DNA of 64,000 bases, from NCBI GenBank assembly GCA_020284085.1, contig JACEVL010000204.1:1395816-1459815 (forward strand). Direction: 5' to 3'. Under the pieces are notes generated by a model. It did no database searches, was not told the DNA's origin, and saw only the letters and a program-made list of their open reading frames with translations. This document shows, piece after piece, positions 1 through 64,000 of the stretch. The position numbers and the translations under genes were made by a program. This stretch comes from Aporrectodea caliginosa. Lineage: Eukaryota; Annelida; Clitellata; Crassiclitellata; Lumbricidae. Each line of letters opens with the position of its first letter. The first letter of the stretch is position 1.

Positions 1-566
1 AACAGACACATTTGTATAATTCTATAAGTTTCAAAAGTGCTCTTTCGGTTTTTTAGTGACAGGTGAAGTCAACAATTTTTAGGCAATCAGAACTAGTGAT
101 GCGACGATAATGACTGTTTAAACTGCAGCAGCACGCCTTTGGTGCTGATCTTGAAGGATAACTGTGCTGTTGTGTGTGCTATACTCAGATACTGCTGCGT
201 CTAGCTTACTCTCTCATGGTACGAGGAAGACTGGATGGTCTATTTGATACGCGTCTCCGACTTCCATCAAACTACACGCCAACATTTTCAAACACTCTTT
301 ATTTGTTGCTTTTAAGGTGGCTTTGCATATTTTCGCTTTTAAATAGAGCTATGATATCAGATCTAAATATAGCTCAGTCATATATATATTTGCAGATTAC
401 ATATAATAGGACATAATGTGACGGCTAGTCGCGTAGTCGTATACACTATTTGAAGTCCATTTTCTTGTCCTGTGTATCTTTCCGTCCGTCTGTCTGGCTA
501 TGTGCTTCTATTGGTGATTTTTATATCTGACAGTGTGCTGATTGTTATGTTAAAATATTGAATAAC

Positions 567-769
567 CTTGCTAGAGCTTTTTCTACGAGAGGAACCCATA
601 CAATAGTCTTGTCGTCTGAATGTACTCCCACATATCGGTCCAAGTCATCATAGAATGGTAGAACATCATCCGTATAGACGTCTATCCATTCTCCCATCCA
701 CGAAAATCGACAATGAACGATGCCAGTGTATTTGTTTGGGTCCGTTTCATACGCATCTTCGGGAAAAAT
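567..769 (-). CDS. Calpain A, exon 3 (protease core)
   Basis: Third coding exon of the left-hand calpain copy. The reading frame opens after a TAG acceptor at 770-772 and closes at a GCAAG|GTTATT donor. It encodes the stretch between the catalytic Cys and His, with the family hallmarks GEWIDV, DDVLP and WVPLVEKALA. It is 203 nt, against 212 nt in copy B, because of a 9-nt in-frame deletion in the loop after the DDVLP motif. It ends in phase 2 like its paralogue. The following exon should lie to the left of base 1, so the gene is cut by the window edge. Confidence 0.85.
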
Positions 770-1491
770 CTAAAAACCATTCATTTTTAGGTAATCAATA
801 TAATAATAAAGGAACAGAAATGTTCTCAAGTGTGTGCATACTGCATAGTGTTACGCTAAAGTCTAATGACTAGACACCGCTAGCGCGCGCTCGAGTCCTG
901 CGTAGCGGACGCGCACCAGACACCGCTAGAGGGCGCTCGAATGACTGATAGCAAGACTGGGATTGAATTGACCAACTTTCGATCGCCATTTCAGCTATTT
1001 CTTTTGTTCGTCATTATAAATTATGAAATCCCCATCGAAGGAATTCTTTGCTAATTTATATGGCTTCAATAGAATTATTCCAATTTTGTAAACAGCTTCG
1101 TGTAACTGAAACTGACAATTTGAAAGACACGTTATGAAAAAATTAATTGTCGTTTTGTAAATACATTAATGTAACCTAAACTGAAAATATTGTTAATGGC
1201 AGTATTATTCTAAAAACACGAATAAAGTTTAACCGCCTTTAGGACGGGCGAAAGGCTAGTAGTTTTATAGTAAGAAAACATTAAAACAACCTCAATTTGT
1301 TCATGAATTTGAATGGCAAAGTTTTCATTGTCATCGCATTTGTAATTAATTCCCCAGGTTAAAAACATGGCACCAAGCAAACAATTGGGAATACGCGTTT
1401 TAACCTCTGACTCTAATTGCTGGCTTAATAGTTGCTCGATGATATCGCATGTAGAAGTTTTTGAAATAAGTAGCAAGCTAGTTACGTGTAC

Positions 1492-1623
1492 CTGCTTAAT
1501 GTACTCAGAATGGTCAGCTATGGCTGACAAGGTCGATATGAAGAAACAATCGCTGACTTGACCCTGCTTAGCGCAATATCTGTTGATGGTGTTTCCAAAG
1601 AGTCTGACGTCTGAAGTGAAATC
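1492..1623 (-). CDS. Calpain A, exon 2 (catalytic cysteine)
   Basis: A 132-nt, phase 0/0 exon between CAACAG at 1624-1629 and GCAG|GTACAC. It encodes the catalytic motif QGQVSDCFF, the calpain 'QG..(G/S)DCW' signature with Phe in place of Trp. The Asp before the Cys is kept here, unlike in copy B. The longer open frame around it (1210-1839) is intronic read-through. The exon follows exon 1 directly, placing the WKRPK end of exon 1 about 25 residues before the Cys, as in other calpains. Confidence 0.87.
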
Positions 1624-1902
1624 CTGTTGAAATTTAAAATCGACATAGAAAACTACTAACAATTGCAGTCTCTGATCAAAGCATCGTTGATGACAACTTA
1701 GTTGGATTTCAATAAGCCATTTCCAATAACCCCCATTTGTTCTGTTACTATTATAGATTCTATGTGAACGACTTTGTAAAGGTGTAATTTGGTGAAAAAA
1801 CCAAGCAATCAGAGGTAGCAGTGATATACCTAGCAACATGTTATTGCAAATTTTAGGCGTACATAACCATATCTCTGATCACCTACCTGTTATGTTTTGT
1901 AT

Positions 1903-2631
1903 GGTTTGGGGACGTTTCGTCAACGGACGATTCGTCAACGGACTGTTCGTCAAGGACTGTTCGTCAAGTGGACCTTTCGTCAACGAACGTTTCGTCAACG
2001 GACGATTCGTCAACGGACTGTTCGTCCAAGGGAAATAGTAAACTTTTCCGGTGGAACCAGAAGATATTATATAATTATGTCATCGCTTGGGGGAGATTAT
2101 GCAAGCCATTTTTCTTGCACATAATTATATCACGCGCTCTCAATTTAAATTGGAAGTTGGATTGATAAAAGAAAGGCTTTGCTTAAATAGGAATTGGATT
2201 GATGAGACTCATTCTTAATTAGAAGTTGGATTGATGAAAGAAATTATGTGCTTAAATAGAAGTTGTATCGATTAAACTAATTTTTTGCTTAAATAGCAAG
2301 AATTATTTTCATCAATCCGACTTCTAGTTTCGCAATGAAACTATTTTCATCAATCCAACTTTTACTTTAAAAAATTATTTTTCATCAATCCAACTTCTAT
2401 TTAAGGAAGAGTTATTATCATCAATCCAACATAAATTGTATGTATTTTGCGCACCTGCCGTCACGCTTAATGGGCTAGCAATCCTTTTATTGGTCAACAA
2501 GAATTAATTATCGATTCCGTTTGACGAACAGTCCGTTGACGAATAGTCCGTTGACGAATCGTCCACTTGACGAACAGTCCCTGACGAACAGTCCGTTGAC
2601 GAATCGTCCGTTGACGAAACGTCCGCATACC
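1903..2631. mobile_element. MULE-like fold-back element (GTTTTGTAT target duplication)
   Basis: A 729-bp element with inverted ends GGTTTGGGGACGTTTCGTC and GGTATGCGGACGTTTCGTC, flanked by a perfect 9-bp duplication GTTTTGTAT (1894-1902, 2632-2640). The ends are built from short tandem units of 'ttcgtcaacggac'. The interior holds a second inverted layer of ~25-bp units reading 'gaagttggattgatgaaa' on the left and its complement on the right. There is no transposase. The 9-bp duplication points to the Mutator (MULE) superfamily. Confidence 0.85.
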
Positions 2632-2829
2632 GTTTTGTATAGATATCTCTGTGCAACGGTCTCAGCCAGCTGCCTCTGCCAGTAGGCAAATTAATGAAAA
2701 AACTATTGCTCATTCAGTGTTTTTGTGGCAGAGGTTGATTGGTCACATGTTGAAAGATTATGTGTATGGGTAAGCCTTGTACTGCTTACACCTGTTTCAT
2801 GGATACCTATAAAGATTTGTATGCTCAGA

Positions 2830-4480
2830 GTTTCTCAATTATAACCAATTGCAAAAGGGGCTATCTTAATGTAAAGCAACGATGGATGCTCAAATCCTGC
2901 AAAAAGTCATGTATTTGAAAAACCCCACTAAGTCTAGGAAAGCCACCTTCTTTAAATATCGAAATATGTTTAAACAAAATTAATTAGAAAACATGCTGAG
3001 AAAATGTATTATGCAAACAGATTCCAGAAATCTGAAAATGATCTTAAACAAACTTGGAAACCATAAGACTATTATTAAATAATAACGAAATTTCCCCTAT
3101 CCCCGACACATTTAATATAAACTGAATAGACATCTCTGATAAACTAGAAATTGCTAATAAAATCAATGATTATTTTGTTCATATTGGTCCCACATTAACT
3201 TCTAAAATTAACGAAAACCCAGCAATTTTTAAAACATTCCTAAATAATTCACAAAATCTTCTTTTGAACTCTTGTCTACCACTAAGCAGGAAGTAAATGA
3301 TATTGCAAAACAGTTAAAACCAATTTACAGTTGTGGCATGGATGATATAAGGCCTATTGCTCAACCACTGGCTCAAACCATAAATAGTTCATTTTCTACT
3401 GGCATCATCCCAGCATAAATAAATATTGCTGAAGTCATACCTCTTTATAAATCGGGTGAAAGAAATAAAATAAGTAACTTCCGAACCATCTCTATACAAC
3501 CACATTTTATAAATTCTTCGAAAAAATCATGTTTAACAGATTGATGGATTATTTTCTGAAAATGAATGTTTTCTCGCCTAATCAATATGGCTTTCGAAAG
3601 CAACATTCTACATATATGGCACTTTTGGAAATACAATGTAAAATCTTGGAATCCATAGATAACCGTGAATTTTCTCTATGAATGGCTTTTTTATTTCTCA
3701 AAAGCCTTTTATACAGTAAACCACAAAATCCTATTAGAAAAACTTGATCACTTATACCTCTAATACAGGGGTATAAGTATCGTACGGTTTTCCGAGTTTC
3801 TCAACAACAGATAGCAACATGTTTTTTTAAGGGTAAGTTATCTATTAGCAAACCTGTAAATTGTGGAGTACCACATGCTAAATTCTGGGGCCATTACTAT
3901 TTCTAATATTATGTAAACGACCTTGCAGCTACCTCCAAAATATTTCACTACATACTGTTTGCGGATGACATCTATGTTTTTATATCTGATAAATCAGTAG
4001 AATCACTGTTTGAAAGAGGCAATCATGAGCTAACCACCATTTAATTCTGGTTTTAATAAATAGTCACTAAATATATCATGTAAAGTCTTAGGTGTGTATC
4101 TGGAAAGAACACTTTACGCAAATATCTAAGAAATTAGCCAAGAATATCAGTATACTGTCAAGGATTCGTCACTGTCTCCATTAAACTACTCTACAAAGCT
4201 TATATAATTCTTTAATTTTTCTCCTATTTGTCATCCTGCAACATATGTTGGGCTGCAAATTATACTTCTTATTTGAAAGAATTGGAGATTCTACAAAAAC
4301 GTGCCATTCGAACAATTTTCATGTTGCTCTGGTCTGCCAGTACCAAACCTGTTTTTCAAACCTATAATATACTTCGATTAGCAGATATAAATACGTTTCA
4401 AATATTATTGGTTAATTCATGTTTCGCTATCATCTTTCTTGAATTTGTACTGATTGCTGTTATTGTGATCTTGTGATCTT
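2830..4480 (+). mobile_element. Decayed LINE (non-LTR retrotransposon), reverse transcriptase
   Basis: Broken reading frames in plus orientation spell jockey/CR1-like reverse transcriptase pieces: EVNDIAKQLKPIYSCGMDDI, FSPNQYGFRKQHST, and a thumb/C-terminal stretch LEILQKRAIRTI with ILRLADINTFQ near 4350. Many stops and shifts are present. It sits in intron 1 of calpain A, antisense to the gene. Confidence 0.75.
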
Positions 4481-4844
4481 ATGGTGTTTGATGTTCTGTC
4501 AATAAATGGCTTAGGCTACCATTAGCGGTCATTTATAGCGCGCTGCTATAAAATAAACTACAGTAGTCCGACGGACTCTGAACAAGTTAACTGAACAGAA
4601 AATTTGCCAGTTAACAAGCAATGCTCAGATGCAGGACCAAGCCTACGGGTTAATGAACAGTCACTTCAGTTATGTAGGAAGGCGTAGACAGTGCATTGCT
4701 AAAATGAATTTCAGTTCGAAGTATAAACATATGGCTGGACACAGTGGACAGTCCAGCATACTGAACACAAGACTGTCATGCTTCAACTTTTCTTAGTAAC
4801 AAATCACGCTCTATTTAGAGGCTGTTGAAATAGTTATGTCTTAC

Positions 4845-5189
4845 TTTTGGCCTCTTCCAAGTGAGTTTGATTGTTTTGCCTTCCCTGTCTTTCTGAAATA
4901 CACGTGGAAACGTCTGATCTGTCCATGGTTGTCCGGTAGTTGCTGTTGGTTTCTGCATAGTGTGGGCGTCATAGGGCAAGAACTGGCGAGCTCTTAGGGT
5001 CCTTTCGTGACGACCAAGGATCAGACTTTGTGCAGACAATAAGTCTCTTTGTTCCCGGCTTTTTGCCTTAAGCTCAACGGAAGATGTTACAGCAAAATTA
5101 TCAAACGCTAACACGCCATCACCTGACTTAGCTTCCTCAACAAAAGGAGTAACCACCCCCGTAGATTCTTTCGAACAGCAGCAGCCCAT
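4845..5189 (-). CDS. Calpain A, exon 1 (lipid-anchor N-terminus)
   Basis: First coding exon of the left calpain gene: 115 codons from ATG at 5189 to an AAAA|GTAAGA donor. The protein begins MGCCCSKE, a consensus for N-myristoylation at Gly2 with neighbouring cysteines for palmitoylation, suggesting a membrane-anchored protease. It ends with TLRARQFLPYD, then WTDQTFP and LTWKRPK, the lead-in to the calpain protease domain (usual form 'F.D..FP....W.RP'). It lacks the 20-codon insert seen in copy B. The intron to exon 2 is 3.2 kb and carries a LINE remnant and a fold-back element. Confidence 0.85.
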
Positions 5190-6455
5190 TGCAATAGCTT
5201 CTTTGTGAACGTCAGACTGTGATAGACGACAATATGAACCGCACCGATTTTAAACCCCTCAACATTAAAGCTATGACCGATACTTCGCAGGAAACATGTC
5301 GTCAGCAATGCAAATGTTGAAACTACCAAAACCGTAGCCATATGGTAGGCCTACGGACACGATAGTTACCAACTTGTTTATACACGTGTTGTGTTAGCTG
5401 AAGTGGATCGCTTTTATTGTCCACTACAGTTATTCTGAAGTAAATCTTGAAGTGATTGCGCTGATAACCAATGCAATGTTTGTGCGCGTTGCTTGGCTGC
5501 GCCGGGCAAGGTGCGGATAAATGCATGCACAGTCATAAAAAGCTTAACATAATCATACATTTGAATGCATAGAATACATAAATATAAGCAAAGTATTGAA
5601 GTAACACTTAGTTGCTCGTTATAACACGAATTTTGAGGCAACGATACTTTTTCTTTCTTATCTTTGCGCGTACGGAAACCTGGCAGATATGTTTGACAAC
5701 AGAGCTATCGTGGATAGACCTACTTGGAAGACATATTAGAAAATGTTAAATTCTATTAGCTAATTGATCACGCTATTAGGTGCAGCCTTTCTTTCTTAGC
5801 GCTTTTGTCCTTGACTAAAAGCTTCACTAGGCCTATTTGTTGCCACCTGTTATGGTGGCAAACGTAACGTCATAAGTTTGACAAGTGTTGTGCTTTTGGA
5901 AATATTGAGTTCTTTTCAAGTCAGTGTATAATTGTTACCTGCAATATAATTCTTCGAACTACTCTAAATTGTGATTATTATTAAACGTTGACACCATTGA
6001 GTATACTGCAATGCTTCCACTCACTCAGACTCGACCCACTCATCCATTTACATAACCACCCACCCATACTGTCGCTCGTTCACTCCCTCATTTTCAATTT
6101 CGCTCGCTGACTATCTCTCTCACTTGAACAACGGCAAATGAACTCAATCCCAGTTCTGAGAACTTTATACATAAAATGAATCCCAAAATACTCGAAGAAC
6201 TACTAATGTTTATCATCAGCCTCGTGCACAGTAAGGCGAAGCTGAGGAAACTTGAATGACAAGACTTATCACTTACTTTATAAGTTAGTCAGCTCTAATT
6301 ATCACATATATAAGCAGCTGTGAGAAATACCTTTGGATTATTATGAGATATGCAACAATATATAAATTAATTAAATTTAATGCAAATTATCGATGACTGC
6401 ATTATAACTATTGTCTTTTAGCGTTAAACTACAACTACTTGTCAATCATGTTTGT

Positions 6456-8732
6456 TAGGGTGGCCCTTAGCATACAGCCGAAATATAGAAATCATAAAAT
6501 TTAGTCTGGCATACGTTCAATCCATGCCAATTATAGAAATAAAATTCTGTGGCAAAAAACTTTGGAATTGTATAACATTTAGTGGTGGCCCTCGAGCTCT
6601 GAAATTTGTTACGTAATACGATTTTGCGATTGGAATCACAAAATTCCAAAAAACATTATTCAGCATATTCACCGTCACTCAGTCTTTCACTAAGTTGGAT
6701 AAAGAAATATACTAGTAATACAACGATGTCACTGAAATCAGTGTTCACTGTTCAATGATTGTTCAGTTATTGTTCACTGTTAAACCAGTCAATTCAGTAG
6801 AGTAAATTATCACTTCACTTCAAGACAAGGTAAGAAAGTTATCATTTTCCATGCCATAAGCTCAGCAATGTTTGTCCATCACTTAGAAGGCATTGTTGTC
6901 GATGTTCACTGACAACCCGCAGGTGAAACTGAAGCTGATCTTCGTCTTTTGTTAGCATTTTATTTAAGTCCTGGATGTGTGCCACTCCGCGTTCAGCTCT
7001 GTCATTGACGACAGCCAACCCTTTGAGTACTTCCTGTGCTTCTCGAAATGATTCGTTCTCTTCCCAAGGAGCAGGATCTCTGGAAAGCATAAGTTCAGAC
7101 AGTCTTTGCATACCAAGCACCTCATACAGTTTCTTGGAGTTGGTTGTGCAGAACAATTCTAGACCTCTGGTGCCAAAAACTGCATCTGACGTCTCACTGG
7201 GTCTTATAGGCGGACGATCTGGAGCTACTTCTTACATGGGATCAATCATCAGTTTCTTAGAGTCATTGGATACTCTTGGGTCAAAGAGGGCAAGCCCAAT
7301 AGGCTCTTCACACAGATACCATAGATGAAGCCCTAGCTTCCTGCTCGTAGCAGCAGAAATTGTTGTGTGTGGGTATATTAGAATTCTCCCATGAGAGTGA
7401 AGTTGGCGAAGTTATCCAGGCTCTGAAGTAGACAACAACCGACAAAGTGTCAATATCAGGAATGCTGCGTTCTTCTGCAGCAGTCTTCTTGAAAAGACCA
7501 CATCTTTATCGTGTAGATAACTTTTGCCATCCATCGTGCCCGATGCATAGCGCCAAGCATTCGAAACCGAATTCCACGAGCTGGAACATCTCCAAGAAAG
7601 ACAACTGAGAGCTCGAGAAATTCTCTGTAACAGTCTCGTGGCTGTTCAGTTGCCAGTACTGGTGGAGATCTTTATTAAGTTCCTGCTCTATCAAGCAACA
7701 TGCACCTGAGCGATGACATGTGTTACAGCATGTCGTATCGAAGCACAAGCGGTTGCTTGCCCATGGCTAAAACGCGAGACTTTGCCTTCATTGGCCCTGA
7801 ACTATGGAACCAGCTTCCTCCTTTGACACGTTCCTGTTTATTAACTGGTGGGCCAAGTGCCTCTTTTCATTGTCTCAAGACCTCTTTCTTTTCTCTGGGT
7901 CTCTCGCACTGGGAGCGCCTCTGATTGGTGTGCACTGCGAGAGGTGCTATATAAATAATTATTGATAAGTACAATACAAAGCGAAAACCTGATACTGAAT
8001 ATTCCACTATCTCAAACACTAGGTGACTGCAGATGCTTTGGCTGAGCCTGTTCCTGAGGATAGTCTTAGAATGCCCAGTAACTGTTCAACTCCTACACCT
8101 GAGATCAGAATTGGAAGACGATCAACATGTTCAAGTGCTGTCAAACCTTCCAGTAACTTCCCATCCCAATGAACTGTTAAAGGAACTATTACGGCTGTAC
8201 GACTTGGTGGTTCTGTTGCTTGACCTGGCTCGTTGACTGGGATTTCGGTTGCTGTTCGAGGTGTTGACGTCATGACCAAGGCTGGAAACCACTTCGCTAA
8301 GAACGAATATAGCTTTCCTTGACGAAATCTTGGTTCTATCCAAAGCCGACGTCAGACCAGGAGACAGAATATTGATTCTGGCTCGTTTAGGTGCAGATGC
8401 TTCATTGTCACTAGAGTTAGTGTCACAGGTTTGTTTCCTTTAATTCAGCATCAGTTCCATCACTTTCATCACTTAATTCTACATCACTTGATGAGGAACA
8501 AGTATCCAGAACTACCTGCCTGGCTTGCAGAGACTGCGAGCTCCTCCTGTGATCGTTTCTAGCGCTTCTGGAAGTTTACTCATGTATTATTCAAAATTGA
8601 GAGCTCCGGGGCCACCCCTAAATATTGACCAATTGCAAAGATTTTTTGCACATAGTGTTTTCTTCATAATTGGAATAGATTGGAAGGCTGCCACAAGATT
8701 ATTTTGCATTTTCATTTTTAAGGGCCACCCTA
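6456..8732 (-). mobile_element. Decayed hAT-like DNA transposon with 8-bp target duplication
   Basis: Ends TAGGGTGGCCC / GGGCCACCCTA, flanked by ATGTTTGT at 6448-6455 and 8733-8740. The duplicated calpain B flank has a single ATGATTGT at the equivalent site (about 32533). Both ends carry ~150-bp imperfect inverted subterminal repeats (6456-6610 and 8590-8732). Minus-strand fragments resemble a widespread invertebrate transposase: VHWDGKLLEGLTALEHVDRL (8.2 kb), MCFDTTCCNTC (7.7 kb) and NDRAERGVAHIQD (7.0 kb), in collinear order but with broken frames. A LINE tail is nested in it at 7755-7970. Confidence 0.82.
7755..7970 (+). mobile_element. 3' end of a LINE nested in the hAT-like element
   Basis: Plus-strand frame FAFIGPELWNQLPPLTR followed by SFHCLKTSFFSL is the typical C-terminus of CR1/L2-type reverse transcriptases. 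It is followed by the tail 'gggagcgcctctga...ggtgctatataaat' that recurs elsewhere in the window (25.3, 25.75, 26.5, 31.5, 39.4 and 55.5 kb). Confidence 0.75.
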
Positions 8733-9820
8733 ATGTTTGTGCACCGGAACTTAGAGAAAGGCCGAATATTCTTCTCTGAGCAAACAACTCATTCGATAAT
8801 AAGACTGGAAAAACTTTAGATAATATAAATGAGAAAACGTTTGATTATTCAGTTAAAATATTGAAGCCTTCGAAGCAAATGCAAGCCTACAACTGTCTAT
8901 ACACGTGTATTATTTCATGACAAAAAGCCACATATTAATTAAAATTAATATCACGACTTCTTACGTGTCGCGCCAGGCGACGCAGCAACGTAACCTAATT
9001 GAAAACACTTTCAAGCACATGCATGCACTTTCATGCAGGAAAATTCTGAATTTATAAATATTTAATGACTTCTCAAGTGTCTACTCATGAATAGGCCTAA
9101 TCAGGAACATGTTATGACCTATTTCTGCTTTGCGGTCTTCCTCTTTGCTTGTCTTAGGCATACTGTACATATATATATATATACATACTGTACATATATA
9201 CATATATATATATATACATATATAATTTCCTTCTTCGATTGCCAGATAACTATCCGTAAACGTTTCTAAACGATCTTTCTTCTGAAGGGTTAAGATGAGT
9301 ACATAGTACACAAATGCAAAATTCCTGAAAGAAGGAAGAAACTTCTTGAAACATTCAGAAATATTCTCAGAATTTCGGCTAGCATAACGCAGCATTCTTG
9401 TAACAGACTGGTCTCCACAATAAATCGCCAAGCCCTTCAATAAACAATTGTCTGCCTGTCACCTCACCAAGAATCAAACCCGCTGCACTCGACTCCATTC
9501 TGGAAAACGCGGCTTAGGCTTAGAAGAACTCCGTACACAGAAACATCACCAATTTATCATTATGTCTCATCAGGTTTAAAGTCCGGTAAGTAGAATAATA
9601 GAAGAACTGAAGGATCTCACGAAGGATGTGATGAAGTCCGAACATTTCTCGTTACGCTAATTTGACTCAGTTCGTTTCGGTAAGAGGCACTGCTAAAATC
9701 TGACGGTCGTAAACTTGATTCATTTCGCCTGCGGGCCGACGGCATACTGCTCGTAGGCCGCAAGCCCGAGGGATGATTTTTATAAGATTTAAGTCATTCA
9801 TGAAGTTAATTTTCCTCTTA

Positions 9821-10652
9821 GGGGCCGTCCATAAAATTTAATGCGTCACGCACCTAGGTGAGGGGGTCGGAAATTTGTGACGATGTGTGACATGAGGGTT
9901 GAGGGGTCTGAGAAGTGTAACGTCACATCAGGTCTATGTTATTAAATTTAAGAATTAACAACAATTTAATTTTAAAATAACCACTAATTTTGAGTACTGA
10001 ATTTTTATTATTTGTAAAAATTATTTTAATGTATACAGGCATCATTGTTAATAATTGTCTAATTATTTAAGTATTTGGTCACTATCAGATTTTTAAATAT
10101 TCATGCTCTTCCTATTTGTTCCATGAAGGAGCATTTTGCTTCGCCATGGGAGAATGGAGAAGCGTAAATTCTGTAAATTTTGTGATAAATTGTTTATATT
10201 AAACATTTTAATTCCAATGATTCTACCAGAGCTTTTCATTCTGTGGAATGAAATTTGTGACAATGAATATGTTATTGTGATAATTCAACTCTTTCCATTT
10301 TGCTTTATTCTACTACAAAATATTCTGAACATCTATAGTAATTGGTTAGACGATGAATATTCAAGTTAATTTTATGCTAATATCAGCCTTCCAACGACTC
10401 TTTTTAATACCTGACTTTCTCCTTTAATACAACACCAGAGTGCAGTGCCACATTAAATTGGGCCTACTTATTACATGTACACTGACAGTAAATGTGATTT
10501 TAAACATGTTTATTATCAAATGGAAATTTGGTTTAGGGGGTCAGAACTTTGTGACGTCATTTTTCAGAGGTGTTACTTTTGTGACGACGTGTGACGAGTT
10601 GGAGGGGTCCAAAATCGGGCAAAATCGCGTGACGTCATTTATGGACAGCCCC
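9821..10652. mobile_element. Harbinger-type MITE with TTA target duplication
   Basis: An 832-bp element with inverted ends GGGGCCGTCCATAAA and GGGGCTGTCCATAAATGACG, flanked by TTA at 9818-9820 and 10653-10655. The paralogous site near 33660 ('ccttttacgctgtcgact') lacks it. No transposase is present. The 3-bp TTA duplication and end sequence suit the PIF/Harbinger group. Direct 'gtgacgtcat' motifs are repeated inside. Confidence 0.8.
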
Positions 10653-10655
10653 TTA

Positions 10656-11444
10656 CACAAACTGACTCATTTCTTTTCGGTAGGTGGCGCGATATGTGGC
10701 GCTGCTATAATATTACGCCATGAAGTAGAGTCATTTGATCTCGGTAGGTGGCGCTGCATTTCGGTTGGCTGCGCTGCAAAGAACATGGCCCCTCCCCCAC
10801 CCCCCGTCGATGTTGTTTACAGGAATAATACAAGAACTCGATCGCTAACCTTCGCGTAGATTCAAATTTTTGTGTAATGAAAGTTCGGGCGGGCATGTGG
10901 CCAGCCGGGAACAGAGTATTCAAGTTCTCATATTCAAGAAGCATATAAAGTTATTTTTGCATTACATTACCCTCTACGCAACCCATTTTACAATACGCAT
11001 TTACAAGGTAGGCCTATTACACTACACTATATTTTATGGTACACTACACTGGTGTATGCAATATGCATTGAGCTTTTTTATTAAACTTTGCATGACACTG
11101 TGATGCGTAACGTTACATTTAAATTAGCATTAGACTATACAATAGACTGCATTGGGAAAACCGAAGGAAACGTTTTACTGCTTTATGAACCTGAGGCAAG
11201 CAGATGGAAAACTACACGTTGATCACCAGCATAACTTTCTCAAGCTAGATACGTCACTTCCCAACAGCAGCAGCGTACAATGGACTCGTCACAATAAGCA
11301 CTAAGTCCACATTTTGAACACAATAGACCTGTCCACTGAACATATATCATCACAGGAATATGGCCTTCGTACTATTATTATTTTTATTATTATTATAATT
11401 ATTATTGTTATTATTATTACTACTACTACTACTACTATAATTAC

Positions 11445-11525
<81 letters not shown>

Positions 11526-13513
11526 CATCACTAATTTTTCTTATGATTATTATTATTATGATTATTATTATTACTGCTACTACTACTATTATTATTAGTA
11601 GTAGTATTACTATTATTACCATTATTACTACTAATATTATTATTATTATAGACATAGACCAAAACACTGCTTATAGCAGTAAAACGAACATTCTTGTATC
11701 CTGTGTAGGCCTATACAGATTACCATCAAGACGAACTCTTTATTGTAAATCTAACAGAACAAACGCGAAGCAAAATGCGGCAAACACTGATTCTGATGTA
11801 AATATTATTATTAATATTACTAATATCTTAGGCATATTTAGCATCTATATTACTAATAGACATAGGCACAAAACTGTTAGATCAGTCGATTACGACCAAT
11901 TATGTACTCTGCATAAGTGTACATAATATTATGTTCTTTCTAATGACGCCAATCATCGTCGATATGACGGCGTCGTTAAATAAACGAATTCAAGCCTTCG
12001 TAGCACATTACTGGCAATATGTTTTGTTTCATGATTTTTCGTCAAGCTAACTGGCCTCCTGACACGAATAGGGTCACAGATGTAATTATGTAATTAGCAA
12101 CTTCTATTGCGCCGGTGTCTAATGCATAAGGCGCATGGGATCAACCGATGGCGCACAGATTAGAAAGTCTGTCTATCACAAGATAACCAACACGTTTGTT
12201 TTAAAATCATCCATTGTTAAGCTCAGACAAAAATCCATGTTTAGCTATCAATGTCAAGGACGACAGGAGTAGAAATGAGGTGTGCGTTAAAATGAAACAT
12301 ATTAAATTCAATTAAGCTTACGTAGGCCTAGAACCTAAATTTTGATGATTATGACACGCTGCACGATAGGAAAGCAGCTTTGGTTTTTCTTGCCATTATA
12401 CAATATACATGTCTCATTTGAGATCAGTCGTGTGAAAAAGCCTTAAACTTACCCGATAAATGTCTCGAAGCAACTGCCATTTTTCTTACAGTTCACAAAT
12501 ATTATTAACAAACTTAGTGGCGAAATTACAATGGAGTGAAGTAAATGCACTCGTCATAGGGGCGCTAGACTGAAACGCGCTGCATTGTATGGCCGAATCC
12601 GTTTACACTTCACAAGACACAGTCTAATCGTAATCGTAAAGGTTCAAATAAATTATCTTAAGCCCTAATCTAAAAAAAATTAACGAAGAGTTCAATTTGG
12701 ATGAACATTTTTTTCTTGATGAAAGCTATATTCAGATCAAATATAAATTCAGGGTCATTCAAGGTCATTTCAAGGTCATAACAGACGAAATCTAACAAAA
12801 TCGAAGAAAAATTATAAGATCTCAGCCAATAATTGTTGAAATGTTTTTAATTCTTTTTCATTTTAGGGACAAAAAGGTCAATTTCAGACCCTGATTTTTC
12901 TTTGAAATTGACCTATTTGTCCTTAAAATAACTTTTGATCTCTTACATTTGGTATCCTTGTTTCTTATCACAGGTAGCCCTTATCAAGACGAGAAATACA
13001 AGAAAGAATTAACCATCACATGGACCGGCAGAGGTAGCACTTTCCTGATGTACGCAAAACGACTATTGTAAATATCCGTATACAACTATACATTCTTCGA
13101 AACATAGTAACATCACGAAAGACTAAAAACTCTATACATTTACTCGCCTACCTCAGTGAGCGCTCCGTGTAGCTACTAGCTAGACAATAATTCAAGTGCA
13201 AAATATTCAGTGACGGGAATTCATGTGCCAAACGCCTTCGGGCAATCGTCTCATACAGAAGACTTAATCGTCTTTCCTTGCGTTAGAGAGAACTAGCTTA
13301 GTATCATAAAGTCGTCGGGAAGTAGCTCGCTGCTTGTTGTTATTACAATTACAATTACAATTGATTTTTAATGTATGTTTAAAGACATCAAGTTAGAACA
13401 TAAAATGTTTTGCATTTTGACATTTATTACTAGGTGCATCAATATAGAATAAGTTGCCACTTTTATTTCTGATGGTATAATCCTTTATGTTCTAATGGTA
13501 AGGACAAGATATA
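10656..13513. other. Non-coding flank downstream of calpain B with microsatellite and fold-back remnant
   Basis: I see no supported gene. It contains tandem 'cggtaggtggcgctgc' units around 10675-10790, a long ATT-rich microsatellite (11374-11653), duplicated flank sequence (10950-12675), and from 12700 to 13010 a fragment of the 'caaggtcatttcaaggtca' fold-back family with an internal palindrome at about 12865-12925. Confidence 0.6.
11374..11653. repeat. (ATT)n compound microsatellite
   Basis: About 280 bp of ATT/TTA units interrupted by CTA and GTA triplets. Long open frames across it (poly-Ile, poly-Asn) are a by-product of the repeat. Confidence 0.97.
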
Positions 13514-13778
13514 TTTATTTATGGCATAGATTGTTCCATTTCATCAAAAATATTAATGTATTATCTGTCATAATTGTCATTGTCATTAACAACAAAATTA
13601 ATTATAATTGATTATCAATCTTCCTCGTCATCACGATTTCTTCGAAATTTTATATTATTAGCTGTTGTTTAAGAAATTTATCGAAGAAGAATAATTGACT
13701 TTGTTACAAAATCAAGTCATTGCTAAGTTGAAAACAATCGCAAGGCGAGCAACCAAGTTGAGTCATCGATAGCTCGCC

Positions 13779-14018
13779 TCAAGTGGAAAGCTCTGTTAGG
13801 ATTATTTTCGAATGTGTTTGGGCGGCTATCACAAGAGCGAATTTCTTCTCATCCGTTGGTTTTTCAGCGAAAACGAGAACAAGATATCGACCCGGAGACA
13901 ACATGTAATGGCCATTCGCTTCGGAAGAGTACATAAAAGGATGTGTTTTACCATCTATATCTTCAACCCGTGCATTTTTGCGAAGTATATCATTGGTCAC
14001 GGGAAAATCTGCGTCAAT
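13779..14018 (-). CDS. Calpain B, exon 15 (C2-like module 3, part c, stop)
   Basis: Terminal exon, 240 nt with stop, after TCTGTACAG. It encodes 79 residues containing GHYMLSPGRYLVLVFAEKP and KKFALVIAAQTHSKI, then ends. No penta-EF-hand or further domain follows. It closes the reading frame at residue 915. Confidence 0.87.
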   Translation of the reverse strand: MDADFPVTNDILRKNARVEDIDGKTHPFMYSSEANGHYMLSPGRYLVLVFAEKPTDEKKFALVIAAQTHSKIILTELST

Positions 14019-14116
14019 CTGTACAGAAACACATACATAATTATTTCATATTATGATTAATGATGATGACGATGATGATGATGATGATTAATATTATTAT
14101 TATTATTATTATTATT

Positions 14117-14184
<68 letters not shown>

Positions 14185-14185
14185 T

Positions 14186-14225
<40 letters not shown>

Positions 14226-17200
14226 AGGCTAAGTCGCAAAAGGTCAATATCCAGAAGATCAGTCTGCTGAGACACAGAAACAGCCTATTATGGTGTATGC
14301 ATAAGCAATCCGAAAGGGCTGCGTTTTAAAGTGAGCAAGAAATGACACACGCGACTGATCAGAAGCAGCATGTACAGATTGTAGGTCCAGCAACCGAGAC
14401 AAATACGTCAAGATCTGATCATTATAATTATTACAGGTTTGACGCCCGCGGGCTCATATCATCATCGAAGTTATTTTTACTATCTTAGGACGGGAAAACA
14501 TCTGGTTTTGTTATATGTAGCATCACGTTGGTTTTCAAAGCCGAAACCAATAACCTGGAAAGTATATCCTAAATGGTAGATTAAAAAAGCCAGCGAAAGA
14601 AGGGGAATGTTTCCCCTTTCGTACAAATCGCATCGTGAAATCATGAAAGTCGATAGCAGTTGCACATGCACAATTATTCTGAGTGAAGAATTAATTTAGT
14701 AAGGTGGGTTGCCACCCTCAGGCACTGAACCGTATATGATTCTAAGGTCTTGAAATATTTGTCAATATAGGCCTACTGCATCCAAAGCTAGCTATAATTT
14801 GCCGGTATCAGTTACTTAACAAGGGACAGAATTCAAATAATAGACAAAGTCATTTTTGTCATCTAATTCAAATAAAGACTTTTAATCAACTTACTTGAAT
14901 GATGTGGCATCCAATAGCGCAGATTGGATCTATGTTCTCTTGTAATACAGAAATAAGAACTGGTTGATTGGCATTACCTGTTGTAAATGTAAAGAATGTA
15001 TATCATGGTTATAGGTCTGATTAATGTAGTCGATTGCTAAGCTGCGATACTGTAATATAGAAATCGTTGAAAGCAGTGTTCTTGTGTCAACAAAAGCAAA
15101 AGCTTTTGGTTGCCAACTGTATGCTAGACATGATTCATCCATTATAATGAACTCTACTGCGCTATTATAATAGTGTGAATGCCTATGTATCTCAATAACA
15201 AACCTGTAATAATTTTATCATTCTGCTAGCAGATTTCTTTTTATACAGAGACATAGATTTTACTCTGCAACAACCTTGTAATAGGAACGTATTTCATATC
15301 AATTACCCACCGTGCGAAACAAACTCGCCTGTAACGGAAAGTCCATACTGTGGATTTCTGTCGAACGAGTTGTTGCTAATCTGGCCTCCAGCTGACAGAT
15401 TCTTCACCCATTCGCCAAACACGATATCTACTTTCTCTACAATTTCAACACAAGTTGTAAGTTTTAAAACAACTTTTCTTCAGTCAAATAAATCCGGGTC
15501 CAAGCTTTTTAGATGTGGTTCTAGCTAAGACGATAAGTGAATAAGCTCAGCGCTCGTGAATAAGCTGGTGTCCTGCGCTTGGCTTTCGAGTGGCGCTTTA
15601 TAAGTTTGGAGATTACGATTACGATTACGGTGATACAGTAATAAATTGAATGAAACTTGTATGTATGTAAGTCTGCATAATGCATATGGATATGCATACA
15701 CGCATGTATGTATGTACGCATGCATGTTTGCGTTTATGTTGGCCTATGCAATGTGCACACGCTCGAGTTTTTCTTCACCTAACAATTACAGACCAATTTA
15801 CGTTGAAAAATCTTAATAGAAATTCTTCCACGTGAGTAAGAAATAGCTGATTAATTACACGATTCGGAAAATGACACTACTACAAATTTAACCAGTTAAT
15901 TTGTGTATGACTTGTAATAAGCTATGATTCTAGACCAACGGACCGCTTTTGAACAATGCTCGACGATTGCTCGTGTCTTTTTATGCTATATTGAACAAAT
16001 ACTTTACTTCATGACCAATTTACCTAACTTGAAGATTTGATTTCCATGTTCCAAACTGTTTTCAGCTTTTCGTACAAACATAACTGGATTTTCGGTATCA
16101 GACCTAAAAGCGCAATAAATGCTGATATGCCTGAGAAAGAAGAAGGGATGGAAGAAGAAGAGGAACAACAACAACAACAACAACAACAACAGTACGAACA
16201 AGAACAACAGCGATAACAATAGCAAGAGTAAGAGCAGTCATTTAAATTAACCCCGAGAGCAAATTCCTAGGCAATAGCTGTAAGAGGGTTAATTTTTAAG
16301 CAGCGGCATATCTATGAGAGCTAGAGGCCAACCCTCCGTCGCTGCTTATTGTTTCCTCCGACAACGTACCTACTAGAGATATAGTGGTACTAATTATAGC
16401 TGAGTTGGCTAGAGGGCATAAGTGGAATATGCTTGAATATTGATCAATATTAAATGTTTGCCCATCCACTAGGCCCTATATCTACATATAAGTTGGCTTT
16501 CAGTAGCAGGGTTAATGGTTATTCATGGTTCAACTGGCACAACAGACAGGTTCGGTAATCGGTTAAGAATGTAACAAATCGTTTATCCATTTATTTATTC
16601 ATATCACTGAAGTAGCTTCGCCTTAATATATATCTAATCCAGTCCAGATTAGTCACAGTCCAGCATTGGCGAAATAGAACAGTTCTATGTGCTGATGACA
16701 AGGATGCTTAGCGAAAACGACACAGATCGGGAGAGGCTATCTGACTATCATACTAGGTCGCCGCTGCGATAATCAAAGTTCGCTGATGTAATTGTGCCAA
16801 AACTAAAATGGGTGATCGGGTCTTTCGAATCGCTGGTCCACGTTCCTGAAAAAGTCTTCATGCACCAATTCAGGAGGCCAGAAACTTTTATGCTTAAAAT
16901 ACCAGTTAAAATGTATTTGGTGTGGCAGATAGTTTCCCCAAGACGGCTTCTAGATGATGTATTCGCTGATGCTGCATGAACCATCGGACCATCGGGGAAC
17001 TTACATGTATGGTTGGCGCATATTGACGGAGAGCTATATATACAGATTCAAAGTAAACGTTTGGCAAAGCAGACTATACAATTGTTGAAAAGTATCTTAT
17101 ATCACGAAGTAGGTAACTGCGCAGCAGGAAGATGCATGAACTTATGTCCAACTAATGAACCTGCCAAACCTGTTCAACAATGTTTCGTTTCTTACCTGCA

Positions 17201-20200
17201 TTGAACCTGACTGGAGGTCGAAATTGTAATGCAGAATTCGCAGGCAATCGATTCTTCATCGTAGAAGAATGGCAATAGAAGATAATTTCCCGGCATCAGT
17301 TCATATTTAAACAGAGGTAATTTCCGACAAATTGTCTAGCGCAGAGTAGGTCTCTTGAAGATGCGCTATATAAATTCTTAGAATGAATGAATTCCCAGAA
17401 TGAATGAGGAAACCTGTGCAAGAATGTTTTTACCTGCATTGCACCTGACAAGAAGCCAAAATTCTAATGCAGAATTCGCAGGCAATCGATTCTTCGTCGT
17501 GGAAGAATGGCAATAGGAGATAATTTCCAGGTATCAGTTCATATTTAAACAAACAATCGCCGACATATAAAGACTTTTCCTTCTCAGGTATTTGCTTCAT
17601 TGACCTCCAAAGTCGTTTCTCTATTAGTTGATCCTTTTCAATCTGTAAAGACGTACGCTTCAGTGCAACGTCAAGCGAGATATTAAATCATTTTCACAAG
17701 ATAGGCTACTATTGTTAAAATGGTCGTTGTTGTTTAGCGCTTCAGCATAAAGATCGCTCGAACTCTGAAGCAATGCAAGAGGGGACTGTCAAGTGTGGTG
17801 CAGTATAAAGTGCAGACCGTATCTTTCGGCTCAAAGCATCTCATATTTACCCAGTCCACTTGGTAATCAAGAGCAGGAAACACGAAAGTCGGCTATGCAT
17901 TAAATAAACAAGTATTAATATTTCATTAATCGATATTTGTAAGTATGCGTGATTGTAATCGTATGTACAAGTGCAGAGAAACAAATGATGATGAAGTATT
18001 CAATTATAGGAAGCAGATACGAATAAAGAGAATGCGATTTAAGAAAAGGAGGAAGGTGAGACATTAGCGTATAAATTATACCCTGAAAACATCAATATCG
18101 GACTTTGGAATCCTGTTCACATCCTGATTGCACCGCAATTGAAGAAGGACCGTTGCTTGTTGTCCAGTACTATTGATATCTGGCAAATGTCACCACAAAA
18201 TCAAATGAACAAGCTTACATTAGATTTACTAATAGCCAGATATTCATTCTTAATACCAAGTACATGTGTATTAACTTGCTACTGGATGTAAATTCAAACT
18301 CAATTCAATTTATCTTTTATACGGAACGACAAAGAATTTTGCAATTCAAATAACGTGCCACGAAGGTGAGAGGTTAACCCATTAATAATTTTATTATAAT
18401 TGGTTAATATAAAAAATAATAAAATCTTCAACTTTAAAGGGTCAAAATAGTATAAGCTTTCGTTAGCCACTAGTCATCATCGTTAATCGTTTGCTAATGT
18501 AAAACTGTAGATCTACCTGGAATTGTCAAGATAAATTTCGGATTTCTCATTTTAGTCTTTGTGTGTCCAGCCGCCGTTTCGCCTTTCCATTCGCCGAACA
18601 AATTCAAGATACAGGCAGCTGAGAAAAAATAGAACGTAATGAAGTTTTAAGCATTGACAAATAACATACAATGACCGAGATAGACCAGACAGTTCAAACG
18701 ATCTACTTCTTGTCGCAATATGAAAAACTTTCGCAGTGGGAGAGACTAGTTTATATGAAGCAAACCTTGTTCTGGTTTAATCTAGAATTTTAGCTAGCCT
18801 TAGTAGGAATTTCGAAATACGGTACGTAACCATTAGTTGGAACTGCATAAAGCTAAACAACGTTTAACTACCTTGCATGAAGAAATCTGATGTTCGTTTG
18901 CACTGATGTCTTGAAACTATTAAACTGGAATGCTGGTATTAGAAATCGCTCCGCTTCTGTATTAAATGTATGTCTGGCTCTTTATAATTATAGGCCTAGA
19001 GCCAAAACCAAGTTGCGCAAATCAACGTGGTAGGCTAAATGCGCAAATATATCGTCTTTTCTTAATTGGTTGACAAGAAGTCGTTTAGGTTAACAGTCTA
19101 TTTCCAGTTAGGCCTATATTTTTAATCAAACAAATAATTTAATTCTTGTAAAAATATATAAAACAATTTCCGTGCTAAGCGTTCTTGTTTCCTTAATCTG
19201 ATATAAATTTCCGAATGTCACTATGATTTGGTTGACTTAGTTGAGTTAAATTTCTAATATATTCTATCGTAAGCGCTAATTACGGCAGGCCTATTAATAT
19301 TTTGACCGAAAACAGCTAATGAATATTACCACTGTCTTTGTCGCCAAATGCATGAGGCCACGTTCCATGAAAAGCAGTTGGATATTCATTCATTTGACTG
19401 CGAAATGAGAATCACAATTATCATGTAGATTATAAACTTCATCTCTTTTAAATTACTAAACCAAACATTTCTCTTTAACTACTTTGAATTCGACATTCGG
19501 CAGATTAAGTACCATCCCCTCTGACCTTCGGGCCACCTAACACATTGATCGACTCATCGGCCCATGTACCAGCTCTCTCCATGCCCTGAGGCTTCTGCGA
19601 TCCCTTGGTCTCCCACCTGCGGCGCTTTATGGTGCTGCAAGGGCAACAATTATAATTATATGACGTCTCTTTAATGCTGCCCTGGCATGTTGGGGCCTCG
19701 CTTCAGCCGGGGACTGTTTGAGGCTCGAGCGCTTCCTGAACAAAATGAATCGCATGAACTTCATGACATTTAAGCTCCGAGTGGATCGAATCATTGATTT
19801 GAGTTATTCTTTTACCTGTTTGCTCTGACCGATAAGGGTTACATTCCAGAAGACATTGCACTTAAAGAGTAACACCGTTCAAGGTCATTTCAAAAGGTCA
19901 AAATCAAGTAAATATGGCCGTAACTTATCGAAATGGTGTTTTATTTGGGTGGTTCCGAGTTATGGTCATTTTACATTGATCTGGACCTTTGTTTTGCCAT
20001 TTGCTGGACTACATACAACCTTATATAAAAACTATGATTTGGCGATATCATTAAAACTCATTAAATGTCGGCTGTTTAAATGTAGGCCTATTAAACTACA
20101 GATTTCAACAACTTTAAGCATAAATTGAAATATAATAGGAAATAATTTAGAAATCGCTTCAGGCTTACAATTATTGTGAAGAATCACTGAAGATTAGATA

Positions 20201-23200
20201 TAATTATTCATTTATTTCTAAACGTGTCACTTTCATTGTTAGAAAATACGGAAGCAAAAAGCAATACTCGCTGTGACCTGCATCTGGCATTCACATTCGT
20301 AAAGATCCTGACACAGAACGATTTGCTAACAGGTGGCTTTACTTGGCTGTCGTAAAAGTAAGGTAGCAGCAGATGATCGCCTGGTGATAATTTGCACAGA
20401 TATGTCGTGGTACGACTTCCAATGTGTTTTTTCTCCACTGTCTGTTTGTTCAGGCTCATCCACAAACGATTGCCTCGAACTTCTTCCTTTTCTATCTGTT
20501 AGATTAATGTGAGGATACTTTATTACCATAACCATAACAATAACTACACTTTTTATTGAACCAATGAAACAAACCCATTGTTTCGTGACTCTTCTTTTTC
20601 TATCTGTTAAATTAATTCAAGAATAGTTTATTAGCAGAACGCATTTGGCAATTCCTGGATATAAAATATTATAATAGTTTGCTCATGGAAATTGTATTGT
20701 ATCGCAACCTTTCTGTAAAACATATCGCATCCCTATCATTCTGAGACTATTATAGCGCCCATATTCCTATACGGATCCAATTTGATGCTCATGACAATGC
20801 TGACAGAGATGAGGCATTGCTGCGATAAAATCAATATTAGGTTCGACGCTTTTTCGATTGCATGAGTAATTTATAGATGTGTGAATATAGACTATAAATT
20901 CTTGAAATGAATGAATGGTTGTACCTTATATATGTCGATCACACCGATCAATTCGTCATTATCGTCTTTGCTGTTCGCCGGATTTTCAAACTGTCGTGTC
21001 ACCTCTATCACGACAGACAATGCTTTCGCGTTATTCTGCCCTATAACAACAATTCACAATCATTATTGTGAAAACGTTAAGTTTGTACAAATGAAACTCG
21101 GGCGAATTAGGCTTATAAGATTATGATCAATGATAGATCTTAAGCACTTTCTTTTGTTATTTTAATTACAAATTCTGCACAGATTTTAAGCATTTTCTTG
21201 GGGCTAAATATGGTTCAGATCGTGGTATCTGATCATGTCTACCCACGGAACTCATGTTAGAGTACTATCCTTACTTGCTGCTGCTTACCTACCAGACCGG
21301 AATTCGCTCATATACAAATTATATTGCCAAATACAGCTAGTCTCTTGTAATATCATAATACGCCACAAACAATTAAATTCGTAAGGAGCTGGAATTTTCT
21401 GCTGCTGGGCTGCCGGATATCCGACATGCAGACTGTTGACAGGTTAAAGCGTTTAACCACCGAATACCTCACCTTAAGTGCAGACATGCGTAAGCATGCA
21501 GCTGCAATTATTGTAGATAGTGTTACGAATATATGCCTAATAGAAGTATTGGTGATATACGACTTGAAAAGACTTTTGGAGAAGTATAACTTAACCGATT
21601 TAACCATATAATCGATGTTTAAGGCTGAATAAACTGTCACTGTGCTTTGTCTGTGTCTTTACCTGGAATCGTTAGAATGAATCGCGGATTTCTCATTTTG
21701 TTCTTTTCTTGGTTTCCAGCAGATGTTGCACCATGCCATTCACCAAGAATGTTGATAACCTTATCTAAAAATGTAACGCCAACTACTCATGTAGATCATA
21801 GAGCCGTTTCCACAATCCATGTACTATGAGATATCTCGTTAGCTGGTCCGAATGCTTGGAACACGCTGTCAATTTTTATCTGTCTGTTCATTACTTTAGT
21901 GTCTGTTCAGTGCTTGATTCATAACTCATATGCATCAACGTCCGCGCAAAATACAGATATCAGTTTGCAGTTGGCTGGAAGTCTCCAGAGGATTAATGAT
22001 TATGGAATGTGGTTTCACTTCCGTGCGACCAGAAACTCAGTTCTAGGGCAATTAAATGATTGCACTATGCATTATAATAAGCTAAGATTAGATTGCAATC
22101 TCCCGCTTGTTCAGCCTACTGAATTTTGCAATCTTTATCGTAAGTGAAAGTCTTAGCTTACAGCTTTCGTTTAGAGATAGGAAATCCAAATATTAACAGT
22201 TGGGGCAGGCAGTATAGTCTACGGCGCGGAGTTTGTTCCAGTGACTATAAACTAGTTTCTAATGTTTCGACGTTTCAACGTTATATAACCTTAGCCCAAA
22301 TAGTTTAGAGTTAATATTTGTAAACATATGCAAATCATATACACTGTAAAATACTTACCTAATCCGTCCTCTTTTCTAAACCCATCTTTGTCAAAATTTG
22401 GAATCCTGTCGCAGATATACAGGTTTACAAAGAGTTGGAAGAAGTCTTCCATGCAAACCCAGAACTCTCCTCCTTTGTCAATATGAACGTTATGTTGCTG
22501 TCGCAAGGTTTCGTCGACTTCCTTCCATTCCTTCGATGTGTACGACCAACGACCTTTCCATTCACCATCGTTTACTCGTTTCCCGGTTTTATCCTTCTCT
22601 CCCCAAGGATTTCTTATCCTTAGTAGCTTGGTAACTTGTTTCTGATGTTCTATCTGCTCAAAACATGCAACAGTTGGTCAATTTGGGACAGCGGTCGTCA
22701 TTCGAACATGAACTCAAGGGTTCCACAACTGAAGTCAAGACACAACATAACAATCCAGCTTTCTCCAGCGGCCTACACATAAAGATTTCTTACTGCAGTT
22801 TCACTGGATGCGACTTTCTTTTGATGTTTTGAGCATTATGATAAAGGCGTTGAAGAACTCATTAGATTAGGATAGATTAAATCAAAACAGATTAGACTAT
22901 ACTAAACCAGATAAATATGCTGAAAATCACTAAAAGCGCCAGAATTAAACAACAGCGATTCGACACCTGAGCATTAAATAGCCTACAACCTGGTGATAAA
23001 GTCCAAAACGGCTTAACCTAAATATTAAAATAAAATCAACATCAATGTGTAGTTTGGACAAGCCTGTTCGCTCACTGTATGCCTACTGGCTCGCCAGTTT
23101 CTTAGTCACGTAAAACCTTAACCCAAATTGTCATTATTTTGAATTGCGTTGAAAATCGCAGAAGACAAAAACGATCTTCTGAAACTGGCGTTTTTTTAAT

Positions 23201-25616
23201 GCACGAATATCAGTTCAACTCATATTGGCGATGAAATTACACAATGCACCGATATGATACAACGGCTTACCTTCAGGACGCCGGTAACAGAATAAGTATG
23301 ATTCGGCACCAGGCCCTTTAATTGACACTCAGCTACTTCCTGTAATTTAAAACTATATCAATAAAGCAACAGTGGAGGCATTTAGCAATTCAGATTAAAC
23401 TGAACTGTTTCCGGCCACTCGCATACCCAGTAACGTCTCATTTAAATTTAGTAATTGTTGAATAATAGTATTATTTTAAATTAAACACTGCATCTCTCTT
23501 TAGAGGCTACCCTTCCTTTGATCAGCATCTTCTGGAAAGTATGCTGCTCCTGGTTCACGTCATGTCTTTGGCTGCCATTTATTCATACAATAAGACTTAG
23601 TTGTAACGCCAGCTAAATCTATCTACCGCCTCTTGATTGGAGACTCTCGCTGAAACTATACAATCCTCTCCAAAGTGCCAACTTTTCTGTCCAATCTGTT
23701 TATGGTTCATACTCTGCCAGCATCCCGAATAAACAATTGGTAGAAGCCTTACGAGACCTAATACGGCTCATACGGAAAGATTTACCCCGTATGGCTTCAC
23801 AATGGCATGCTGGCTGGGTAATGTTATTTGTTTCGTAGTCAATCAAATCGTTCTTTATTGTTTCAAAATTTTAGTTACAGTCTATGAGAACAGCACATTT
23901 GAAAACAAACAATTATTAAAGAGTAGGTACAAATTGGTTGGGTGCATAGTGAAGAGAAACAATGGGAGAACCAAAAGGGACCTGAGTCCCGCTAGGCAGG
24001 AACCCCCAAGCAGTGATATAGGATCAGTTGTACATGACAATTTCCAGTGCTGACAACCAAAAGTTACAAAAATTTTAAACAAAATATTATAGTGATACGA
24101 GGAGTCAGACACCATGATGCATATTTCTAAACAGTGAATTACCGGGGGTACTTGAACCGAGTTCTACAACAATTTCATGTTATTCCTAACTATTCTTAAC
24201 TAACAACAACATACCTAATCATTATACAACAACCAGCAGGAGGAGGAGAATTAAGTGAAAAATCAGTATGGTAGGCAAATTTAGAGCAGGTATTTGAAAG
24301 GTACATGTAGTCGAGGAGAGAAGAATTCTTAGTAGAGCCCACATTCATTTCAATTGGTAGATAGGAGGTGCATTCTTAAAGCATTTTTGAAGGAAGCTAA
24401 GATATTTAAGCTGCGTATCTCCCAAGGCAGATTATTCCAAGTCATAGGACCATTGTGCTTGATCGAGTGTTTCCTGTAATTTGTTCGAAATCTGACTGGG
24501 CGAAGATTTTCCTTGGTCCTTGTGTTGTAATTATGTATCTCATTAAAAAAAGTGAAGTAATCTTTAAAATTCAATGGTAAGGCTTTGTAGTGGATCCGTT
24601 CACGCCCCGGACGTGAGCGGAATCCAAGCACCTACATTCACGCCCGTCTCGCTATTGGCATGTCACGTGAATTTGCTAACTTCGCTGGGATTTTTAAATG
24701 GCGGACATCTTGAGGGTCGTTTAAAGTCAGGTTCGGCGTCGTGAGGGTCGGGTAGGGTCAGGTTAGGCGCCGTGAGGGTCGGTTAGGGTCGGGGTTAGGG
24801 TTAGGGTTAGTGTCGTAATTAGAAAATATAGTCAACAATCTTCCACCGCAATCGGGAATGTTTATCGGTCGGCTCCTTTTACCTCCACAAAATCATGTGA
24901 CATGCATTGGCCAATTGCGTGGCGGACGTGATTCAAATCCTGTGTATACAATCACGTCGGACGTGACTCTATCCACGATCTATTTGTTTTGCCATGCTTC
25001 AATGCACACTTCTGAACTTTATATATGGGAAAGCGAAAGCGGCATCATCAAATTTAAGATATAGGCTATGCATATGTATCTATGAATGATTTTACATATG
25101 CAATGTGTGCACTGTGCATGCTTCTATGTATAGTAGGCTATGCATACATATGTATTTGTGTGCTGTATATTCAGGTACGTATGCGTGAATGTCTAAATAT
25201 AATTATATACACACGCGTGCACGATGCATGTATTATTATTATTGAATAAATTTGTAACGCGCAAGGTCACACCGAAATGTGAATCTGAAGAAGGAAGAGA
25301 AAGATTGTATTGTATTCAATTGTACTGTATTTAAAGATGTATAAAGCGCCTCTCACAGTGGCCACCAATTAGAGGCGCTCCCATTACGAAAGTGACCGAG
25401 AATAAAGACAAGTTTTGAGGTAGCGAAAAGATGTAGCAGGGCCACTGGATAGTATGGTGGTGCGAAATCGTTAAGGGGTCATTAAAGTTGATTCCATAGC
25501 GAAGAACCAAAGCAGGCCCTTGTAATCTTCAGTAGTTGTTAATTTATAATAAACATTTAATAATTATGTCTTATGATTATACAAGTCACTTATTAATCTA
25601 ATCCTTAGCGCTATCT

Positions 25617-25648
<32 letters not shown>

Positions 25649-28600
25649 TGTATGTATGTATGTATGTATGTATGTATGTATGTATGTATGTATGTATGTA
25701 TGTATGTGTGTACGTATTATCTATTTATGTATTCATTTCAGATATTTATATAGCGCCCTTCAAGTATTTCTACTCAGAGGCGCTCATGAATACAGCGCGG
25801 AAACTGAATACATAGTTTCACGACCGAAAACGCATGAGCAATTTAGACGTGATAATTTGCCCAGGGTCCCTACGACAGGCAGCTCTGAAATGTTGACTCA
25901 GCACAGTGCAACCTGACTCAGAACCTTGCAAGGCACCAAATAATACCCCTTGAGGTGGAAGTCGAACCCGCAATCCTCCGCTTTGCAAGGCACCGAACAT
26001 ACCTCTACACCACCGCGCCCCAGTAGTCGGTATGCATTCGATGCGTGCCTGCAAATATGAAGTTACATATTTACTATTTAGGTATATGACCGGAAAATGT
26101 ATGAAGCACCTTTTTTATAATTATACGTCATAATTTATCCAGGGACACTACGATGATGGTATTATATGCTTACCTCTGAAATGTTGGTCAGCATACATGT
26201 AGTGGATCCTGACTTCAGAACCTTGTAAACACGTTCAAATAATTTATCAGGAGGCAGAAAGTCATCGTCTTTCTTATCTTTAGCTTTTGAAGTCTTCAAT
26301 TCCTCAACCAGTCCTCCTGTCAGTAGTCGGAAACCTCCGACGGGTTCCCAGCTATTTGTGGATAGCTTCCATACAGCCTTTATGAAATCAAGTAACGCAA
26401 AGGAAAATGCACGAATTTACAGCTATTCGATATTCACTCATTCATTCATTCATTCATTCATTCATTCATAAATTTATATAGCGCCCCTTCAAGAGGACTA
26501 CTCAGAGGCGCTCCCGACTCCAGCACGCTGAAAAAGTACAATTTTGAGTCTAGTAATTTTAGAAAGCTTCAATAATAGTCTCAGGGAGCAGGAAATCGTA
26601 TTCTCCTGGGGAGACCCGTTCCGGAGTGACTGGGCCCACCTTGGAAAAGCAGCAATAGGCTTACAGTGTTGATCTTGAAGGCTACCTGTGCTATAATTGC
26701 GATGGCATACTCTGATACTGCCGCGTCTAGCTTACTCTCAGTGATAAGAGTTTCAGTGGATGGTCTACGCGATATACGCTTCCGACTTCCAGAGAACTTT
26801 TCGTCAACATTTCGAAACGATCTTCATTCGTTGGGGCTAAGGTGGCTTTTTGGGTGGACGCATAATGCTCTGAGGAGTGTTTATATGTTAATCTGTATAT
26901 TTTCACTATTAATTAGAGCTACGATATGTAAATGTTGTTCAGTTGTATAAAAATGCGGGCTACAAAATATGACGGCTAGTCGCGTAGTCCTATACACTAT
27001 GTGAAGTCCAATTTCTTGTCCTGTGCATGTATATTAGTCAATCTGTCTATCTGGCTGTCTGTATGTAATGACGATTTTTATATCTGATGGTGCACGATTA
27101 TTATTATTATTATTAAATAAATCTGCACACCGAAATGTGAATCTGAGGCGCGGATTGTCATGCTGATTGTTATGTAAATGTATTGAGGAACCTTGCTAGA
27201 GCTTTTTCTGCGAGGGGAACCCATACAATATTCTTGTCGTCAGAATGTGCTCCAACATATCGGCCCAAGTCATCGCTGTCATCATGGTATGGCAGAACGT
27301 CATCCGTATAGACGTCGATCCATTCTCCCATCCACCAATATCGACAATGAACGATGCCGGTGTATTTGCTTGGGTCCGTTTCATATGCGTCTTCAGGGAA
27401 AATCTACAAACCATGCATTTTAAGAAAATAGTTTAAAAGTAAGACATGCTGTGAATGAAACTGTGAGTCATTTAGACCGATTTTATTACTGTGTGATGTC
27501 CATATCATCCATCGTAATAAACTTTAAAGCACGCAAACTTTTCTTACTGTTATGATATTGCATGAAGCATCTCCTGATATGATCACTTATTCAGGATTCC
27601 ATTATAACTTTTGTTCAATTTTAGACGGCACAGCTTCATATGTTCTTAGTACAAAAATTCGTATAGCCTTCAGCTAATAATTACTCCTTAGACTACATGA
27701 CATGAACATCTATCTCATTTCCTGCGTTGCGCATCTGCATTGCTTCGAAAAATAAATACAATCAGACGCCGACACTTCAAGTGTTATTACTGAACAGGTA
27801 AAGAAACTGTCTATCCATTAAAGTCTTGATTTATATGAAAATGGTTAGACATAAATATCGTCGTAATCGTAATCACAAACTATTTCTGAAGCGGTTCTGT
27901 AGTGCTAAGCGCAGGGCATTGGCTTATTCACGAGCGCTGCGTCGTCAGAGGGATTGTTCAAAGGTAGCCTAGGACGACTATAACTTAGTTGAATAAGTTG
28001 AAGAAAGAGTCAAGGGTCGCTGAAAGAAATCACTAAGCTGATATATTACACTGAATGAAAACTATAAAGTAACCTCATTCTTTGAATTAGCTGTAGCACA
28101 TGAGTTTGAATGATAAAGTCATCATTGTGATCGCATTTGACATTCATAGGCCTAATATCGCAACAAGCAAAAAAATGGGTAGGCCTATACGTGTTTTAAC
28201 CTCTGAATCTAATAATTGCTTATTCAGCAGCTGCTCGATGATATCGTTTGTAGAAGGTTTTTTAAATAAGAGGCAAACTAGTTACCTGCTTAATGTACTC
28301 CGGATGGTCAGCCATGGCTGATAAGGTGGATATGAAGAAACAATTGCTGGCTTGGCCCTGCTTAACGCTATACCGGTCGATGGTGTTTCCAAACAGTCTG
28401 ACGTCTGAATGGAAATCCTGATGAAATTTGAAATCGACAACAAAGCATTATAGTCGACAATTTAGTTGGATTTCAATAATCCTCTTATAGTCTGGTTCTA
28501 AGATATATTGAATGTGAAAGATTTTATTGAGGTGCATGTAGGCCTACATATCTAATTCATTGCCTTATTGTTTCATTGTTGTTGTCTTCAGAGGGGTTAC

Positions 28601-30341
28601 ATAAATCAAACTGATTGAAATTACTATTAATTAAATTTGAATTAAGTCTGTAATGCTATTTTAGCTAAAATTGTGGCAAAAGATGATTTTGTCTGTAAAG
28701 ATAAGTTAAGATTTTATATTCTTTTGTTATTGTGATTTTGATTACACTTATTTTATGAGCCCAAACTATTCTAAATCATTAACTGTCTTTCTTTCCTTAT
28801 CTGTATTTTTTTTAGGTGTCCCTATTTAGCTGAAGAACATGAGTTTGAATACATCAAAAGTCATCATTGTTTTTTTTCTCTTCTGATCAGAAATAAATTT
28901 GATTCATTGATGATGCAATCGCCAACAAGAGGCAGCCATAAAAATTAGCTACATTATATTAAAGTGTGCCTTTTCGAAGCAATTTACACCTCTGAATCTA
29001 ACTCTGAACTTATTAACAGAAAGTCAGTTAACCCTGCTCGATTACCACCCATACGTTTTTTGCATAATTTTTTTTCCATATGGAATATTTTTTACAAAGT
29101 AAGAGCGCAAACTAGTGGTACCTGCTTAATGTACTCCGAGGCACCAGATGGTCAGCCATGGCTGATATAGTTGATATGAAGAAACAATCGCTGGCTTGGC
29201 CCTGCTTAATCGCTATACCGGTTGATCAAAATGTTTCCGTAACAGTCTGAAAAACGTCTGAATGGAAATCCTGATGTAATTCATTTGTCTTTGAAATCGA
29301 CAGACAAAGCATTATTGTCTACATCTTTTCTTTTTGTTGGATTTCAATAATACTCGTAATATGTGTGAAAATGGCTGAATACAGCATTACTAAGATATAT
29401 GTATGGATATATAATTGAATGTGAAAGATTAAACATTGTTAAGGTGCATGATTAGCAAAAGCCAAGCATTTGTTTATCCGAGGCAGCCGTAATATAACTA
29501 GCTACATTTTATTAAAAATGTTTTAGTCCTTCCTAAATAACCATTCTTGCGAAATGAATTTACAGTGCTATATTACTGCTTTAAATAAACTACGTCATAA
29601 GGACTCTGAACCAAGTTAGCCGATGAACAAAAAGTCTTGGTAGCCCTAGGGTTAACAAGCAATGCTCATATAAATGGTAAATCCCGAATGGCGGGCATCC
29701 GTGCAAAGCCAAGCCTACGGATTAATGAACAGTCAGGTCATTTATGTAAGAAGGCCAGAAGGCGTGGAAAGTGGTGATAGCCAGAGAATTCTCTAAATGA
29801 ATTTCAGTTTGAAATATCAACAGATGGCTTGGCAGTTTAGCATACTGAACACAAGACTATAACGCTATAGGCCTACTGCTTTTTAAATAACGAATCACGC
29901 TCTATTGTGTAGGTTGTTGAAATAGGTTTGTCTTACTTTTGGCCTCTTCCAAGTGAGTTTGATTGTTTTCCCCTCCTTGTCTTTCTGAAATACGTGTGGA
30001 AACTTTTCATCTGTCCATGGTTGTCCAGTAGTTGCTGTTGGTTTCTGCATTGTGTGTGCGTCGTAAGGCAAGAACTGACGAGCTCTTAGGGTTCTTTCGT
30101 GACGACCAAGGATCTGACTTTGTGCAGACAATAAGTCTCTATGTTCTGATACGACATTGTCTATGGGAACTTCTTTAACCAAAGGGGAAACCACTCCACT
30201 TTGTTCTCGGCTTTTCTCCTCTAGTTCAACGAAAGATGTTGCAGTGAAATTATCAAACGCTAATATGTCGTCGACTGATTTAGCGTTCTGGACAAAAGGG
30301 GCAGCAACTCCCTTAGATTCTCTCGAACAACAGCAACCCAT
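13779..30341 (-). CDS. Calpain B gene, 17 exons, three C2-like modules (overview)
   Basis: Assembled gene model, coding sequence about 2.75 kb (915 codons plus stop). Order: MGCCC lipid-anchor region (1-135), protease core with Cys161, His332 and Asn352 (136-435), then three calpain C2-like/CBSW modules (about 436-580, 604-740, 767-915) separated by linker exons. All splice phases join in frame, except that exon 4 needs one extra nucleotide. Calpains are cytosolic regulatory cysteine proteases. Classical forms carry one C2-like module, while calpain-7 and -10 types carry two. I see no penta-EF-hand. Three modules with an acylated N-terminus is unusual. The exon 4 frameshift and the Asp-to-Asn change before Cys161 leave open whether this copy makes an active enzyme. 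A candidate polyadenylation signal (AATAAA) lies at 13514-13519. Confidence 0.85.
14059..14222. repeat. (ATG)n/(ATT)n/(ATC)n microsatellite
   Basis: Triplet repeat of ~160 bp inside the intron between calpain exons 14 and 15, only about 40 bp upstream of the exon 15 acceptor at 14019-14020. Confidence 0.97.
14895..14977 (-). CDS. Calpain B, exon 14 (C2-like module 3, part b)
   Basis: An 83-nt exon from ACAACAG to ATTCAA|GTAAGT, 2 in and 0 out. It encodes NANQPVLISVLQENIDP and AIGCHIIQ, the family's 'VLISLMQ.......IGFHIYKV' strands. Confidence 0.86.
15311..15436 (-). CDS. Calpain B, exon 13 (C2-like module 3, part a)
   Basis: A 126-nt exon from AATTGTAG to GCACG|GTGGGT, 2 in and 1 out. It encodes VDIVFGEWVKNLSAGGQ and NPQYGLSVTG. 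Of the three a-exons this is the closest to the classical calpain domain III start ('GEWVRG.SAGGC...NPQY.L'). Confidence 0.87.
15518..15635 (-). repeat. Dispersed repeat with (TAATCG)n tail
   Basis: Minus strand 'gtaatcgtaatcgtaatctc' next to 'gcgcaggacaccagcttatt' and 'cacgagcgctgagc'. The same block occurs at 27855-27950 and 41366-41450, and a stub at 12615. It is probably the 3' end of a retroposon. Confidence 0.65.
16024..16103 (-). CDS. Calpain B, linker exon between modules 2 and 3
   Basis: An 80-nt exon from CTTTTAG to AAGTTAG|GTAAAT, 1 base in and 1 base out, again the phases required between exon 12 and exon 13. It encodes about 26 residues including ENPVMFVRKAENSLEHG. No domain is recognised. 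It is analogous to the first linker exon in position and phase but not in sequence. Confidence 0.65.
17196..17316 (-). pseudogene. Partial duplicate of calpain exon 12
   Basis: The reverse strand repeats the 3' part of exon 12 (YELMPGNYLLLPFFYDEES and onward, same TGCAG|GTAAGA donor), but the first ~85 nt with the acceptor are missing and no AG acceptor lies in a suitable place. About 240 bp separates the two copies, and the flanking intron is duplicated as well. It is probably non-coding, yet it is open and has a perfect donor. Confidence 0.75.
17434..17642 (-). CDS. Calpain B, exon 12 (C2-like module 2, part c)
   Basis: A 209-nt exon from TTTACAG to TGCAG|GTAAAA, 0 in and 2 out. It begins IEKDQLIEKRLW and contains YELIPGNYLLLPFFHDEES and CEFCIRILAS. 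It is homologous along its length to exon 9. Its 3' two-thirds are duplicated just downstream (17196-17316). Confidence 0.87.
18082..18179 (-). CDS. Calpain B, exon 11 (C2-like module 2, part b)
   Basis: A 98-nt exon from TTTGCCAG to TTCAGG|GTATAA, 2 in and 0 out. It encodes INSTGQQATVLLQLRCNQD and SDIDVFR, the module's central strands, in the same position and phase as exons 8 and 14. Confidence 0.82.
18517..18618 (-). CDS. Calpain B, exon 10 (C2-like module 2, part a)
   Basis: A 102-nt exon from TTTTCTCAG to ATTCCAG|GTAGAT, 2 in and 1 out. It encodes NLFGEWKGETAAG and MRNPKFILTIP. It is nearly a copy of exon 7, showing cassette duplication. Confidence 0.87.
19330..19397 (-). CDS. Calpain B, linker exon between modules 1 and 2
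   Basis: A 68-nt exon, TTTCGCAG in and GACAGTG|GTAATA out, with 1 base in and 1 base out. These are exactly the phases needed to connect exon 9 (2 out) to exon 10 (2 in). It encodes about 22 residues including AFHGTWPHAFGDKDS. No domain is recognised. The support is the phase fit and the intact splice sites. Confidence 0.65.
19500..19830 (+). mobile_element. LINE reverse transcriptase fragment
   Basis: The plus strand reads ALRLLRSLGLPPAALYGAAR and, after an interruption, CCPGMLGPRFSRG, matching the 'HGL....L..VARAT..ARLLYAAPAWWGF' region of jockey-type LINEs. The same region is clearer at 31.75-32.05 kb. It lies in the intron between calpain exon 10 and the first linker exon and is badly decayed. 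Confidence 0.6.
19830..20145. mobile_element. Fragment of the 'caaggtcatttcaaggtca' fold-back family
   Basis: It shares 'cagaccgat.agggtacattccagaagaca' and 'ttcaaggtcatttcaa.ggtcaaaatcaa.taaatatg' with the arms of the 2 kb fold-back at 51.0-53.1 kb. It has only one arm and no clear ends. Confidence 0.6.
20278..20495 (-). CDS. Calpain B, exon 9 (C2-like module 1, part c)
   Basis: A 218-nt exon from CTAACAG to TGCAG|GTCACA, 0 in and 2 out. It contains the domain III C-terminal strands KLSPGDHLLLPYFYD and SKSFCVRIFTNVNARC (family: 'L.PG.YLIVPS......G.F.LRVF'). It aligns end to end with exon 12: both start IEK(E/D) with RLW about 10 residues later. A ~50-bp duplicate of the exon's 5' border lies at about 20575-20630. 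Confidence 0.86.
20925..21040 (-). CDS. Calpain B, exon 8 (C2-like module 1, part b)
   Basis: A 116-nt exon from TTATAG to TATAAG|GTACAA, 2 bases in and 0 out. It encodes NNAKALSVVIEVTRQF and ELIGVIDIYK, matching the middle strands of calpain domain III ('..VLISL.Q......IGF.IYKV'). Confidence 0.84.
21663..21764 (-). CDS. Calpain B, exon 7 (C2-like module 1, part a)
   Basis: A 102-nt exon, 2 bases in and 1 base out, from TTTTTAG to ATTCCAG|GTAAAG. It encodes ILGEWHGATSAG and MRNPRFILTIP, the start of the calpain domain III beta-sandwich (family: 'G.W..G.TAGG....NPQ..L'). Exon 10 has identical length and phase and a very similar sequence. Confidence 0.87.
22359..22641 (-). CDS. Calpain B, exon 6 (catalytic asparagine)
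   Basis: A 283-nt exon from ACATCAG to TTAG|GTAAGT, phase 0 in and 1 out. It contains LLRIRNPWGEKDK, giving the catalytic Asn352 and adjacent Trp354. It continues with GEWKGRWSYTSKEW, GGEFWVCMEDFFQLF and LYICDRIPNF, which is the textbook C-terminal part of the calpain protease core with its 'EW.G.WSD.S.EW' and 'G.FWM...DF...F' signatures. No defects are seen. Confidence 0.93.
23271..23339 (-). CDS. Calpain B, exon 5 (catalytic histidine)
   Basis: A small 69-nt, phase 0/0 exon after TTACAG with donor CTGAAG|GTAAGC. It encodes KGLVPNHTYSVTGVLK. It matches the calpain 'GLV.GHAYSVTGV' motif and supplies the catalytic His332. The usual GHAY is NHTY here. It was found by position and motif, being too short to show up as a standalone reading frame. 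Confidence 0.88.
24340..24640 (-). mobile_element. 3' fragment of a LINE reverse transcriptase
   Basis: A 93-codon open frame contains EIHNYNTRTKENLRP, KHNGPMTWNNLPWEIRSL and ILASFKNALRMHLL, the 'HNYNTR...GP..WN.LP..IR...S...FK..LK..L' C-terminus of non-LTR reverse transcriptases. It is 5' truncated and lies in the intron between calpain exons 4 and 5. Confidence 0.8.
25619..25707. repeat. (TATG)n microsatellite
   Basis: About 22 TATG units directly next to the tail of a SINE. Open frames across it are spurious. Confidence 0.97.
25735..26022 (-). mobile_element. tRNA-headed SINE with LINE-like tail
   Basis: On the minus strand the element starts 'ggggcgcggtggtgtagagg' and has a B-box-like 'gcgggttcgacttcc', as in a tRNA-derived Pol III head. 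Its tail 'gagcgcctctgagtagaa...ggcgctatataaat' is the same as the 3' end of LINE copies in this window. A sister copy lies at 31505-31735. It lies in the intron between calpain exons 4 and 5. Confidence 0.8.
26174..26377 (-). CDS. Calpain B, exon 4 (protease core, apparent 1-nt deletion)
   Basis: Entering in phase 2, the exon reads LYGSYPQIAGNPSEVSDY and meets a TGA. One frame over, it continues TGGLVEELKTSK... and then LPPDKLFERVYKVLKSGST to a TCAGAG|GTAAGC donor. Both halves are clear calpain sequence (family: 'KL.GSYEAL.GG....L.DLTGG'). One base is therefore missing at about 26324-26335, either a real frameshift mutation or an assembly error. With that base restored the exon is phase 2/0 and joins exon 5 correctly. 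Confidence 0.83.
26432..26650 (-). mobile_element. LINE 3' end with (TGAA)n tail
   Basis: Minus strand: 'gggagcgcctctgagtagtc' through 'ggcgctatataaatttatg' followed by about nine TGAA units. It belongs to the LINE family that donates its tail to the SINEs here. It lies in calpain intron 3. Confidence 0.7.
27192..27403 (-). CDS. Calpain B, exon 3 (protease core)
   Basis: A 212-nt exon, phase 0 in and 2 out, after GTTTGTAG and ending GCAAG|GTTCCT. It encodes residues 180-249 plus two bases of codon 250. Family landmarks are YTGIVHCRYWWMGEWIDV, DDVLP, and WVPLAEKALA, which leads into the 'KL.GSY' segment at the start of exon 4. It differs from copy A mainly by three extra codons in the acidic loop DDSDD. 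Confidence 0.88.
28286..28417 (-). CDS. Calpain B, exon 2 (catalytic cysteine)
   Basis: A 132-nt phase 0/0 exon between CATCAG and AAGCAG|GTAACT. It encodes residues 136-179 and includes QGQASNCFF with the nucleophile Cys161. The residue before the Cys is Asn, where calpains and copy A have Asp. A second, decayed copy of this exon lies 0.85 kb upstream in the same intron. Confidence 0.87.
29125..29266 (-). pseudogene. Decayed duplicate of calpain exon 2
   Basis: Reverse strand reads almost the same as exon 2 (QGQASDCFF is recognisable), but small insertions break the frame. Examples are extra bases in the segments for DVRLFG and NTIDRY, and an extra block between the ADH codons and the EYIKQ codons. 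Flanking intron sequence is duplicated too: 28840-29480 resembles 28090-28560, both starting near 'catgagtttgaat'. It still ends in AAGCAG|GTACCA, so it could be mis-spliced as an exon, but it cannot encode the catalytic segment in frame. Confidence 0.8.
29937..30341 (-). CDS. Calpain B, exon 1 (lipid-anchor N-terminus)
   Basis: It has 135 codons from ATG at 30341 to the same AAAA|GTAAGA donor as copy A. It starts MGCCCSRES (myristoylation Gly2, cysteines 3-5) and ends WKRPK in phase 0. Relative to copy A it carries 20 extra codons after SREQ. The added segment (GVVSPLVKEV...) resembles residues 11-20 of the same exon (GVAAPFVQNA), so it looks like an internal tandem duplication. Start choice: this ATG is the only one giving the conserved acylation motif in both copies. 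Confidence 0.87.
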
Positions 30342-31504
30342 TGCAATAGCTTCTTTATCAACGTCACACTGTGGTAGACGAACGAGTGGACTGTACAGAA
30401 TTTATACACAGTCAGCGACAAAGATCAGGTCGATACTTCCGCAGGAAAGATGTCGTCAGCAATGCAAATATCGAAACTACAAAGGCGGTAGCGACATGAT
30501 ACGGATAGGCTAGTGCAGACAATAAGTCCCTGATACGGATAGGCTAGTTAATAGCTTGTTCAAACACGTGTTATGTTATCTGAAGTAGATACTCTTATTG
30601 CCACTGCAGTTATTTTGAAGTAATTCTTGACCTTATCTCTTTGATATCCAATACAGTGTTTGTGCGCGTTGCCTGACGGCGCCGGGCAAGGTGCCGATAT
30701 ACTCAGGCCCACTCATAAAATGCTTAACATAATCGATTTAACACGAATTCCGAAGTAATTTCAATTTTGCTTTCTAATCTATGCGCGTACGGAAACCTGA
30801 CAGGTATGTTTGGCAACAGAGTAATAGATACTATTATAATAGGTCTACTTGTAAGACAGACAAGGAAACGTTAAATTCGCTGAGCTAATTGATCAAGCTA
30901 CAAGGTGCAGCCTTTCTTCAGCGCTTTCGTCCTTAACCAAAACCTTCACCATTTGTTGCCACCTGTAACAAACGTAACAAAAATGTATTTGACAGCTGCC
31001 TCGAGTGAAGGTCTGTTGCGTTGCACGTCATGAGTTTGTCAAGTGTTGTGCCTTTGGAAATATTTAGTTTTTTCAAGTGAGTTCATATTGGTACTGCAAT
31101 ATACTTCTTTAAACTACTCTAATTTTTCTATTATTTTAAATTATTATTATTATTATTTCAAACGTTAACACCATAGAGCATACTGCAATACTGCCTGCAC
31201 TCACTGACTCGACCCCCTCCATCCATTTACCCAACCAACCAACCAAACATGCAACCAATTCACTCCCTCACTTTCAATTTCGCACACTGACTCACTCACT
31301 TTGAACTACGGCGAACAGACTTAAGCCCAGTTCTGAGAACTGTATGCACACAATGAATCACAGAATACCTAGAGGACTAATAGTGTTTACCACACTATGG
31401 AGCATAGAAAGGCGAAGTCGCGGAAACTTGAACGATCTCACTTTATAATGTGTGAATATCGGGGAAGTAAACCTATTTTAAGTTATTGTAAGTTGTTCAT
31501 ATGT

Positions 31505-31735
31505 ATGGGTATGTATGAGCACTTGTTATAGCTCCCCTTCAAGATTTCTACTCAGAGGCGCTTCCGACTACAGCGCGGACACTGAATCGGAGTTTCACGC
31601 CGAAGCGCATGAGCAATTGCGAGTGAAGGACATGCCCAGGTGGGTCCCTACTGCGGCGGCTTGAGGTGGATTCGAACCCGCAAGGGTACTGGGGCTTAAG
31701 GCACTGAACATACCCCTACACCACCGCGCCCCACA
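31505..31735 (-). mobile_element. tRNA-headed SINE, second copy
   Basis: Minus strand 'ggggcgcggtggtgtagggg', B-box-like 'gcgggttcgaatccacctc', then a body and the 'gcgcctctgagtagaaatct' tail. It has the same structure as 25735-26022 with moderate divergence. It inserts in the flank upstream of calpain B. Confidence 0.8.
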
Positions 31736-31744
31736 GGGCTAGGC

Positions 31745-32360
31745 AATCCATGCAGCGCCGTACTTCTGGAGTGACCTTCCACCTGGTATATAGCATGAGG
31801 GTACTGGGGGTTATGCTCTCTGAAACTTTAAGTTTTGATAATATACACATTACCCAAATATGCTGCAGGGTTAGGCAATCCATGTATGCCCTGCGCATAC
31901 TAACTGCCCATGGTCTATCTGGCCCTGGGCTTTACGATGTGGTGAGGGCGAAAACGGTGGCACGCTTGTTGTATGCTGCTCCGGCATGGTGGGGCTTTGC
32001 CGGCCAAAGGGAGAAGTGAATGTTCCAGTCTGTAATGACCAGATTGATCCGTCAGCGATACCTCCCAAGCGAGAGTCCAACCTTTGAACAACTATGCCTT
32101 AAAGCCGACACCTGCCTGTTTTCGGCGGTCCTGAGAAACCCGAGCCATGTTCTCCATAGGTTTCCCTCTCCATAAAAGCCGTTGGCCTATTCCCTTCGAC
32201 CCCGGTCACATGACCGTGTTTTACCTTTAGCTGACCATAATATGAAAAAAACTTTTATAGTTAGAATGCTTTATTCATATTGACTATTGATTGTTTAATT
32301 ATAATTATGATGTATGTACACCGGAATGCGGATTGCAGCTGGTTCAATAAAGAATATAGG
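31745..32360 (+). mobile_element. 5'-truncated LINE, reverse transcriptase C-terminus
   Basis: The plus frame contains LGVMLSETLSFDNIHITQIC, QSMYALRILTAHGLSGPGL and VARLLYAAPAWWGFAG. After a stop it continues LIRQRYLPSESPTFEQL, a standard jockey-type C-terminus. It ends near 'ttcaataaag'. It is absent from the equivalent left-copy flank. Confidence 0.82.
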
Positions 32361-33802
32361 CTACTTACTTTAATTATCGCCAATAAGATGTTGTGAATAA
32401 TACCCTTTGGTTATCATGAGACATACAATAATTGATGAATTAAACTTAATGCAAATTATCGATGATTGCATAATGTGCATATAGCTCTTCTTTCATAGCG
32501 TAAAACTGCATGGGAAACTCTGAAGACTTATCAATCATGATTGTGCACTGGAACTTATAGAGCTAAAGGCCGAATATTCTTCTCTGAGCAAACAGCTAAT
32601 TCGTTGATAAGACTGGAAATATGTTAGATTATATGGATGAGAAAACATTTGATTATGCAGTTTAATATTAAAGTCTACGAAGAAAATACAGACCTACAAC
32701 TGTCAAGCGTGGCCTATACACGTGTATAATTTCACAACTAAGCGCCATATAATAATTAAAATTAATATCACGACTTCTTACTTGTCGCGCTATTCGACGC
32801 AGAAACGTCATTGAAGACACTTTCAAGCACATGCACTTTCATTTAGGATAATTCTGACTTTATTAATAGTCAATGACTTCTCAAATGTGTACTCATGAAT
32901 CAGGAACAGCAGGACTATATCTATGACCTATTTCTGCTGGGCGGGCTTCCTCTTTGTTTGCCTTAGGCATACTGTATATATAGTATATATAATATATATA
33001 TATACATATACATTTATATATATATATATACATACCTATAAATTCCGTCTTCGATTGCCAATATTCGTCACATTTCTAAACGAGCTTAGTCTACGTCTGA
33101 AGGGTTAAGTTGAGTACATAGGTACACAAATGCAAATTTTCTGAAAGAAGGAAGAAACTTCTTGATAGATTCAGAAATATTCTCAGAATTTTGGCTAGCA
33201 AAATGCAGCATTCTTGTAAGGGACTGGTCAGTGGTTTCCACAATAAATCGCCAAGCCCTTCAATAAATATTCGTATGCCAATTACCTCACCGAAAACCAA
33301 TTCCACCTACTCGACGCCATTCTGAAAAACACGGCTTAGAAGAACTCCGCACACAGAAACATCATCAATATGTCTCCTCAGATTTAAAGCCCAATCAATA
33401 GAATAAGAGAAGAAGAAGCGAAGGATCTCATGAAGGACGTGATGAAGTCTGAACATTTCCCGTTACGCTAATTTGACTCAGATCGTTTCGGTAGGTGGGG
33501 ATGCTAAAATCCTATAAGTTACGAAGCTCGTAAACTCGACTGATTTCATGCGATGCGACCCTCCGGCTATCAGCTCACGGGCAGTGTGCCCGTGAGCTAG
33601 CACGCGGGATGATTTTTAGACGAACTTGATAAATGCATGAAATTAACCTTTCCTTTTACGCTGTCGACTAGAGTCATTTCCTTTCGCAAGGTGGTGCGAT
33701 AGGTGGCGCTGCTATAATCTTATACCAAGAAGTAGAGTCATTTGATTTCGGTAAGTGGCGCTGCTAAGAACATCCATGACTGCTCATCGATGTTATTTAC
33801 AA

Positions 33803-34748
33803 GGTATCCTATCATTTGGTCGAAAGTCATTTGGTCGAAATCATTTGGTCGAAATCATTTGGTCGACGATGAAAACATCGAACGATCAAAAGTCGAATGA
33901 TCGTTTGGTCGACAATCAAAAGTCGAACGATCAACAGATCGACAATCGAAAGGTCGAAAATCAAAAGATCGACATTCAAAATGAAGCCTGTTTAAGAGAA
34001 TAGGACGATTTTACTACAAGTTTTATCATTTGTATGCTAATTCAATGCTAAGGCTAGTTTTATACATCTATAGCGTCATTATATAAAGATTGTCCATATA
34101 AAGATGTCACTATTAGCCGATGATGCAACTCAAGGTTGTGAGCAATTACGCTCAAATAGTCCATATTCGGGCGCTTTCCATACTCAGCAACGACTCTGTT
34201 CAGCCGTTCAGCAGAAGTCCTTGAATTTCTTCTTTCCCGCAGGAAGTTGTCCAGCTAAGAATTGAGTAAGCTTCAGTTGCTCAACATTCCTTTAGACCTG
34301 TTCAGTTGCGGTCTACAAGACTTCGAAAAACTTCATCGTTCCGATCATTGACAGATTTCGCATCTTTCGTCTTACAGTCCGTTAGGCCTATACATCTCCT
34401 TGAGAGATACGCTATTTAATTTTCTTTTCATATCACTTTCTGTAGTTCACAACCTCCCTCTCTCACAGACTGATCGGGGTTAAAGCAATGATGAGTGTGT
34501 GTAAGCTGTATGTATGTATGTTTGAGTGTGCGCACACTATAGTAAAATCGTCGGAATTCTCGACATGCTTCATTTTGAATGTGATCTTTTGATTTTCGAC
34601 CTTTTGATTGTCGATCTGGATCGTTCGACTTTTTGATTGTCGACCAAACGATCATTCGACTTTTTGATCGTTCGATGTTTTCATGCGACCAAATGATTTC
34701 GACCAAATGATTTCGACCATGATGCTTTCTACCAAATGATAGTAAACC
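33803..34748. mobile_element. MULE-like fold-back element (TATTTACAA target duplication)
   Basis: A 946-bp element with ends GGTATCCTATCATTTGG / GGTTTACTATCATTTGG and a perfect 9-bp duplication TATTTACAA (33794-33802, 34749-34757). The arms are tandem 'atcatttggtcgaa' and 'aatcaaaagtcgaacgatc' units, inverted on the right. The left duplicated flank has the unoccupied 'gttgtttacagg' at about 10810. No transposase. The architecture is the same as 1903-2631, but with different unit sequence. Confidence 0.87.
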
Positions 34749-35690
34749 TATTTACAAGACTATGCAAGAACTAGATCGCCATACCGTCACCTAGATTCAA
34801 ATGTTCCGGAGCTGAAAGAGCGGACGGGCATGCGGGATGATGCGGCCCGCCAGAATGACGGTCATTCAAGTTCTTTTCAATCGTCTTAGGCAAACATCTA
34901 AAGGTTAGTAAGAAAGCATTAATTAAGCATAAGCATTATAAAGTCATTTTGGCATTATATTTGGTGTTATATGACTCTTTAGACTACGCTTTACGTAACC
35001 CATTACAATGCCCTTTAGATTATGCCAAGCATCTTATACTACGGTATACTCTATATTACACTACACTGGGGTATGCATTCAGCTTTTAGTTAAAATTTGC
35101 ATGACGCTATGATGCGTTACATTACATTGAAATTATACAATAGACTATACAATAGACTATACATTAGGAAAAACGGATGGAAACGTGTTACTGCTTTCTA
35201 AACCTGAGGCAAGCTGACGATAAACTAGATCTATATAGGACCACCCAGTTTCGCCACCTCCCAGTAGCAGCAACGATGATGGATTCGTTACAATAAGCAC
35301 AAAGTCCGCATTTCGAACACAATAGATCATTGGACAATGTACATACATCATCACAGGAATAGGGCCTTCGTAGCACATTGCAGGCAATATGCTTTGTTTC
35401 ATGGTTATTCGGCAAGTTAACTGGTCTTCTGACCCGAATAGGGTCATAGATTAGAAAAGTCTATCTATCACCTAACAAGAAAACCAACACGTTTGTTTAA
35501 AAATCAGCCATTGTTAAGCTCAGATAAATTCCATGTTAAGATATCAATGTTAAAGTCGACACAAGTAGAAATGACGTGTGCGCTAAAATAAAACAAAGTT
35601 AATGCAATTACCTAGAAACCTAAATGCTTGATGGTTATGACACGCTGCAAGATAGGAAAGCAGCTGTGGTTATTTCTAGCAATTATACAT

Positions 35691-38426
35691 TAGGCCGGAT
35701 CATAAATTACAAAATATTGTCATATTTCTGAGAGAATATCCATTTACTGTCTCTTAGGTACACTGATTCCATTGCTGCAAACCATTTGTCTCTACTACTT
35801 TGCTCTACTTTGCATTTTTTCCTTAGAAATTTCTGAAAAGTTCACTAAAAACGCTAATTTGTCAGATATAATTTTCTGTACAATCGTTCCAGAACAAGCA
35901 ACTTACATCAACTTCTGAATATGGAATATGATTCAGAAACAATATGGCATTAGTACAATGTAATAGAAGACTTTTATTAAATTTTTCTGAATTGAGACTT
36001 TGTATCGAAGTGAGGCATCACTTTGCGGCGTTCCTGGAGAACGCGAATATAGCCATCACGTCTATCGTGACCATAAACTTTTGTTGCTGATTCCGTTACA
36101 ACTTTAACTAAACGCTCAACAGCTTGGTTATGGCATGGAAATGGCTGAATGTCGATAACATCGTCTGTATCTGACGAAAGCCACGCTGAGATTTGCGCAG
36201 TTGAAATGTGTTTGGTCAAAACGGGTTCCAAGCGAGGCGTTTTTTGCCAGTCAATCAGCTCGTCGTAGCTCTTCGCTTGAAATAGTATCTCAGGTAATTG
36301 GAATTTACGGTTCGGTACTTCATCTTCACGAGCACGTAGAATTCTTTTCATAGCAAGCCTACGTATATGTTTACGATTGTCTTTCAGCATAGCAACAAGG
36401 ATGCCCTCAATATGAGCCGGATAGCTATTGCGCTTCAAAACCTTTTGAACTAAAATTCTGTACCGGACAGGAAGAAATCTGGATGTTTCTATCATTTTAT
36501 AATAGTGCGGTGCAGCGTCCCAGCATTTAGAATTTCTCTTAATGTCAAACCAAACAACTGCATAAGAATTCACAATGAAGGAAACTAAGACTTTAAATTC
36601 CTTCGAAGGAACTTCTGTAGATATATAAAGCCGCAGAACGCGGTTGGCAAGTGTCAACCACCTTGCATGGTTTAATCGCCCGGGCATTCTGGAATCGAAA
36701 TTCTTTGGCACAATCCCAGTCTTTACTACATTCACAATTTCAAAGAAGTACAGTTGATCGCTGCTCAGCAAATGTTTATCGCAACTAATAGGTTCACCAA
36801 CAATTACGCCGAAGTTAACTAGAGGTTGTTGCAACGACTTTGAAATAGATTTCCCGATTGGCCCGTTAAATGAATGTGGTCCAGACATTGGACCATCCAA
36901 GGAAATAAAGAGATGTCGCAAAGGCAGCTCGTTCAGATGTAGAAGACAAATGGACCAGTGAAGTGGACGACCAAGTTCAATTTCCATTCGACGTATAACT
37001 CCATTGTTGAAACCAGTGTTAACGTTTGTTGAATCTGAACCAATACAAACAAGGTTGGTGCAGTCGACAGTATCAAGAATTGATTCTGTAATGGATTTGG
37101 CTGATCCACTTGAAGGCGTACAATGACCGACATACCTTGATCCTGGTTCTGATAATATTGAAATGTGTTCCTCAGAAACGACAGTTTTGCGATTCCCTAC
37201 AATTTTTAAAGTCTGATCTTTTCTTCCATCAAAATACAGTCCCGAAATTCTGCAATCATTGTCTTTATATGCTGATCTCAATGATTTCCGTTCTCTGCGA
37301 ATCTTATTCCGATCAACTGGTCCCATTTGTTCAAAACCAAAATCAATCAGAGTTGCTGATACTATAGCAGCAACTGCTCGATCTGATACGCCAAAGCCAT
37401 CTGCCTGCAGGGCAACATTTCTTAAGCAACGTTTCTTGAGACGAGGAGTTTCAGGTATTTCATCCGATATGTCGTCTGGAATATTATCAGATACACAAGA
37501 GAAAGATGTTTCAGTTTCAGTTTCTGAATCGTTCGATGTTCTATCTGAATCATTACATAATTGTTCAGCAGTTCTCACACATTTCCTTTGAAATTCATTC
37601 TTTGACTTTGAATATAGATCTAATTTTCGCTTTAGCCGCTTCTCGCGAAGAGCAGAGGCCTTCTTATCAACACCAGCTATTCGGCCTACCCGAACAGTAC
37701 GCTGATCTGTTAGGAAATCGCGCTCAGGTACTGGTACCTTTAGATTCAATGGGCAACAGCAAGATGAAAACTGTATGCATTTACAAGAACATATATCAAA
37801 CAATGTATCAAGATTTCTTTCTAGTTCTTCTCGTTTTAGTGTAGCAGACTTCGATCGGATCACTTTCTGAACCTCACCTATATATTTCTGTAACTGTAAT
37901 TCTATTCCTCGAAGAGTTATCGTAGGAATTGACGATTTAATCCATAATTGCACAAGTTTCTCTGCCAATCTCTTACAGACAGATGGTAGAGGTTCTGTCC
38001 CATAACTCTTCTCCCATAAATACGCTTTGCCCACATCTTTGTGTGTTGGCAAAGAAAAAGTGAGTAATTCACGAGCGTCGCCAAAAAGGATATGACGATT
38101 TCTTGCAGCAACAGATCTTGATAACATAATTGGTCACAATTCTGAACAGAATATCAAATAATTTCAGTAAATACGATAAGCAGTTAGCTTAAATAAAGAA
38201 ATCAGCTCACCAAACCGGAAATAAACATTGAAAAAAGTAAGTAAGCAAGCATAGGCTCCCGTGAAGCTATTTTTGCGAAACAAAACTAACACGATTTTCT
38301 AAAAACGTAAAAATGCAAAGTATATTCGAATTTCTATTAACTTCTTTCATCTGTACAGTAAACAACGCCATATAAGGCCACTTTTCCGAAACTCTTAATG
38401 CAAGTTAATTTTTATGATCCGGCCTA
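35691..38426 (-). mobile_element. Intact hAT-like DNA transposon, 2.7 kb
   Basis: Ends TAGGCCGGATCATAAA in inverted orientation, flanked by a perfect 8-bp duplication TTATACAT (35683-35690 and 38427-38434). The left segmental copy has the uninterrupted sequence near 12400 ('cattatacaatatacatgtc'), giving a direct empty-site comparison. It carries one intronless 716-codon gene. The 8-bp duplication and TAGG termini fit the hAT superfamily. The intact frame and perfect target duplication suggest a recent insertion. Confidence 0.9.
35977..38127 (-). CDS. hAT-like transposase, 716 aa
   Basis: A single uninterrupted frame inside the 2.7 kb element. A Cys cluster (CSCKCIQFSSCCCP, 113-126) may bind metal or DNA, and the middle is acidic and basic low complexity (160-235). 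The likely RNase H-fold catalytic acidic residues are Asp300 (YFDGRKD), Asp365 (IGSDSTNVNTG) and Glu671 (HNQAVERLVK). PGRLNHARWLTLANR (482-496) resembles the hAT 'RW.S' segment. I recognise the family as a repeated, usually unnamed protein of invertebrate genomes. The transposase role is inferred from the element around it and from the decayed relative at 6.5-8.7 kb. It is not a host gene of the calpain locus. Confidence 0.8.
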   Translation of the reverse strand: MLSRSVAARNRHILFGDARELLTFSLPTHKDVGKAYLWEKSYGTEPLPSVCKRLAEKLVQLWIKSSIPTITLRGIELQLQKYIGEVQKVIRSKSATLKREELERNLDTLFDICSCKCIQFSSCCCPLNLKVPVPERDFLTDQRTVRVGRIAGVDKKASALREKRLKRKLDLYSKSKNEFQRKCVRTAEQLCNDSDRTSNDSETETETSFSCVSDNIPDDISDEIPETPRLKKRCLRNVALQADGFGVSDRAVAAIVSATLIDFGFEQMGPVDRNKIRRERKSLRSAYKDNDCRISGLYFDGRKDQTLKIVGNRKTVVSEEHISILSEPGSRYVGHCTPSSGSAKSITESILDTVDCTNLVCIGSDSTNVNTGFNNGVIRRMEIELGRPLHWSICLLHLNELPLRHLFISLDGPMSGPHSFNGPIGKSISKSLQQPLVNFGVIVGEPISCDKHLLSSDQLYFFEIVNVVKTGIVPKNFDSRMPGRLNHARWLTLANRVLRLYISTEVPSKEFKVLVSFIVNSYAVVWFDIKRNSKCWDAAPHYYKMIETSRFLPVRYRILVQKVLKRNSYPAHIEGILVAMLKDNRKHIRRLAMKRILRAREDEVPNRKFQLPEILFQAKSYDELIDWQKTPRLEPVLTKHISTAQISAWLSSDTDDVIDIQPFPCHNQAVERLVKVVTESATKVYGHDRRDGYIRVLQERRKVMPHFDTKSQFRKI

Positions 38427-38628
38427 TTATACATGTCTCATTTGAGACCAGTCGTGTGGAAAAGCCTTTAAAACTTGCCTAATAAAATGTCTTGAAGCAA
38501 CTGCCATTTTTTCCTACAATTCACAAATATTATTAACAAGTGAGGAGATTACAATGGAGTGCAATAAATGCAATAATATGGGCGCTGGACTTATATGAGC
38601 TGCATTGTGTGGCCGATCTTATTCCGTA

Positions 38629-41362
38629 TAGTGAGGGCTGTTAGCAAGATGAAAAGGACCGGTTGGACAAAAGCACCAAACTTTCTGTGTACTTAGGTTT
38701 GGTCATATGGTAATGGTTTTTGGTAGGATCCACGCGATCTGACCACGGGGTCACCCCTCAAAACCAAGATGGCGGCCAATAATGGCGCCAACACAGAAAA
38801 CAGTATATATCAGGTCATAGGTAAGCTACAAAAACAAACGAAGTATCAAATTTAACATTATCAAGGTCAAGGAATCGAATTATCATAGTGGCAATAGTGT
38901 CCGAATGTTACTATCCAAGATGGCGGTCAATATGGCCGCCAAAACACAAAAATATGTATATATCAGGTCAGAGGTAAGCTACAATAACAAATGAAGTGTC
39001 GAATATAATGTTTTCAAGGTCAAAGAATCGATTTATCATAGTGGCAATAGTGTCCGAATGTTACTATCCAAGATGGCGTCCAATATGGCCGCCAACACAC
39101 AAAAATAGGTATATCTCAGCTCATAAAGTCTGGATTGGGGGGACGTTGGAACCGCTCTTCGGGACCATCATCTTCTCAACACTGACGAAAAATCTGAGAC
39201 TGTCTCTGAGCTGTTTGATTCTATTTGTAGTGCTCACAACAGCAGATGCAGATCCTATAAGGTTTTGACTTTGAAGATCTCTTTATGATTTCTTGGATTG
39301 TAGCATTCCAGCACTATTGCCACTTCATTTGTTATTGTGGCTTACCTATCCATTCATTTATTCAAGGAATTTGATATTACGCCCCTTCAGGAGACCTACT
39401 CAGAGGCGCTCCCAGCCCAGCTTCGGCACTAATAATTACACTTTAGTAACTGATTAAATGCAGGGGCACTACCCCTAGGCAGTAGACGAATCTCTAATGG
39501 GAGACCATTCTAGATGGAAGGTCCGACCATTGAGAAGGCATGGTGCTGCCTAATTGAGGAGCGAGCCCGAGGGACTAAGAGTTCTCCCCCAGCAGAAGAT
39601 CGGAAGACTCGACGGCTGCAGCTGTATCAGAAAGCGGACGACAAAGATCATTCCGATAGGCCGAGGCACAGCCAAGAATGCACCGTCAGACCAAAATAGT
39701 AACCCTGATTGGGGATAGAGATGCGTTGTGGGGCAGAGAGCCAGTACAATACATCCCACATACAATACAGAAAAAGGAGCATATTTGGGAAAGCCCCTCT
39801 AAGACGAGCAGCTGAACGAAGAACCGGTCACGGCGCCCAAATAGTCCAAGTGGGTCTGTGGCAAACCCACCAGGATCAAACTGCAGTGACCCAATCATGC
39901 TAGTAACAAAAGCATGGATAAGGATCACAACAGCGTCACGGGATAGGGAGGGAGAAATAACCCTCAATAGACGTAGCTGATAATAGCAGCTAAGGGCAAG
40001 CTCATTTATGTGCTGAGAAAAACAAAGTTCTTGATCCAAAGTTACCTCAAATCCCGGACCGAATCCAATAAGGTGACATGCGGGAACTTTTCCGAAACCA
40101 GGCATCGGTCAATGCTCGCCTGCCGTCTACCACAACCCAAACAAATGAATTGATTCTTAGAGGCGTTTAGAATCAGGCGATTGGATGCTAACCAAGTGGA
40201 AGGGCATCCATGGCTTGGCACATCTGCTGAACGGCAATCCACCCCGCAATTGGGGTGGCAATGGGTGTAGGTCTGCACATCGTCTGCATATAGCTTAGCT
40301 GGTGCACACTGCACAAGCCCACATGACGCCAGCAAGACCCCAATACCAGACAAATAGATAATATAAAGCATTGGGCCCAGCACTAAAACCTATGGGACAC
40401 CAAAATGGGCTTAGAACCCAGCAGAACCTACAGGAGCCAAAGACTACACGATTAGTGCGCTCTGACAGAAAGGATCGAAGCCACTCTAGCGGTTTGTCTG
40501 TCCAAAAGAAGCAGAAAGGCGCTGAAGGAGTAAACCTTATTACGGTCAAGAGAGTCAAAAGCTGAGCTGACATCGAAGATGGTCAGGAGAGAGAGATATC
40601 CGACATCTATGGCGCCATAGAGGTCATACAGGCCTCAGGCGTTCTGGAGAGTCTACATAGAGTGATTCTTTCTAAAGCCAGACTGCTGGGAGGAAAGCAA
40701 ACCATTTATATCTAGATAAACAATAGCAACAATACATTCTAGAACCTTTGAAGGAAATGTCACAATTGCAATCAGGTGGTAATTTGCTTAATCACTTGAA
40801 TCCAGCCCATCCAGCTTTAAGACTGGGTACAGGATCGAGCTCGCGTTTTTGGCGCGATTAAATTGAGCATTCGTAGTTCAGCACTCGTGACCTCTATATT
40901 GGACGCCATCTTGGATAGTAACATTCGGACACTATTGCCACTACGATAAATCGATTTCTTGATCTTGAAAATATTATATTCGACACTTCATTTGTTATTG
41001 TAGCTACCTCTGACCTGATATATACATATTTTTGTGTGTTGGCGGCCATATTGACCGCCATCTTGGATAGTAACATTCGGACACTATTGCCGCTACGATA
41101 AATAGATTTCTTGACCTTGATAATGTTAAATTTGATACTTCGTTTGTTTTTGTAGCTTAGCTATGACCTGATATATACTGTTTTCTGTGTTGGCGCCATT
41201 ATTGGCCGCCATCTTGGTTTTGAGGGGTGACCCCGTGGTCGGATCGCGTGGCTCCTACCAAAAACCATTACCATATGACCAAACCTAAGTACACAGAAAG
41301 TTTGGTGCTTTTGTCCAGCCGGTCCCCATCCGCTTAAATTTTCGGTCTAACAGCCCTCACTA
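38629..41362. mobile_element. Inverted-repeat element with ~480-bp arms carrying a LINE
   Basis: Termini TAGTGAGGGCTGTTAG are inverted at both ends, with a possible 3-bp GTA duplication at 38626-38628 and 41363-41365. Each arm contains ~151-bp tandem units beginning 'aagatggcgg' (38767, 38918 and 39070 on the left, complementary on the right). The core is a minus-strand LINE. Homology of the segmental duplication resumes right after the element ('gtcgtaaactttaaataaat' matches about 12630), so it was inserted after the duplication. Confidence 0.8.
39350..40870 (-). mobile_element. Decayed LINE inside the inverted-repeat element
   Basis: Minus-strand fragments include a reverse transcriptase active-site stretch KLYADDVQTYTHCH (40290-40260 region) and downstream ELCFSQHINELALSCYYQLR and AVVILIHAFVTS. 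It ends at 39360-39410 with the 'gcgcctctgagtaggtctcc' 3' tail shared with the SINEs. Frames are broken. Confidence 0.75.
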
Positions 41363-42046
41363 GTAGTCGTAAACTTTAAATAAATTATCTAAAGCGCTAA
41401 TCCAAAGCAATTCGCACTTGCTTATTCACGAGCGATGCGTCGTCTAAGAGTCGTGAGTAAACTTGTTGCATCTCCCTTATTGGTGAAGTCACAAAATAGG
41501 TTAGAACTACATAATCTGACACATGGCAGATACTCCACAATCTCAATGACTAACTCAGGAGTCAGTAGGCCTACATCAGACTTTTGCAAAATAGTTAGAA
41601 GCTCATTTATCAACCACTAGGCAGACCTACAAGCTAACTGATCAGACATAAGCAGCACATGCCCATGGGCGATTATAAAGTAGCAAAAAAAGATTTATGT
41701 TGTACTTCTTCATTTTTACTTTAAGTATCTTTTATTCCTTTGAATATGAAAAACATTTTACTTTATAGCAAAAACAGTTCAAACGATTCAAGCAGAATGT
41801 AAGATTTTCTCGGTTCTGACGTTACCTTATGTGTGTTTACTGAGCATCAATGACAGAAGCCCACATCCTATGCAAAGTCTGAAGAGTGTTCTCAGTGATA
41901 ATGTAATAATTTATATAATGTGTCTAGCAATAATGAAGTTAAGTACCGTTCTGAAATAACTGCGGGTTGAAACTTTCAATGATTAAAGGAGTACAAATAG
42001 GTATAATCTGGAGTAAGTATTAGCATCAGTAGAGCAATGAAGCAAG

Positions 42047-42724
42047 TCATAGACGACATTTGTTGGTCTCCTGTAAATACCGATTGGGTTTATCTTCAAC
42101 CTCTTGTACGGCTAAAATTAGGTCCATCCAGCCAACTCCCTTCTGGAAGGCACTTCTGGGCAGAGCCCCACACATAGAAACATCACTATTGCCTCGAAAT
42201 AGCTTGAAAAGCAAACTGCTAGTAACAGCAGTTTCCCTCAACACTCTCTCGTAACCCAGGACCTTCTCCAAAAAACCGGTCATCGAGTAAATTAATCTGC
42301 CGTAACCTTTCCCTCTAAATTCTGTACTAATTATTGTTAGCTCGTCGCACACCTTTCCTTTTCCACTTCGAGACATAGTAGAATCGTGAAAGACTAGAAC
42401 ACCAATCAACTTATTTGTTTTCTCTTCTTCTAGCAGCGCTGTGTAGCCACTGGCGATCATATGCAAGCGCATTGTGTTCAGTTATGGAAATTCATGCACG
42501 GAATAACCTTCGCCTTTCCGTTCCGCATCGGAAAACATCTCATACAGAAGACGATCTTCGTCCTTCCTCGCATTACGAAGAACCAGCTTTTTACCACTTT
42601 CGAGAAGGTAAGTTTTCGGAAGGCCTGGAATTTTCGGCATAGCCTATCTACGCTTGTGTATTCTTCGAACACTAATTTAGGCGGGCAAAAAGAATCCAAC
42701 ATCCTCAAGACGTCTTCAGACGAT
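42047..42724 (-). pseudogene. GNAT-A exon 3 (second acetyltransferase domain, disrupted)
   Basis: Homologous to exon 3 of GNAT-B along its length: IPGLPKTYLLESGKKLVLRN, EFRGKGYGRLIYSMTG (acetyl-CoA motif RGKGxG) and MCGALPRSAFQKGVGWMDL. Two defects are visible: a frameshift near 42628-42640, and a stop (TAA at 42482-42484) where GNAT-B has TCA for Ser. The acceptor geometry (two AGs, second one used) matches GNAT-B. This copy could make only fragments unless the defects are assembly errors. Confidence 0.82.
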
Positions 42725-43238
42725 CTCATCTACAAAGAATATACAACACACTATCAACTCTTGTATCGTTCACTGACATAATATGCACGCATATGCATCG
42801 ATAACTGTATATAGTTTTCTAAAGTGGTCGAGAGCGCAACCGTGCACATCCACGTGGTTTTGATTAGAGACAGTACTGTATAAGACAATTGCACATACAG
42901 ACTTTTGTGAACTGGGTCCTCGTGAAAGTCTTAACATTAGACTTGTGAAAAATTAATTCAACTATTGAAAATTTTAGCATACTAACATGCCAACAAAAAT
43001 CTTTGCTGCAAGTTCATATTAATATGATAGGTTCATCATTAAGCTCCGAGGTGTCCTTAGTCGAACCATAATTATTCAAACATAAAAGAGGAACATTTCG
43101 CCCTTAGCAAACCAAAATCAACAGAAGACACTTTACAGAGAAACGAGCCTTGAAATGGGAGAGTCAGCAGAATTTTAAACTGAAATGATACAAGTCCCTG
43201 TAGGCTGAAAATTCAACAACAACAAACAATTTCGCCAC

Positions 43239-43734
43239 CTATCCTGATTAATATCAGGTCGTATCGGTCTGTCAGGCAATCCGAAGTCCTTGACCATGAT
43301 TGCGTTGTCCCTTAAGCTGGTTCCTGCGATGTTGACCCAGTTCGGAAGTACGGCCACTGTTAGAAATCCTCTTTTTCTCAGCTGCAAGTAAAGACCATGG
43401 AGACACAGAACCACTTGGGTGAAGCATTGAGAGTAACCAATGTCGATAGCCTTTGCAAAGTCTGTCATCAGACTCATGAGCTCCGCGTACACTTCATCAT
43501 CTACAGTGCCAGATTAACTATGGCGGCACTGACCATCTATGTCTTTAGTACGGAAGACGTACACACTGGCTATACAAGGATCATAACTTCGTTGGTAGCG
43601 GCATGGCTGGATGACCATGAAAGCCTTGATACTTCCGCTAACAGGTTCAGATGCTTGGAAGATCTCGGACATGTAAATTAGCATCTCAAACGCCTCACTG
43701 TCGTTTTTATACTCGTCAACTCCAACGTTGTCAC
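43239..43734 (-). pseudogene. GNAT-A exon 2 (first domain, with 36-nt insertion)
   Basis: It reads DNVGVDEYKNDSEAFEM, then SVYVFRTKDID, then an inserted segment with an in-frame TAG, then DDEVYAELMSLMTDFAKAID and PNWVNIAGTSLRDNA to the GATAG|GTGGCG donor. It is 496 nt against 460 in GNAT-B. The insertion (about 43500-43535) starts GTCAGT and ends CTGTAG like an intron, but at ~33 nt it is too short for normal splicing. Confidence 0.8.
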
Positions 43735-44683
43735 CTGCATTGACACAAGAAAGTTGTGTAAATACCTACACGTATTTATCTAATTCCTCAGTATAATTAC
43801 AAAAACACAAATTATGTAAATATCCTTATGCAATCGCCACTTAGTGAGACAACTTTTCTTGGCCTTGCAAACCTACTGGAATAAACCAATGAAAGAACTG
43901 TGCATTAGCATCACCTTTATTATCTGGAAAACACTGTCTTATAATCATTTCCTGCACTGGCTTATCAGAAAAATCAATCGGTTACTCGTATCAGCAGTAT
44001 TTAATTTCTATTTCTAAAATCTACATTGACCAAAATTAAGCATACTGAAGACTTTCAAAAATTAAATGTAGTATGTAAAAATGTAATATGAATCACGATT
44101 AGATAACTTTTAGCCCTACTTTTCCGTAGGACTTGTGCAGTGTATCCCTAATAGTATACTGTAGAGTGTACTTCTATGAAAATACTTAGTACTAGTACAA
44201 GCCGATGCAAAATGTGCGTCATTAACTAAAACTTAGATGAATTCTGTTGGGACCTAGCAGTTTTAGTCATAGATTGTTACTAATCCATAAAATGTATTTG
44301 AGGTGTGGTCATTTTATAGCGCAACAGTAAAATGATGGCACACCATCGTCAAATCCGTAATCACTTCCAACGTCACAAATTCATCCCACTGAGACAAAGA
44401 GACAGCCTGCCGGGATTAACCCGGTTGAAAGACAATTGTTATTGTCTTCCGTTCAGACCAGTATGCAATAATAGGCTGAGAAGATCGAACCGATTCGGAC
44501 AGACTGTTCCAAAAGTTAGCCTCAGTCACTTGGCCAGTACGCTATCTTTCTTGTAGAGGATGAGGTGTGAAATGCAAACTATGACTATAGAAAAGCAAAT
44601 GCGCGCTTACATAGGTCCACATTATGTAAATAGACAGATAGATAGACATAGACAAATACCTGTACATTGCACACACACATCTA

Positions 44684-45457
44684 CACTGTGTCCCGATGAA
44701 AAGTGGACCCCTAGAAAAAGTGTCATAAATCGGTCAAATCTTTTAGCATTTGAGTAAAATTTTAAAAACGGCAACAGTTAGTCATATTACCACTAAATCC
44801 TAACGCCGTTTGGAAATGTTAGTGAATTTGTCACTTTTATGAACGTTTGAGATGCAGCACTGAAAAAAGGAAGTTTCCAACATACAAGAGCCACAAGAAG
44901 GTGAAATTCAGCTACATCTGGTGTTCAAAATGTCCTTCTTGTTCATGGACACACGACATGGACGCCACTTTTTGATGACACGGGTCGATGATCACGTGGT
45001 TAAAAAACTGCCACTCTTCAATCAGACGAGATTAGGTGACCGACGTCACGAATGCGGGATCGCGTTTATGCGGCGCCTGGAACGTGCAAGAAACCGGTGC
45101 CTGCTGAACGTCTCCTCAAGAGTGGCAGTTGTTTGACCACGTGATCATCGACCGGGCCATCAAACAGTGGCACCCACGTCTACGGTCGTGTGTCCGTGAA
45201 CAAGAAGGACATTTTGAACACCAGATGTAGCTGAACTTCACCTTCTTGTGGCTCTTGTATGTTGGAAACTTACTGTTTTCAGTGCTGCATCTCAAACGTT
45301 CATAAAAGTGACAAATTCACCAATATTTCCAAACGGCGTCAGGATTTAGTGGTGATAAGGCTACTGTTGCGGTTTTTAAAATTTCAGTCAAATGCTAAAA
45401 GTTTTGACCGAGTTATAACACTTTTTCTAGGGGTCCACTTTTCATCGGGACACAGTG
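44684..45457. mobile_element. Mariner-type fold-back element (TA duplication), 774 bp
   Basis: Inverted ends CACTGTGTCCCGATGAAAAG flanked by TA on both sides. The arms are inverted copies of each other for about 300 bp. They include the tail of a Tc1/mariner-like transposase: right arm frame IDRAIKQWHPRLRSCVREQE followed by GHFEHQ. Two 3' ends of a transposon joined head-to-head would give this structure. It lies in the GNAT-A promoter-proximal intron. Confidence 0.83.
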
Positions 45458-45621
45458 TATATGTTCACAAATACATAATTATACCTATAGACTATAATAG
45501 GCTACACCTACACTACAGTCATGCATACACGCGCACATATTATAAGACCCATGCATGATAATTATTGATAACTAAATGAATTTAACTATGAGATTTCGTT
45601 GATTAAGAAGTAGACATCCAC

Positions 45622-45796
45622 CTCGCAATGCTGCCCCGTCAATTATCTTCCGACATTGACCAAGCTGGTCGGTTGTGGTGTAATTGACGACCAAAGACTT
45701 TGAGCCATCTGCAAAATGATATTCGTGTGGCAGATGACTATTCAGCTTCGTCTGGTATAGAGTCGACTTCGACAGAATTCTTTCGCCATCTGACAT
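45622..45796 (-). pseudogene. GNAT-A exon 1
   Basis: It encodes [20 protein letters not shown] and GQCRKIIDGAALRG up to GCGAG|GTGGAT, phase 1 out, matching GNAT-B exon 1. The start codon equivalent to GNAT-B's inner ATG (ATGGCGAAAGAATT) is followed by a 2-nt shift and leads to a stop. An ATG 5 nt further upstream is in the right frame and could substitute. Confidence 0.75.
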
Positions 45797-45954
45797 AAGT
45801 TAAGTGCCACTACGACACGAAAAAACCTTTATAAATAAAATGATGAAATGTGCTCGAGTCGCAGAGTTACTTCGACAGGTCACGAAGCCTATTGTTAGAA
45901 CTTCTGTCAAGGTATAGGCCTAAGGTGCGGCAGTTTATATCAGCTACCCCGTTC

Positions 45955-46318
45955 GCATTTACCCAAATCCCAACCGGTATAGCAGTTCTTAAAATTTTAA
46001 AACATATTTTAGGCATGTTTTCATCGCTCATCCAGCTTCTACTTCTACTGTGACATATTTCTATCCCTCTTCCAACTTCTACATCTACTAAAAATATTTT
46101 AATCGCTCATCCAACTTCTAGTTTTACCGAAATAATTTAGCATCAAAATCATTTTTTCATCGCTCATCCAGCTTCTATTTCTGCAATAGATATGCTCATC
46201 CAAATTCTAATGTTACTGCTATAATTTAGCATTAGGCCTAATACCATGTTTTCATCGCTCATCCAACTTCTAGTTTTATTATTACATTATATTTATGACC
46301 TGCTATAACGGTTGGGAT
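45955..46318. mobile_element. Small inverted-repeat element with 'catccaacttcta' arrays
   Basis: Ends TACCCAAATCCCAACCG and its complement (45959-45975, 46302-46318). The interior has about six ~40-45 bp units reading 'ttttcatcgctcatccaacttctag'. The same core word appears in inverted orientation in the interior of the element at 1903-2631 and at 60480-60830. No protein-coding capacity. Confidence 0.65.
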
Positions 46319-46724
46319 TTGGGTATATGCACCCCGTTCTGCGTTCAAGTGAACCTAGGTTTGCGACGCCCGTATGAACTTTTGACTTTGAACTGTTCGA
46401 TCTATTGCTACAATGCCGTTTCAGATAAGCTACAGTGGACGTTCTAAATATGGCCAGATGCCACGTTGAGTTAAATGAACCTTACTGTGAGAGGCCCAGA
46501 GGGCCATAGAAACTATTCATATGGGCGCTATGTAAATGTCGGGATGTCGCGGTAGGTACCTTTGCTGTGCTTATCTATTAACAATAATTATAGCCTACAT
46601 TGGAGCAGAGGCAACTGTGGGCGGTGCTCTGTTACCCACTGGATTATATTTTCATTGTCGACCAGACACTCGCACCTATCAGCGGCAGGTACGCATAGAT
46701 AGGCTCTACATTCGTTGCCCAGAG

Positions 46725-46890
46725 TGAATTCTCGTAACAAAGGGTCAATTCTTTGTCTATAGACTAAAACCTTGACACATAGAGACAATTCTTTTTCACA
46801 TAGAGTAAATTCTTTAGCCATAGTGTTAATTCTTGCACATGGAGTCAATTATTTACCCAAAGAGTTAATTCTTGACACATAGAGGTAATT
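46725..46890. repeat. ~27-bp tandem array upstream of a TATA box
   Basis: Six imperfect units of the type 'acacatagagtaaattcttt', ending just before 'cctataaaaggcgctgggc' at about 46930. The following ~250 bp are more GC-rich and read like an LTR or promoter leader. I found no gene driven by it. Confidence 0.6.
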
Positions 46891-47809
46891 TGCCGATAAG
46901 GAAATCTCTTAACCCGCCTAGGCCCGACCCTATAAAAGGCGCTGGGCGTGCTGAAAGTAGTCAGTCTGACAGAGTTATGCGGAGACGTGGGTCAATTATT
47001 CCTTGAAATTTGTGCACGAACAAACAGTTATTTCTTCGCCGTCAGTTAATTCGAACTGGGGATGACTGTGGAACTCAGGGAGACGATTGGGGACTACATA
47101 CGACTGTCGTATTACGACACGAAGTCGTGGTTTTCCGTTCATTCAATTAAAAGTTGTAAAACTGTTTTTGTTTAGTCTCCTTACAGACTTAAACAAGAAG
47201 AATTCACCCGGGTCCAATTATAGTGCGACAGCCGGATTGGCCATCGTGCCAAGTTGTTCGACCCGACAGTCCGTTACAATAACAAAAATGGTGCTTAAAT
47301 AATGGGAAAACACGTCACAGAAAATTCTAGCAGAAATATGAGGTTTTCTGATAAAAGCGGGTTTTAACAGCACATGAATGAATGAATTTGTTTATTGCAC
47401 AGAACAGGTATTACGGTTACAATCAAGAATCAACAAGCACAGTGAAACAGGAACCAAGAAAAGCAAATAGCGTATACTAATCTTGACCCCTCTTTCTTGA
47501 ATATTATTCATACATGTATTTGTTGCCTATTTAGAACTTAAATGATAGTAATGAAAATAACTTACAGGAAAGAAGTCCACTTATTTGACTAACTACAGAA
47601 AATATATTCTTAGTGATGCGATACCTAATGTTGCTACTTGCTAGTAACACAACGCAAGTTAGTTATGCAGTTTAATGCCTCTCAGGTTTAAATCTCGCTT
47701 TCTCGATGGGCCAAAAAACGGCAGAATCTGCCTTAAAAAGTCAGCATCGGCAAAACATTGAAATAAGTCGCCTGATCGCAATTTTGCAAACATATTTAAG
47801 GTGATGAAA

Positions 47810-48476
47810 CTATAGACGACATTTTGTGGTCTTTAGTAAAAGCCGATTGGACGCATAATCAACTTCTTGCACACATAAAACCAAATCCACCCATCCGACC
47901 CCCTTCTGGAAACTAGCTCTAGGCAGAACTCCACACATAGAAACACCATCATTCTGCCACAGTTTAGAAACCTGACTGTTAGTATGAAAAGTGTTCCCCA
48001 ACACTCTCTCGTATCCGAGGACGGACATCACAAAATTGCCCATTGATTGGACAGCATTACCTAAACCTTTCCCTCTGACCTCTGCAGCGATTATTGTTGA
48101 CGACACCGATACTTTTCCACTTCCACGTCGAGACATCGCAGCATCGAAATAGACCCAAAATCCTATCAACTTATTCGTGTTTTCTTCTTCTATGGTCGCC
48201 ATATAGCCATTGGCGAGATATTCTTTACGCATAAGTTTAAGTGAAGGAAATTCATGCTCTGAATAGCCTTGGCCTTTCTCCACCGCATCGGTAAGCATCT
48301 CATAAAGAAGATGGTCTTCGTTTTCTTTAGCATTGCGAAGAACAAGTTTCGTACCATTCTCGAGAACGAAACTTTTTGGAAGGCCTGGAATTTGCCGAAA
48401 ATTGATGCTTGCATATTTTTCTAAGCCTTCTTTCGATAAAAGAGACTCCACCATTTTCAAGACTTCTATCTGTGAC
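47810..48476 (-). CDS. GNAT-B exon 3 (second acetyltransferase domain)
   Basis: Terminal exon, 221 codons plus stop, residues 218-438 of the model. It starts SQIEVLKMVESL, continues IPGLPKSFVLENG and ATIEEENTNKLIGFWVYFD (beta strands of the GNAT fold), and carries the acetyl-CoA-binding motif VRGKGLGNAVQS (RGKGLG at 351-356). It ends FQKGVGWVDLVLCVQEV. The GNAT superfamily transfers acyl groups from acyl-CoA to amines. The substrate cannot be read from sequence. The exon is open, with no defects. Confidence 0.87.
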
Positions 48477-48746
48477 CTTACCTGTAAAAAAACACACAAT
48501 ATTACTGTGGCGGACAGGCCACAGGACAGAGTGAAGGCTGAATGAAGAATGCATTAATTAATATTGATTTTCTGCTATATGGTGTCGCGCCTCTGAATCG
48601 CTAGGTGGCGTGTCACATACACTCGATTCGCCTTATAATAAATATAATTAAAATTATACGTTCGCTTACTCGGAACAAAACGAGGGTGATGCCATTAAAA
48701 ATTCAGGGCGTAAATGCTAGTCCTGGGATAAGACTAATTTCGCCAC

Positions 48747-49206
48747 CTGTCTTGATTTATCTCATAACATACCGGTCTCTCAGCCATTCCGAAATCCTTG
48801 ACCATGAGTGCGTTGTCCCTTAAGCTGGATCCTGCAATGCTGACCCAGTTTGGGAGAACGGCCACTGTTAGAAATCCTCTTCTTCTGAGCTGCAGGTAAA
48901 GACCATGAAGACACAGAGCCACTTGGGTGAAACACTGAGTGTAACCAATGTCGATAGCCTTTGCAAAGTCAGCCACGAGACTCATCAACTCCGCGTGCAC
49001 TTTATCATCTATGTCTTTAGTACGGAAGACGTAGACACTGGCTGAACACGAGTCTTTACATCGTTGATAGAGGCATGGCTGGATGAACATGAAAGCCTCG
49101 ATTTTTCCGCTAACAGGGTCAGATGCATGGAAGATCTCGGACATGACAAACAACGACTCAATCGCATCACTGCCGTCTGCATACTCGTCAACTCCCACGT
49201 TGTCAC
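48747..49206 (-). CDS. GNAT-B exon 2 (first acetyltransferase domain)
   Basis: A 460-nt exon from CTCGATGCAG to GACAG|GTGGCG, 2 in and 2 out. It encodes VGVDEYADGSDA, KIEAFMFIQPC, AKAIDIGYTQCFTQVALCL, LRRRGFLTVAVLPNWVSIAG and NALMVKDFG. The layout parallels the second domain (GYG.DEF, strand 4, helix, ALP) but the RGxG acyl-CoA loop is not preserved, so this half may be non-catalytic. It joins exon 1 through a split Gly and exon 3 through a split Arg. Confidence 0.85.
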
Positions 49207-49554
49207 CTGCATCGAGGCAAGAAAGTTGCATAAATTCAAGTATATAATTTATTTCTCAAAGATTCACAAGACTAAGCATATTAAGTAGGCCTACTTTATC
49301 TTTAACAACACCATTGCCCTCAGTAGACTCTTTCCTTCGGCTCTATTCTTACTGGAACAGACCTGAACAGAAACTTCACGTGAGCAACATCTGGGCGCAG
49401 GTATCCTGTGCACTTTTGTGCAGTCAGTAGAATTTTATCTCTGTCACTAGAAACAGACGTTACACCTTGATACTGTCAACAGCAAATAATTTCTATTTCT
49501 CTCAATTTACTAAATTTAGAATGAGCAGATAGAACAGAGACAGACAGCGTTTAA

Positions 49555-51038
49555 AATTAACAAGATTGTCTTTAAGAAAATTAATGGCAGATGGATCAAC
49601 CGGATGGGGAGCTGACAGAGACATACAAATCAATGTCTAAATAAGCAAACAGAACTGTAGCGATGGCCACAAGAAGGCATTACAATATCAATACCAAGAG
49701 TTAAACACGAAGGAAGGGAAAGACAAAATATATCAAATGGCAACGGCAAGACAAAGAAGAACTGCAGGATAAACAATCAGCAAATTTTTTAAGACACAGA
49801 CCGTAAAATCCTAACTGAGTAGGATGCAGCAAGGACAGGATGAATGACATACTTCGAGGAGTTGCAAAATGAAGAACATCCAAGGACCGGAAAAAGAAAT
49901 CAGTGAGATTGAGACAGCAATGAAGAAGATGAAAAACAACAAAGCACTGAGACCATCTGGAATGACTGCTGAAATGTTTAAAGCACTTGGGCAGGATGGG
50001 ATTGACTGGTTGCACACTGCACATCATTCTCAATGACTACGTGAAACAGGAACAACTGCCACAGGATACAAAGGAGAGTAAAATACTGTCATTACACAAA
50101 CAGAAAGGAGTTGTGATGCAATGTGAGAATTGCAGAGGAATTAAACTGTAGGAGGTTGGACTAAAGGTGTATGAAAAGGTAATTGAAAGGCGTATTAGAG
50201 AGCAGATTGAGCTACATGATAACCAGTTTGGTTTCAGACCGGGGAGAAGTACAATGGATGCGGTGTTCATACTGAGACAGGTGCAGGATAAGATATTGGA
50301 AGAAAACAACGAGAGATACTGGACATTTTGATAGAGCTCCAAGAGAGGTTGTCTACTGGAGTTTGAGGGAAAATGGACTTACAGAATACTGTAAATAGTA
50401 TTGTGAGATTGGTGGGTGTGCATAAGGTATCCTGCCTTAGTCCTTTGCTGTTTATCATAGCAATGAACGCTTTTCGGAACAAGTAAGAAAGGAGGTGCCA
50501 TCGGATTATGGGATATGCTGTATGTAGATGACCTTATTGTGGCAGTCGAGATGGAGGCAGGGAGACAGACACGCTTCACTAAATGGCAGGAGGCATTAAA
50601 GAGCAAGGGCCTTGAAATAAACATCAATAAGACACAAATCATGATCTGCTCTAAAACGGATAAGACATTAATGGTCAGGGATAGGGGTGGAAACGTACTG
50701 AACCAAACCGAAACATTTAAACATATTGGTTCGGTAATGAAAACTAACAGTGGTTATGAGCATGACGTCAAGAACAGGATTAAGGTAGCTTGCAAAAGTG
50801 GAAGACTTAACTGGCGTATTGCGTGACGCTAAAGTGCCGATTATCTCAAGGGAAAGGTGCACAAGACAATGATAAGACCGTGATGATAAAGGAGCAGAGG
50901 CCTGGACAATGACGAGGAGAGAAAGGTTTACTGGAGAGAGCAGATATGAGAATGCTGCGGAGGATACTTGAAGTCTCGTTGAAGCATAAGAACAGAAACG
51001 AAGTCATCAGAAAGACACTAGGAGTGGCGTATAATAAT
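49555..51038 (+). mobile_element. RTE-like LINE, 5' part (interrupted)
   Basis: Plus-strand fragments: IERRIREQIELHDNQFGFRP, GRSTMDAVFILRQVQDKI, then a 103-codon open frame with LYVDDLIVAVEMEAG, KSKGLEININKTQIMICS and NVLNQTETFKHIGSV. The reverse transcriptase YVDD box and downstream blocks place it with RTE/Craft-type elements. Stops are scattered. It is split by a 2 kb fold-back and resumes at 53079. It sits in GNAT-B intron 1, antisense. Confidence 0.82.
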
Positions 51039-53078
51039 TAGGGTGTCCCATAAAAAACTTTTTGTCGAAAATCTTGAGGTCCCAAAAAGTTTCCTTTGTA
51101 GATAACAATGTTTGGGGAAAATTTTCAATTTTTTCGGATGGTATTTAGGGATCCCCCAAAGGGGCCTAACTTTAGTATTCATCTCTATCGTAAAATGCTC
51201 GTTATTTGCACGTGTTTCAATCTAGAATAATTTATTGCTAGGCTGTTAGGGGTGTCCAAAAAATGATACATCGCAGAAACCAACCATTCATTATTTTCCC
51301 CCCATTATTCTATTCATAGTTGTCTAGAAATATTTTTTACTGAATTTTAATATGCTATCCTGAGGTCCATCAAAGCCCCCCAAACATACCCTACTTAAAC
51401 TCCCAGAACTCAAGGCGCTCATACTTGGGTCTTGGAATGTCGGTCCATTGTTGATTTACTCTTATTATCACAAAAAATAAAGAAGAGTCCGATGTGGATG
51501 AACTTCTTATGGTTTGTTTGCCTCGACGAGAGCTACATCCAGGAATAATAAATGGATTGAATTCAGGGTCATTCAAGGTCATTTCAAGGTCATAAAAACG
51601 AAATCTATCAAAACACAAACAAAGATGATCAGATCTCGGCCAATCATTGTTGAAATTGGTTAAAACTCTTTCTTGCGTTTCTCGTCATGATAAGGGCTAC
51701 CTGTGATAAGAAACAAGGATACCAAATGTAAGACGATCGAAAGTTATTTTAAGGACAAAAAGGTCAAGTTCAGAGAAACATTTGAGGAAATTGCCTTAAC
51801 TCGGTAAAATGTTGCTCTATTTAAGTTATTCTTTTGCCTGTTTGCTCAGACCGATCAGGGCTACATTCCAGAAGACAGAGTACTAAAAGCCTAACACAAT
51901 CCAAGGTTATTTCAAGGTCAAAGCGTCAAAATCAAATAAATATGATCGTAGATCAGCCAAATGTTGTTTCGTTAAAGGGGTTCTGAGTTATGGTTATCTG
52001 ACCTTGATTTTTAAGTTTTGACCTTTAAATAACCTTGAATTGTATTAGTCTTTAATACTCTGTCTTCTGGAAGACTAACACAAAAAGGTAATTTAAAGGT
52101 CAAAACTTAAAAATCAAGGTCAAATTCTCATAACTCATAACCACTTTAACGAAACAACATTTGGCTGATCTACGGTCATATTTCCTTGATTTTGATGTGT
52201 TGACCTTGAAATGACCTTTGAATTGTGTTAGGCTTTTAGTACTGTCTTCTGGAATTTAGCCTGATCGGTCTAAGCAAACAGGCAAAAGAATAACTTAAAT
52301 AGAGCAACATTTTACCGAGTTAAGGCAATTTCCTCAAATTTTCTCTGAACTTGACCTATTGTCTTTAATTAAAATAACTTTCGATCGTCTTAATTTGGTA
52401 TCCTGTTCCTTATCACTATGTAGCCCTTATTATGACGAGAAACGCAAGAAAGAGTTAACCAAATTTCACAATTATTGGCCAACTTCTGATCATTTTTGTT
52501 TGTTTTCTGATAGGTTTCGTTTTTATGACCTTGAAATGAACTTGAATGACCCTGAATTCAATCTTTATTATTCCTGGATGTAGCTCTCGTCGAGGCAAAC
52601 AAAGTTCATAAAAGTTCATCCACATCGGACTCTTCTTTAATTTTGTGATAATAAGAGTAAATCAACAATGGACCGACATTCCAAGACCCAAGCATTAGCG
52701 CCAGAGTTCTGGGAGTTTAAGCAGGGTATGTTTAAGGGGCTTTGATGGACCTCAGGATACATATTAAAATTCAGAAAAATATTTATAGACAATATATGAG
52801 TAGAATAATTGGCAGAATAAGGAATGGTTGGTTTCTGGTTTATATCATTTTTGGACACCCCTAACAGATTTGCAATATTCTAGATTGAAACACGGGCAAA
52901 TAACGTTTTTTAGCGATAGAAATGGATAGGGCCTACTAAAGTTAGGCCCCTTTGGAGGACCCTAAATAGCATCCGAAAAAATTGAAAATTTTCCAAAAAA
53001 CATTGTCATCTACAGAGGAAACTTTTTGGCTGGTGAGACCCAAGATTTTCGACAAAAAGTTTTTTCTGGGACGCCCTA
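51039..53078. mobile_element. 2.04 kb near-complete palindrome (fold-back transposon)
   Basis: The two ~1 kb arms are inverted copies over nearly their whole length: the left begins TAGGGTGTCCCATAAAAAAC, the complement of the right begins TAGGGCGTCCCAGAAAAAAC, and the centre is at about 52060-52090. The arms contain short inverted 'caaggtcatttcaaggtca' motifs found elsewhere in the window. It interrupts a LINE at 51038/53079, so it is younger than the LINE. No transposase. Confidence 0.85.
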
Positions 53079-53335
53079 GCGTGTATCATTGAAAAAATAT
53101 GGTACGGTCTTGTGATGAGAAGAGTGGATGAAAGCTGCATGAAAAGAATTATGACAGCATAGGTGATCGGAAGCTGCATTCGGTGACACAATGAAGAGAT
53201 GGAGAGACATGATACAACAAGATCTGAAGTCTTTCAGAATGAAGAAAGTGGTGACAGAAAGCAGTTGAGAAGAAGGATCCGTGTGGCTGAGTCAGGATTG
53301 AAGTAATCCCTCTGGGTAAGATTAATTCAAGACTG
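53079..53335 (+). mobile_element. RTE-like LINE, 3' part
   Basis: Continuation of 49555-51038 after the fold-back: IWYGLVMRRVDESCMKRI, later DTTRSEVFQNEESGDRKQ and RRRIRVAESG, the '..WYGHVMRMDE.R.....' C-terminal block of RTE reverse transcriptases. Confidence 0.7.
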
Positions 53336-53380
53336 AAGGATATATATATATATAAGTTCTTATATAAATAATTATATATA

Positions 53381-54185
53381 CACTGTGTCCACGATAAATT
53401 AGAACACTAGACTTTGTGAAATATCTTGGTCTATTGTAGAACTATAGGTAGGCCTACTACATTTGGTGCACATGAACTTCAGTTTCTATCTATACCCTGC
53501 AAATTTCATTACAATTGATGCAACGGTTACGAGGATATACCCTTATGAAATTGGGTGGTCAAGGAACCAAGTTACCGAACAGTAAAACGCATCGACAGAT
53601 CTGCTGCTTGCGCGGCTGATCATCCTAACTCAGCACCAGTTCTTCGACAGCATTGATATTTGTTTGCGTTCGTAACGCCCGATCTCGTGGTTTCCTTGCA
53701 ACTGATCCGGTTGTGGATATAATTTTTTAACGGCTTGCTGACACCTGCTAGGACCAATTTTTCAATGGAAATTCCGTAATGAGTCTCCTTGCGCCATACC
53801 CCTTCGTCCCTCTCAACTCCTTGATTAAAACTTGTCCTCTGCGCTGAAAACCATTTCTTTACAACCAACTACTGTGACGTAAAACAGGTCTCGTAGTGTA
53901 ACTGTTACCGAAAATGACGCTTATAAACAACAGCCTATGTATCCCCTGCGGTAGCCAGAAAAATGACGTACATTCTATGCGTTTTACTGTTCGGTAACTT
54001 GGTTCCTGAACCACTCAATTTCATAAGGGTATATCCTCGTAACCGTTGCATCAATTGTAATGAAATTTGCAGGGTATAGATAGAATAGACTGATGTTCAT
54101 GTGCACCAAATTTAGTACCTATAGTTCTACAATTGACCAAGATATTTCACAAAGTCTAGTGTTCTACTTTATCGTGGACACAGTG
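53381..54185. mobile_element. Mariner-type fold-back element (TA duplication), 805 bp
   Basis: Inverted ends CACTGTGTCCACGATAAA with TA on both sides. The arms match for about 250 bp ('ggttacgaggatataccctt' and its complement). The core (53600-53970) has no recognisable transposase. It is a different family from 44684-45457, with ends that share only CACTGTGTCC. Confidence 0.83.
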
Positions 54186-54481
54186 TATATATAATATTGC
54201 AGGAACGAAATCTATGTTGAATAAAATTAATGTTTATTCGAAATACACGTCAAGTGAAGAGAAACTCTTAAAGTATATTTACGATCTAAAAACCATCGCG
54301 GTTTATTATAGTGTCTCAAGAGTCGCTATGCTGCTTAAATCTGTCATAAAAATATATTCTTTCGAAAGGGTATGTATACCTACATAGCCTACATGCATGA
54401 ATCCATACATGAAGGCATGAAAGCATGTACGTATAATTATATTATGCGTAGCTTACTTGTTCATGTACGACACTGTACGTT

Positions 54482-56571
54482 AGGGTGTCCCAGAAAAACC
54501 AAAGTCCTCAAATTTTAATGTCCAACCTCTAAAAGGTTTCTCTTGGCTATTCTGATAAAAAATGCGAAGTTACAGCAAGATTGAAGATCATTTAGACGTG
54601 GCTCAAAGCCTTTTCAAATTTCGTATACCCCCCCATGCAATAGCCTGTGTGGAAAGTTTACCAACACATCGGTTTTCAATGTATAACTTTCAAACGGGAA
54701 GAGATATTCAAAATTTCTTTGGTGAGGTTTCCTGGAAATGTTTGCTCACAACATTGTCTTATAAGGTTACTCTTGCATGACGCCATGTGACACTTTGACG
54801 TCATAGTTGACATTGCGTTAGATCAATGGTTCCTCTTAACGTTTTGTTCTTAAAAGGTTGGTTTTTTTAGGTATCAAATTATGGTTTTAGGAAAGAAGGA
54901 TTTGCATAAAAAAATATTTAATATTCTTGAAACCCCTTAGCAGTTTCTTCTTCCAGAACATGTGACATAACGTCACTCAACTTTTGAAGTAACCGCTCCT
55001 ATCTCCAAAGCCAGAAGTCTTGGAAAGGAGATCTCGGTGTCTGCCGACTAGGGTTATCGACTACAAGGAATTTGATAATAATAATATTATTATATTTCAC
55101 AGACCACGTGACCTCACTCACCGTGACGTTCCCAGTGAACTTATATATCCATAGCCACCCACAAGTCTCAGAAAGGTGATCTTGGTGTCAACTGTCAGAT
55201 TTTTGGCTACAAGAAATCCTGAAGACACATGCCTACCACTCTGCGGTAATTACATTCCATGATCTATAATAATCAAGTAACACGTTGATTGGTTTGTAAC
55301 AGTTCATATGACCTTGGAAAGTCGTAGACAGTTTCCCGTAACAATTTTATGTGAATCACAACGTACAATAACAAATCTCATGTTTAGGAAAGTGCTTTAA
55401 TTCCTTAACTGAAGATAAACCACAATCACAATTCTACTGCTTGCAGTTCCCGAGAAACGAAGGGCAACCACGCCGGTTCGTCAAGTGACCTTGACGCTCA
55501 GATGTAGTGGAATGTAATTAGTAACTTATATAGCGCCGTTCACAGCAGTGACTATGCAGTAGTACTCCCAGTGCGAGTACCCCGAGAGAAGAAATAGGTT
55601 TTGAAGAAAGAGAGAAGTAGGAAAAGATCTAGAAGGAATGGAAACGCGTAAAGAGGAGGGATGGAATTCCACATGGCAGGCCCAATGGTGAGAAATTACC
55701 TAGCTTGCGCCAAAGTGGTCCTAGTTCGCGGGACAAAGAGATCATACTGGTCCAAAGAGAGGAAAGGTTGGAGAGAAGCTGCAGAATGAGGAAAGCGATC
55801 GAAACCTATAATGTTGAGTGTACAGTTTTTCGGTGGCCCTTAACATCATAAAAATTATTAGACATCAAGAAAACTATTCTAGCGCTTGTAGTTTCGGAGA
55901 ACCAAAGGTTAAACATTTCAGGTTAATGGACCCTGAACTACAGTCATGCACTGACCATATGATGTTCATCATAACTCTGTTGAGTATACTTCTTTGGAAT
56001 CCAAGACTCTGAAAAACATCATATACGCCAGGAATTTGTTTTATATAACTTGTAGTTCCAGTGAGGCCAAAGGTTAACCATAACAGGTCGAGTGACCTTG
56101 AACTAGAAAAAGTCATGCGATGGTCATACCAGGTTGCTTATAACTCTATTTTATTTCCTTGAGCCCAGTGGCCTATCTTGGACTGACACCTTCTTTTTAG
56201 CCTTCACCGAAAACGAAATATTATGACAATAGATGTCAAATGACCTTGAAAATGAAGGTCATCCGATTGTCCAACAATGTTAGAAATAGCATATTTGACT
56301 TCTCCCCGGAAAACCCTGTCACAGACACGAAAATCACTTCTCCATTGCTTTTACTCTGGGATAAAGTTTCTCAATAGTAAATTAATGTGTATGGCTCAGC
56401 TATACAATGCTTAACTTAGAGTCGCTTGAGCCACGCCTAAATGTTAATCTAATTCCATAGCTGTAACTTCGTACAATATAATAACTAGTCCTACAGAAAC
56501 TTTCTAGAGGTTGGCCATCAAGATAAATAAACTTTTGAAAAGTCTGTGGCGTTTTGGGACACCCTACTGTA
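54482..56571. mobile_element. hAT-like non-autonomous element related to the 2 kb palindrome
   Basis: Ends TAGGGTGTCCCAGAAAAACC and TAGGGTGTCCCAAAACGCC (inverted), flanked by CTGTACGT / CTGTACGA, a near-perfect 8-bp duplication. The ends match those of 51039-53078, but the interior is not palindromic and includes repeated 'tgtagttt..gagaaccaaaggtt' blocks (about 55430-56070) and a LINE tail at 55510-55830. No transposase frame. Confidence 0.75.
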
Positions 56572-56615
56572 CGATGCATAGATCTCAATAGATGTAATAA
56601 AGTGTATAGGCCTAA

Positions 56616-56764
<149 letters not shown>

Positions 56765-56821
56765 TGCCAACAATGCATTTACTCGTGGAAGAGAGATTTT
56801 TTAAGAATTGGAGACATCTAC

Positions 56822-57011
56822 CTCGATGCGCCGCCTCTTCAATCATCTTTCGACAATGACCAAGTTGGTCGGTCGTGGCATAATTGACGACCAAAGACTT
56901 CGAGCCATCCACAAAATGATAAACGTGCGGCAGATGACTTATAGGTTTCGTCTCGTAAGTGCGATTCTGACATAATTCTTTCGCCATCTGTTGAAAGTTA
57001 AACACAGCCAC
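56822..57011 (-). CDS. GNAT-B exon 1
   Basis: It has 63 codons from ATG at 57011 (alternative in-frame ATG at 56987) to GCATCGAG|GTAGAT, phase 1 out. It encodes [20 protein letters not shown] and [14 protein letters not shown], equivalent to 'LPKSFVLENGTKLVLRN...DAVEKG' of the second domain, so the protein is a tandem GNAT. Intron 1 is 7.6 kb, against 1.9 kb in GNAT-A, because of transposons. A long AC/AT microsatellite lies 60 bp beyond the donor. Confidence 0.8.
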
Positions 57012-58199
57012 ACAAAGTAAATTCGTTTTACATTACATTTCTCGTTCCACTACGTTTGATATTAGGCCTGGTCGTTTCCCTAGGCGGTAGGTCTACATTT
57101 TATTTAGCGTTAGGTTGCGATATTCAACGGTGCTTTGATAAGGTCAAACAACTTAGGATATCGTCTAACAATATTAAGAACACGTTAATCATAATTATAG
57201 CAGCACCCGGTGATAAGCTCATCTAAGTTCGCAGTCTTATGCTCAGTGTTAAAATTGACACAGTAGAAATGCTGGCACAAATTAAAAACCATTACTTGAA
57301 ATCTTAACAATGAAAACGTTGTGGCGTTTATTTCTTGCGATTATAGGCTTATCACGTGTCATTTTAAATCTGATGCGTCGTTCGAGACAGTGGCGTCTAC
57401 CAATGGGGGTGGGGGTGATTGAGTCCGATCTCCATCGAATTTCAAAAGTGGGGGGGTTGGCCGATTTTGGCCGAAAGTGGGGGGTTTCATTTTTCATGTT
57501 ACCTCTTTTCTCCTGTATGATTGTAGTAATATTAATCTACATTAAACCATTATCGTGGGATCGAAATTCTCTAATGTTTCCATTACAGTAGCAAACGGCT
57601 TGTACAACAGAACACTTACTGCACAGTCTGCACTGCCATGGGGGAAGGGGTTGGAGACCCCGTTATATCAAGGCATGGCCCCTGGGTATACCAGGCGTCC
57701 GTGCATCAAGGCAGCTCTACCCTAAAGAGTCTACGACCAATGGGCCAACGGCTTACGCGATATACCGGCCAAACATTTGGGGAGAGTTGAGGACCCTGAG
57801 GTCGCTTCGCTAATGACACGGCGGCCCAGACTGGCAGCGTTTCTCCGCTGAGTGGAAGGATCTTGGCTGTTAGCCTGCAACCTGCATCTTGTATGTCATC
57901 ACTTTTGGCCGTTCGCTGGCTCAACTTTCGAAATGGCCCATCTCTAGCCTATCTCTGACCTGTCCAGTCCAAGATCTTTCCACTCACAGGTCGGCCCAAT
58001 CCGGGGGTCATGCAAGTCCAGTCAGTGTATGGCGTAAATTTCAAATGAATACATGTATAATGTATAGGAGTCATTATGTCATAGATTACGTTGGACTCTC
58101 GAATATATGAACGTGTTGCGAGTTGATTCATTTAGCCTACTTTATTTCTTCTCACTTCTAAGTGAGTATTTGTTATGAAATGATACACAATGATATAAA
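57012..58199. other. Upstream flank of GNAT-B, no gene seen
   Basis: Probable promoter side of GNAT-B. It has no clear coding signal, and short frames here lack homology or splice context. A C/G-richer block at 57620-57960 may be an old repeat. Confidence 0.5.
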
Positions 58200-58589
<390 letters not shown>

Positions 58590-58757
58590 AGGCGTAGCTA
58601 TTAGCCCTTCGAGGGCACGAGGAGGCAGTTGCCTCCTCTTGTTTTAAATACATGGAACTTTCATTGACCAATGACCAGGATTTTGTCAATGGTCTGTGAA
58701 GTTCGCCTGAGTTGCCTCTTTTGAATTTAAGTCTCGCTCACGTGCCTGATCATCATT

Positions 58758-58789
<32 letters not shown>

Positions 58790-59389
58790 TCATCATCATC
58801 ATCCATTCCTATTATAGCATTGTAGCTACAATAGCAAATAGCTAATAGCAGATTTATCAATTGTGCGCAAATCAGAGGCAGTGTCTTTGCCAGGCACCTT
58901 CGTCTGTATAGCCAGATGGTGTATTAAAGGCTTTAAACACTTACAGTCATTCTAACTAAGTAGCCAGATTGACTCCAGGCTTCAACTTGGTATATAGATA
59001 AACCTCATAAGAGGTCCTTAAAAAAGAAAATTTCTCTCTAAATTTGTTATTTCGCCAGCCGGAAGCCAAAGGAAAATGTATTAACTGTCAGGTCTTAAAT
59101 TCTTAAACAGTTTTAGTCCGATTGACTTCAAACTTGACCTAGATAAGGTCATAAGGAGTGAAGGGTTCCAAATAACATGGTATCAACAGACGTAAAATTC
59201 ATCCCAATAATTATTTTATATCTTTTTTGCCCAGCCTCATGTTGTGTCAGGGTTAGAAGGATCATTTCTTGCTGACTTTCTTCACAATGAAAAGTCCAGG
59301 AAAATGGATAGTATGTGTTTGTTGGTATTCATTATTATAACTCGACAAATTAAGAACAATTATAGGGCATATTTGATGCTAATATTTCT

Positions 59390-59392
59390 TTA

Positions 59393-59420
<28 letters not shown>
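59390..59420. repeat. (TA)n microsatellite
   Basis: Short TA run. The region 58804-60420 around it otherwise shows only old duplicated flank sequence (59840-60060 resembles 46365-46520) and a (TTGA)n run at 60069-60098. Confidence 0.9.
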
Positions 59421-59424
<4 letters not shown>

Positions 59425-60065
59425 AACACTGAAAGCACTTATATTAAATATCTAAATAATTTGAAATATTTTTTGTGAAAATTTAAATTAACTAAAAAAA
59501 ATTTTAATGGCTGAAAAGTCCTGGAATGCCTCTCCGGACCGTTCCGGCCGAAAAAAAGCACTGCACCGAAATGCGTATTTCAAAGGTCAAATTTTTGTGG
59601 GGCCCAGTTGGGGGGTTAGTTCTCCACTGCCTACAGAGGGCGTTAGGCGCCGCTGGTTCCAGATCTCGATCTTCAACGGTACTTTAACATGGTTAGACAG
59701 TTTACTTTTCAGAAATGACAGAACGTTTGAAATTTACCTTATGGAATTTGGTAAATCCGCCGATTTTGTGAAAAATTCACGAAGCTTAAACACCGAACGT
59801 GTTACGTGTGCTAAAGTTACACTAAACCACAGTTAATATTCCTCTCTCGTATGAACTTGGAACTTGTAGTACGTATGAACTTTCACCTGTTCGATCTCGT
59901 CCTATAAATTGAACAGTAGGCTCTAATCGACGCTTAAGATAAACTACTTTTGATCTTTTAAAAGTGGCCAGACCCAGTGCAGAGATAAGCAAGCCTTTGT
60001 ATTATGGCTATCCATGTATTTCGAGGGCCTCTGAGTCGATATCGTGAAAGGCTCTGTATCACGTT

Positions 60066-60099
<34 letters not shown>

Positions 60100-60424
60100 C
60101 ATGTATTGCATAATATGGCCATTTATATAGCGTCTTACAGGAATCTCACGAAAGGGCTAAAAGTAGCTTTCAAGCATCGTTGTCTTCAATTTGTCTTCAA
60201 CTTCAAAGGGATTTAAATTCGGCCCAGTTATTAATCAATAAAACCAACTCATTTAGTATAAATCATGAATTTCTTCAGAAATTGATAGATAATTATATTG
60301 GAAGTTTACGTAAGAAATCCAGAGTACGCAGAACTTAAGGTTATTTTGTAATATTTGATCAAAATTTGTATGCCATCAACGTAAACAAAGTTGAGCGATA
60401 ATAGGTGATTTACTATAATATTTG

Positions 60425-60926
60425 GTAAAGTCGTAGTTTACGTTGCTAAATTATTTGATGTTGTCACTGTAAAACGGAAGCTGGATTGATGAAAGAAATT
60501 GTTTCCCTAAATGGAAGTGGGATTGGTGAAAACGTTCCTGTGTTCAAAATTAAAGTTGGATCGATCGAAATAATTTTTCCCGTAAATAGAAGCTGGATGG
60601 ATGAAATTAAATTTTTGGATTCAATAGAAACTGGATTGATGAAAATAATTGTTTCCGTAATTAGAAGCTGGATCCATGAGAATAAATCTTTGCTTCAATA
60701 CAAGTTCCATTGATGAAAAATATTTCTTTCATGCAATAGAAGTTGGATTGATAAAAGAATTTTTTCAAATTAAATAGAAGCTGGATTGATGAAAAAATTT
60801 CTTAATGAAATGGAAGGTGGATTGATGATAGTTAACATGCACATAGGTAGACTTCTTACTTACCAACGTCAAGTACGGCATTGAAGACATTAGAATAATT
60901 TAGCAACGTAAACTACGACTTTACCT
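60425..60926. mobile_element. Inverted-repeat element with 'gaagctggattgatgaaa' array
   Basis: A ~32-bp inverted terminus 'ggtaaagtcgtagtttacgt' at 60425 and its complement ending about 60926. The interior has about eight ~45-bp units 'tagaagctggattgatgaaa'. No clear target duplication. Third locus with this unit (also 2145-2440 and 45955-46318). Confidence 0.7.
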
Positions 60927-61624
60927 TTCATAGCTTTATGCCGTGTATACGCAAAATTTTCCGATATGCCTCCAACGAAAACATCGGCTTCATAACTCTC
61001 TAGATTAAGCCCACCCGATAGTGTGCAGACACTTCCCATTTCGTCTCCGGAACTGCCAAAAATCTCAACCCAGAGGCTGGGTCTGCTGAAGAGTCGGCTG
61101 TTACTGGGTTGTTTACCTATTGTTATGGACCGTGCCCATTGCAAGCTTATCCTCTCAATATTAAAATAACAGATTTGTTAACCTTCGGGCTACCAAGGGG
61201 GGTTGTTTGCCGCCCCCTACGTTTTTATGCCAAAAAATTTTTTTCGTATGGAATATAATTTTTGCAATTTAGGTAGCTGTAGCAGATTCATTGGCGCACA
61301 TTTTGAGGTAAACATCATGGTGGTAGCCCACGCCATTCAAAAGTTATACCCGATATACCCGAGGCACCAGCGGGGTGGATACCACCTGTCGCGTGAGGAA
61401 GTCGACGACAACGACGAGAGGACATCATCATCGTGATAATGTCGTCGTCGTCGGTCGAGATGGAACCATGACGGACGAAAGCCAGTCCCCACTGGGTCAG
61501 CAACAACGACACCGCTCGGACGAGGTGTAACAAGACACCACTCCGGCAGCAGGCGAACGAGAGACGGGGGAGACGCCGGGGGGTGCATGCCACCGACGGT
61601 GAAGCGGCTCGGCAGGCGAGCGGT

Positions 61625-61802
61625 TAAAGTGACACGAGCTGACGTTAATAAGGCGCGGGGAGGGCAAAACACTGGACGCTGTAAAGTGACACGAGCTGAC
61701 GTTAATAAGGCGCGGGGAGGGCAAAACACTGGACGCTGCAAAGTGACACGAGCTGACGTTAATGGGACGTGGGGAGGGCAGAACACTGGACGCTGCAAAG
61801 TG
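61625..61802. repeat. 57-bp tandem repeat, about 3 copies
   Basis: Units read 'ctgtaaagtgacacgagctg' through 'gggagggcaaaacactggacg', starting near 61625, 61682 and 61739. They are GC-richer than the surroundings. The open frames they create on the minus strand are repeat artefacts. They sit in an unusual 61140-62220 block (see findings). Confidence 0.9.
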
Positions 61803-62264
61803 ATACTTAAATAGAGTATAGGACCGAGAGGGGTTACTTTTACTTTGGACTTGGAGGAGAGGTTGCTGAGAGCTGGGCAGAGCGATCGAGCGAAACGGCA
61901 TCCGGGGAAGTAGAGTCCGTCAGATTCAGAGACTGACGAAGGAACGATCTGGGGAGGAGGCCGTGCGAGGCAGGTAGTGAGATAGTCTGTAGTAAGATCG
62001 AACTAGGGTCGCTACTTAGAAGTTCCGTGAAGTTAATGTACGCCTTTGTGGTTTAATTCAATTCTTATATAAATCAAACAAAGTTCGTCGTGAGTCTTCT
62101 TTAGAAAGTTAGGCAAGCTTTATCAAAAGGTGCAATTAAAAGAACAAGTGAGAAGAAGGTCGACATCGCCACTCGGTAAACATACGATAGGCGACCTTCA
62201 ATCACGACACCACCACCCCTAGATTTTCGACTATATCTTATCCATCATTTAATATTAAGAGACA

Positions 62265-62585
62265 CAAATTATACCATTCTATAGAGGGAATGTGGGGCTA
62301 CATTTGCATACTTAAATATTTGTCTTATGAAAACCGGAAGTGATCAAAATAAATAATATCCGTAATATGCGTGAAAAATGGCTGAATGGAAGTACGCCCC
62401 TTAATTTTTTGTTTCTCTGTAGCGTATTCAGTTATCTTCTTGGAGAGAGAAACAAATATACAATTCTTTAGAGGGAATGTAGGGCTTCATTTGCATACTT
62501 ATATGTTTGTCTTTTGAAAACCGGAAGTGATCAAAATAAATAATAATATGCGTAATCTGCGTGAAAATTGGCTGAATGCAGCATT
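62265..62585. repeat. ~125-bp direct duplication
   Basis: 62272-62400 and 62460-62580 share 'tagagggaatgtrgggctwc', 'aaaaccggaagtgatcaaaa' and 'gtgaaaaatggctgaatg'. A related 'gtgaaaatggctgaatacag' is found at about 29365. Non-coding. Confidence 0.8.
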
Positions 62586-63186
62586 GTACATGTATGCATG
62601 CATACATGTACATGTATATATGTATGGATGCATATTTATACGTATATAAACATGTGTAGGTATGTATTTGTGTATCTTGGATACACAGATCAGTTCAAAA
62701 CACACATAATCGTATATTTGTTTATCCAAAAAGTACAAAATGTACGCAATAATATAAAAATATCGCTAATTATCAGTTCCTTTGTTAAAAATGATGTAAT
62801 TTCGAGGTGAATTCACATAATGTACAACTAAATATACCATTCTGTACAGAATTGAATGCTGAATCCATTGGTGTGATACAAGAAATGATATGTGAAACAA
62901 ACCCAAATCCAGGGGTGGTAACCTATAAGTAATCCGTGTTACAAAAAGCTTGGCCCAGCCCGAGGGTTAGAATCAAACTTAGGATTAATTTGTTTTGCTC
63001 TGTCTATGTGTTTCACTGGTTTTGTTAATTACACGTGTTTTTAATTGTCTGGCTGTTTTAACATTCACTTCCACATTTGCAACGAATAGGCCTAGTGCAT
63101 GGCAACCACTTCTTTGAACAGTTATAAGACCAGCAAAGTTGTTGAGCTTTTGATATAAAAATTTTCAAAAATCTGAACAACTTTGC

Positions 63187-63345
63187 TTATCTTGCATTTT
63201 TGCATTTGATTTCTTTTAACAGTTCCGGTGGGGCCCGATCCAAATCGTTAATGATGGGTGCTAATTCCCCATTTCTAAGCATAAATCCATACTGGTCTCT
63301 TTGAAGTTTTGACTGCAAGTAATGCCATGATTGTGGTAGCCTGCT
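63187..63345 (-). pseudogene. Fragment of a transposon-associated C-terminal protein segment
   Basis: Minus frame QYGFMLRNGELAPIINDL followed by APPELLKEIKCK resembles the 'GW.L..G.L.PI.TDLPPAPE.LLK.IRC' segment found near the C-terminus of certain invertebrate transposon proteins. It stops where a Cys-rich tail would begin. It is short and isolated. Confidence 0.45.
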
Positions 63346-63413
63346 CATTGTTACAGTTTTAAGGACTAAACAATACAATTTTCTGAAATGCAAACATATT
63401 TAAGGTGATGGAA

Positions 63414-64000
63414 CTATAGACGACATTTTGTGGTCTTTAGTAATAGCCGATTGGACTCATAATCAACTTCATGCACACATAAAACCAAATCTACCCATCC
63501 GACCCCCTTCTGGAAACCAGCTCTAGGCAGAACTCCACACATAGAAACACCATCATTCTGCCACAGTTTAGAAACCTGACTGTTAGTATGAAAAGTGTTC
63601 CCCAACACTCTCTCGTATCCGAGGAGGGACATCACAAAATAGGCCATTGATTGGAAAGCATTACCGAAACCTTTCCCTCTGACCCCTGCAGCGATTATTG
63701 CTGATCCCTCCGATACTTTTCCTCTTCCACGTCGAGACATCGCAGCATCGCTAAAGACCCAAAATCCCATCAACTTATTCGTGTTTTCTTCTTCTATCGT
63801 CGACATATAGCCATTGGCGAGAAATTCTTTGCCCATAAGTTTCAGTGAAGGAAATTCATGCTCTGAATAACCTTGGCCTTTCTCCACCGCATCGGTAAGC
63901 GTCTCACAAAGAAGCTGATCTTCGTTTTCTTTCGCATTACGAAGAACAAGTTTCGTACCATTCTCGAGAACGAAACTTTTTGGAAGGCCTGGAATTTGCC
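63414..64000 (-). CDS. GNAT-C exon 3 (partial, runs off right edge)
   Basis: Open from the window edge to the stop at 63414. It contains IPGLPKSFVLENGTKLVLRN, YSEHEFPSLKLMGKEFLANG, the acetyl-CoA motif GVRGKGFGNAFQS and QKGVGWVDLVLCVHEVDYES. It is very close to GNAT-B, closer than GNAT-A is, implying a recent duplication. The rest of the gene lies beyond base 64000. Confidence 0.87.
   Translation of the reverse strand, partial: QIPGLPKSFVLENGTKLVLRNAKENEDQLLCETLTDAVEKGQGYSEHEFPSLKLMGKEFLANGYMSTIEEENTNKLMGFWVFSDAAMSRRGRGKVSEGSAIIAAGVRGKGFGNAFQSMAYFVMSLLGYERVLGNTFHTNSQVSKLWQNDGVSMCGVLPRAGFQKGVGWVDLVLCVHEVDYESNRLLLKTTKCRL

Follow-up and report, generated by a model that had tools for sequence, protein, structure and literature searches.

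A probable non-classical calpain with a predicted acylated N terminus and three C2-like modules, encoded in a tandem duplication in the annelid Aporrectodea caliginosa

Animal calpain families with two C2-like (C2L) modules include PalB, which also carries an MIT domain, calpain-10, and the lophotrochozoan Atypical L clade, as set out in the cited sections of a family survey (Hastings et al., 2017; PMC5650170). According to the cited part of a review of CysPc-C2L proteins, the number of C2L modules varies in types 4-6 by tandem duplication, and type 4 has two (Zhao et al., 2012; PMC3563603). The cited portion of a study of C. elegans atypical calpains mentions a PalB homology domain and otherwise describes no repeated domain III (PMC3315469). 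Acylation of a calpain N terminus is described, in the cited part of one report, for Plasmodium falciparum calpain, which carries myristate on Gly2 and palmitate on Cys3 and Cys22 (PMC2746569). Neither myristoylation nor palmitoylation is mentioned in the account of the Atypical L and calpain-10 families (PMC5650170) or in the text of the CysPc-C2L review (PMC3563603), and the C. elegans study does not mention myristoylation (PMC3315469). Among the matches listed in our search of the calpain acylation literature, the calpains were those of protists.

We analyzed a 64,000-nucleotide stretch of the A. caliginosa genome (assembly GCA_020284085.1, contig JACEVL010000204.1, positions 1,395,816 to 1,459,815; hereafter, the window). 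On its minus strand, a calpain gene, which we call gene A, runs from an ATG at 30341 to a stop codon ending at 13779 and comprises 15 recognised exons (Table 1). We delimited the exons by their open frames and splice sites, joined them, and scanned the resulting pieces with Pfam. The traits of the calpain family (peptidase family C2) are present, namely a Peptidase_C2/CysPc domain and the Cys, His, and Asn catalytic residues. We consider it probable that gene A encodes a non-classical calpain, a member of a tandem pair or array, with an acylated N terminus, a full catalytic triad, three C2-like modules and, as read, no EF-hand.

Table 1. Exons of the two calpain genes and additional exon copies, in window coordinates
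Feature	Coordinates	Strand	Content and remarks
Gene A exon 1	29937..30341	-	MGCCCSRESKG... to WKRPK; predicted acylated N terminus, then LGRHE-containing segment
Gene A exon 2	28286..28417	-	Catalytic Cys (KQGQASNCFFIS; QGQASNC)
Gene A exon 3	27192..27403	-	Protease core; donor GTTCCT weak; phase 2 end
Gene A exon 4	26174..26377	-	Protease core; one-nucleotide frame change near 26326
Gene A exon 5	23271..23339	-	Catalytic His (PNHTYSVTG)
Gene A exon 6	22359..22653	-	Catalytic Asn (RIRNPWGE); protease core ends
Gene A exon 7	21663..21764	-	Domain III module 1, first part
Gene A exon 8	20925..21040	-	Domain III module 1, middle part
Gene A exon 9	20278..20495	-	Domain III module 1, last part; donor TGCAG/GTCACA, phase 2
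Gene A exon 11	18517..18618	-	Domain III module 2, first part; 63.6% identical to exon 7 (33 columns)
Gene A exon 12	18082..18179	-	Domain III module 2, middle part
Gene A exon 13	17434..17642	-	Domain III module 2, last part; ends in phase 2
Gene A exon 15	15329..15436	-	Domain III module 3, first part; 3' end uncertain (GC donor at homologous place)
Gene A exon 16	14555..14678	-	Domain III module 3, middle part; weakest exon of the model; hand-set borders
Gene A exon 17	13779..14008	-	Domain III module 3, last part, and stop codon; hand-set start; alternative acceptor 10 bases upstream
Gene B exon 1	4845..5189	-	MGCCCSKES...; 71% identical to A over 135 columns, 20-residue gap included
Gene B exon 2	1492..1623	-	Catalytic Cys (KQGQVSDCFFIS); 82% identical to A
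Gene B exon 3	566..769	-	83% identical to A
Degenerate extra catalytic-Cys exon, intron 1 of gene A	29118..29281	-	Frame broken; SDC vs SNC in exon 2
Partial exon 13 duplicate	17195..17314	-	85% amino acid identity over 40 codons; no stop; donor CAG/GTAAGA

Exon 1 opens with the MGCCC start named in the original prediction, which is conserved in a neighboring paralogue, gene B (MGCCCSRE in A, MGCCCSKES in B). We take MGCCCS to match the N-myristoylation pattern (Gly2, Ser6), with Cys3-5 as the residues for palmitoylation. From this motif, myristoylation of Gly2, palmitoylation of Cys3-5, and a membrane location of the gene A product are predicted; the dual acylation originally proposed fits the pattern and keeps the standing of a predicted modification. 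The ATG is preceded in both genes by an in-frame stop at a distance of 21 codons. Gene A also has a TATAAA some 65 nt before the ATG, and gene B a TTTAAAA at the equivalent position, which is compatible with a first exon starting at this ATG. Within exon 1 of gene A, the LGRHE segment aligns with the N-terminal part of calpain-1.

The predicted calpain core was borne out. Joined exons 1-6, with an X at the exon 4 frame change, matched Peptidase_C2 (PF00648) at 228.5 bits (Pfam cut-off 23.8), with the catalytic Cys, His, and Asn encoded in exons 2, 5, and 6, respectively. The Gln six residues ahead of the catalytic Cys is also kept. Exons 1 and 6 gave no NCBIfam match. The best PDB match to the joined gene A protein was calpain-1 (E 2.9e-45), which assigns no family, the 19 PDB sequences listed being calpain-1, -2, -3, -5, -8, and -9 and a mu-like calpain. 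Around the catalytic Cys, gene A reads SNCFF where GDCWL is usual. The residue beside this Cys is N in gene A, whereas it is D in gene B and in the degenerate exon copy; F replaces the usual W after it in both A and B.

For the calcium sites of the core we used the ligand list in the cited part of PMC4057710 (Table 3 and a figure legend). In an alignment, four of the six acidic ligands are replaced in gene A, one of these replacements being sensitive to gap placement. Neither side-chain ligand of site 1 is kept: Asp106 is replaced by Ser in A and by Cys in B, and Glu185 by Ile in both. At site 2, which was scored in A alone because the corresponding gene B exon lies outside the window, two ligands persist (Glu302 and Glu333) and two are replaced, Asp309 by Tyr and Asp331 by Gly, the latter hinging on the placement of a one-residue alignment gap. 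When exon 6 plus module 1 is aligned with m-calpain, nothing in module 1 corresponds to the acidic loop of domain III, and by eye no such loop occurs at that position in modules 2 and 3. Since four of the six core ligands are replaced and the domain III acidic loop is absent, the calcium-sensing tail once proposed for this protein is unsupported.

The tail contains three Calpain_III modules, which scored 35.8, 22.2, and 41.9 bits in Pfam on joined exons (cut-off 21); module 2 exceeds the cut-off by just 1.2 bits, and module 3 scores 41.6 bits with the final exon 16/17 junction. The stop codon follows directly after module 3, ending at 13779. A tail of three domain III modules and a stop had been predicted, and the HMM check found all three above cut-off rather than a single true CBSW domain. 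For modules 2 and 3 the middle exon was a visual choice, which we then tested by removal and reversal. Module 2 fell to 17.9 bits, under the cut-off, without exon 12 and gave nothing with exon 12 reversed; module 3 scored 41.9 bits with exon 16 in place, 37.6 without it, and 35.9 with it reversed. On the strength of the three matches and these controls, we rejected a single-module reading. A further stretch that looked calpain-like by eye (17047-16751) was tried as a fourth module and had no Calpain_III match.

When the three minus frames of 13779-22360 were scanned without selection, one of them gave Calpain_III (37.3 bits, best stretch exon 15), so that the other modules rest on joined exons. 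No EF-hand family was found in the three minus frames of 13779-22360 and 5251-13778, in agreement with the claimed absence of EF-hands to the extent allowed by a scan that is insensitive to short exons, as its detection of Calpain_III in one frame of three illustrates. In two-sequence blastp comparisons, modules 1 and 2 were 37% identical over 147 columns (E 2e-30), modules 1 and 3 were 24% identical over 152 columns (E 4e-7), and modules 2 and 3 aligned in two short pieces only (E 0.002 and 0.004). Between exons 7 and 11, dN was 0.30 and dS 1.54 over 32 codons, indicating that the duplication is old and that the copies are constrained. The tail probably arose by an old tandem duplication of one module, with modules 1 and 2 closest and module 3 more distant from both. 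In phmmer searches of the PDB set with each module alone, no calpain was found for any of the three; exon 6 and module 1 together aligned with m-calpain into domain III (E 1.6e-12 to 1.8e-12), part of the alignment being core. The open frames of exons 11 and 15 contain no Met ahead of the module, and tblastn up to E 0.5 found no catalytic exon between modules. For these reasons, we prefer to read modules 2 and 3 as internal exons of a single gene.

The one continuous gene model originally described does not follow directly from the letters. Exon 4 reads LYGSYPQIAGNPSEVSD in the frame set by exon 3 and then LLTGGLVEEL... in another, being one nucleotide short. Both frames carry on the calpain core in order, and the remaining 14 exons are each open in a calpain-matching frame. 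The break could be a recent lesion or an error of sequencing or assembly, and assemblies often drop a single nucleotide. The TGCAG/GT sites that close exons 9 and 13 leave phase 2, and exons 11 and 15 accept phase 1, a mismatch between modules 1 and 2 and between modules 2 and 3 that calls for a linker exon in each gap. Searches of the two inter-module gaps for such exons gave 0 and 2 candidates under strict thresholds and 11 and 8 under loose ones, none convincing. Where the sister exons carry a GT donor, exon 15 has GC; splicing at this site would give phase 1, whereas exon 16 must be entered in phase 0 to keep its domain III frame, and no good in-phase donor joining the two exons was found. 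Exon 16 can be joined to exon 17 in phase 1, as worked out by hand. Scored with a weight matrix, four of 11 donors and seven of 11 acceptors fell below zero; all 22 sites are GT or AG. We infer, rather than read directly, that all of the exons belong to one continuous transcript.

Gene B, which is of the same kind, starts at 5189 and runs toward the window start (5189-566). Its joined exons 1-3 matched Peptidase_C2 at 102.7 bits, and no exons beyond exon 3 were found within the window. The two genes sit in a colinear duplication, in which 142-12596 matches 26666-38616 (blastn, 15 pieces, 75-88% identity) and which carries the 5' parts of both calpain genes together with upstream DNA. Across 226 codons of exons 1-3, dN between A and B was 0.080 and dS 0.395 by NG86, and 0.085 and 0.304 by YN00, giving a dN/dS of 0.20 or 0.28, respectively; these values leave out the 20-residue gap in exon 1 and the 3-residue gap in exon 3. 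The partial copy of exon 13 shows a dN/dS of 0.18 over 40 codons, and module 2 built with this copy scored 19.0 bits, under the cut-off. It is possible that the copy is an alternative exon or a relic.

The described systems closest to gene A share its plan in part. Atypical L calpains (AplAty of Aplysia and relatives) and vertebrate calpain-10 likewise have a core followed by tandem C2L modules, and they lack a penta-EF-hand, of which the insensitive scan found none in gene A; they have two modules and gene A has three, so gene A departs from their trait of exactly two. Calpain-7/PalB also has more than one domain III module but is defined by an N-terminal MIT domain, whereas exons 1-6 of gene A gave only Peptidase_C2 above the Pfam cut-off. 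The CysPc-C2L types 4-6, as presented in the cited part of PMC3563603, follow the same general plan of core plus repeated C2L, although type 4 has two modules rather than three. Plasmodium falciparum calpain has an acylated N terminus, as is predicted for gene A; according to the cited part of its description, it differs in coming from an apicomplexan, in its long N-terminal domain, and in its targeting to the nucleolus. The core of classical calpains (calpain-1 and -2) aligns with gene A over its full length, but in gene A the insensitive scan found no penta-EF-hand, and four of the six core calcium ligands and the domain III acidic loop are missing. TRA/calpain-5 has a C-terminal C2 domain, whereas the scanned tail pieces of gene A gave only Calpain_III above cut-off. 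Our literature search for three or multiple C2L modules yielded no matching paper. The combination had been said to look undescribed, which appears too broad: two C2L modules without a penta-EF-hand are known in calpain-10 and Atypical L, and C2L number varies, so the overall plan is already known. The part that stands is that three modules with a predicted acylated start appear to be new in detail within the literature searched.

The main rival to our reading is that gene A is a decaying or recently dead tandem copy and that the intact gene is B or a copy outside the window, which we regard as rather unlikely. The exon 4 frame change, the want of a good in-phase donor between exons 15 and 16, the low scores at several splice sites, the D to N change beside the catalytic Cys in A only, and the degenerate exon copies nearby would all fit a dead copy. 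Set against these are the other 14 exons, which are open in the calpain frame, and the dN/dS against B of 0.20 or 0.28 over exons 1-3; loss of a single nucleotide is, moreover, a common assembly error as well as a lesion. If gene A is dead, the locus records routine tandem gene birth and decay.

Two further alternatives concern the product of the gene. The protein might be a catalytically dead, membrane-bound calpain serving as a scaffold, a view prompted by SNCFF in place of GDCWL and by the loss of four of six acidic calcium ligands; we judge it unlikely, since the Cys/His/Asn triad is intact together with the Gln located six residues ahead of Cys, and gene B retains the acidic residue before Cys. 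Least likely, and in our estimate improbable, is that the locus makes alternative products, with a short calpain of one domain III obtained by reading past exon 9 to a stop, longer forms that include modules 2 and 3, and the exon 13 duplicate used as an alternative cassette. In favor of such products, the frame beyond exon 9 continues for 22 codons before a stop, the exon 9/exon 11 phases mismatch, and the exon 13 copy is open, with a good donor and a dN/dS of 0.18. However, the exon 13 copy yields a weaker module, and modules 2 and 3 have no upstream in-frame Met, no catalytic exon of their own was found by tblastn, and exons 7 and 11 are constrained, so that some transcript should join modules 2 and 3 to the core.

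Under the reading we prefer, an acylated, three-module calpain with a full triad, segmental duplication would have made a tandem pair, or a longer array, of non-classical calpain genes. Myristoylation at Gly2 and palmitoylation at Cys3-5, as suggested by the N-terminal motif, would hold the enzyme on a membrane, and the three-module tail may pack on the core and bind partners or lipid as a scaffold. Because four of the six core acidic calcium ligands are gone, location and the tail, in place of the classical calcium switch, would set activity. Tentatively, and with less confidence than we attach to the gene A reading, we propose that in a tandemly amplified calpain lineage of an animal constant membrane anchoring through a myristoylated and palmitoylated N terminus replaced calcium switching; the triad would be active, the calcium sites lost, and the three C2-like modules would form an arm that binds lipid or partners. 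Should a full-length, active protein be made, it would be a lipid-tethered calpain with eroded core calcium sites, in which the contributions of calcium and of location to calpain control could be tested. The repeated-C2L architecture so far described in animals would also grow from two to three modules and gain a lipid anchor.

The window has several other features. Rfam gave nothing at the gathering score and ARAGORN found 0 tRNA genes. A 718-aa open frame on the minus strand (35977-38133) had no Pfam or NCBIfam match up to E 0.01. An acetyltransferase-like gene is repeated at 47785-49255, 42047-43763, and 63389-64000; its 247-aa frame has weak GNAT matches (Acetyltransf_3 at 17.8 bits, below cut-off; PDB phosphinothricin acetyltransferase, E 1e-4), and the copies stand at 94% at the window end and are more distant at 42-43.8 kb. 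An inverted repeat (foldback) of about 2 kb at 51039-53078 is 87.6% identical to its own reverse complement and follows shortly after a reverse-transcriptase fragment at 50467-50826 (RVT_1, 26.9 bits, below cut-off). Finally, inverted copies of a 431-base element, 96% identical, occur at 38656-39086 and 40896-41325 and overlap 153-bp tandem units.
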